Shown: positions 1 through 33,484 of the stretch, one piece after another
Layout: each line of letters begins with the position of its first letter
Numbering within the stretch: the stretch's first letter is position 1
From: a virus
Virus record (IMG/VR): IMGVR_UViG_3300020470_000104
Location: 1 to 33,484 of that record
Length of the DNA: 33,484 nucleotides
Reading direction: 5' to 3' (one strand)
Notes under the pieces: model-generated
The model's input: the letters and a program-made list of their open reading frames with translations, nothing else
Told to the model about the DNA's origin: nothing
Database searches by the model: none
Translations under genes and position numbers: made by a program

Positions 1-1
1 T

Positions 2-1534
2 AAAATATTTGAAGTTGACTTCACTAAGTTAGATTGGGGTAGTTTGATTTCTATTATTAAAATGCTTCTTGGCACACTCTTTAAGAAAGATTGTGGTAGG
101 AAAATTAAACGACCTAAACAAAATCGGTGGTATCCTCTGATAGGTACGACATCATGTACAAACATAGATGATGCAGTAAAAGGCACACCATATAAATGTG
201 GTGACTTAACTTCTAAGGGTGAGAGTCCAGGAATTACTATTCCAGGTTTGAGTTATATTGATAACATGTTTCAAAACTTAGACACAAAGTTGATGGAGGT
301 AACTACCTTCCTCGATGGGTCTAAGATTATTCATGATGCAAATCCAGGTAAAGTAAAATCTATTATCTCAGGACCTGGTGGTGTATCTCTGTTTGAAGAT
401 GAGTATGGTAACAAACATACCAACGTGCCTAATAATGAAACAAAAACTGTTGGTAAAGATTTAGCACAAACCATTAAAGGTAATTATGTATTGACTGTTG
501 AGGGAGACATGTATCTCAAAGTCATGGGTAATTATCATGAAGAAATTACTGGTGCAAAGAATGAGCACTCATCTAACGGTCCTCAATCAGAGGCAGATGG
601 GTCATCTGATAGTCCTAGTGACGACCAATTAGATAGTATGCTGAAGGATGTTGATACTAACGTGACATCAAATCATACAAACAGTAGCACCTTTAAATCA
701 GCAAACTCAAGTAATAATGATAGTGGTAGTGGTAGTAGTGTTAATGTGCCAACAGGGTCTGGTGGAAACTACTTAAACTATACAAAGGTGTTTAAAAAGA
801 AAGCAGGAGATAGATATCAAATATTAAAGAAGAATAATTTAGGTGGATTCTACCCAGTAGATGAGATACCTTATCATCCTGATGCTGACGAGTGGGGTAG
901 GACACCATACGGTCCTCAACTTAAGGCAGAGTTGCAAGATGATAACGAGCAAAAGTCTGCAATGCGTAAGGAAGGAGACCATGAAATTGCATACACAGGT
1001 GAGGTGGCAATACAGGGGTCTAAAGTTAAGATTACTGCTGTTGAAGGTATTAACTTGAATGCTCAGACAGTTAGGACAGAAGCAAATACTATTGAAAACG
1101 TTGCAGATGGTGAGATAGTTAACGAAGCAAACTGGATTACATCCTTCTTAAATGCAGGAAGATTTGAATTCGTTGCACTATTCAATCCGTTTGCTGCATT
1201 GACTGGACAGTTTAGTCTAGTCAAAGGGTCAATCGTTGATATTGTAACTGACTTACCATTCCCATCAGTTTCACCACCAACTCATACACGTATTGCGGTG
1301 TCATCTACCATACCAGGTTCTATGAATGACATCATTGCAGGGTCAGTGTCAGGTGTCCATAACACATTCATCGCTGCTCCTACAGGTGTTATCACTGAAT
1401 TTGTAACCGCAGGAAACATCATGAATCAAGTGGTGGCAGGCATGGCGTCCTACTCTGTGGGTGCAGGATACATGGCGACTGGTTGCGGTTTCGGACCTCA
1501 TCAGGTCTATGGCTTGCCATTACTCCTAAACTAG
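2..1534 (+). CDS. Baseplate hub/spike protein, gp5-like (5' end outside window)
   Basis: The reading frame is open back to base 2, before the first possible start (TTG at 44), so the gene almost certainly begins upstream and 511 codons are visible. After a lysine-rich stretch there is a segment with the spaced V-x-G pattern of gp5/VgrG triple beta-helices (for example TVGKDLAQTIKG, then LTVEGDMYLKVMGNY, near residues 150-180 of the visible part). A low-complexity Ser/Asn/Asp linker follows, then a second beta-rich part and a C-terminal region rich in Gly, Ala, Ile and Val. In T4, gp5 is the central spike of the baseplate that pierces the cell envelope. The lysozyme domain of T4 gp5 is not visible here and may be absent or upstream. 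The position next to tail-fibre genes fits. The beta-helix reading is fairly safe; the exact T4 counterpart is inferred. Confidence 0.65.
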   Translation, partial: KIFEVDFTKLDWGSLISIIKMLLGTLFKKDCGRKIKRPKQNRWYPLIGTTSCTNIDDAVKGTPYKCGDLTSKGESPGITIPGLSYIDNMFQNLDTKLMEVTTFLDGSKIIHDANPGKVKSIISGPGGVSLFEDEYGNKHTNVPNNETKTVGKDLAQTIKGNYVLTVEGDMYLKVMGNYHEEITGAKNEHSSNGPQSEADGSSDSPSDDQLDSMLKDVDTNVTSNHTNSSTFKSANSSNNDSGSGSSVNVPTGSGGNYLNYTKVFKKKAGDRYQILKKNNLGGFYPVDEIPYHPDADEWGRTPYGPQLKAELQDDNEQKSAMRKEGDHEIAYTGEVAIQGSKVKITAVEGINLNAQTVRTEANTIENVADGEIVNEANWITSFLNAGRFEFVALFNPFAALTGQFSLVKGSIVDIVTDLPFPSVSPPTHTRIAVSSTIPGSMNDIIAGSVSGVHNTFIAAPTGVITEFVTAGNIMNQVVAGMASYSVGAGYMATGCGFGPHQVYGLPLLLN

Positions 1535-1564
1535 GGTATACTAGGGAGAGAAACTACTCCCCTC

Positions 1565-1774
1565 ATGATTGAAAGCTTTGATGAGCTCAACAATACGACC
1601 ACGTATTTGGAGCATATCTGGGTAGAGATACCCAAGCGTAGCGTAAAGATTCTTGATACAGAAGGTTACGAAGAGACCGTAACATGGAAGTTTGACACAG
1701 AAGGAATGGAAGGTTTCATGGAAACCTTGACCACATTTCAAGACCTCCCAGAAGATTTAATTACTTACCTATGA
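1565..1774 (+). CDS. Small acidic protein of unknown function
   Basis: This 69-residue protein is acidic and has no motif that I recognise. Its stop overlaps the start of the Phd-like gene (ATGA at 1771-1774), so the two are probably co-translated. It follows the spike gene after 30 bases that contain a weak GGGAG/CTCCC inverted repeat but no T-tract. A toxin partner for the next gene was considered, but it does not resemble RelE, Doc or PIN toxins. Confidence 0.6.
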   Translation: MIESFDELNNTTTYLEHIWVEIPKRSVKILDTEGYEETVTWKFDTEGMEGFMETLTTFQDLPEDLITYL

Positions 1775-2010
1775 ATATCATTAGCGTAGAAGTTGCAGAG
1801 TTTAAAGCAAACTTTGACTTCATTATGTCACTTGTAGCAAAAGGACATACAGTAAAGATTAATACAGGAGACAAAGTTGCTATAATTACATCAGTAGCAC
1901 AAGCTCCACCAGAAATAAATATTCCGCAACCAGAGGAGTTTGTGCCAGACCCTGCAGGCACACAAGCATTCGTTGCTGAATCTCTTGGACAAATGACAAA
2001 GGATTTTTAA
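1771..2010 (+). CDS. Phd/YefM-like antitoxin-type small protein
   Basis: The first 45 residues of this 79-residue protein follow the Phd/YefM plan. A short strand with ISVEVAEFKANFD resembles the S-x-x-E-F-K-A-N-x-x start of the family. A helix comes next, then VAKGHTVKINTGDKVAIITSV, which resembles the family's V-x-x-G-x-x-x-x-I-x-x-x-x-x-P-V-A-x-I strand pair (that stretch is 21 residues long in two parts: VAKGHTVKIN and TGDKVAIITSV). The C-terminal half is proline-rich and then helical, as in antitoxins whose tail binds a toxin. In bacteria such proteins bind operator DNA and neutralise a toxin. No toxin gene is adjacent, so it could act as an orphan antitoxin or a regulator. The fold assignment is by eye only. 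Confidence 0.42.
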   Translation: MNIISVEVAEFKANFDFIMSLVAKGHTVKINTGDKVAIITSVAQAPPEINIPQPEEFVPDPAGTQAFVAESLGQMTKDF

Positions 2011-2636
2011 TGGACAAACTTAGTGATAAATTAGAAGATGTAATCCAAAGTGAAACTTATGGATTCTTTCCTACACCTGTTACAAGAATCAAAGCACCAA
2101 ATCATGCAGACCTTAAAAAAGGAATCATGGAGTGGATTAGTAAAGAAGATATTTTACCTAAGCATGGAAGGGAGTCAATTTGCCATGGCATCTCACAAAT
2201 AGGAGAGACTAATAAACTTTTTAATGACTATTATGAGTTTAGGACGACTATTATGGATGCTGTTGCCAAGCATAATGAGTCATCTTATAACTATAAATCA
2301 GACTTACAAGTCTCTGAGAGTTATCTAGAGTTAGCAACTGAAGGTGCAATCTACGCACCTCATGAGCATAGTAATTGTGTATACTCACTTACTTACCTTG
2401 TTAACTATAATCATGAGCAACACGCATATATTAAATGGAGAAAGAATGTTGCATCTAATCACTATCCCATATTGCAGATAGATAGTGAAAATCCAACTGC
2501 TTTTAATTTAACAGAAGCAACTTTCAATATGGAGGAAGGAGATATTATTATCTACCCCTCAAACGTTACACATGGATTTGATTCAAACCCCAGTAACGAT
2601 AGAATTGCATTCACAGCTAATATCACCATAGGTTGA
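2010..2636 (+). CDS. 2OG-Fe(II) oxygenase-like protein (TIGR02466 type)
   Basis: This 208-residue protein has the layout of the short 2OG-Fe(II) oxygenases common in cyanomyoviruses. It opens with FFPTPVTRI (19-27), like the F-P-T-P-I-x-x start of the family. The iron-binding region PHEHSNCVYSLTYLVNY lies at 117-133 with H118 and H120. The second half contains EGDIIIYPSNVTHGF (176-190) with H188 as the distal iron ligand and R198 as the likely 2OG-binding arginine. Such enzymes hydroxylate proteins, peptides or small molecules using oxygen and 2-oxoglutarate. The substrate is unknown. Its start codon shares one base with the preceding stop (TAATG), which indicates tight coupling. Confidence 0.7.
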   Translation: MDKLSDKLEDVIQSETYGFFPTPVTRIKAPNHADLKKGIMEWISKEDILPKHGRESICHGISQIGETNKLFNDYYEFRTTIMDAVAKHNESSYNYKSDLQVSESYLELATEGAIYAPHEHSNCVYSLTYLVNYNHEQHAYIKWRKNVASNHYPILQIDSENPTAFNLTEATFNMEEGDIIIYPSNVTHGFDSNPSNDRIAFTANITIG

Positions 2637-2938
2637 TGGTCAAGGCAGAAATCACACATAACTATTGCTACCTTACAATGTATACTCAGAAACCTGAGGA
2701 GACAGTAAGGGTGATAGTCATGATGTATTTCATCAATGGCATTCCATTTACTTTTGAAGAGTTACCTCAAGCAGTGCAAGACTTAGATGATGTGAGGACA
2801 GAGGCAGATTGGTATTCGCTAGAATATACTGACATAGACTTGTATCATGCGAGTGAATATCTTATAATGGAGCAGTGTCATCCACTCATCTTCGATATGG
2901 AATATATGACTGACAACTATGAAAATATCCCCGAATAA
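2636..2938 (+). CDS. Unknown protein between two oxygenase genes
   Basis: This protein of 100 residues is acidic toward its C-terminus and has no recognisable motif. The ATG at 2636 shares one base with the preceding TGA. A later in-frame ATG at 2720, preceded by AAGGG at about 8 bases, would give a 72-residue protein starting MMYFINGIPF and is a serious alternative. The 3' end overlaps the next oxygenase gene by 20 bases. Confidence 0.5.
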   Translation: MVKAEITHNYCYLTMYTQKPEETVRVIVMMYFINGIPFTFEELPQAVQDLDDVRTEADWYSLEYTDIDLYHASEYLIMEQCHPLIFDMEYMTDNYENIPE

Positions 2939-3479
2939 TATTTTTAATCAAACTTTTTATTGGAAGTTTAAAGCACCCAATAGTGAAGAGTTGTCAGAGT
3001 TTGTGATGAAACAAAAGAGTGGAGACCCAGTACCTTGGGGTAAACTCTGCTCTGTTAAAATGACACAGATACTAGACGACATACTTCCTATGATGCAACC
3101 TAGTATCAATAAATTGTGTGAAGCACTTGACCAAAGAATGCTCATGTCTATGAATAGACCTTGGGTAAGTCATTACGAAAGAGGGGATTATCAAGAACCT
3201 CATGACCACAATGACTGTGATGTTGTTGGTGTTTTCTTTCCAGAATATTTGGAAGGGTATTCACAATTTTATTTCCTAGATAGACATGTGGACTTGTCAC
3301 CAGTTTGGAAGCACGTTTTACAGACTGAGCAGACACACATTCCTAAAATCGAGGCGGGAGATATTCTATTTTTTCCTGGCCACATGTTTCATGGGGTAAC
3401 ATCCCACAAACATGACAACGTAAGAAAAACATTATCCTGCAATTTTTGGATAAAAAATATTGCACCTAAACTATTATGA
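2919..3479 (+). CDS. 2OG-Fe(II) oxygenase-like protein
   Basis: This 186-residue protein has an iron-binding motif EPHDHNDCDVVGVFF at 93-107 with H95 and H97. The distal part EAGDILFFPGHMFHGV (145-160) supplies H158, and R169 is placed to bind 2-oxoglutarate. The order H-x-H ... H ... R over a beta-rich domain matches the short phage oxygenases. The substrate is unknown. The gene overlaps its upstream neighbour by 20 bases and talC by 4 bases (ATGA at 3476), so it sits in the talC operon. Confidence 0.68.
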   Translation: MKISPNNIFNQTFYWKFKAPNSEELSEFVMKQKSGDPVPWGKLCSVKMTQILDDILPMMQPSINKLCEALDQRMLMSMNRPWVSHYERGDYQEPHDHNDCDVVGVFFPEYLEGYSQFYFLDRHVDLSPVWKHVLQTEQTHIPKIEAGDILFFPGHMFHGVTSHKHDNVRKTLSCNFWIKNIAPKLL

Positions 3480-4135
3480 AATTATTTCTTGATTCCGCTA
3501 TTACAGATGAAATCAGACAGTATTACAATACTGGTATGATTGACGGAGTCACAACTAATCCCACTCTGATATACAAATCAGGCAGAAACCCAGAAGATGT
3601 ATACCAAGAGTTAATCGATATGGGTATACCTGATATTAGTATGGAAGTCGTAGGTGACGAAAATACTATGATTGGTGAGGGTAGAAGACTGATTAAAAAG
3701 TTTGGTAATCGTCAAGCAACAATTAAAGTGCCCTGCACAGTAGAAGGTCTAGCCGCATGCAGAGCATTATCAGAAGAAGGAGCAAGAGTAAACGTCACTC
3801 TTATATTCTCATTAGCACAATCTATACTGGCACATAAGTCGGGAGCGACATATGTTAGTCCATTTGTAGGTAGAGTTGATGATAACTCATTCAATGGTTT
3901 GGAATTGATTAAAGAGATTACTGCTACATTCTGCACACAAGATGTAGATACAACACATGTATTGGCAGCATCACTTCGTGATGTGCATAGCGTTGCTGAA
4001 TGTTTCACATACGGTGCTGACATTGTTACAATGCCACCTAAAATCTTTGACAAGATGTATAATCATGTATTGACTGAGAAAGGTTTAGCATTATTTGACG
4101 CAGATTATGCAGCAACAATCGGTAAAACACTTTAA
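3476..4135 (+). CDS. talC: Transaldolase TalC (auxiliary metabolic gene)
   Basis: This 219-residue protein belongs to the short transaldolase/fructose-6-phosphate aldolase (MipB/TalC) family, normally 210-220 residues. Visible signatures are MKLFLDSA at the N-terminus with D6, DGVTTNPTL (23-31), ATIKVPCT (81-88) with the Schiff-base lysine K84, NVTLIFS (106-112) and YVSPFVGRVDD (126-136). Transaldolase moves a dihydroxyacetone unit between sugar phosphates in the pentose phosphate pathway. Cyanophages are thought to use TalC to direct carbon toward NADPH and ribose for nucleotide synthesis. Here it lies inside a run of oxygenase-like genes, overlapping both neighbours. Confidence 0.93.
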   Translation: MKLFLDSAITDEIRQYYNTGMIDGVTTNPTLIYKSGRNPEDVYQELIDMGIPDISMEVVGDENTMIGEGRRLIKKFGNRQATIKVPCTVEGLAACRALSEEGARVNVTLIFSLAQSILAHKSGATYVSPFVGRVDDNSFNGLELIKEITATFCTQDVDTTHVLAASLRDVHSVAECFTYGADIVTMPPKIFDKMYNHVLTEKGLALFDADYAATIGKTL

Positions 4136-4565
4136 AAATTGGATTGACGAGTGTTTTTTCTCGGGTGTGACATGGAATGATGTCATTGATAAGGTTGATT
4201 ATGATGTATTAAATGGTGAGTGGGGTTATTGTGAAGACCCTCAAGAAGGATTCATACCCACTATTGTATGTGAAGGTAAATGGAATGCACCTAATCTACA
4301 ACCTATCATAGACAAAGTTGCAGATAATTTTGATTATCATAGAGTCCATACCTATATTTCATTCGCTAAGGGTAAAACACTTGGCAGACACAATGATACA
4401 ATGGATGTATTCATTGTAAATGTGTTGGGATTGGTGAAATATAGGTTTGATGATGGCACAGATATAATCTTAAGACCTGGCGATGGCATACATATTCCTA
4501 AAGGAGTGTATCATAACCCATCGGTTATAGGACCTAGATGTAGTCTATCCTTCTCAAAGGAATAG
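4107..4565 (+). CDS. Cupin/JmjC-like putative oxygenase
   Basis: This protein of 152 residues starts at ATG 4107 and overlaps the end of talC by 29 bases. An upstream TTG at 4095 is less likely. The core reads GRHNDTMDVFIVNVLG (93-108) with H95 and D97 as an H-x-D iron motif. It continues with LRPGDGIHIPKGVYHNP (122-138) with H136 as distal ligand, the glycine turn and P-x-G-x-x-H spacing being typical of cupin/JmjC folds. It could hydroxylate a protein or small molecule. It ends the operon; a late promoter for the fibre genes follows. Confidence 0.6.
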   Translation: MQQQSVKHFKNWIDECFFSGVTWNDVIDKVDYDVLNGEWGYCEDPQEGFIPTIVCEGKWNAPNLQPIIDKVADNFDYHRVHTYISFAKGKTLGRHNDTMDVFIVNVLGLVKYRFDDGTDIILRPGDGIHIPKGVYHNPSVIGPRCSLSFSKE

Positions 4566-4571
4566 AACGCT

Positions 4572-4579
4572 TATAAATA
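4572..4579 (+). promoter_or_regulatory. T4-type late promoter box TATAAATA
   Basis: TATAAATA is an exact match to the T4 late promoter -10 box, recognised by the gp55 sigma factor with gp33/gp45 in T4. It lies in a short intergenic gap 29 bases before the GTG start of the first fibre gene. This is the clearest late promoter in the window. Confidence 0.8.
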
Positions 4580-4608
4580 AAAAAGTAGCAAAGTAGTGTT
4601 GAATTTCA

Positions 4609-5955
4609 GTGGCAACTAAAAGAATATCCCAGTTAGATACAATCGCAGACGCACTCGTAACTGGTGAAGCTATTCTGCCTATTGTTATATCTGACCCGCT
4701 AATTCCAAACCGTAAAGCAAAAGTTAATCAACTTTTCAGAGGTTTATCAGCAGGGTCGCAAACTGCGCCTGGATTAGCCTTCGATTTGGACAGGGATTCG
4801 GGAATTTATCAAAGTGCTGTCAATGAAATTGGTATCACATTTGGCACAGCAGCGTTTTATAACACACGCAGAAACAATACAGATGGGTCATCGACCTTAG
4901 TTGTTAGAGCTGTTGACACTGCCTCTGCAACATCAAGCATTGAATTCACACCTCAGGGTAGTGGATTCTTTACTGTCAACGGTCCTATTATTCAGACCGA
5001 TGCACAGTTTTTCTTAGGGGGCGACCAAAACCCTGCTAAGAGAGCACACTTTAACGTAGATACCATATCTACACAGTCAGGGACACGTCGTTTTGACCTA
5101 CCAAACGTGGGGACAAACACAAGCACAACGTTGCTTGCAAACGATACATTCCAGACTATTACTAACAAGACAATTATTATCAAGGACGGTGAGTTACAAA
5201 TCACAGGTTCTACATCAACAGATAAGATTGCTAAGTTAGAGTGTGACGCATGGGAGTCACCAGGTTTACATACCTATAGACTACCTGACTTTGGTGCTGC
5301 TGTAACACAGTCGACTCTATTGGATGACGTTACAGAGCAAAACGTATTCAATAAGAATATGGTTAACCCCACATTCTCGAATACACCTTCAAGTGATGAG
5401 CAGAATGACCCTACTCGTTATGTTATTTTTGATTCTTCTGAGCTAACTTTAAACAGGACAGTTATATTTCCTGACCTTAATATCAAGGTGGTTGGTGAAG
5501 CATCATCTCAAACAATAGAGAATAAACTGTTTAAGGGAGCAGTTTTCTGTGACACAGACGTAAGTGATGGCGAAGGTAGAAAGATACAATTCGACCTGTC
5601 TAACATAGAAGATAACCAGACATATGCTTTTGGTTTCCCAAATAATGCGGTTACCGCCCCATTAAACAATGGTGGTGCTACAAATATCTTAGTTACTGAA
5701 TTAAAAACACAGACTCTTAAGAATAAAACCTTAGAGCTTACTAAGATAAATAACCCAGACGACGTTAATGGTGAGATAACCATTGATGCATCAAATTTGA
5801 CTGGTGCACGCACCATTCAATTCCCAGATGCTGACGCTACGTTGCTATCTACTAACAACATTAGTGATGTTGCAATCAGTTTCGGTGGTGCATTGTCCGC
5901 TCCTGTATTGGGCGGTCAGATTCGATTACAATCATTTTTCCAAAGCGGATGGTAA
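4609..5955 (+). CDS. Virion structural protein, tail-fibre-like
   Basis: This protein of 448 residues starts at GTG; the product would begin MATKRISQLD, which looks like a natural N-terminus. It is rich in Thr, Asn, Asp and Ser and predicted to be beta-strand rich. A short motif QT(I/L)xNK(T/L) recurs near residues 182, 301 and 368, typical of repeated beta modules in cyanophage fibres. A late promoter box sits just upstream and the next structural gene starts 4 bases after its stop. It may be a baseplate-attached fibre or fibre base; the T4 counterpart cannot be named. Confidence 0.65.
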   Translation: MATKRISQLDTIADALVTGEAILPIVISDPLIPNRKAKVNQLFRGLSAGSQTAPGLAFDLDRDSGIYQSAVNEIGITFGTAAFYNTRRNNTDGSSTLVVRAVDTASATSSIEFTPQGSGFFTVNGPIIQTDAQFFLGGDQNPAKRAHFNVDTISTQSGTRRFDLPNVGTNTSTTLLANDTFQTITNKTIIIKDGELQITGSTSTDKIAKLECDAWESPGLHTYRLPDFGAAVTQSTLLDDVTEQNVFNKNMVNPTFSNTPSSDEQNDPTRYVIFDSSELTLNRTVIFPDLNIKVVGEASSQTIENKLFKGAVFCDTDVSDGEGRKIQFDLSNIEDNQTYAFGFPNNAVTAPLNNGGATNILVTELKTQTLKNKTLELTKINNPDDVNGEITIDASNLTGARTIQFPDADATLLSTNNISDVAISFGGALSAPVLGGQIRLQSFFQSGW

Positions 5956-5959
5956 GTAA

Positions 5960-8215
5960 ATGACAGCAGGAAGACTAGCCGCTGCTAAACCAGGGGCGAC
6001 TACAAACACAACGGTATATAGATGCCCTACTACAGTAACTGGTAGCACAGTATTAAATGTGTGTAATCAGTCAGGAAGTGCAGCGACATATCGGACAGCA
6101 TTGAGAGATTATGACCAAGTGTTACATCTAAGTGGCACACAGTCATCCACAGGTGCAGCAGCCTCACCTTTTAAGTTAGATAAAGGTAATCCAATTACGG
6201 CATATAAAATCCAGACAAACCCAGGATTCCAAGATGCTAACGCAATTCCAGGCACAACTTTTACATCAACAAATAATTCAATAGCAACGATTCTTGATGT
6301 ATTCAAACCAACATCAGACGTTACATATTACACTATAGTTGCACCTGTCTCACAGACTCAGTTAGAAGCTAATAGTCAAGCAGGTACTTTCAGTAATGGT
6401 GAGACAATTACAGGAGCAACATCAGGTCTTACTGCGGTCTATCGTGGAGGAGCAGATACTGAATTAACATTACAATTTACAGATGTTACTACAGGAGCAA
6501 CCACATTTAATATTTCTAGGAATACTGGTCTTGCTGACGGTATGTATCTTACCTTGGGTATTGCCCAAAATACAGATGGGTCTCCTGCAGATACGGAAAT
6601 CGTTAGTATCGATGCTAGTGGAATTAATACAACAACAAATGTTTTAACTGTTACTCGTGGTGCTCTTAACACAACTCCTAGGGTTATCCCTGCAGGAAGG
6701 TCATGTAATGCATGGAGTGCATCTGCTACAGTTACAACTATTGATGAGGGTGCGACATTTGCATCAGGTGACCTAACATTGACAGTTGCAGATTCTACTG
6801 GATTTGTTTCTGGTGGTAAGATGTTAATTGATAATGAGATATTAAATATCACAGACGTAGCAGGAAATGATATAACTGTTGAGAGAGCACAGTATGGCAC
6901 AGGAGACGTTGACCACAACAATGGTGCAACAGTTACACTGTTAACAGATAATGGTGTATATCTTGCTAACTATTTTACTGAATCAGAGAGTATTTCTGGT
7001 GGCACATCAAACGCATCAGCAACATTAGGATTCTCTACTGCGTCTGACGCACTTATCACTAATAAGTATCTTCTCTCTGAAACACAGGGTAGTGGACATA
7101 TACTTTTTGGGTCTATACTTATCAGAAAAGATAGATTATATAAGTTTGATTTAAGTGACTCTAGTAACAACAACTATCCACTTAAATTCTCTGCAGATGA
7201 GGCTGAAGGTACAAACGCAGACCCAACCCCAGGTACTGAATATACTGCAGGGGTCAGTAAAGTAGGTACCGCAGGCACAGGTGGAGCATATACTTCAATC
7301 GCAGTAACAGACTCCACTGAGATTAACCTATTTGCATATGCAGATGGAAGTCCTGCGGGTAGCACAACTGGTATTGGTTTCTCACTTGCAGTTGATGAAA
7401 ACCCTGCATATAATGAGATTTACATCTATGATGTAAAGGGTGAGCCTCTTGCAGCAGGCGACACATTCACTGTTAATAGTGTTACCTATACTATCACAGC
7501 AGACAGTTTAGCTGGTGGTAATGCTGCTGTAACACCAGGACCATTTGGTTATGTGCAGTCATATGACCCAGTTAATGCTCATCTGAAAGTTACGTTAGGT
7601 GAAGGGTCAACTCCATTTACTGCAGGCACAGAATTTTACGATACACCAACGTTAAACAATGGTACTCGTACAATGGCAAAGGTTGTAACTGGTAAGATAC
7701 TTACTGTCAACTCTATTGGTGCAGCAGATGGAAGTAGAGCAGCAGGCACATACACTATCTCAGCTCCATCAGGCACTACAGGTAGTGGCACAGGAGACAC
7801 ATACTCTATAGTTGTGGATGGTAGTGGTGCAGCGACTGTGACTATTATTGATGGTGGTGAAGGTCATGCAGCAGCAGATACAATTACAGTTAACGACTCA
7901 TTACTTGGGTCTGGTGGCGGGGCAGCGTTGACATTTAATGTCGCTACAGTTAGCACAGGTGTCAATACAGACCAAGCAGCAATTTATAATGCGGAAGATT
8001 ATGTATTCTATGATAAGTCAGTTGCAGCAAATACAACTGATAAAAATAGTGCAATCATTGTAGGTCCTGGACAAAACTTGACAGTCTACTCCTCAGCAGG
8101 CGACTTAAGTTATGTGGTTACAGGGTTTGAATCTCCTTCTGATGATTTCACAGTAGTCAATATGACTAAGGTATCATCAACTGGTGATGGTGGAGCTGGT
8201 GGAGCAGCACCCTAA
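5960..8215 (+). CDS. Large virion structural protein
   Basis: This protein of 751 residues is dominated by Thr, Ala, Gly and Ser and appears wholly beta-rich. Internal repeats are visible. Segments like GTFSNGETITGATSG (near 143) and YFTESESISGGTSNASA (near 337) share an E-x-I-(T/S)-G-x-T-S pattern. Modules ending VTRGALNT (near 230) and VERAQYGT (near 307) resemble the 'E-x-x-x-V...RG...GT' modules of phage structural proteins. The C-terminus is Gly-rich (STGDGGAGGAAP). It lies between two other structural genes and is probably part of the baseplate or a fibre. Confidence 0.65.
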   Translation: MTAGRLAAAKPGATTNTTVYRCPTTVTGSTVLNVCNQSGSAATYRTALRDYDQVLHLSGTQSSTGAAASPFKLDKGNPITAYKIQTNPGFQDANAIPGTTFTSTNNSIATILDVFKPTSDVTYYTIVAPVSQTQLEANSQAGTFSNGETITGATSGLTAVYRGGADTELTLQFTDVTTGATTFNISRNTGLADGMYLTLGIAQNTDGSPADTEIVSIDASGINTTTNVLTVTRGALNTTPRVIPAGRSCNAWSASATVTTIDEGATFASGDLTLTVADSTGFVSGGKMLIDNEILNITDVAGNDITVERAQYGTGDVDHNNGATVTLLTDNGVYLANYFTESESISGGTSNASATLGFSTASDALITNKYLLSETQGSGHILFGSILIRKDRLYKFDLSDSSNNNYPLKFSADEAEGTNADPTPGTEYTAGVSKVGTAGTGGAYTSIAVTDSTEINLFAYADGSPAGSTTGIGFSLAVDENPAYNEIYIYDVKGEPLAAGDTFTVNSVTYTITADSLAGGNAAVTPGPFGYVQSYDPVNAHLKVTLGEGSTPFTAGTEFYDTPTLNNGTRTMAKVVTGKILTVNSIGAADGSRAAGTYTISAPSGTTGSGTGDTYSIVVDGSGAATVTIIDGGEGHAAADTITVNDSLLGSGGGAALTFNVATVSTGVNTDQAAIYNAEDYVFYDKSVAANTTDKNSAIIVGPGQNLTVYSSAGDLSYVVTGFESPSDDFTVVNMTKVSSTGDGGAGGAAP

Positions 8216-8222
8216 CTAAATA
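8216..8222 (+). promoter_or_regulatory. Possible late promoter variant CTAAATA
   Basis: CTAAATA directly follows the stop codon of the 751-residue structural gene and lies 20 bases before the next start. It matches six of the seven core bases of the ATAAATA box. The same variant sits at 15518. Assignment as a promoter is inferred from position. Confidence 0.4.
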
Positions 8223-8242
8223 TTTCCGTAGGAATTCCTTAA

Positions 8243-11200
8243 ATGGCACTAACCCGACTTAAAAATATCATCACGTCGAGGACAGGTCGTATTATATACG
8301 TCAACCCCGACGACTTTGATGCGTCTGATGCATTTGATAATAGAGGTAACTCAGCGTTACGTCCATTTAAGACGTTGCAGAGAGCATTTCTTGAGGTAGC
8401 AAGATTTTCATATAGAGTTGGTTTGAGTAATGACGAATTTGACGCATTCTCAATCTATCTCTATCCATCAGAGTATGTTATTGATAACCGACCTGGTTTA
8501 GCAGATTATAACCAAATCCAACCATTTAATGAGAATACTAACTTTGATTTAACGTCTGCAAGTAACGAATTATATAAATTTAACTCCACTCGTGGTGGTG
8601 TCATAGTCCCCAGAGGTTGTTCTGTTGTTGGTAGTGACTTACGTCGTACTAAAATTGTGCCGAAGTATGTGCCATACCCTACAGTGCAGGGTAGTTTAGG
8701 TATCACTGCTGCTAACGAGCCTGGTTTCTCTGCTATATTCAGACTAACTGGTGGATGCTATTTCTGGCAGATGTCATTCTTTGATGGTGACAACAACGGT
8801 GTATATTATCGTGATGACCTTTCACAGATTGCCCCAAATTATTCGCACCATAAAATTACGTGTTTTGAGTATGCGAATACAACAGACCTAGAATTATATT
8901 ATCAGAAGATTTCAAAAGGTTATGCTGTTATCCCAGATACCTCTGGTATTATTGCACAAGACCAATTACAACCAAGAGTTGAAGAAAACAGAATCGTTGG
9001 TCCTATTTCTGATGAATTTGCTGTATCACAGATTATTAGAAACGGACAGACTGCAACTGCATTTACTGTAGATGAATTGGGTAACCCCAAAAACCATGGT
9101 TTCTCCGTTGGTGTTGCTGTTAATATATCAGGTGTAACAGGTCCTACTGACCAAGATGCTCTCCTCTATAATGGTAGTTTCTTGGTAACCTCTGCACAAG
9201 GTAACCAGTTTACATATCAGATGTCATCTGAGCCGTCAGGTAATGCGTTAGGTAGTAATATACTTGTTAAAGTTGAAATCGATACTGTTGACTCAGCATC
9301 ACCATATGTCTTTAACTGCTCACTAAGAAGTGTGTGGGGAGTTGCAGGAATGCACGCAGATGGAGCTGAAGCGACTGGTTTCAAATCTATGGTTGTTGCT
9401 CAGTTTACTGGTATATCACTACAGAAAGACGACAGAGCATTTGTATTGTATAATCAATCAACAGGAGCATATGAAGCACAAGCTGCGGGTAGTGGTGCAC
9501 ACATTAACGGTCTTTGCAAATATCGTAAAGGGTGGCGTCATTGCCATATCAAAGCATCCAATGATGCTTTCATTCAGGTTGTTTCTGTGTTTGCTGTTGG
9601 ATTTGGTGACCATTTCTTTTCTCAGTCTGGTGGCGACCTCTCTATTACTAACAGTAACTCAAACTTCGGAAATACGTCGCTGCGAAGCAAAGGATTCAAA
9701 GCTGCATCATTCACAAAAGATAAAGCTGGGCAAATCACTCACGTTATCCCTCCCAAGTCGTTGTCAGATGTTGAAGAAATTTCAATCAACTGGGTTACTA
9801 TTGACATCACCAAGACGAGAAACGTTGCAGACCCCACTAAACTATTCTTATATGGATACACAGTTGAGACTGCGAGACCGCCAAGTAAGGTACAGGGATA
9901 TACTATAGGTGCTAGACGTGATGACGTTAATACACCAGACAGAGTATATGTGCTATTAATTGCATCTGGAGCACAAGAGCCAACAACTCATTATGCAGAG
10001 ATTAATCCTTCAGGTCCTGACGTAACAGGCACAAGAGCGGGTGATGATAATTCACCTATCAAGTGGGATAGCACAAATAATCAATGGTATATACAGGTAG
10101 ATGGCTCACAAAATACAATCTATACTACGTTACTTGCTAACAGTATCTACCAAAACTTAGGATTCACACCTACTACATTCATCCGAAGAGTACCTGATGC
10201 AAGAAACCTTGTTGATAGAATTTATAGATATCGCTATGTATTAGATAAGGATGCTTTCCCAGTGCCTAGACCACCTATCACTGGTTTCGTTGTGCAACCT
10301 AGAAGTAGTGAAACTAACTCTCCTGCATATTCTAAGACATATTATCTCTATTCAGTAGAAACATATCAAGAGTTTGAAAGAGGTGTGACTGATGGAATAT
10401 ATTATTTGACATTCTTGAATGCTAGTGTATCACCTTCAACATCTAACTTTAATGATTTCTTCTTCTCACAGCAGACTGTAGACTTATATCCTGCATTTGA
10501 TAGAGACAACCCAGTAGCCGACCCTGCTGCAGCAGTATCAATAGCAGATAACGAAACATTAGGATTGGTGACAACAACTGATGGTGCATCACCTACACCT
10601 AATGAAGATACACAGAGGTCAATTACAAAAGAGACATCTCAATTCTTCTTACTAGAGTCAGAAAATAACTTAGGATATAACACTACATCTAACGTATTGA
10701 ATGGTATTAGTGTTACTGCTAGATTAGGAGACGCAGAAGAGAGAAAGATACCACTTAAATTAAATGCAGATAACTCAGTCCAACCGATACTCTGTGAGTT
10801 GAGACGATACTCAATTCTTAGAGCATCAGGTCATACGTTTGAGTATCTTGGTTTCGGTCCTGGTAACTATTCAACTGCATTCCCATCTACACAGGTAGAA
10901 GTGTTAACTCCTGCCCAAGTCAGACTGTCGCAGTCACTAAAAGAAGCAGCAGGTGTTGCATATTACTCTGGTGTTAACAGTGATGGTGAGTTGTTTGTTG
11001 GTAACCAAGTTATTAACCCAGTTACAGGTCAGATTACTAACGAGGATATTGCACAACTTAACGTGTTGGGTGAAGAGGGCACAACTATTGAGACATTCTC
11101 CGAATTGGTGCTGACTGATAAACTAACTGTTATTGGTGGTGCATCTAACCAGTTAGAGTCTGTATTCTCAGGTCCTGTTACCTTCCAGAAGAAAGTAACA

Positions 11201-11815
11201 TCACAGGATACAATCCAGACACTTAATCTAACATACTCCAACGACGATGGCACAGTGCTAAGAAATTCATTCTTAGCAGAAGATGATGGTAGTGGTAATC
11301 CTACTGTTGATACTTCACTAGCATTTAATGATGGAGACTTAGCATACAATATAGACTGGACACCAGGCACATTTTTAGGATGGATATATGATAGTGGCAC
11401 ATGGTATAAGTTTGGTCTAAGTGATACTGCACCTATTACATCTAATAGATTCGCAGGAGTTACACACTACGGTATTGGAGAAGCACCTGACGCCAACAAT
11501 AGATTTAGAATTACTGGTAATGTCGCTGTCACTGGTGACATTGATGTGACTGGTAAATATGGTTGTGCAGATAAATATAGTTTAGCAACAGGTGTAAACA
11601 GTGGTAACAATGGTGTGATGTATACAGGTAATGGTAGCACCACATCTTTTGCAATATCACCTGGACATACTGCATATTCGTTATTGGTATTCTTGAATGG
11701 TGTTTGCCAGAGACCAGGCACTGACTACACAGTTAATGCTAACTCTGTAGATTTCTCTATCGGCACAACTCCTCAGACAGGAGACAACATTCAAATTCGT
11801 GAATTGGTAATTTAA
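8243..11815 (+). CDS. Very large structural protein with beta-helix-like N-terminus
   Basis: This is the largest gene in the window, encoding 1190 residues. Near the N-terminus, IYVNPDDFDA (18-27) followed by RPFKTLQRAF (40-49) matches the 'Y-V-x-P...G...P-F-K-T-I-Q-x-A' opening of right-handed parallel beta-helix (pectate-lyase-like) proteins. The rest is beta-rich with many Asn, Asp, Thr and Gly. The C-terminal part (about 1000-1190) contains fibre-like segments such as NRFRITGNVAVTGDIDVTG and ends with LLVFLNGVCQRPGTDYTV, a pattern common at the ends of phage fibres. It is probably a baseplate or fibre component on the virion surface. A role as depolymerase cannot be shown. Confidence 0.7.
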   Translation: MALTRLKNIITSRTGRIIYVNPDDFDASDAFDNRGNSALRPFKTLQRAFLEVARFSYRVGLSNDEFDAFSIYLYPSEYVIDNRPGLADYNQIQPFNENTNFDLTSASNELYKFNSTRGGVIVPRGCSVVGSDLRRTKIVPKYVPYPTVQGSLGITAANEPGFSAIFRLTGGCYFWQMSFFDGDNNGVYYRDDLSQIAPNYSHHKITCFEYANTTDLELYYQKISKGYAVIPDTSGIIAQDQLQPRVEENRIVGPISDEFAVSQIIRNGQTATAFTVDELGNPKNHGFSVGVAVNISGVTGPTDQDALLYNGSFLVTSAQGNQFTYQMSSEPSGNALGSNILVKVEIDTVDSASPYVFNCSLRSVWGVAGMHADGAEATGFKSMVVAQFTGISLQKDDRAFVLYNQSTGAYEAQAAGSGAHINGLCKYRKGWRHCHIKASNDAFIQVVSVFAVGFGDHFFSQSGGDLSITNSNSNFGNTSLRSKGFKAASFTKDKAGQITHVIPPKSLSDVEEISINWVTIDITKTRNVADPTKLFLYGYTVETARPPSKVQGYTIGARRDDVNTPDRVYVLLIASGAQEPTTHYAEINPSGPDVTGTRAGDDNSPIKWDSTNNQWYIQVDGSQNTIYTTLLANSIYQNLGFTPTTFIRRVPDARNLVDRIYRYRYVLDKDAFPVPRPPITGFVVQPRSSETNSPAYSKTYYLYSVETYQEFERGVTDGIYYLTFLNASVSPSTSNFNDFFFSQQTVDLYPAFDRDNPVADPAAAVSIADNETLGLVTTTDGASPTPNEDTQRSITKETSQFFLLESENNLGYNTTSNVLNGISVTARLGDAEERKIPLKLNADNSVQPILCELRRYSILRASGHTFEYLGFGPGNYSTAFPSTQVEVLTPAQVRLSQSLKEAAGVAYYSGVNSDGELFVGNQVINPVTGQITNEDIAQLNVLGEEGTTIETFSELVLTDKLTVIGGASNQLESVFSGPVTFQKKVTSQDTIQTLNLTYSNDDGTVLRNSFLAEDDGSGNPTVDTSLAFNDGDLAYNIDWTPGTFLGWIYDSGTWYKFGLSDTAPITSNRFAGVTHYGIGEAPDANNRFRITGNVAVTGDIDVTGKYGCADKYSLATGVNSGNNGVMYTGNGSTTSFAISPGHTAYSLLVFLNGVCQRPGTDYTVNANSVDFSIGTTPQTGDNIQIRELVI

Positions 11816-11831
11816 TTAACGAGGGAAACCA

Positions 11832-12731
11832 ATGTCAACAAAAATTATAGGTAATCAGATTGACGCAACCACTAGGGCTATCATGGAAGCACTACAGGTT
11901 ACGGAGCAAATCAACTTGCCTTCCCTAAACCAATCCCAAGTTAATGCCTTAGGTACTCCCGCATATGGTACTTTGGTGTATAATACCACCGAAGATATGG
12001 CACAGATATACAAACAGGATGCTGCTCAAGGTGTGCCAGGTTGGGATGATGTAGGTGGTGGAGGACCCAGTGTAGGAGAAGATAGTATCATAAGGACAAA
12101 TGGCACAACTATTGGTGAGACTCTAACAGTCGGACCTAGTGCTAATGGTGGTGTAGAATTTACTAACGGATTCTCTGCAGGACCTATTAATATTGCCAAT
12201 GGTAATACGGTTACAGTAGAGAATGGTGCACAATGGTTTATACTTGGTGGTGAGGACAACGACGTTGGTGAAGGTCAGATAATGCAGATGAGATATTCAC
12301 AGACTCCAGCTGACAGATATTTAATTCAATCACAAAACTTATCACCTATACCTAACTTAGAGGTAACAATACAACCCTCACATACAAACTCAAAAGTGCT
12401 CTTGGTTGCTATGATTAATAGCAATGCGAGACACGTTACATCATTTGGTTTCTTGAGGAATAATGGCACATTAACCAGTGGACTATCTGGTAACACTAAC
12501 GTTGGTAGCGGTAGTGTTGCTACTACCTATCATAATAGGGATACTGGTGGAGATATGTTTAATACTATGATACAATACATGGACATGCCAAACACCACTA
12601 ATCCCTGCACATATTCTGTTGGAGTATCTGCATCATGGGGTGGTGGCACAAGAGACCTCTATATTAATGATAGAGATAGTAATGATATGAGGTCAATTAG
12701 TAGTTTGGCTGCATATGAAATTAGAGGTTAA
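11832..12731 (+). CDS. Tail fibre protein with jelly-roll-like C-terminus
   Basis: This protein of 299 residues has an N-terminal part of a kind common in cyanophage fibres: VTEQINLPSLNQSQVNALG, then YGTLVYNTTEDMAQIY (near 54-69). The C-terminal 130 residues look like a beta-sandwich, with ILV-rich strands ending in SSLAAYEIRG, similar to phage fibre domains that end '...L-x-x-x-E-I'. A Shine-Dalgarno GAGGG lies about 10 bases upstream of the ATG. It is likely a distal fibre or receptor-binding protein. Confidence 0.65.
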   Translation: MSTKIIGNQIDATTRAIMEALQVTEQINLPSLNQSQVNALGTPAYGTLVYNTTEDMAQIYKQDAAQGVPGWDDVGGGGPSVGEDSIIRTNGTTIGETLTVGPSANGGVEFTNGFSAGPINIANGNTVTVENGAQWFILGGEDNDVGEGQIMQMRYSQTPADRYLIQSQNLSPIPNLEVTIQPSHTNSKVLLVAMINSNARHVTSFGFLRNNGTLTSGLSGNTNVGSGSVATTYHNRDTGGDMFNTMIQYMDMPNTTNPCTYSVGVSASWGGGTRDLYINDRDSNDMRSISSLAAYEIRG

Positions 12732-12733
12732 TT

Positions 12734-13051
12734 ATGAAACGTGGTGCTGATGATGTGAAAGCGGAAGCAATTAGGAGATTAAGACCTAATGTTGATTTTA
12801 CTATTACTAATGGGGATACTATTTTATTTCCAAACAATGATGCAAAAGCAATTCCCACTGCTAAATTAGAAATGATGATGGAATGTGTTGCAGAGGAATT
12901 TAGATTAGAAGATGAGTTGGAAGCTTCAAAGCCATCACTAGACAAAATGCTAGAGTGGTTATGGGTTGACATACACAACAATTCACTAAATAAAGGTGGG
13001 ACATTTTATAAATGTTGTTATCCTCACTACATAAATAACACAGGAGCATAA
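12734..13051 (+). CDS. Small fibre accessory protein, possibly XkdW-like
   Basis: This protein of 105 residues lies between a fibre gene and the fibre-tip triplet. It carries AIRRLRPNVDFTITNGDTI (13-31), which resembles the 'I-x-x-L-x-P-x-x-x-F-x-I-x-x' opening of small XkdW-like proteins found beside phage fibres. An acidic helical centre and a Cys/Tyr C-terminus follow. Such proteins may be structural or assembly chaperones. The family call is tentative. Confidence 0.45.
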   Translation: MKRGADDVKAEAIRRLRPNVDFTITNGDTILFPNNDAKAIPTAKLEMMMECVAEEFRLEDELEASKPSLDKMLEWLWVDIHNNSLNKGGTFYKCCYPHYINNTGA

Positions 13052-13057
13052 TAAACA

Positions 13058-13867
13058 ATGGCACAGTTAAAACTGGGAGCTATAAAGGACTTAGGAGGAA
13101 TTGGTGGATTCACTTTTTCCAGTAGTGGTATTACTGCGAACGGGACTTTAACTGTTACTGACATTGTTATTGATGGAAACATCTCGGGGTCTTCAAGTTA
13201 TATTCTCCCTAACCCATCTGGACAGAATAATAACTTTGTTACCAATAACGGCTCAACAATGTCATGGGGTGCTGTTAACTTGCAGTCTGGCATTCGCTCA
13301 ATGCAAGTATGGACTTCCAATGGCACATGGAATAGACCAAGTGGTGTAAAAACTATTTTGGTTAGAGTTACAGGTGCAGGCGGTGGTGGTAGTGGATTCT
13401 GTGAGTCAGGAGGTGCAGGAGGTACTTCCCAACGTCAGGTAGATGTTACCAATGTATCCTCAGTATCTGTTACTGTAGGAAATCCAGGTGGAGGTACTAA
13501 TTACTCTGGTTGCGGTGGAGGTGGAAACACATCATCATTCGGAGGTTATTGCTCTGCATCAGGTGGATATGGTGCTAACTGTAGGCAACAGCACGCAGGA
13601 GGTATCGGTGGTAATGGTAGCGGTGGGTCGCTGAATATATACGGTGGTGGAGGTAACGGACACGGTTCCTATCACTCGTATGGTAACCACAGTTGTGGAC
13701 AATCTTTCTACGGTGGTGGACAAGCAGCATCACACGTACAAAGAAACTACGGACACAATCATCAGTCTCATGCTGCATGGGGTAGTGGTGGTAATGGCAC
13801 AAGAGAAGGAAATAGAGGTGCTAGAGGACGTGAAGGCGTCGTTGTTGTACATGAATTCTACGGATAA
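13058..13867 (+). CDS. Glycine-rich fibre-tip adhesin, copy 1
   Basis: This protein of 269 residues has two parts. Residues 1-85 form a fibre-like domain (LTVTDIVIDGNISGSSSYIL, then NNGSTMSW). From about 86, MQVWTSNGTWNRPSGVKTI leads into a glycine-rich domain containing VTGAGGGGSGF, a pattern typical of phage fibre glycine-rich domains. The C-terminal 150 residues hold runs of Gly separated by His, Asn, Tyr, Ser and Cys, and end NRGARGREGVVVVHEFYG. Polyglycine-rich tips of this type, such as gp38 adhesins of T-even-like phages, bind host receptors. It is the first of three tandem paralogues, from which it differs mostly in one short C-terminal region. Confidence 0.72.
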   Translation: MAQLKLGAIKDLGGIGGFTFSSSGITANGTLTVTDIVIDGNISGSSSYILPNPSGQNNNFVTNNGSTMSWGAVNLQSGIRSMQVWTSNGTWNRPSGVKTILVRVTGAGGGGSGFCESGGAGGTSQRQVDVTNVSSVSVTVGNPGGGTNYSGCGGGGNTSSFGGYCSASGGYGANCRQQHAGGIGGNGSGGSLNIYGGGGNGHGSYHSYGNHSCGQSFYGGGQAASHVQRNYGHNHQSHAAWGSGGNGTREGNRGARGREGVVVVHEFYG

Positions 13868-13870
13868 ATA
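13863..13870 (+). promoter_or_regulatory. Late promoter-like box GATAAATA over a stop codon
   Basis: GATAAATA matches the T4 late box NATAAATA and includes the TAA stop of fibre-tip copy 1. The next ATG is only 5 bases downstream, so a transcript starting here would be nearly leaderless for copy 2. It may instead be a relic of the duplicated unit. Confidence 0.45.
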
Positions 13871-13875
13871 CTGAT

Positions 13876-14685
13876 ATGTCACAGCTCAAAGTTGCTTCAA
13901 TAAGAGATTTAACAGATTCCAGAGGTTTCTCACTATCTGGTGGAGGTATATCTGCTGTAGGTACATTGACTGTTGGTAACATTAATATCAACGGACAGAT
14001 ACAAGGGCAGTCTAACTATGTAATACCACCACAGACAGGTAACTCTGGTAAATTCTTGAGCTCAGATGGCTCAGGATTATCTTGGAAAGAAGTGTCAACT
14101 GCCACAGGTATTCGCTCAATGCAAGTGTGGACATCTAATGGCACATGGTCAAGACCCTCAGGAGTCAAAACAATTCTAGTTACTGTAACAGGAGCAGGAG
14201 GTGGTGGTAGTGGATTCGCAGAATCAGGTGGAGCAGGCGGTACAGCAGAGAGAACAGTTGATGTCACAAACGTCTCCAGTGTCGGTGTTACCGTTGGTAA
14301 CCCAGGTGGTGGCTCAAATTATTCTGGTTGCGGTGGCGGTGGTAACACTAGCTCCTTCGGTGGTTACTGTAGTGCGTCAGGCGGATATGGTGCTAACTGT
14401 AGGCAACAGCATGCAGGCGGTATTGGAGGCAATGGGTCTGGAGGAACGTTAAACGTATATGGTGGTGGAGGAAATGGACATGGTAGTTACTGGTGCTATG
14501 GAAACCATACTGCAGGGGGTAGTTACTATGGTGGCACACAACCCTCATCACACAACCAACGTAACTATGCACACAGACACCAATCACATTGTGCATGGGG
14601 AGCTGGAGGAAATGGTGCTAGGGAAGGAAACCGTGGTGCTAGAGGTCGAGAAGGTGTAGTTGTAGTAAAGGAATACTACGGATAA
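13876..14685 (+). CDS. Glycine-rich fibre-tip adhesin, copy 2
   Basis: This protein of 269 residues is paralogous to copies 1 and 3. The N-terminal fibre domain has its own sequence (LTVGNININGQIQGQSNYVI). The glycine-rich domain keeps the shared NYSGCGGGGNTSSFGGYCS block, the NCRQQHAGGIGGNGSGG block and the NRGARGREGVVVV tail. In the His/Tyr-rich segment it reads GSYWCYGNHTAGGSYYGG, where copy 1 has GSYHSYGNHSCGQSFYGG. It would sit at the outer end of a fibre and contact the host. Whether the three copies form one mixed trimer or are used in alternative fibres is not known. Confidence 0.72.
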   Translation: MSQLKVASIRDLTDSRGFSLSGGGISAVGTLTVGNININGQIQGQSNYVIPPQTGNSGKFLSSDGSGLSWKEVSTATGIRSMQVWTSNGTWSRPSGVKTILVTVTGAGGGGSGFAESGGAGGTAERTVDVTNVSSVGVTVGNPGGGSNYSGCGGGGNTSSFGGYCSASGGYGANCRQQHAGGIGGNGSGGTLNVYGGGGNGHGSYWCYGNHTAGGSYYGGTQPSSHNQRNYAHRHQSHCAWGAGGNGAREGNRGARGREGVVVVKEYYG

Positions 14686-14689
14686 ATAA
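14682..14689 (+). promoter_or_regulatory. Late promoter-like box GATAAATA over a stop codon
   Basis: GATAAATA includes the TAA stop of fibre-tip copy 2 and lies 19 bases before the ATG of copy 3, with AAGGGA between them as a ribosome site. The spacing is compatible with a functional late promoter. Confidence 0.55.
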
Positions 14690-14708
14690 AACGTAAGGGA
14701 ATTATCTA

Positions 14709-15521
14709 ATGTCTGTTTTAAAAGTTACTGAAGTAAGAGACCTAGCGGGTATTGGTGGATTTTCATTCTCTAGTGGCACAGTTACTGCCTTAGGTACATT
14801 GAAAGTCAATGACATCAATATCAATGGAAATATTCAAGGTAGCTCTAACTACATAGTCCCTAACTTGTCTGGACAGTCAGGTAGATTCTTGACCACTAAT
14901 GGCACATCAATGTCATGGCAAGGATTGACTGCTGTAGCAGGATTAAGGTCAATGCAAGTGTGGACATCTAATGGCACATGGAATAGACCTAGCGGTGTAG
15001 AAACTATCCAAGTCACTGTAACAGGTGCGGGTGGTGGAGGTTCTGGATTCACTGAATCTGGTGGAGCGGGCGGTACTGCCGAAAGAGTAATTGACGTAAC
15101 CAATACATCTTCAGTATCTGTTACTGTTGGTAATCCTGGCGGTGGTAGTAACTACTCAGGATGTGGTGGTGGAGGTAATACTTCATCATTTGGTGGATAC
15201 TGCTCTGGCGGTGGTGGACAAGGTGCTAACTGTCGTCAGCAACACGCAGGAGGTGTTGGTGGTAATGGTAGTGGTGGTACCTTAAACGTATACGGTGGCG
15301 GTGGTAACGGTCATGGTAGTTATCACTCATACGGTAACCACTCAGCAGGCATGTCATACATGGGAGGTACACAACCCTCTGGACACGCACAAAGAAACTA
15401 TAGTCATAGACATCAATCTCACGCAGCTTGGGGTGCAGGCGGTAATGGTGCTCGAGAGGGCAACCGTGGTGCTCGAGGTCGTGAAGGTGTGGTCGTAGTT
15501 TATGAATACTATGGTGGCTAA
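14709..15521 (+). CDS. Glycine-rich fibre-tip adhesin, copy 3
   Basis: This protein of 270 residues is the third paralogue. The N-terminal domain (VTEVRDLAGIGGFSFSS) is closest to that of copy 1. The glycine-rich domain matches the others except in the His/Tyr-rich segment, where it reads GSYHSYGNHSAGMSYMGG and then SGHAQRNYSHRHQSHAAWG. It also has GGGGQGANC where the others have SASGGYGANC-like sequence. It ends YEYYGG. The role is predicted to be receptor binding at the fibre tip, as for copies 1 and 2. Confidence 0.72.
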   Translation: MSVLKVTEVRDLAGIGGFSFSSGTVTALGTLKVNDININGNIQGSSNYIVPNLSGQSGRFLTTNGTSMSWQGLTAVAGLRSMQVWTSNGTWNRPSGVETIQVTVTGAGGGGSGFTESGGAGGTAERVIDVTNTSSVSVTVGNPGGGSNYSGCGGGGNTSSFGGYCSGGGGQGANCRQQHAGGVGGNGSGGTLNVYGGGGNGHGSYHSYGNHSAGMSYMGGTQPSGHAQRNYSHRHQSHAAWGAGGNGAREGNRGARGREGVVVVYEYYGG

Positions 15522-15524
15522 ATA
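15518..15524 (+). promoter_or_regulatory. Possible late promoter variant CTAAATA over a stop codon
   Basis: CTAAATA contains the TAA stop of fibre-tip copy 3 and lies 24 bases before the next ATG, which is preceded by AGGAAGGA. It is the same variant as at 8216, and its position parallels the GATAAATA boxes after copies 1 and 2. Confidence 0.4.
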
Positions 15525-15548
15525 GAATTATAGGAAGGAATTAATCTC

Positions 15549-15974
15549 ATGGCAAAATGGGCAATCGTGGATGGCGATTCTGGACAATTATCAGATATCG
15601 TTGATGAAGCGGACAAATTTGAAATTTACGAAGGTGCTGACGCAACATCTAAATGGTGCGAAGTGCCAGACGATACTACCTTTGAGCATTATATGGTCAA
15701 TGGGACAGTCATACATCATAATGATGTAGAAGACCCTAAAGAAGATGCTCAGGTAACTCGGGAATTAGCATATGGGGCTATTGGTGACCAGTTAGATATG
15801 CAGTATAAAGACTCACTAGATGGTGGTACACGTTGGAAAGACCACATTGCAAATGTTAAGGCAACAACTACTGCACCTTCAACATTTGGCACATTTAATT
15901 TAGACGAGAAAAAGGTACAATTAGAAGGACGTAAAGCGTGGGACCCATGGGTTGACAACTGGTCTCCACCATAG
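15549..15974 (+). CDS. Small fibre-associated or assembly protein
   Basis: This protein of 141 residues is the last gene of the late fibre module. The segment AYGAIGDQLDMQYKD (about 74-88) resembles the 'Y-P-x-I-G-D-Q-L-D-x-x-x-K' motif found in many small phage proteins encoded beside tail fibres, including XkdW-like and DUF4376-like proteins. The ends are rich in Trp (WVDNWSPP). It may be a structural component or help fibre assembly. An AGGAAGGA ribosome site lies upstream. The -35 element of the next promoter lies inside its 3' end. Confidence 0.55.
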   Translation: MAKWAIVDGDSGQLSDIVDEADKFEIYEGADATSKWCEVPDDTTFEHYMVNGTVIHHNDVEDPKEDAQVTRELAYGAIGDQLDMQYKDSLDGGTRWKDHIANVKATTTAPSTFGTFNLDEKKVQLEGRKAWDPWVDNWSPP

Positions 15975-15980
15975 TATAAT
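15952..15980 (+). promoter_or_regulatory. Perfect-consensus sigma70 promoter (TTGACA-N17-TATAAT)
   Basis: TTGACA at 15952-15957 and TATAAT at 15975-15980 are separated by exactly 17 bases, the full consensus of a strong bacterial housekeeping promoter. Transcription should begin near 15987. It stands at the junction between the late fibre module and the halogenase operon and partly overlaps the end of the preceding gene, so it likely acts early with unmodified host polymerase. Confidence 0.85.
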
Positions 15981-16001
15981 ATATCTGCAAGTGACCTATA
16001 T

Positions 16002-16029
16002 AAGAGGAGCATGACACTCCTCTTTTTTT
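16002..16029 (+). terminator. Rho-independent terminator in the halogenase leader
   Basis: AAGAGGAG (16002-16009) and CTCCTCTT (16017-16024) form a perfect 8-bp stem with the 7-base loop CATGACA, followed by a T run to 16029. The halogenase ATG is the very next base. The hairpin ends late transcripts from the fibre genes but also lies downstream of the start site of the 15952 promoter, so it could attenuate the halogenase operon. The stem also contains the only purine-rich Shine-Dalgarno-like sequence in the leader. Confidence 0.85.
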
Positions 16030-17628
16030 ATGAAAGTTGAATCTATTTGTATAATTGGTGGTGGTAGTAGTGGTTGGATGTCAGCAGCTATACTATCTAA
16101 AGAGCACCCAGACATTGAGATATGTCTGATTGAAAGTGAAAAGACTAAACCTATTGGTGTAGGAGAATCTACACTAGGACATTTTAATAGGTTTCTTATT
16201 CGCTTAGGATTAAAAGATGACACGTGGATGCCACATTGCAATGCCACTTACAAAACATCTATTGCATTTAAGAATTTTAGAGAAGGAAAGGGAGAGAGAT
16301 TTCAATATCCATTTGGTAAGTTTGATACTATAGATTGGTATTGTGATAATCCCATACGCTTTTATGAGTTAAGAGCAAAGTATGGTAAAGAGTTATATCC
16401 ACCAGAAGAATTTGCCCGTTTTGCCAACAGGTCTACATGGTTGGCAGAAGAGTGTCGTATGGTTGATAAAGAGATACCAGGTTCGGTATGGGACGAGAGA
16501 TTAGATAGAGCATATCATTTAGACGCAGAATTATTTGGACAGTATTTAAAAGAGCATCATTGCATACCTAATGGTGTGGTGCATCTTACTGGGGAGGTTG
16601 GCAATGTCATTAAAAGACCTGATGGTAGTATTCAATCCATCATTACTGATGATGGTACTTCTATTAGTGCTGATATGTTTCTAGATTGCACAGGTTTTAA
16701 ATCACTAATACTTGAGCAACACATGGGTAGTCCTTTCGAGGATTTCCATTACAAATTATATAATGATGCAGCACTCGCAACACAGATTCCATATGTGGAC
16801 AGAGAGAAACAGATGGAAACATATACTGATTGTGTTGGAATGAATGCAGGGTGGGTATGGAATATTCCACTATGGCATAGAGTAGGCACAGGTTATTGTT
16901 ATAGTAGTAAGTATATCAATCAGTGTGAAGCAGAGGTAGAATTTAGAAAGTATCTTGCAGTCAGATATTCGCCCAAAATTGCCCATGAAGCTGAGTTTAA
17001 ACCTATTAAAATTAAACACGGTAAGCATACAGAAGCATGGGTAAAGAATGTTGTAGGTATTGGTTTATCATATGGATTTGTAGAGCCATTAGAATCAACT
17101 GGACTCATGACTACTCATGAGAATATATTATTACTATCAGATTTCTTAGAGAGGAGAGAGGGTATTGTAACTAGATTTGATAGAGATAGTTACAACGGAC
17201 AGGTTAATAATATGATTGAAGCAATGTCTAATTTTGTATCATTACATTATTCATTGTCATCAAGAGAAGATAATCAGTATTGGAGAGACGTGACAGAGAA
17301 TATAGATTATGTTAATATGGGTAAGCATCTCTATAGTGAGGTAGATGCACTTGCAAACACATGGTTGTTAATGAATAGTGTAGAAAATACATTTGCCAAA
17401 GAACATGATGAGCAAGCAGGCAGCATTTATATTTGTGCGGGTCATGATTACATACCTTATGGTAAATCTTCATACGGTGAAAAAGTAAGAGGTGGATTCC
17501 ATACTGGTGGATATGATATTGAAGAAGCACATCAACAGTATCAGAAAGACAGAGCAGCAATGATAGAATGGAGTCGTAGACAACCAACTCATTATGAATA
17601 CTTGAGGGATAACATTTACAATGTTTAA
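16030..17628 (+). CDS. Flavin-dependent halogenase (tryptophan halogenase family)
   Basis: This protein of 532 residues matches the family length (about 500-540). It has the FAD-binding IIGGGSSGWMSAA (8-20), GVGEST (43-48), and the lysine K75 in ATYKTSIAF at the position of the catalytic lysine of PrnA (K79). The diagnostic WVWNIP motif is at 275-280, and FVEPLESTG (350-358) places E355-S356 where PrnA has E346-S347. These enzymes use FADH2, oxygen and halide to form hypohalous acid, which the lysine delivers to an aromatic substrate; a flavin reductase is needed from elsewhere. A cyanophage member, VirX1 of phage Syn10, is known to prefer iodide and accept many substrates. All key residues are present, so the enzyme is probably active. 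It heads an oxygenase-rich operon. Confidence 0.92.
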   Translation: MKVESICIIGGGSSGWMSAAILSKEHPDIEICLIESEKTKPIGVGESTLGHFNRFLIRLGLKDDTWMPHCNATYKTSIAFKNFREGKGERFQYPFGKFDTIDWYCDNPIRFYELRAKYGKELYPPEEFARFANRSTWLAEECRMVDKEIPGSVWDERLDRAYHLDAELFGQYLKEHHCIPNGVVHLTGEVGNVIKRPDGSIQSIITDDGTSISADMFLDCTGFKSLILEQHMGSPFEDFHYKLYNDAALATQIPYVDREKQMETYTDCVGMNAGWVWNIPLWHRVGTGYCYSSKYINQCEAEVEFRKYLAVRYSPKIAHEAEFKPIKIKHGKHTEAWVKNVVGIGLSYGFVEPLESTGLMTTHENILLLSDFLERREGIVTRFDRDSYNGQVNNMIEAMSNFVSLHYSLSSREDNQYWRDVTENIDYVNMGKHLYSEVDALANTWLLMNSVENTFAKEHDEQAGSIYICAGHDYIPYGKSSYGEKVRGGFHTGGYDIEEAHQQYQKDRAAMIEWSRRQPTHYEYLRDNIYNV

Positions 17629-18484
17629 TTTATTTAAAAAGAAAAACAAGTGGATTAGATTTTATTCTCTAGACACAGGAGTTGTAGAGTTACACCCAAT
17701 ATTTCCTGCACGCAGATTAAAACGTAAGTGGAGGAAAGATGCACTTAAACAAGAGCAGGCAAAAGAAGAAAAGAAATGCCCTGCATTAAAAGCTAGTGCA
17801 TTGTGGAATAGAATGATGAATCTTGATTCACCAGATGCACCAGATAGTTTGTGGTCTCATGCTGCAACTTGCCCTGCATTAGACGCCATTATGGACAGTG
17901 GATATATTATCCCTGCCCCTGCGGATTTTATTATTCAGTTAGATGGCAGTGGTAACTTTGAGTGGAGGTCAGAAACATTATTCTATGGTGGTAGATATGT
18001 GACAGCACATATACCTGAGCAGACAGAAGGAATGAGAAACCTTGTCAATCAGCAGAAAGATGTGCTAGACTATACTATAAAGATGGAATTACCTTGGCGT
18101 GTGCAAGCACACAAGGATATTGTCTTTATTCAACAGAATATAGCATATTGGGACGAGGAGAGATTCTCAGTCCCTACTGGCATTGTTGACCCACAATACT
18201 CTTATGAGATAAACTGTCAACTATTCTGGCACATAACAGAACCTGGTGAGTATCTCATCAAAGCAGGCACACCATTGGTGCAGTGGATACCAATTCACAG
18301 AGACATTCTTAATAGTAAGGGTGTTGACGTTATGATTGAGACAGCAAATGCTGACGATTTACATAACAACGAAGTCATGGAGTATAATCGTAGAAAGAAT
18401 TTTACAGAGAATACTACATTGTCTGAGAGAATAAAAGCACAAGCAGATATTCTCAAGCTAAATAAAAACATCGAGAGGTTTTAA
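17621..18484 (+). CDS. Conserved-type protein beside halogenase, DUF6065-like
   Basis: This protein of 287 residues overlaps the halogenase gene by 8 bases. The N-terminus is strongly basic (residues 6-50). Two CPAL segments occur at 53 and 84, the second starting CPALDAIMDSGYIIPAPADF, followed by IIQLDGSGNFEW. This C-P ... G-Y-x-I-x-x-P-x-D ... D-G ... W pattern recalls DUF6065 proteins. The middle is beta-rich (ITEPGEYLIKAGTPLVQWIP) and the C-terminus is a charged helix. The function is unknown. Its coupling to the halogenase suggests it handles or supplies the substrate, but this is inference only. Confidence 0.6.
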   Translation: MFNLFKKKNKWIRFYSLDTGVVELHPIFPARRLKRKWRKDALKQEQAKEEKKCPALKASALWNRMMNLDSPDAPDSLWSHAATCPALDAIMDSGYIIPAPADFIIQLDGSGNFEWRSETLFYGGRYVTAHIPEQTEGMRNLVNQQKDVLDYTIKMELPWRVQAHKDIVFIQQNIAYWDEERFSVPTGIVDPQYSYEINCQLFWHITEPGEYLIKAGTPLVQWIPIHRDILNSKGVDVMIETANADDLHNNEVMEYNRRKNFTENTTLSERIKAQADILKLNKNIERF

Positions 18485-18487
18485 TTA

Positions 18488-18844
18488 ATGGCAAAAGAGC
18501 AAACCGTTACTGAGGTGAATTTGGCAGAAAGAGCCAACATCAAAACTGAAGAAGAAAAGAGGGCAACCACTGACGTTATTGAAGGTTTGATTACCTTTGA
18601 CCAGTTGGTGATGAATTTCTTACAACAGCATCATGATACTTTAGAGGAGTATCACAAGTTGCAAGAAGCACTTGACAATATGCATTACACATCTACTATC
18701 ACTAAGATTAGTCTAGAGGAATTGCAGGCAAAGAAAGACCAACTTAATAAATTAAGTGGAGCTATTGAAGCGTTAGCGTTGTATAAGAAGCACGTTGACC
18801 CTAATTGTACTGAAAGAGAATTCTCATTTGATGAAGAGACTTGA
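18488..18844 (+). CDS. Small coiled-coil protein
   Basis: This protein of 118 residues is almost entirely helical by composition. Charged heptad-like stretches run from about 45 to 105 (for example EEYHKLQEALDNM and LQAKKDQLNKLSGAIEALAL), which suggests a coiled coil. No catalytic motif is seen. It starts 3 bases after the preceding stop and overlaps the next oxygenase gene by 14 bases, so it belongs to the halogenase operon. A scaffold or assembly role is possible but not shown. Confidence 0.6.
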   Translation: MAKEQTVTEVNLAERANIKTEEEKRATTDVIEGLITFDQLVMNFLQQHHDTLEEYHKLQEALDNMHYTSTITKISLEELQAKKDQLNKLSGAIEALALYKKHVDPNCTEREFSFDEET

Positions 18845-19493
18845 TTTGTTTACGACACCTATTTGGGTGACAGATAAGTGTGGTGTAGATAGAGATAAGA
18901 TTATTAATTTCGTTAAAGTTGTAGAGGCAGAAGACCCTAGAGGTCGAGAAGCATCTAACATGGGTGGTTGGCAGTCATATGATTTCCTACCAAATATAAT
19001 GAAAAATAATCCTCTAGGTGAGTTGCATGACAGAATTATGCAACAAGCATATGCGTGTGCAGATGAGTTTGGTTTTAAAGACTATACTCTACATATGTTA
19101 AACCTATGGATTAACATAAACAAGAAAGGAGACTCAAACGTCACACATACACATCCTGGCAGTATATTCTCAGGAGTATATTACTTAAGTTTGCCCGATT
19201 GTTGTTATGGTAATCTTACATTACAACGTAGTCCAACTGACCAACACATGAGAGAGTCATGGGGTTGTAGTGAAAACTTTGATAGATATAATGAATTGAT
19301 TATGGACGAGTATGACATCTATCCTGAGGAGGATAGGTTAGTTATATTCCCATCATGGGTACCACATAGAGTGAGTGCAAGTCAAGGAGACGGAGCAAGA
19401 ATATCTATTTCATTTAACATCATGGCATTCAGTAATTTTTATCATGAAATATATCCGAAAGGAAGGAATAATCCAACCCACCTATCTCTCTAG
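18831..19493 (+). CDS. 2OG-Fe(II) oxygenase, TIGR02466-like
   Basis: This protein of 220 residues starts at ATG 18831, because MKRLDLFTTPIWV fits the 'L-F-x-T-P-I-W' opening of the TIGR02466 family; a longer upstream start is less likely. The iron-binding motif THTHPGSIFSGVYYLSLP (105-122) carries H106 and H108. The distal block RLVIFPSWVPHRV (169-181) supplies H179, and R190 in ARISISFNI is placed to bind 2-oxoglutarate. It is one of the clearest oxygenases in the window. The substrate is unknown; the operon context suggests it acts with the halogenase. Confidence 0.82.
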   Translation: MKRLDLFTTPIWVTDKCGVDRDKIINFVKVVEAEDPRGREASNMGGWQSYDFLPNIMKNNPLGELHDRIMQQAYACADEFGFKDYTLHMLNLWININKKGDSNVTHTHPGSIFSGVYYLSLPDCCYGNLTLQRSPTDQHMRESWGCSENFDRYNELIMDEYDIYPEEDRLVIFPSWVPHRVSASQGDGARISISFNIMAFSNFYHEIYPKGRNNPTHLSL

Positions 19494-20082
19494 ATTATAT
19501 ACATTGACATCAGGTATGAATGGATTTCCTTGGTTCTTTTTATCTGAGGATATATCATACCCAGTAGAAGCAGTTGATAAAGCACTAGGACAAATTGATA
19601 TACAACACCCAGACAAACGTAGCGTAGGATTCACTCATTTACTTTTAGACCAAGAGGGTGTGGAGTCACCATTTCTACCTACATTCCAAGCACTCTTAGA
19701 TAATATTAGTGATGCGTTAGGTGGTGTCACATTCTTCAGAGCTAGATTAGCATTGCAATTAAATAATGGAAAAAATTGCCCAAATTTGCCCCATACGGAT
19801 CACGAGGAAGACCACTACAGTGCATTATATTATCTACATGACTCATCAGGTGATACAGTATTTTATAATGAGTATGATGACCCTAATGATGGCACTATTG
19901 ATGACAGATGGCATAGAGCAAAGACACAGAAATATACAGAGTGTATGAGACAGACACCAAAAGCAAATACATTGTTTGCATTTGATGGTCACCAGTTTCA
20001 TTCATCATCTAATCCAACTGATAATGAATTTCGTATCATTCTCAACCTAAACTTTAGGAGTAATTATGATATTTTTAGATAA
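19444..20082 (+). CDS. 2OG-Fe(II) oxygenase-like protein
   Basis: Counted from ATG 19444 the protein has 212 residues; a start at ATG 19516 (188 residues, beginning MNGFPWFFLS) is also possible. Neither start has a strong Shine-Dalgarno sequence. The longer form keeps a helix before the FPWFF segment (28-32) that such proteins often have. The iron motif is PHTDHEEDHYSALYYL (116-131) with H117 and D119. The distal part is LFAFDGHQFHSSSNP (177-191) with H186, and R197 should bind 2-oxoglutarate. The strand pair FRARLALQLNN (98-108) fits the double-stranded beta-helix core. The substrate is unknown. Confidence 0.75.
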   Translation: MKYIRKEGIIQPTYLSRLYTLTSGMNGFPWFFLSEDISYPVEAVDKALGQIDIQHPDKRSVGFTHLLLDQEGVESPFLPTFQALLDNISDALGGVTFFRARLALQLNNGKNCPNLPHTDHEEDHYSALYYLHDSSGDTVFYNEYDDPNDGTIDDRWHRAKTQKYTECMRQTPKANTLFAFDGHQFHSSSNPTDNEFRIILNLNFRSNYDIFR

Positions 20083-20740
20083 AGATTGGGAGATTGATGA
20101 CACACCACAATATTTCCCCAATGTTATTGAGGAGGTATATGATTGGTGTAGTTGGAAAGATGTTGAGCAGTGCATCAACAACCCACAGTTTTATGAATTA
20201 GAGTTTATAAAAAATGGTGAAAAGTTAAATTTGCCAGTATCACCTCGTATCTGGTCACAACCACATATCCATAAGGAAGATTGTTATAAACTATTCCAAG
20301 ATGAATGTGGTATGATAATTAATAACTTTCAATTCATAAGTAAAAAGAAATGTGAGTTGTTAGCAGGGATAGAGAGACAGTTTACAGTTGATGCAGCAAT
20401 GCACGTTTATTGTGGTATAGGTGGACATGGGTCATTTAATATACATGAGGATTATGCACATAATTTTATTATTCAAGTAGAAGGAGAGACAGAGTGGACA
20501 GTATATAATAATAAAGCATCATACCTAGTGCCTAAGTATGAAGGCACTATTGATGAGAGTAAATTAGATGTTGCTATTGATGTGACTATGAAATCAGGAG
20601 ACGTTTTGTATATCCCTGCGAGGACATATCACAGAGCAAAACCAAAAGGACAGAGACTATCTGTTAGCATACCAATGGCATCTATCATGTATGATACTCA
20701 ACTGATAGGAGAGGATAGGAAGTGGTATGAAATCAATTAA
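20066..20740 (+). CDS. JmjC/cupin-type oxygenase
   Basis: This protein of 224 residues shows a JmjC-like cupin core. HVYCGIGGHGSFNIHEDYAH (113-132) carries the H127-x-D129 iron pair, followed by NFIIQVEGETEWTVY (133-147) with the 'Q-V-x-G-x-x-x-W' strand typical of JmjC hydroxylases. Then SGDVLYIPARTYHRA (177-191) supplies H189. Bacterial and phage relatives hydroxylate amino-acid side chains of proteins such as ribosomal proteins, or act on small molecules. The gene overlaps its neighbours by 17 and 14 bases. It differs in fold subtype from the surrounding 2OG enzymes, so the operon carries several kinds of oxygenase. Confidence 0.8.
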   Translation: MIFLDKDWEIDDTPQYFPNVIEEVYDWCSWKDVEQCINNPQFYELEFIKNGEKLNLPVSPRIWSQPHIHKEDCYKLFQDECGMIINNFQFISKKKCELLAGIERQFTVDAAMHVYCGIGGHGSFNIHEDYAHNFIIQVEGETEWTVYNNKASYLVPKYEGTIDESKLDVAIDVTMKSGDVLYIPARTYHRAKPKGQRLSVSIPMASIMYDTQLIGEDRKWYEIN

Positions 20741-21326
20741 TCCTACACCATATATTTTTAAAGATACATTTGATTTTAAATTTGATACATTCAAATCTAA
20801 AGTTGATGAGTATATTGCTGAAGCATCACAGTATGATGAGGAAACACCAGAGAAAGATGGTGGTATATCAACTGTAGTTATTAGTAAGAAGTATCCACCA
20901 CATTCATGGGAAGAGTTGCAACCATTCTTAGAGTGGATGTACCCTAGAGTCAATCAGGTGTGGGATATATTTGATTGTAAACCTATGGAGAAATACCTAT
21001 CAGATTCATGGATAAACAAACACCCAAAAAATGCCTATACTTGCCCGCATCATCATCAAAATGTCACCATTGCAGTTGCTTGTTATCTAAATGCACCACC
21101 CAATAGTGGTAACTTGTTAATCAAGACACCATTTGAAGTGCATAAGTATAGCGAACCTCTATTACATGACTATTATGATATGGAAAGAGACTGGAAAACT
21201 ATAGAGGTAAATACTAATGATGTTTTGTTTTTTCCTGGTTGGTTAACTCACAAAACAGGAGTCAACAAAGTAGATGAGGACAGGTATGTCATGTCTTTAA
21301 ATATCATGGGGGTCTATACAAGATGA
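20727..21326 (+). CDS. 2OG-Fe(II) oxygenase-like protein
   Basis: This protein of 199 residues has the iron motif CPHHHQNVTIAVACYLN (106-122) with H108 and H110. NAPPNSGNLLI (122-132) follows, the 'S-G-x-L' loop seen in short phage oxygenases. The distal block TNDVLFFPGWLTHKTG (163-178) carries H175 and R186 lies in DRYVMSLNI. The H-x-H form of the first motif is shared with the proteins at 2010, 2919 and 18831. The substrate is unknown. The gene overlaps the JmjC gene upstream by 14 bases and the next gene by 4 bases. Confidence 0.78.
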   Translation: MKSINPTPYIFKDTFDFKFDTFKSKVDEYIAEASQYDEETPEKDGGISTVVISKKYPPHSWEELQPFLEWMYPRVNQVWDIFDCKPMEKYLSDSWINKHPKNAYTCPHHHQNVTIAVACYLNAPPNSGNLLIKTPFEVHKYSEPLLHDYYDMERDWKTIEVNTNDVLFFPGWLTHKTGVNKVDEDRYVMSLNIMGVYTR

Positions 21327-22042
21327 GTTATTACACAGATAACAAACTAAACATATATGACACTAATTTAATTAGTGAGGAGTTATTTCAAGAGATTGCT
21401 TTGTTACCTTATAATTTTACGAGGACTGACAATGTGCCAACGAAAGATAATCCTAACTTAGAGTTAGAAGGAATGTATTGGACTCATCAATTCTATAATT
21501 TCACACCTATTGATGACCCAGATTATTTTCAAAATCCAGGAATTGAAGGTAGTAATAATAAATTATACTTAGATATATTATCTTACTTAGAAATAAAGAT
21601 ACCAAATCTACCACCACGAGAGCATTTATACTCATCATATGTTAATGTTTTAAAGTATGGAAATTCACCAGGAATTCATGTTGATTCACCTTATTTTGTA
21701 GAAGAAAATAGGACAATATTAGTATATCTTAATCCAGTATGGAATCCACAATGGGGTGGAGAGACAATATTCTTTGATGATGATTTAGACTGTAGGAAAG
21801 CGATACAACCAAGAGCAGGGAGAGTCGTAGTTTTTGATGGTCGCATACCACACACAGGTAGGACATCAACTATTAGATTTCTATATAATAGGTATGTGTT
21901 GGCATATAAGTATATGTTACCAGAGACCAGACAGAGATTATTCACAGACCACGAAATGAATAATATGCCACCTGTTATGGATAATGGTATTGTAGGTTTT
22001 AATCCCAACACAGTCCGAGACATATGGAAAAATATAAGTTAG
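21323..22042 (+). CDS. 2OG-Fe(II) oxygenase, prolyl-4-hydroxylase-like
   Basis: This protein of 239 residues is the most canonical P4H-type enzyme here. YVNVLKYGNSPGIHVDSP (106-123) holds H119-x-D121. LVYLNPVWNPQWGGETIFF (133-151) matches the 'Y-L-N-x-x-W-x-x-x-x-G-G-E-T' strand of P4H and PKHD-type hydroxylases. AGRVVVFDGRIPHTG (165-179) supplies H177, and R185 or R190 would bind 2-oxoglutarate. The substrate is unknown; P4H-like enzymes act on prolines or other residues of peptides. The extended C-terminus (190-239) is Asn-rich and less conserved in appearance. Confidence 0.87.
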   Translation: MSYYTDNKLNIYDTNLISEELFQEIALLPYNFTRTDNVPTKDNPNLELEGMYWTHQFYNFTPIDDPDYFQNPGIEGSNNKLYLDILSYLEIKIPNLPPREHLYSSYVNVLKYGNSPGIHVDSPYFVEENRTILVYLNPVWNPQWGGETIFFDDDLDCRKAIQPRAGRVVVFDGRIPHTGRTSTIRFLYNRYVLAYKYMLPETRQRLFTDHEMNNMPPVMDNGIVGFNPNTVRDIWKNIS

Positions 22043-22043
22043 A

Positions 22044-22241
22044 ATGTTAAATAGTAATGCCTATGATAGGGGAGTCATGTATTCTTTAAAATCACAACTA
22101 CTTGGGAGACCAGAGAAAGACCTTTTAAGGAAGGCATTATTCTTATATCAAAAGAATCTGTATCAACAACTGGGAGAGTTACCAGAAAAGCAAAGAGATT
22201 TAATTTCAGACATAGCGGACAAGTTGAATCTAAAACACTAG
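22044..22241 (+). CDS. Small helical protein of unknown function
   Basis: This protein of 65 residues is predicted helical with many Leu, Lys and Gln (YQQLGELPEKQRDLISDIAD). The start is one base after the preceding stop, and the next gene begins immediately after its own stop. No family was recognised. Confidence 0.55.
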   Translation: MLNSNAYDRGVMYSLKSQLLGRPEKDLLRKALFLYQKNLYQQLGELPEKQRDLISDIADKLNLKH

Positions 22242-22568
22242 ATGACTATACCTATTTTCTTATCAGAGGCAATTCCGTTGGAAATCAGAAACATTTTAAA
22301 ATCCCTAGAAATTGGTATGCCAGTCAGGTTTAGAAGTGATGAGGGGTTAATTAGTTTTATATGCAATGATTACATCACAATATGTGTTAGAAAGATACCT
22401 GATGAGACATATAGAAATAAAGAGAGAGAAGTAAACGTAATTTGTAGAGCGTGTGACTGGGACGAACTTGAGATAGAAGATACACACTTCCAAAATAAAA
22501 AGAATTATAAGGGAAACACCAATGACCATCCAGGAAATGAGTTGTTACCACCTATTGAAGATAGATGA
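22242..22568 (+). CDS. Unknown protein of 108 residues
   Basis: The first 60 residues alternate hydrophobic and charged stretches and may form a small alpha/beta domain. It contains a C-R-A-C segment (NVICRACDW) but no second cysteine pair, so a zinc site is doubtful. It abuts the upstream gene and overlaps the next by 4 bases (ATGA). Confidence 0.55.
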   Translation: MTIPIFLSEAIPLEIRNILKSLEIGMPVRFRSDEGLISFICNDYITICVRKIPDETYRNKEREVNVICRACDWDELEIEDTHFQNKKNYKGNTNDHPGNELLPPIEDR

Positions 22569-22816
22569 CTGAATATGAGAAGAGAGCGGTTGACCCCTGT
22601 TGGCAACACAAACAAAAGTGTGTTTGTATGTTTACACTTGACTCACATAACACCAGTTATTTCTATAAGAGGGAAGATGGCACATACTATTGGCAACATT
22701 GTAGGAAAGATGCAGAAGATGACGTATTCATAGATGCTGATGGAATCCAATTAGATTTACTGGGAGACCCTATACTAAGCAAAGAGTTTATAATGAAAGA
22801 ATTATATGACAGTTGA
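22565..22816 (+). CDS. Small Cys/His-containing protein, unknown
   Basis: This protein of 83 residues has clustered Cys and His in the first half (CWQHKQKCVCMF, then YYWQHCRKD), so a metal site is possible but no standard zinc-finger spacing is seen. The last codons and stop (YDS, then TGA) are encoded by the left arm of the hairpin of the first repeated promoter cassette, at the end of the long operon. Confidence 0.55.
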   Translation: MTEYEKRAVDPCWQHKQKCVCMFTLDSHNTSYFYKREDGTYYWQHCRKDAEDDVFIDADGIQLDLLGDPILSKEFIMKELYDS

Positions 22817-22885
22817 TAAAGTGTCACACAACTCTACACACAGCATGAAATATGATGTATCTTTATATCAGATAGATTTATTATC
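22807..22885 (+). promoter_or_regulatory. Repeated hairpin-promoter cassette, copy 1
   Basis: TGACA (22807) and TGTCA (22822-22826) form the inverted repeat seen in the other copies, followed by a CACA-rich stretch. GCAT lies at 22843-22846. The -10-like region is degenerate here (TATCTT at 22858, TATATC six bases later). It precedes the gene at 22886. Confidence 0.6.
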
Positions 22886-23266
22886 ATGAATTTAAAATTT
22901 GACGAAGAGCAAAAAAGATTTATTGAAAACTATTCAGAAGAGCAGTTTGTGGAGTTTTATCCAACATATCTTAAACTGGTCAACAAGTATAGCACAGAGT
23001 TAATCGATTTGTTTATTGATTGTTTTGATGATGACCCATCAAACCTTTTAAAGTTTGAAGATTTGTATGAAGGTCAGTATGAAACAGGACAAGACTTCGC
23101 ATGGCATTGGGTCAATGAAATATGCGAAGAGACAAAGAATATCCCTAGTTGGGTAACTATTGACTATGAGGACATATGGGTCAATAAACTCTCAAATGAC
23201 TATGAGGAGATTGATTGTTACGGTGAAAGCACTTTTGGTCACATCTTCAAAAAGACAGTTGACTAA
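22886..23266 (+). CDS. Acidic protein of unknown function
   Basis: This protein of 126 residues is very rich in Asp and Glu and aromatic residues (EEQFVEFYPTYLKL, then IDLFIDCFDDD). Such acidity could mark a DNA mimic or a protein-binding inhibitor, as in anti-restriction proteins, but no family was recognised. It is a single-gene unit between two promoter cassettes, just upstream of the restriction-modification genes. Confidence 0.6.
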   Translation: MNLKFDEEQKRFIENYSEEQFVEFYPTYLKLVNKYSTELIDLFIDCFDDDPSNLLKFEDLYEGQYETGQDFAWHWVNEICEETKNIPSWVTIDYEDIWVNKLSNDYEEIDCYGESTFGHIFKKTVD

Positions 23267-23331
23267 CTGTCACACACCCTTACACACAGCGTAAAACGTT
23301 GTGTATAATATTAATATAATCACACAGAAAC
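23254..23331 (+). promoter_or_regulatory. Repeated hairpin-promoter cassette, copy 2
   Basis: GACAGTT (23254-23260) and AACTGTC (23265-23271) form a perfect 7-bp stem that spans the stop codon of the acidic protein gene. GCGT at 23289-23292 is followed after 11 bases by TATAAT (23304-23309) and then ATTAAT. It drives the putative restriction endonuclease gene. Confidence 0.75.
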
Positions 23332-23964
23332 ATGACTATTAATTCAGTAGCAAAGACAAACACAGACACAACAGCAAAGATTGTTAGAGACCTTGAGCAA
23401 CTAACAACATGGACTATTATCGAAACAAACAAGTATCTTGAGACATTTGAAATCTATGGTAAGACACTACAAGATTACAAAGATACTATGAATACAGCAG
23501 ACTTCACTAAGTTTTTCCAGTATATTGTCAATGACGTTATTGAAGCAGGCATTAAGAAACTAGGTCTTAATGGTGTTAGAGAAGAGGTATCAGGTTATGA
23601 CTACAAGTTTCATGACACACCAGTAGAGTTTAAACTCATGGGTGGAGAGAGTAAGTCATCTTTCGCTACTGGTAACAAGACTTCTCACTTCGGTGGTGCA
23701 AAGACTAATCTAGTATGGTCAATTAAATATACTTTCAACAACAACAAGATTGATAGTTTTGGTATGGTTGTTATCGATACTGACCTAACAGAGTCAAACG
23801 TATGGAAGTCATCATCAGGTAGGAAAGATTCATTCTCTACACTTGAGTTAATGAATGACGAGGAGAGTTGCATCTTGTCTCAGTATGGTAAAATCAAGAA
23901 AGCAGTTAAGAAACTACACTTCTTACCTCTACCTACTGACATCTTGGTTGCATACTACAAGTAA
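23332..23964 (+). CDS. Probable restriction endonuclease (PD-(D/E)XK type)
   Basis: This protein of 210 residues has a central segment SGYDYKFHDTPVEFKLMGG (87-105). In it D90 or D95 and E99-x-K101, in a hydrophobic strand, fit the PD-(D/E)XK nuclease core. It is followed by GNKTSHFGGAKTNLVWSI (114-131) and a strand FGMVVIDTD (143-151), as in type II restriction enzymes with folded Lys/Gly loops. The next gene is a DNA methyltransferase, which strongly supports this role. If active it would cut DNA lacking the cognate methylation, such as host or competing phage DNA. The specificity is unknown and the family assignment needs a structural comparison. Confidence 0.5.
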   Translation: MTINSVAKTNTDTTAKIVRDLEQLTTWTIIETNKYLETFEIYGKTLQDYKDTMNTADFTKFFQYIVNDVIEAGIKKLGLNGVREEVSGYDYKFHDTPVEFKLMGGESKSSFATGNKTSHFGGAKTNLVWSIKYTFNNNKIDSFGMVVIDTDLTESNVWKSSSGRKDSFSTLELMNDEESCILSQYGKIKKAVKKLHFLPLPTDILVAYYK

Positions 23965-23976
23965 TTGTGGTATAAT
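23948..23976 (+). promoter_or_regulatory. Promoter for the methyltransferase (TTGCAT-N17-TATAAT)
   Basis: TTGCAT at 23948-23953 and TATAAT at 23971-23976 are 17 bases apart, and TGG directly before the -10 gives an extended -10 (TGGTATAAT). The -35 lies inside the 3' end of the nuclease gene. The methyltransferase could therefore be made independently of the nuclease, as is common in restriction-modification systems. Confidence 0.72.
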
Positions 23977-23995
23977 TCAGAGGTTACAATACTTT

Positions 23996-24829
23996 ATGGA
24001 ATTGAATAAGACCTATAATATGAATTGCATTGAGGGGTTAAATCAACTCAATGCAAATTCTATTGATTTGTGTGTAACATCACCACCATATGATGACATG
24101 AGGACTTACAACGATAGTAGTAAGTGGGATTTTAATGTATTCAAAGATGTTGCACAGGCATTGACAAGAGTGTTAAAAGATGGTGGTGTCATTATGTGGA
24201 ATGTAGGAGACGCTACGATTGATGGTAGCGAGAGCGGTAGCAGTTTTAGACAAGCACTATATTTTAAAGATGAGTGTGGTTTAAGACTACATGACACTAT
24301 GATATATGAAAAAACAGGCATAGCATTTGCTAGTGGGTCGAAGTCTGTTAGATATAGTCAGGCATTTGAATATTGCTTTATACTATCTAAGGGGAGACCA
24401 AAGACTGTTAATATTATCATGGATAAACCTAACAAGTGGGCAGGGTCAACATCATGGGGTAAAGCAAGGAGCAGAGGGAAAGATGGTGAGTTAATTATTC
24501 GAGAGAATAAAACCAACCCCATCAAAGAATTTGGTGCAAGGAATAATATATGGAGGATTAAGAATTGTGGTGGTTTTGGACAAACTAACAAGAATTCATA
24601 TAAACACCCTGCAACAATGCCTGAGGAGTTGGCAAGAGGACATATTCAGACATGGAGTAATGAGGGTGATGTTGTAGTTGACCCATTCATGGGTAGTGGC
24701 ACAACAGCACAGATAAGTATTGAAGAGAATAGACAATTTATTGGTTTTGAGATTGACCCTACCTATCACCAAATGTGCGAGGATAGAGTTAGACCACTAC
24801 AAGATAATCTATTGACACGATTATGTTAA
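23996..24829 (+). CDS. DNA methyltransferase, beta class (m6A or m4C)
   Basis: This protein of 277 residues is counted from ATG 23996, just after the promoter above. The catalytic motif IV, VTSPPYDD (27-34), lies near the N-terminus. The SAM-binding motif I, DPFMGSGTT (229-237), comes near the C-terminus, preceded by HPATMPEEL (204-212). This order defines the beta class. SPPY occurs in both N4-cytosine and N6-adenine enzymes, so the methylated base is uncertain. It probably protects phage DNA from the neighbouring nuclease or from host restriction. No target-recognition motif can be read. Confidence 0.88.
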   Translation: MELNKTYNMNCIEGLNQLNANSIDLCVTSPPYDDMRTYNDSSKWDFNVFKDVAQALTRVLKDGGVIMWNVGDATIDGSESGSSFRQALYFKDECGLRLHDTMIYEKTGIAFASGSKSVRYSQAFEYCFILSKGRPKTVNIIMDKPNKWAGSTSWGKARSRGKDGELIIRENKTNPIKEFGARNNIWRIKNCGGFGQTNKNSYKHPATMPEELARGHIQTWSNEGDVVVDPFMGSGTTAQISIEENRQFIGFEIDPTYHQMCEDRVRPLQDNLLTRLC

Positions 24830-25029
24830 GACAAAAGTGTAAGGTCATACCAAAGAGTGACAAAGCAAAGAAAATGTATGCTACATACTTAAATAGCAAC
24901 TCTATAGTCCATATAGAGCATAAAAGAAGGCATAGATGGTTTTTAAGTGCCATTCATAACCCAGACTATTGGTTTTGGGTAGATGTGCCAACAGATGAAA
25001 ATTGGGATTATCAGGAGATTACATCATGA
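24823..25029 (+). CDS. Small basic protein of unknown function
   Basis: This protein of 68 residues overlaps the methyltransferase end by 7 bases. It is Lys/Arg/His-rich in the first 45 residues (EHKRRHRWFLSAIHNPDYWF) and aromatic thereafter. This composition would suit nucleic-acid binding, but no family was recognised. Its stop overlaps the next start (ATGA). Confidence 0.55.
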   Translation: MLRQKCKVIPKSDKAKKMYATYLNSNSIVHIEHKRRHRWFLSAIHNPDYWFWVDVPTDENWDYQEITS

Positions 25030-25235
25030 GACATGGAGCAGATTTAGATTCACTAGACGGAAGGCAACAACAACAACGATTTACTTGTTGGCATTGTGGC
25101 ACAGAGTTAATCTGGGGTAATGATTTCGATATGGAAGATATAAATGATGGAGAGGAGTCAGATTATGATTTCTACTCTACATTTACTTGCCCTAAATGTG
25201 AGTCATACACAGAGGTATTTCACAAATGTCAGTAG
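25026..25235 (+). CDS. Zinc-ribbon-like small protein
   Basis: This protein of 69 residues starts at ATG 25026. It has two CxxC pairs, C21-C24 (TCWHCGTEL) and C55-C58 (TCPKCES), separated by an acidic loop. That spacing fits a four-cysteine zinc ribbon. Such proteins bind nucleic acids or proteins; no partner can be named. Confidence 0.6.
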   Translation: MRHGADLDSLDGRQQQQRFTCWHCGTELIWGNDFDMEDINDGEESDYDFYSTFTCPKCESYTEVFHKCQ

Positions 25236-25435
25236 AAGGAGAAAATGCAGAGAAGAAAGCAAAAGCACTACTTGACAAGTTACACAAGTATAATAATAGT
25301 ATCTTAGGTAGTGATAACCTAGAGGAGTCTATTATTGATAGAGTAAATGCTGCTAAAGATTTAAAAGATATACTTGATAAAGCAAGAGAGCAACAACTCA
25401 AAGCGAAAGAGGATTATCTAAACAATGAAACTTAG
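25226..25435 (+). CDS. Small coiled-coil-like protein
   Basis: This protein of 69 residues is nearly all helix by composition, with Lys/Glu/Ala/Leu repeats (NAEKKAKALLDKLHKYNN, then KAREQQLKAKEDYL). It overlaps both neighbours by about 10 bases. Unknown function. Confidence 0.55.
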   Translation: MSVEGENAEKKAKALLDKLHKYNNSILGSDNLEESIIDRVNAAKDLKDILDKAREQQLKAKEDYLNNET

Positions 25436-25970
25436 AGGTATGGATTATAGAGTAGTTGATGATTATTTCCCTGAGTGGGTAGTTAATCAGGTATCGGAGT
25501 TTTTTGAAGGATTCCCAGTATCATATAGTAATAGCAGTAAAATGACATATGATGAGGGGAGTAGATTCTTTGGTAATATGTTAATGACAAATGACCAGTG
25601 GACTATCCCACCAGAGTTACAGTCATGGTTTATTCCCTATCTTACTGGTAGCATAGTAAATGATATATGTAAAGACCAAGCAACAAATGTGCATAGAGTA
25701 TTAGTCAATGGACAAGTTAAGGGTCAAGATGGAGTCCAACACAGAGATTGTGATTCTAGAGACGAGAAATTGTTATCAGTCATATATCATGCTCATGGGA
25801 GTAGCGGAGATACAGTTGTAGGAGTGGATAGAATACCATTCAAAGAGGGGAGACTGGTTATATTTGACTCATACGAGCAACACAGAGGGGAAGCACCAAA
25901 AGAAGGATATAGGGTTAGTCTAGGTATGATGTTTAGTTGCCAAGATGAGTTTCATGTGCCAGGTGAATAA
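25425..25970 (+). CDS. 2OG-Fe(II) oxygenase-like protein
   Basis: This protein of 181 residues starts with a typical 'V-V-D-D-Y-F-P' opening (10-16) of phage 2OG enzymes. The iron motif is VQHRDCDSRDEKLLSVIYH (104-122) with H106 and D108. SGDTVV (127-132) is the G-x-T strand, EGRLVIFDSYEQHRGE (141-156) supplies H153, and R163 should bind 2-oxoglutarate. It resembles the protein at 19444 in layout (H-x-D, 'H-x-x-S-x-G-D-T', then 'F-D-x-x-x-x-H'). It lies away from the main oxygenase operon, near the methyltransferase. Substrate unknown. Confidence 0.77.
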   Translation: MKLRGMDYRVVDDYFPEWVVNQVSEFFEGFPVSYSNSSKMTYDEGSRFFGNMLMTNDQWTIPPELQSWFIPYLTGSIVNDICKDQATNVHRVLVNGQVKGQDGVQHRDCDSRDEKLLSVIYHAHGSSGDTVVGVDRIPFKEGRLVIFDSYEQHRGEAPKEGYRVSLGMMFSCQDEFHVPGE

Positions 25971-25983
25971 CTGTCACACTAAG

Positions 25984-26012
25984 TTGACCATTGATGCCAG
26001 ATATGTTAATAT
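25984..26012 (+). promoter_or_regulatory. Sigma70 promoter for the structured RNA region (TTGACC-N17-TAATAT)
   Basis: TTGACC (25984-25989) and TAATAT (26007-26012) are separated by 17 bases. The predicted start falls at 26019, on the first G of GGGAAAAC, which is also the first base of a long terminal stem. It is preceded by CTGTCACAC, the right half of the repeated hairpin. Confidence 0.68.
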
Positions 26013-26018
26013 GTTAAT

Positions 26019-26157
26019 GGGAAAACAAACCAACCGATTAAGGCATGGGTGACTTCACGCTGACTCTCGCTTACATTATCAAGTGCTAAGGGATACCTTG
26101 AGTCAGATGGAAAAAGTCTTTAAGTCGAACCTCTTAGTCAACCTGTTTTGTTTTCTC
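26019..26157 (+). ncRNA. Candidate structured RNA, about 139 nt
   Basis: No convincing gene fits this gap, and the sequence can form nested helices. The ends pair over 11 bp with one G-U (26019-26029 with 26147-26157). Inside, GATTAAG (26036-26042) pairs with CTTAGTC (26133-26139), and CTGACTC (26060-26066) pairs perfectly with GAGTCAG (26100-26106). Within that lie two small hairpins: CGCTT/AAGTG (26068-26085) and AAGG-GATA-CCTT (26088-26099). It starts at a predicted promoter start site. No clear terminator follows, so it could be a free RNA or the leader of the gene at 26180. I do not recognise the family; it is not a tRNA. Helices were found by eye without energy calculation. Confidence 0.5.
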
Positions 26158-26179
26158 TCGTCAATTTATTTGCTTTAAA

Positions 26180-26338
26180 ATGACTTATTCCCAATTACTT
26201 GTCTATCTACTACAGTTAAACGGAGACCAATTAAAGCAACAAGTAACTATCAAGTCAGTTGAGAATGATATTACAAATCATGTAAATCATTTTCATTTTA
26301 CTGATAAGTATAGTGAGAAACCATTTATTTCATTTTAA
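26180..26338 (+). CDS. Small protein of 52 residues, unknown
   Basis: The frame begins MTYSQLLVYLLQLNG and ends EKPFISF. It follows the structured RNA region by 22 bases and has no good Shine-Dalgarno sequence. The spacing to the next gene (5 bases) suggests a small operon. Unknown function. Confidence 0.4.
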   Translation: MTYSQLLVYLLQLNGDQLKQQVTIKSVENDITNHVNHFHFTDKYSEKPFISF

Positions 26339-26343
26339 AAACA

Positions 26344-26496
26344 ATGCAAATCCCAACATACGATTTTCCACATTCACCAATTCTTTGGATTGGATTTCTA
26401 GGTATTGCTGTTGCACTAGCAACAATTTATACTGTTAATAAAGCATACTTTAATAGTCCTATGAGTGACATTAATCGAGGTAAAAACAATGGTTAA
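26344..26496 (+). CDS. Single-pass membrane micro-protein
   Basis: This protein of 50 residues has one hydrophobic segment at about 12-30 (PILWIGFLGIAVALATIYTV), flanked by a short Pro-rich N-terminus and a polar basic C-terminus. The length and layout resemble the small membrane subunits of photosystems and other phage membrane peptides, but no specific match is recognised. It overlaps the next gene by 8 bases. Confidence 0.5.
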   Translation: MQIPTYDFPHSPILWIGFLGIAVALATIYTVNKAYFNSPMSDINRGKNNG

Positions 26497-26737
26497 GCAC
26501 TCTACCCCAGATGTAGTTTGTTTGAGAGTTGATAAAGTCTCAAATATAATTACACAAATGAGGAGAGCAATGGAGATTCAAGAGAGTGCTGACCACACAA
26601 ATGACTCTCATGGGTGTGACTCATTACAATTTGCAGTAAATTATACTAATCAAGTGTTATTGGATTGTATTAATGATTTGAAGAGAGATTTAGATATGCA
26701 TGAATTAACGTTTAAAAACTATCAGTATGACCTATGA
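26489..26737 (+). CDS. Small helical protein of unknown function
   Basis: This protein of 82 residues is read from ATG 26489; an upstream GTG at 26465 is less likely. It is mostly helical and amphipathic (VDKVSNIITQMRRAMEI). His/Asp/Cys occur in the middle (DHTNDSHGCDS) without a known metal-binding spacing. It overlaps small genes on both sides. Confidence 0.5.
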   Translation: MVKHSTPDVVCLRVDKVSNIITQMRRAMEIQESADHTNDSHGCDSLQFAVNYTNQVLLDCINDLKRDLDMHELTFKNYQYDL

Positions 26738-26886
26738 AACCATATATCATCTATATTGCTATTGGGATAGTTTTTCTATCACTCATTCGAGGGTCACTCA
26801 AGATAGATAGAAACCAGAGAGATATGAAATTATATCAAGACTTATGCAAAGTTGACCCATCATATTGTCACTCAGGACAAGGATAA
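26734..26886 (+). CDS. Single-pass membrane micro-protein with C-terminal cysteines
   Basis: This protein of 50 residues has a hydrophobic segment at 4-19 (YIIYIAIGIVFLSLIR), then a charged region with C38 and C45. The arrangement suggests an inner-membrane anchor with the basic part in the cytoplasm. It is the last gene before a hairpin and the helicase gene. Confidence 0.5.
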   Translation: MKPYIIYIAIGIVFLSLIRGSLKIDRNQRDMKLYQDLCKVDPSYCHSGQG

Positions 26887-26905
26887 CCAATTCAACAACT
26901 GTCAC

Positions 26906-26937
26906 AACCTCTAGTGCGTAACACCGCATTAGAGGTT
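26906..26937 (+). terminator. Strong hairpin before the helicase gene
   Basis: The arms 26906-26918 and 26925-26937 pair over 13 bp with one G-U, with a 6-base loop TAACAC. It is preceded by CTGTCACA, the right half of the repeated hairpin. No T-tract follows, so it could be a terminator of the upstream small genes, an RNA-processing site or a leader structure for the helicase mRNA. Confidence 0.5.
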
Positions 26938-26964
26938 ATTATATTATGAGATACAAAGTTATTA

Positions 26965-28197
26965 ATGCCAATTAGGTTGAGACCACATCAGGAGACCGCA
27001 TTGAAGTCAATGCAGTTGTCTCATCATGGTCAGATTATTGTGCCTACAGGTGGCGGTAAGACTTTTATTATGATTCAACACGCTAAGGAATTGCTACAGG
27101 GCAATTTCAAAACTGTTGTAGTCGTAGCACCTCGTATCCTACTTGCTCAACAACTATCACATGATTTTCTAGAGCATATTGATAATGTAGATGTGCTACA
27201 TGTTCATAGTGGAGATACACACCACACTAGCACAACTAAAACTGACGAGATTGAAGAGTGGCACTTGGGAAGTGTCAGGAATCAAATTATCTTCACTACA
27301 TATCATTCACTTCATAAAATCACATCTAGTCCTAGTATTGAGGTTAGTGTGATGTATTGTGATGAAGCACATAACTGTTGCACTAAAAACTTCTTTAATG
27401 CAGTCAAAGATATGACTATGAAGTGTGACAAGAAGTATTTTTTCACAGCAACACCTCGTATTTCACATAAGCATGACCGAGGTATGAATAACCATAAAGT
27501 ATTTGGTCATGTATTGGAGAGTGTGCCTGCACCTACTCTCATTGAGAATGGTAGCATTATTCCACCAACTATCGTGCCATTTACTACATCACATCAGGTA
27601 GATAAAAAGAATCGTCATATGGTGCATAGTGATGCAGTCCAAGATATTCTAGATGGTCTAGACGTTGAGTCAGCATCTAAAGTATTGGTAGCAGTCCCGA
27701 GTAGTAATATTCTAAGGAATATGCTAGTAGAGACTGATATATTGCCTGCACTTGCCGAGCGTGGATATAACGTGCTACACGTTACAAGTAAATTTGGAGC
27801 ATATGTCAACAAAACAAAAGTCAATAGGGAAACATTCTTTGAAACTCTCACTACATGGGGTAAAGACCCACTCAAGAAATTTATTGTATTTCACTATTCG
27901 ATTCTATCGGAAGGTATTAACGTTAGTGGACTCACTCACACAATTTTGTTGCGAAATCTTAACGTTGTCGAAATGGCACAGACTGTTGGTCGTGTTATTC
28001 GCCTACACCCGAAAGATGCCAAAGATATTGCTACAGGTGTTATTCCTCGTGGCAATTTACAACTGTATCGCAAACCCACTGGTTTTGTTACAGTTCCTAT
28101 TCATAGGAATCATGGTAAGAATACAGTTAAAAGACTTCAAAGAGTAGTTGATGAAATCTTTGTTAAAGGTATCCCTGCAACAGCATATGTTGGGTAA
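26965..28197 (+). CDS. SF2 DNA/RNA helicase, DEAH-box
   Basis: This protein of 410 residues carries the superfamily 2 motifs in order. They are RPHQ (6-9) of the Q-like motif, Walker A PTGGGKT (27-33), APRILLAQQL (55-64, motif Ia), DEAH (133-136, motif II), FTATP (160-164, motif III) and QTVGRVIRLHP near 340 (motif VI). It is shorter than T4 UvsW (about 500 residues) and lacks visible extra domains. It should use ATP to unwind or remodel nucleic acids, perhaps in replication, recombination or repair. A unique hairpin lies in its leader. Confidence 0.85.
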   Translation: MPIRLRPHQETALKSMQLSHHGQIIVPTGGGKTFIMIQHAKELLQGNFKTVVVVAPRILLAQQLSHDFLEHIDNVDVLHVHSGDTHHTSTTKTDEIEEWHLGSVRNQIIFTTYHSLHKITSSPSIEVSVMYCDEAHNCCTKNFFNAVKDMTMKCDKKYFFTATPRISHKHDRGMNNHKVFGHVLESVPAPTLIENGSIIPPTIVPFTTSHQVDKKNRHMVHSDAVQDILDGLDVESASKVLVAVPSSNILRNMLVETDILPALAERGYNVLHVTSKFGAYVNKTKVNRETFFETLTTWGKDPLKKFIVFHYSILSEGINVSGLTHTILLRNLNVVEMAQTVGRVIRLHPKDAKDIATGVIPRGNLQLYRKPTGFVTVPIHRNHGKNTVKRLQRVVDEIFVKGIPATAYVG

Positions 28198-28201
28198 TAT
28201 G

Positions 28202-28283
28202 TGTGACAGTATTATTACTGTCACATTCTTCTACCAGTTGCATGAAATCTCATGTAATATACTAATATAGTTAAATTAATTCT
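28202..28283 (+). promoter_or_regulatory. Repeated hairpin-promoter cassette, copy 3
   Basis: This copy has the best hairpin of the set: TGTGACAGTA (28202-28211), loop TTAT, TACTGTCACA (28216-28225). Then come CCAGTTGCATGA and, 11 bases after GCAT, TAATAT (28255-28260). Between them CATGA/TCATG form a small inverted repeat. Confidence 0.8.
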
Positions 28284-28580
28284 ATGAAAGCAATTATTTC
28301 TAGAGACAGTCTCATGGAGTATATCCACGAAGATAGAGACTTATTGATTGGTTTACAAGATGACTTATCAGATATGTTATCAGCAACTGGTAAATACACT
28401 ATCACACTAGATGAGGTAGTGCAGAATTATATGCCATTTATTCCCTTATATCTCATTGAAAATGAAGATGAGATTAAACAGGCATATCCAGATAGGGTTA
28501 CTGATGATGAGTATATTTTTATATACGATAAAGATTTAACACCAACTGAAATTACTTTAAATGTGGAGTGGAGAGACTAA
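28284..28580 (+). CDS. Small acidic protein of unknown function
   Basis: This protein of 98 residues is rich in Asp and Glu, with a helical N-terminal half (SLMEYIHEDRDLLIGLQDDL). No family was recognised. Its stop shares a base with the next start (TAATG). Confidence 0.6.
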   Translation: MKAIISRDSLMEYIHEDRDLLIGLQDDLSDMLSATGKYTITLDEVVQNYMPFIPLYLIENEDEIKQAYPDRVTDDEYIFIYDKDLTPTEITLNVEWRD

Positions 28581-28828
28581 TGGCATATTGTGATAAATGT
28601 GGTAATTTTGATAAATCTCACGTTGAGGACTGGGATTTGAAATTACATTCAAATGAGTTGAGTTATCAACCTGATTTATATTACTATTGGGATAGTCCAA
28701 TAGAAGAGGATTATGACTGGAGAGACGCATATCCAGATATTGATTGTTTATGTGAAATCTGTTTTGACATTGCCAACTCAGAAAAGAAAATTAAATGGCA
28801 AACACCAAGATGTCAAACAAACTTATGA
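28580..28828 (+). CDS. Small zinc-binding-like protein
   Basis: This protein of 82 residues begins MAYCDKCGNF and has CxxC pairs at 4-7 and 58-61, with an extra cysteine at 56. The spacer is acidic and aromatic. A treble-clef or zinc-ribbon fold is plausible. The stop codon is the TGA of the next cassette's hairpin. Confidence 0.6.
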   Translation: MAYCDKCGNFDKSHVEDWDLKLHSNELSYQPDLYYYWDSPIEEDYDWRDAYPDIDCLCEICFDIANSEKKIKWQTPRCQTNL

Positions 28829-28906
28829 CAGTTGTTAAAGTGTCACATCATTCTACCAGTTGCATGAATCATGCACTATAATATTAATATAACAAACGAG
28901 GATTTT
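28826..28906 (+). promoter_or_regulatory. Repeated hairpin-promoter cassette, copy 4
   Basis: TGACA (28826-28830) and TGTCA (28841-28845) flank a 10-base centre. CCAGTTGCAT follows. GCATG/CATGC form a perfect inverted repeat at 28862-28874, then TATAAT at 28877-28882 and ATTAAT. The promoter precedes the ORF at 28907. Confidence 0.78.
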
Positions 28907-29089
28907 ATGTCATCACTACATCACGAATCACTACTCGAAACTTGCTATGACGAGTCATGGGAGGATTTTCGTAAAGAAAATAATCTAACTGATGACCAGT
29001 TGTATGCACTAGAGCAGAATTCTAAGTGGGGTTACCTACCAGTAATTGCAGAAGAGGCAACTAGACGTTTTGAGGAGTTATGCCAATGA
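28907..29089 (+). CDS. Small acidic protein of unknown function
   Basis: This protein of 60 residues starts at ATG 28907 with GAGG upstream. It is acidic and helical (ESLLETCYDESWEDFRKENN). First of a run of tiny overlapping genes; its stop overlaps the next start. Confidence 0.55.
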   Translation: MSSLHHESLLETCYDESWEDFRKENNLTDDQLYALEQNSKWGYLPVIAEEATRRFEELCQ

Positions 29090-29223
29090 TTCTATCAAGA
29101 AATCAAATCGATTTGATTCTCTACTCACTAGAGCAACAACAAATAGAATTCAATGATATTGAATTAAAAGATTTAGAAATCATTACTAATGAATTATCAA
29201 TTTACAGGGAGTTAGCACTATGA
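29086..29223 (+). CDS. Micro-protein of 45 residues
   Basis: The frame begins MILSRNQIDLILYSLEQQQ and is helical in composition. It starts by an ATGA overlap with the previous gene and its own stop overlaps the next start, a pattern that supports translation. Confidence 0.5.
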   Translation: MILSRNQIDLILYSLEQQQIEFNDIELKDLEIITNELSIYRELAL

Positions 29224-29351
29224 ATAAGTATGAAATCACATGGGACGAACAATATCATCTTATCAAGTTGTATGACTTGTTAAGAGATACTGGTATGATA
29301 GATGACCTACCACCAGAGATTACCACATTCTTTGAAAGACTAATGGATTGA
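29220..29351 (+). CDS. Micro-protein of 43 residues
   Basis: The frame reads MNKYEITWDEQYHLIKLYDL and continues to a helical C-terminus. It overlaps the previous gene by four bases (ATGA). It resembles the neighbouring micro-genes in composition; possibly a local family of duplicated small proteins. Confidence 0.5.
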   Translation: MNKYEITWDEQYHLIKLYDLLRDTGMIDDLPPEITTFFERLMD

Positions 29352-29356
29352 TTATT

Positions 29357-29569
29357 ATGTTTACTAAAGAAGAGTTATTTTACATTGTTGATTGTCTTGA
29401 CCAAGACTATTACAACATTAAAGACATTGAAGATTTAGAGTTGCAACGAGCAGAATTATCCAAAAATGCCCGCATATGCTCTATATTACATGACTTAATT
29501 GATAAAGAAGTAGAGAAAGAAGAAAAGATTAAGAAGGCACAAAGTAAGCAACCAACTATGGAGTGGTAA
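29357..29569 (+). CDS. Small helical protein
   Basis: This protein of 70 residues starts at ATG 29357. It has a hydrophobic/acidic N-terminal helix (EELFYIVDCLDQDYYNI) and a Lys/Glu-rich C-terminal helix (KEVEKEEKIKKAQSK). Unknown function. Confidence 0.55.
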   Translation: MFTKEELFYIVDCLDQDYYNIKDIEDLELQRAELSKNARICSILHDLIDKEVEKEEKIKKAQSKQPTMEW

Positions 29570-29571
29570 CT

Positions 29572-29772
29572 ATGGAGCAACTAGCAGTATGGTTAACAAC
29601 TGATGAAATCATTGAAATTACTGATTCAATTCAATGGATAGCAGAAGATAAAGATAAAGAAGTCCAAGAGAATAATAAAGACTTAATTAACGCTTATCAC
29701 AAACTTACTAAACAACTCAAAGATTATCATGAAGCAAGAGCAGAATTCATTAACAAGTCAACAACTAAGTGA
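29572..29772 (+). CDS. Small helical protein
   Basis: This protein of 66 residues starts at ATG 29572, right after the previous stop. It is helical and charged (TDEIIEITDSIQWIAEDKDK). Its 3' end overlaps the next gene by 44 bases. Confidence 0.5.
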   Translation: MEQLAVWLTTDEIIEITDSIQWIAEDKDKEVQENNKDLINAYHKLTKQLKDYHEARAEFINKSTTK

Positions 29773-29980
29773 ATTAAGAGAATTATTTGTTGATAGATAT
29801 GTGGACAATATGTCAACTAAAGATTTAGTTGAATATGTATATAATGATATGACCCAGTATGTTGAGAGTCAACCAGATAATGAATTTATCAATGATTGTA
29901 AAGACTACTGGGAAGATGATTTTGACATAATTATGGAAGAAGTCAACGAGATATGTGACAGTAATAATAGTGTCACATAG
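29729..29980 (+). CDS. Small acidic protein of a type common in cyanophages
   Basis: This protein of 83 residues contains LFVDRYVDNMSTKDLVEYVY, then an acidic C-terminal helix (CKDYWEDDFDIIMEEVNEI). The pattern 'Y-V-D-x-M-x-x-x-x-L-x-x-x-V-Y' is, from memory, frequent in small cyanomyovirus proteins of unknown role. The last residues (CDSNNSVT) are encoded by the next cassette's hairpin. Confidence 0.55.
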   Translation: MKQEQNSLTSQQLSELRELFVDRYVDNMSTKDLVEYVYNDMTQYVESQPDNEFINDCKDYWEDDFDIIMEEVNEICDSNNSVT

Positions 29981-30035
29981 TTTTACCAGTTGCATGAAAT
30001 CTCATGTAATATAATAATATAGTTAATTCAGTTTT
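29954..30035 (+). promoter_or_regulatory. Repeated hairpin-promoter cassette, copy 5
   Basis: TGTGACA (29954-29960) and TGTCACA (29971-29977) flank a 10-base centre. CCAGTTGCATGA with CATGA/TCATG inverted repeat follows, then TAATAT (30007-30012) and AATAAT. The upstream gene terminates inside this element. Confidence 0.8.
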
Positions 30036-30212
30036 ATGATTTACAAAGATTCATTAGATTTCTTATGTGACATTTATGAAGTCTATCTTACTAAAGAGTC
30101 ACTTCCAAAATTGAGTGCTGATGAGCAAGATTTATCAGCAATGACAGTAGAGCAAAGTGACTGGATTCAAAACTTTTCTAATCTATGGGAGACAGTCCAA
30201 AATGCAGAATAA
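30036..30212 (+). CDS. Small protein of 58 residues, unknown
   Basis: The frame begins MIYKDSLDFLCDIYEVYL and ends WETVQNAE. It is acidic and helical and overlaps the next gene by 11 bases. It lies directly after cassette copy 5. Confidence 0.5.
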   Translation: MIYKDSLDFLCDIYEVYLTKESLPKLSADEQDLSAMTVEQSDWIQNFSNLWETVQNAE

Positions 30213-30378
30213 CCCTAAAGTCAAAATTCTAGAAGTCAAAGATAATTCATTTGACATTTATGAATTGCTATCTAGAAGAGATAGAGCAACCATTAACGAG
30301 ATTATTCTTGAAACAATAGCATCAAAAGGTTATGATGTAAACAACTTTGATTATGATTTACGAGGTTTTGTATTATGA
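30202..30378 (+). CDS. Small protein of 58 residues, unknown
   Basis: Read from ATG 30202: MQNNPKVKILEVKDNSFDIY and on to DYDLRGFVL. The mix of a basic N-terminal strand and a helical centre (SRRDRATINEIILETI) could suit nucleic-acid binding, but no family is recognised. Its stop overlaps the next start (ATGA). Confidence 0.5.
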   Translation: MQNNPKVKILEVKDNSFDIYELLSRRDRATINEIILETIASKGYDVNNFDYDLRGFVL

Positions 30379-30710
30379 GGACTTACATTTTTAAAGACTA
30401 TCTAAACGATAAGCATGGCAAGTTTTTACCACTTCAAACAGTAGAGAGCGAAGATTTTGGTAGGCACTTCTTTATAGATATTGCATTTGAGTTTATATCC
30501 GCACCTAGTCTTAAGTCAGGTGGATATGATGAGCAACAACTTGATTATGTCAGCAACTGGACAGACTTAGAGGGAGTTGACCTAGGAAAGTTATTTGACA
30601 TTTATAAAGATTTGACATGGCAAGAAAATCAAGATAATAAAGATAAAGCACACTCAGATATGTGCGAATACATGGAAGCAGTTGAAAATGGAGAAATTGA
30701 ATACCTATGA
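30375..30710 (+). CDS. Unknown acidic protein of 111 residues
   Basis: The protein begins MRTYIFKDYLNDKHGKFLPL, has a hydrophobic centre (FIDIAFEFISAPSLK) and an acidic end. No family recognised. A further tiny frame (30707-30793, 28 codons, starting MSKIATTFVTVV) overlaps its stop but runs through the next cassette and is not called. Confidence 0.55.
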   Translation: MRTYIFKDYLNDKHGKFLPLQTVESEDFGRHFFIDIAFEFISAPSLKSGGYDEQQLDYVSNWTDLEGVDLGKLFDIYKDLTWQENQDNKDKAHSDMCEYMEAVENGEIEYL

Positions 30711-30730
30711 GCAAAATTGCAACCACTTTT

Positions 30731-30811
30731 GTGACAGTTGTATTAGTGGCACACACTTTCACACATAGCATAAATTTACCACTATACTATTAATATAGCA
30801 ATCAAGGAATT
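30731..30811 (+). promoter_or_regulatory. Repeated hairpin-promoter cassette, copy 6
   Basis: The hairpin is imperfect here: GTGACA (30731) against TGGCAC (ending 30752). TAGCAT follows, with TATACT (30783-30788) 11 bases after GCAT and then ATTAAT. An AAGGA ribosome site precedes the ORF at 30812. Confidence 0.7.
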
Positions 30812-31117
30812 ATGACACCTCTTTCAATTCTCACAGCACACCGTCAACTAGATGACTTTGTTGACTATGTTGACTCATTCTATGGTCAGAATGACCCACT
30901 ATACCCACTATACTACGAAGGGCAACCACTAACTAAGGAAGATATTAGACACGCAGCGATTGTTTACTTAGATAGATGCCAAGATGAAGATTTTGAAAAT
31001 TGCACTTGGGGTGATGGTGATTCTCTAGACAGAGAGAGAGTAAGGGATATTTTGACAGATAAGTTTAATTACTCTTATTCTGTTTTAACATCATTCAATA
31101 AGGGGAATTGGTCATAA
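30812..31117 (+). CDS. Unknown acidic protein of 101 residues
   Basis: The protein is rich in Asp, Tyr and Leu (DDFVDYVDSFYGQNDPLYPL) and has a helical segment at LTKEDIRHAAIVYLDRC. No family recognised. Start supported by AAGGA and cassette copy 6; its stop shares a base with the next start. Confidence 0.6.
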   Translation: MTPLSILTAHRQLDDFVDYVDSFYGQNDPLYPLYYEGQPLTKEDIRHAAIVYLDRCQDEDFENCTWGDGDSLDRERVRDILTDKFNYSYSVLTSFNKGNWS

Positions 31118-31260
31118 TGTGCAGACCTTGGGATAAATCACGCTTCACAGAGTATAATGACTTAATCAAACAGTCAAAGAAATTTGAAGTAATTGAAGAT
31201 AGTGACTATAAAGTCACTATCGATTATGAAAACTTAACAACTACATTTGAGGTAAAGTAA
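31117..31260 (+). CDS. Micro-protein of 47 residues
   Basis: The frame begins MCRPWDKSRFTEYNDLIKQS and continues with alternating charged and hydrophobic residues (YKVTIDYENLTTTFEV), suggesting a beta hairpin. It overlaps the preceding stop by one base, and the next gene follows with no gap. Confidence 0.5.
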   Translation: MCRPWDKSRFTEYNDLIKQSKKFEVIEDSDYKVTIDYENLTTTFEVK

Positions 31261-31461
31261 ATGCCAATTATTGAAGAATTCACTAGAGAAGAGTATCAAC
31301 TCTTATATGACTCATTCAAAAATTATAGAGTTTATATGAGTGATGAGCAAGAAGTCTTAAGCGAGAAAATTCTTGATAAAGTCTTTTATCCATCTTTCGA
31401 TAAGTCAAAAAATTCTTATATACAAGAATTTTTCGATAAGGAGAAAAATACAAATGTCTAG
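31261..31461 (+). CDS. Small protein of 66 residues, unknown
   Basis: The protein is helical and charged (EEFTREEYQLLYDSFKNY). Its 3' half contains a 10-bp hairpin (31408-31417 with 31424-31433) flanked by direct repeats of TTTCGATAAG. It overlaps the next gene by 8 bases. Confidence 0.55.
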   Translation: MPIIEEFTREEYQLLYDSFKNYRVYMSDEQEVLSEKILDKVFYPSFDKSKNSYIQEFFDKEKNTNV

Positions 31462-31663
31462 ACAGTATCACACAGTAACACATATTGGTGTGGGTGATAG
31501 TGTAGAATATCAAAATACACCTTACTTAGTTTATATTAATTATATAAAAGGTGAGACTGATAAGACTGGATACACACCAAAAACGAATCGCACTATTCTC
31601 ATTGATGAGACTGGGAAGCAAGTAACGTGTCACAATTACAAACAACTCAGGAGACTAGATTAA
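31454..31663 (+). CDS. Small beta-rich protein, possibly SH3-like
   Basis: Read from ATG 31454, the 69 residues begin MSRQYHTVTHIGVGDSVEYQ and continue YLVYINYIKG and RTILIDETGKQVTC. The 'V-G-D-x-V-x-Y ... Y-L-V-x-I' pattern suggests a small SH3-like barrel. No family is firmly recognised. Confidence 0.5.
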   Translation: MSRQYHTVTHIGVGDSVEYQNTPYLVYINYIKGETDKTGYTPKTNRTILIDETGKQVTCHNYKQLRRLD

Positions 31664-31858
31664 ATGAAGTGGCAACAGTCAATAGAATTAAAAGGTTATA
31701 TCAACCTATGGGAAGTAATACCAGAGGATAAACATTCAAAACTTGCTAACCTGATATGGGAAGCACTTGATGATGAGGGGATTACATTAACACAAGATGC
31801 AGAATTAAACATTAGGGTGTATGACAGTTATAATAGTGTCACACACTTTGACCAGTAG
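31664..31858 (+). CDS. Small protein of 64 residues, unknown
   Basis: It starts directly after the preceding stop. The first 50 residues look like a normal small protein (INLWEVIPEDKHSKLANLIW). The last dozen (YDSYNSVTHFDQ) are encoded by the hairpin and adjoining bases of cassette copy 7. Confidence 0.55.
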   Translation: MKWQQSIELKGYINLWEVIPEDKHSKLANLIWEALDDEGITLTQDAELNIRVYDSYNSVTHFDQ

Positions 31859-31904
31859 CATGAAAAATATGTAATACTAATAATATACAAATCAATTAAA
31901 CATC
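31822..31904 (+). promoter_or_regulatory. Repeated hairpin-promoter cassette, copy 7
   Basis: TGACA (31822-31826) and TGTCA (31837-31841) lie inside the end of the upstream gene. CCAGTAGCAT follows, then TAATAC/AATACT and AATAAT (at 17 bases from the TAGCAT). The spacing to the first -10-like hexamer is 10-11 bases. Confidence 0.7.
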
Positions 31905-32321
31905 ATGGACAGATTTCAAAAGAGAATCATCAAAGCAATCAACCACAGAGAAAGTTGCAGTTTAAGAAACAACACTATGATGCATAACTCACATGATACA
32001 GGCAACGAGTTTACTGGCAAGTTATTTGTAAATGACCAAGAAATTGCAACCATTTACTACACACACGCATGGCACGATTCTAGCAGAAATTTACATGGTG
32101 GCACATTACTCTATAGTGACTTTGACCATAAAGGAAAAGAGGACTATGCATATATCAGAGCGATAGAAAACGATAAATGGGAGATAGATGAAATCTCATT
32201 TAACGAAACAGCGATTAATAGAGTATTGGGAAGCAATGCAGTAAGATACCGTAATCTCTTAACTAAGCACTTTGGAGGGCAAGGTGTCAAGATTAAAAAC
32301 GTAAAATATGTGACAGTTTAA
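31905..32321 (+). CDS. Unknown basic protein of 138 residues
   Basis: The protein begins MDRFQKRIIKAINHRESCSL and is rich in His, Asn and Arg in its first half (NNTMMHNSHDTGNEF). A beta-rich middle part (GKLFVNDQEIATIYYTHAW) and a charged C-terminus follow. No family recognised. It is a one-gene unit between two cassettes; the final Val and stop lie in the next hairpin. Confidence 0.6.
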   Translation: MDRFQKRIIKAINHRESCSLRNNTMMHNSHDTGNEFTGKLFVNDQEIATIYYTHAWHDSSRNLHGGTLLYSDFDHKGKEDYAYIRAIENDKWEIDEISFNETAINRVLGSNAVRYRNLLTKHFGGQGVKIKNVKYVTV

Positions 32322-32388
32322 TTACTGTCACACTACTTTCCCAGTAGCATCAAATCCACACTATAATAAGAGTAATTAAACAAACATC
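32309..32388 (+). promoter_or_regulatory. Repeated hairpin-promoter cassette, copy 8
   Basis: TGTGACAGT (32309-32317) and ACTGTCACA (32324-32332) form a 9-bp stem whose loop contains the upstream stop codon. CCAGTAGCAT follows, and TATAAT (32362-32367) lies 11 bases after GCAT. The downstream AATAAT of other copies is replaced by AAGAGT, so the upstream hexamer is the better -10 here. Confidence 0.8.
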
Positions 32389-32583
32389 ATGGATTACAAA
32401 AAAGGTCAATGCATTGAAATCACCAACTCACAATATGAGTATCTCTACGACTTGGTGATGACAGCATACGAATTAGATTTCCCACAGCAAAAGGGGTGGG
32501 ATATGCAAACTTTCGATAATCTCGTTGATAATGTATGTCAAGCAAAAGAGACATACCTATCAAACACAGTAAGGGGAGTGTAA
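32389..32583 (+). CDS. Small protein of 64 residues, unknown
   Basis: The protein begins MDYKKGQCIEITNSQYEYLY and ends with a helical segment (DNLVDNVCQAKETYLSN). It is headed by cassette copy 8 and followed after 4 bases by the next gene. Unknown function. Confidence 0.55.
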   Translation: MDYKKGQCIEITNSQYEYLYDLVMTAYELDFPQQKGWDMQTFDNLVDNVCQAKETYLSNTVRGV

Positions 32584-32587
32584 GACA

Positions 32588-32749
32588 ATGGAAGCATATG
32601 AAATCATTTTTGAGGATTTAGTCTCACAACTACAGGAAGCAGGATTTGAAATTAATGAAAATGCTCTATATGTATGCAACATTAGGGCAACTCAAATTGC
32701 ATGGGGTGAGTATAGGGAGAGAGCAAACCAAGTTTATCAGGGAGCATAA
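32588..32749 (+). CDS. Micro-protein of 53 residues
   Basis: The frame begins MEAYEIIFEDLVSQLQEAGF and is helical and acidic. The stop overlaps the next start by one base (TAATG), which supports translation of both. Confidence 0.5.
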   Translation: MEAYEIIFEDLVSQLQEAGFEINENALYVCNIRATQIAWGEYRERANQVYQGA

Positions 32750-32901
32750 TGACAATTAAGGAAGAGATTTTCGACCAAATCGAAGAGTTGAATTGCAGTC
32801 TCAGAGAATTAACTGATTATGAGTTAGTTGACTGTAGGCAAGCATTAATCAACAGAACTAACATACTTATGGGATTAATGGAAGAATTGGGTGACAGTTA
32901 G
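32749..32901 (+). CDS. Micro-protein of 50 residues
   Basis: The frame begins MTIKEEIFDQIEELNCSLRE and is helical and Leu-rich throughout, ending MEELGDS. The last codons and TAG stop are part of the left arm and loop of cassette copy 9. Confidence 0.5.
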   Translation: MTIKEEIFDQIEELNCSLRELTDYELVDCRQALINRTNILMGLMEELGDS

Positions 32902-32976
32902 ATTACTGTCACACACTTTCCCCAGTTGCATGAAATCTCATGTATTATAATAATATAAATCAAATAACTAAGAAAC
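32891..32976 (+). promoter_or_regulatory. Repeated hairpin-promoter cassette, copy 9
   Basis: GTGACAGT (32891-32898) and ACTGTCAC (32905-32912) form an 8-bp stem. CCAGTTGCATGA with the CATGA/TCATG inverted repeat follows, identical to copies 3 and 5, then TATTAT (32943-32948) and AATAAT. Confidence 0.8.
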
Positions 32977-33198
32977 ATGAAAAAAGTCAATCCAAACAAA
33001 ACTTACAATTTGACATTTGTAAAGGGGAGACCATCAACTCTAGTGAAGGGTAGAGTAATTAATAACTGTATTGAAAAGGCATGGAGCGATTTGTATTTTG
33101 GTGTAGATACAGCAACCATTGACCCAGTTGAAGCAGAGGAAAAAATGCAAGTGGAGACACTTAAGCATATTTACAGATATGTGCAAGCACATCTATAA
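32977..33198 (+). CDS. Small basic protein of unknown function
   Basis: This protein of 73 residues begins MKKVNPNKTYNLTFVKGRPS. The N-terminal half is basic; the C-terminal half is helical (EEKMQVETLKHIYRYVQAHL). It is a single-gene unit between cassettes 9 and 10. Unknown function. Confidence 0.6.
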   Translation: MKKVNPNKTYNLTFVKGRPSTLVKGRVINNCIEKAWSDLYFGVDTATIDPVEAEEKMQVETLKHIYRYVQAHL

Positions 33199-33210
33199 GT
33201 CAACCATAAG

Positions 33211-33297
33211 TGTGACAGTAATAATATTGTCACACATTTTCTCCAGTAGCGTAAATTAATCGCTATTATAATAATATAAATCAATTACTTCAAAATC
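33211..33297 (+). promoter_or_regulatory. Repeated hairpin-promoter cassette, copy 10
   Basis: TGTGACA (33211-33217) and TGTCACA (33228-33234) form a 7-bp stem. CCAGTAGCGT follows; AGCG/CGCT make an inverted repeat, replacing CATGA/TCATG. TATTAT (33264-33269) is 11 bases after GCGT, then AATAAT. Unlike most copies, it lies fully outside the upstream gene. Confidence 0.78.
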
Positions 33298-33484
33298 ATG
33301 TTTGATTACAAAATCGTTGCTTACAACAAACTAGGTCAAGTCCAAGAGACAGAAAACCTTTATTGCTCACCTGATGAAATTGATGATGTAATGTTTACAT
33401 TATCAGAGCAACATGGATATGCGGAAGCATATGACACAATGGATACTCATATGGGTGAGTATGGTGTAAGACCTAAGTCTCTTG
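33298..33484 (+). CDS. Unknown protein, truncated by window end
   Basis: The frame begins MFDYKIVAYNKLGQVQETEN and is open to the last base (62 codons visible). It is acidic, with a possible beta-strand start and a helical middle (SPDEIDDVMFTLSEQH). No family recognised. It is headed by cassette copy 10. Confidence 0.5.
   Translation, partial: MFDYKIVAYNKLGQVQETENLYCSPDEIDDVMFTLSEQHGYAEAYDTMDTHMGEYGVRPKSL

What the first reader, a model, noticed from the sequence alone, without database searches (positions are those of the whole stretch)
16030..22042. Halogenase-led operon with five different oxygenases
A complete flavin-dependent halogenase (all key residues present) is followed on the same strand, with overlaps or gaps of a few bases, by a DUF6065-like protein, a coiled-coil protein, four 2OG-Fe(II) oxygenase-like proteins and one JmjC/cupin protein. 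Each has recognisable iron ligands (H-x-D/H and a distal H). Halogenation plus several hydroxylations is the layout of a tailoring pathway for a peptide, protein or small molecule. Cyanophage halogenases and oxygenases are known singly; as one co-transcribed pathway I do not know them to be described.
Basis: partly seen in the sequence, partly recalled or inferred. Interest (0 to 1): 0.88.

Follow-up and report, generated by a model that had tools for sequence, protein, structure and literature searches.

The report
Cyanophage fibre-adhesin halogenase and oxygenase cluster
Ocean viruses that infect photosynthetic bacteria carry, right next to the genes for the tip of their tail fibres, a conserved set of enzymes that should add halogens and hydroxyl groups, which suggests that these viruses chemically decorate the part of themselves that grips the host.

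Summary
A complete flavin-dependent halogenase, an unknown protein, a coiled-coil protein, four 2OG-Fe(II) oxygenases and one JmjC hydroxylase lie head to tail at 16030-22042. The halogenase is the positional orthologue of VirX1 (PDB 6QGM, phage Syn10; 48% identity), so this is the native locus type of a characterised iodinating enzyme whose natural substrate is unknown.

The block sits directly behind three paralogous glycine-rich tail-fibre adhesins and a likely fibre chaperone. In public phages and metagenomic viral contigs the two travel together: 39 of 40 close adhesin homologues with at least 3 kb downstream have a halogenase within 8 kb. This holds at two different genome sites, and in a few contigs with the enzymes on the opposite strand. 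The 80 nearest bacterial halogenase loci lack the unknown protein and, with three exceptions, the oxygenases. The adhesin model matches the cyanophage Pam3 receptor-binding fibre.

Best explanation (inferred, not shown): the enzymes post-translationally halogenate and hydroxylate the adhesin tip. A small-molecule pathway and plain cassette hitchhiking remain possible. 'DUF6065-like' is not supported; that protein has a dUTPase-like fold.

The parts
8243..11815 (+). large tail fibre protein (phrog_529)
   Evidence: PHROG tail fibre E=0. The S-SZBM1 orthologue (gp52, 1192 aa) is in the virion by MS (PMC9146016 Table 1).
11832..12731 (+). gp35-like fibre-associated protein
   Evidence: phrog_7459 4e-107. 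The S-SZBM1 orthologue (gp51, 287 aa) is in the virion by MS.
13058..13867 (+). glycine-rich tail-fibre adhesin 1; proposed substrate
   Evidence: phrog_863 5e-60; Pfam Gly_rich_2; fold and linkage.
13876..14685 (+). glycine-rich tail-fibre adhesin 2; proposed substrate
   Evidence: phrog_863 4e-58; 74% identical to adhesin 1.
14709..15521 (+). glycine-rich tail-fibre adhesin 3; proposed substrate
   Evidence: phrog_863 4e-58. AlphaFold model (pLDDT 65, residues about 80-200 better) best PDB match is the Pam3 cyanophage fibre 7YPX, E=3e-6, TM 0.50-0.54.
15549..15974 (+). phrog_1787 protein, probable fibre chaperone (gp25-like by position and layout)
   Evidence: Nearly always between adhesins and halogenase; conserved N-terminal part plus AYGD-GEQLDMLYKD helix region. 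No sequence match in PDB, so the chaperone role is inferred.
15952..15980 (+). sigma70-type promoter TTGACA-17-TATAAT (12/12) ahead of the halogenase
   Evidence: the only 12/12 site on the + strand of the window, about 0.01 expected per 13.5 kb. Kept at 10-12/12 in close relatives.
16002..16029 (+). hairpin plus T7 (terminator or attenuator-like) abutting the halogenase start codon
   Evidence: same layout with different sequence in L009, L041 and L046. Folding z-score of the surrounding 81 nt is unremarkable (-0.18).
16030..17628 (+). flavin-dependent halogenase, VirX1 orthologue
   Evidence: PF04820 3e-102; VirX1 6QGM E=2e-153 over full length; catalytic residues.
17621..18484 (+). phrog_7084 protein with dUTPase-like fold
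   Evidence: phrog_7084 3e-54. AlphaFold pLDDT 92.8; Foldseek top hits are dUTPases, best E=9e-4; profile hits to dUTPases only at E 0.13-0.9.
18488..18844 (+). small coiled-coil-like protein, function unknown
   Evidence: No significant family; syntenic in many relatives.
18831..19493 (+). 2OG-Fe(II) oxygenase, PF13759, HxH...H triad
   Evidence: PF13759 2e-22; H106, H108, H179, R190.
19516..20082 (+). 2OG-Fe(II) oxygenase, phrog_274/PF13759-like, HxD...H triad
   Evidence: phrog_274 1e-27; invariant HxD...H...R (H112, D114, H181, R192, numbered from 19459); start chosen.
20066..20740 (+). JmjC_2 hydroxylase (NO66/MINA53-like), HxD...H triad
   Evidence: PF08007 1e-17; NO66 4e-6 and MINA53 2e-5 in PDB; H127, D129, H189.
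20727..21326 (+). 2OG-Fe(II) oxygenase, PF13759, HxH...H triad
   Evidence: PF13759 1e-13; H108, H110, H175, R186.
21323..22042 (+). 2OG-Fe(II) oxygenase, PF13640 (prolyl-hydroxylase-like), HxD...H triad
   Evidence: PF13640 2e-10; H119, D121, H177, R190.
22044..22241 (+). phrog_712 small protein, syntenic tail of the block
22242..22568 (+). phrog_8681 small protein, syntenic tail of the block

Best explanation
The block encodes a post-translational modification system for the phage's own receptor-binding adhesins. Shown here: a VirX1-type halogenase, a JmjC hydroxylase and four 2OG oxygenases with intact active sites are encoded next to, and co-inherited with, a specific family of glycine-rich fibre adhesins and their chaperone-like neighbour. 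Inferred: during assembly the halogenase halogenates aromatic residues (most likely Tyr, possibly Trp or His) on the exposed loops of the glycine-rich tip, and the oxygenases hydroxylate other residues (His, Arg, Asn, Pro or Lys are candidates). The dUTPase-fold protein and the coiled-coil protein may act as adaptors. The modified tip then binds the host surface differently, or is more stable. The enzymes would act inside the cell and stay out of the virion.
For: (1) Synteny in isolates: adhesins, phrog_1787, halogenase, phrog_7084 and oxygenases in P-TIM40, syn9/Syn10 and S-CREM1, and the same without phrog_7084 in P-RSM6, S-WAM1 and S-SZBM1. (2) The same unit at another genome site, between a giant fibre gene and neck gene gp13, in S-RIM44, Sf-CH3 and Sf-FR1, so it moves with the adhesins. 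(3) Reverse search starting from the adhesin: 39 of 40 close homologues (E<=1e-12, at least 3 kb downstream) have a halogenase within 8 kb; the exception L223 has an oxygenase and only 3.1 kb downstream. In isolates the adhesin was found in 7 phages, all with the halogenase. (4) Forward search from the halogenase: 52 of 65 loci with enough upstream sequence have glycine-rich and phrog_1787 genes upstream. (5) In L215, L216 and L251 the enzyme genes are on the opposite strand but still beside the adhesins, which shared transcription alone would not require. (6) The adhesin model resembles the Pam3 receptor-binding fibre (PMC9608196). (7) JmjC_2 relatives NO66 and MINA53 are protein histidyl hydroxylases, and VirX1 has a large open active site and broad substrate range (PMC8407142). 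(8) Halogenase-linked glycine-rich domains have more His (3.5 vs 1.5%, p=0.002), Arg (2.8 vs 1.4%, p=0.0008) and Tyr (5.4 vs 3.6%, p=0.003) than unlinked ones, 72 vs 14 non-redundant. (9) In the S-SZBM1 virion the fibre proteins are detected, the halogenase and cluster oxygenases are not.
Against: No modified residue has been seen. Gene linkage does not prove substrate identity. Part of the linkage reflects common descent, since the adhesin seeds came from halogenase-linked phages. The composition test has few unlinked cases, 20 residues were tested, it is not corrected for phylogeny, and His/Arg do not track presence of the JmjC gene. Other Kyanoviridae halogenases (P-SSM2, S-PM2, Syn1, S-MbCM6, S-B64) have no adhesin neighbour. 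The near-consensus sigma70 promoter before the halogenase is not the T4-late type expected for assembly genes, although the freshwater-type relatives do have late-type motifs there. Phages in the window's closest group have one shared enzyme set for three adhesins.
Confidence: 0.6

Rival explanations
1. Small-molecule tailoring: the enzymes halogenate and hydroxylate an aromatic metabolite (host or phage-made) during infection, for instance as an antibiotic or signalling compound; PrnA-like antibiotic protection is the published guess.
For: Most characterised tryptophan halogenases act on free small molecules; VirX1 iodinates many small aromatics (PMC8407142). The S-CREM1 paper proposes a PrnA-type role (PMC9964418).
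Against: No scaffold-forming gene (NRPS, PKS, precursor peptide, transporter) was recognised in the window. The constant neighbour is an adhesin. The 80 closest bacterial halogenase loci do not carry this set.
Confidence: 0.15
2. Cassette hitchhiking: the enzymes serve some other infection function and are merely carried in the same exchangeable block as the host-range adhesins.
For: Adhesin regions are recombination hot spots; cyanophages carry 2OG oxygenases in many other places too (PMC3037559; also 2010-3479 in this window).
Against: The same specific partners recur at two genome sites and in opposite strand orientation, and more distant adhesins mostly lack the enzymes.
Confidence: 0.13
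3. Host-directed modification or metabolism: the enzymes modify host surface or regulatory proteins, or drain 2-oxoglutarate to alter nitrogen signalling, as proposed for cyanophage 2OG oxygenases in general.
For: Published hypothesis for cyanophage oxygenases (PMC3037559). The sigma70-type promoter allows expression before late genes.
Against: Does not explain the fixed adhesin neighbour or the halogenase; many sequence-diverse oxygenases are not needed merely to consume 2OG.
Confidence: 0.08
4. Nucleic-acid or nucleotide modification, suggested by the dUTPase-like fold of phrog_7084 and the 'DNA endonuclease V' labels.
For: dUTPase fold hits; phrog_274 label.
Against: phrog_274 members here are 2OG oxygenases with intact triads. 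The oxygenases matched PF13759, PF13640 and JmjC_2, not AlkB- or TET-type families. The dUTPase match is fold-level only.
Confidence: 0.03

Closest known systems
VirX1 (cyanophage Syn10, PDB 6QGM; Gkotsi et al. 2019)
   Same: Orthologous halogenase, 48% identical over full length, same neighbours; Syn10 CPUG_00131 begins with the 6QGM sequence.
   Different: VirX1 was studied as a biocatalyst on small molecules. The review consulted lists no natural substrate; I could not read the original paper. The adhesin and oxygenase neighbourhood gives it a candidate substrate.
Pam3 tail fibre gp24 and chaperone gp25 (PDB 7YPX, PMC9608196)
   Same: Adhesin model matches gp24; glycine-rich distal domain; small chaperone-like gene directly downstream.
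   Different: Halogenase and oxygenase neighbours are not mentioned in the passages read for Pam3. The chaperone relation is by layout, not sequence.
JmjC ribosomal-protein hydroxylases (YcfD, NO66, MINA53)
   Same: PF08007 domain, HxD...H triad; NO66 and MINA53 are the PDB sequence matches.
   Different: Substrate unknown here; linked to a fibre adhesin, not a ribosomal protein; about 224 aa without the known C-terminal domains.
Peptide-acting flavin halogenases such as MibH (from own knowledge; probably 5UAO)
   Same: Flavin halogenase acting on a peptide-borne aromatic residue.
   Different: MibH acts on a small lanthipeptide; here the proposed substrate is a folded trimeric fibre.
Giant-virus collagen hydroxylases such as mimivirus L230 (from own knowledge)
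   Same: A virus encoding hydroxylases for its own fibre or surface proteins.
   Different: Different enzyme families, no halogenation, eukaryotic host.

Membership tests
Flavin-dependent tryptophan-type halogenases (PF04820) | profile match and full length | tested here: met
   3e-102, 343 bits against a cut-off of 21
Flavin-dependent tryptophan-type halogenases (PF04820) | GxGxxG, WxWxIP, catalytic Lys and Glu | tested here: met
   GGGSSG, W275-V-W277-N-I-P280, K75, EPLES-TG conserved with VirX1
Flavin-dependent tryptophan-type halogenases (PF04820) | halogenating activity | not testable with these tools
   needs an assay; shown for orthologue VirX1 (PMC8407142)
VirX1 orthologue group | sequence and same genomic neighbours as Syn10 | tested here: met
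   48% identity, shared order adhesins, phrog_1787, halogenase, phrog_7084, oxygenases, JmjC
2OG-Fe(II) oxygenases (PF13759, PF13640) | double-stranded beta-helix profile, iron triad, 2OG-binding Arg | tested here: met
   profiles, triads and Arg invariant; two members use HxH rather than HxD; the 19516-20082 protein scores below the Pfam cut-off and rests on phrog_274 and its triad
JmjC_2 protein hydroxylases (PF08007) | profile and HxD...H | tested here: met
   1e-17; H127, D129, H189 invariant
JmjC_2 protein hydroxylases (PF08007) | protein His or Arg hydroxylase activity | not testable with these tools
   needs an assay
DUF6065 (PF19541) | profile match | tested here: not met
   window protein no hit at E<=5; 1 of 10 homologues at 0.089
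dUTPase | fold | tested here: inconclusive
   confident model, all listed top Foldseek hits dUTPase or dCTP deaminase, best E=9e-4, TM 0.64 over target but 0.29 over query
dUTPase | sequence match with the conserved dUTPase motifs | tested here: not met
   only a motif-III/IV-like TGIVDPxY...AGTPLxQ; profile E 0.13 or worse
gp38/Pam3-type glycine-rich fibre adhesins | glycine-rich distal domain and fold | tested here: met
   Gly_rich_2 (above cut-off in two of three), phrog_863, 7YPX E=3e-6; model confidence moderate
gp38/Pam3-type glycine-rich fibre adhesins | located at the fibre tip and binds the receptor | not testable with these tools
   S-SZBM1 MS did not list its two adhesins
TFA/gp25 fibre chaperones (phrog_1787 protein) | sequence match to a solved chaperone | tested here: not met
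   no PDB match even with a profile; position and two-part layout agree
Adhesin-modifying system | modified residues on the adhesin | not testable with these tools
   needs mass spectrometry

The most novel reading that the evidence does not exclude
Tailed phages use a dedicated multi-enzyme pathway to halogenate and multiply hydroxylate the receptor-binding tips of their own tail fibres, the first such modification system in phages and the natural function of VirX1; host range would then depend on chemistry beyond the 20 amino acids.
Probability: 0.45. Interest if true: 0.93.

Novelty: new variant of a known kind. Interest (0 to 1): 0.78.

Why it matters
Cyanophage 'tryptophan halogenases' and the many cyanophage 2OG oxygenases have had no convincing function since the first genomes; published guesses are antibiotic protection, DNA repair or nitrogen signalling. 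Tight linkage to the fibre adhesin gives them one testable function, offers a natural substrate for VirX1, and would mean that phage host recognition can rely on enzymatically altered amino acids that sequence-based prediction and ordinary proteomics miss.

Tried and rejected
DUF6065 identity of the second gene: rejected by Pfam on the protein and ten homologues. Chaperone identity of phrog_1787 by sequence: no match. Bacterial origin or parallel of the whole block: the 80 closest bacterial loci show none with phrog_7084, two with an oxygenase and one with a JmjC match. Link between JmjC presence and His/Arg content of adhesins: none. A broad phrog_7084 alignment could not seed a genome scan. 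Sequence-profile search of the adhesin in PDB found nothing; only the fold search did. The Gkotsi 2019 paper is not held, nor was the syn9 proteome found. The S-CREM1 paper gives 14 virion proteins, but the passages read do not say whether the adhesins are among them. The hairpin before the halogenase is not more stable than shuffles in an 81-nt window, so its terminator role rests on its T7 tail and recurrence.
Full report
What is there. The window is a 33.5-kb IMG/VR fragment with baseplate, fibre, talC and oxygenase genes typical of T4-like cyanophages. The eight genes at 16030-22042 exist as described, on one strand and tightly packed. Pfam and PHROGs identify a tryptophan-type halogenase, four 2OG-Fe(II) oxygenase-family proteins and a JmjC_2 protein. 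The iron ligands are essentially invariant among 41-174 relatives of each. Two of the oxygenases, both PF13759, use HxH...H instead of HxD...H. The second 2OG oxygenase most likely starts at 19516.

The halogenase. Its best match among solved structures is VirX1, 6QGM, over the full length (E=2e-153). The start of Syn10 CPUG_00131 agrees with the 6QGM sequence, and this gene lies in the same gene order in Syn10. The window enzyme is therefore a VirX1 orthologue at the VirX1 locus. Motifs and catalytic residues are kept. VirX1 is described as a trimer with a large, accessible active site and a preference for iodide over bromide (PMC8407142).

The neighbourhood. Upstream of the halogenase lie a large fibre gene, a gp35-like gene, a 105-aa ORF, three glycine-rich genes of 269-270 aa and one phrog_1787 gene. 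In P-TIM40, syn9, Syn10 and S-CREM1 the order adhesins, phrog_1787, halogenase(s), phrog_7084, oxygenases with JmjC is kept. P-RSM6, S-WAM1 and S-SZBM1 keep it without phrog_7084. In S-RIM44, Sf-CH3 and Sf-FR1 the adhesin-phrog_1787-halogenase-phrog_7084-oxygenase unit stands elsewhere, between a giant fibre gene and the neck genes. Sf-CH11 has a looser version with a glycine-rich gene, oxygenases and a halogenase.

Scans of viral contigs were analysed with profiles built here. Of 136 non-redundant halogenases (<85% identity) with 3.5 kb on each side, 109 have a glycine-rich adhesin, 103 phrog_1787, 99 phrog_7084 and 120 two or more oxygenases within 7 kb; 96 have adhesin, phrog_1787 and at least two oxygenases. 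That set mixes loci fetched by different queries, so the cleaner numbers are these: from the halogenase search alone, 52 of 65 loci have the adhesin and phrog_1787 upstream. From the adhesin search alone, 39 of 40 close homologues have a halogenase within 8 kb. More distant adhesins mostly lack it. In L215, L216 and L251 the enzymes run on the opposite strand but still abut the adhesin genes. The 80 closest bacterial halogenase loci have no phrog_7084, two have an oxygenase match and one a JmjC match.

What the partners are. The adhesin model is of moderate confidence (pLDDT 65, better in residues 80-200). Its best structural match is the fibre of cyanophage Pam3 (E=3e-6), followed by Bxb1 tail-tip proteins. 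In Pam3 the glycine-rich domain is the distal, receptor-facing part, the fibre is a trimer, and a chaperone is encoded by gp25, the next gene by number (PMC9608196). phrog_1787 occupies that place here. The phrog_7084 protein gives a confident model (pLDDT 92.8) whose Foldseek hits are dUTPases, with a dUTPase-like TGIVDPxY...AGTPLxQ stretch but no significant sequence match. It is not a DUF6065 member by profile. In the published S-SZBM1 virion proteome the fibre proteins gp52 and gp51 (and gp53, gp54) are detected. The halogenase (gp46), phrog_1787 protein (gp47), oxygenases and JmjC (gp42-44) are not, and neither are the two adhesins gp48 and gp49 (PMC9146016 Table 1). The adhesins offer 8-9 theoretical tryptic peptides covering 41-53% of their length, so their absence may reflect low abundance or poor digestion; it would also be expected if the peptides are modified, but it proves nothing.

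Mechanism. Put together, the most economical reading is a maturation pathway for the adhesin. The JmjC protein belongs to a family whose solved relatives hydroxylate protein histidines. VirX1-type active sites are wide. The linked glycine-rich domains are enriched in His, Arg and Tyr compared with unlinked ones, although the unlinked sample is small and phylogeny is not controlled, and the enrichment does not follow JmjC presence. Shown: gene content, active-site integrity, linkage at two sites and in both orientations. Inferred: that the adhesin is the substrate, which residues are changed, and that binding to the host is altered.

Expression. A 12/12 sigma70-type promoter lies at 15952-15980, and a promoter of 10-12/12 is retained at the same place in many close relatives. 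It is followed in the window, L009, L041 and L046 by a hairpin with a T tract just before the start codon. The TTGACA half lies in coding sequence and may be kept for that reason; the TATAAT half is mostly intergenic. The freshwater-type relatives carry TATAAATA-type late-promoter motifs in the same gap. So the enzyme block probably has its own promoter; co-transcription of the whole block is plausible but untested.

Known or new. The genes are present in published genomes, and the papers consulted list them as auxiliary metabolic genes with guessed roles (PMC3037559, PMC2984593, PMC9964418, PMC9146016). I found no account of the block as one pathway or of its tie to the adhesin, within a library that lacks most subscription papers. 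I rate it a new variant of a known kind; if adhesin halogenation is shown it would be a new kind of system.

Noticed in passing
window 15952-16029: A perfect sigma70 promoter runs into a hairpin plus T7 directly before the halogenase ATG; the layout recurs with different hairpin sequence in L009, L041 and L046. A possible attenuator or very short leader RNA.
   Followed up: partly
window 2010-2636, 2919-3479, 3476-4135: Two more 2OG-Fe(II) oxygenases beside the baseplate hub/lysozyme gene, followed by a transaldolase gene; a second oxygenase site near structural genes.
   Followed up: partly
window 17621-18484: phrog_7084 proteins appear to be divergent dUTPase-fold proteins constantly paired with halogenases, with several copies in some phages (L173, L176, L178).
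   Followed up: partly
L119:8760-9989, L127, L128, L142, L165, L212, L234: In another group of phages a conserved protein of about 410 aa with clustered cysteines (CIYHCPF...CRNQCWDCHECERTFG) sits between phrog_1787 and the halogenase; no Pfam match, only unknown PHROGs. Possibly an iron-sulphur enzyme.
   Followed up: partly
L215:13187-20726, L216, L251:12546-20068: The halogenase and oxygenase genes are inverted relative to the adhesins yet still adjacent.
   Followed up: partly
L105, L118, L124, L133 (gap between phrog_1787 and halogenase): T4-late-type TATAAATA/ATAAATA motifs upstream of the halogenase in the freshwater-type relatives, unlike the sigma70-type promoter in the window's group.
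   Followed up: partly
window 13863 and 14681: Late-promoter-like ATAAATA motifs just ahead of adhesin genes 2 and 3.
   Followed up: no
window 23332-23964 and 23855-24829: A protein of unknown function overlapping a probable TSPPY-type DNA methyltransferase, perhaps a modification or restriction-like pair; the methyltransferase is also annotated in P-TIM40.
   Followed up: no
PHROGs phrog_274 and phrog_1644: Families labelled 'DNA endonuclease V' and 'minor coat protein' match 2OG oxygenases of this block; the labels look misleading.
   Followed up: partly
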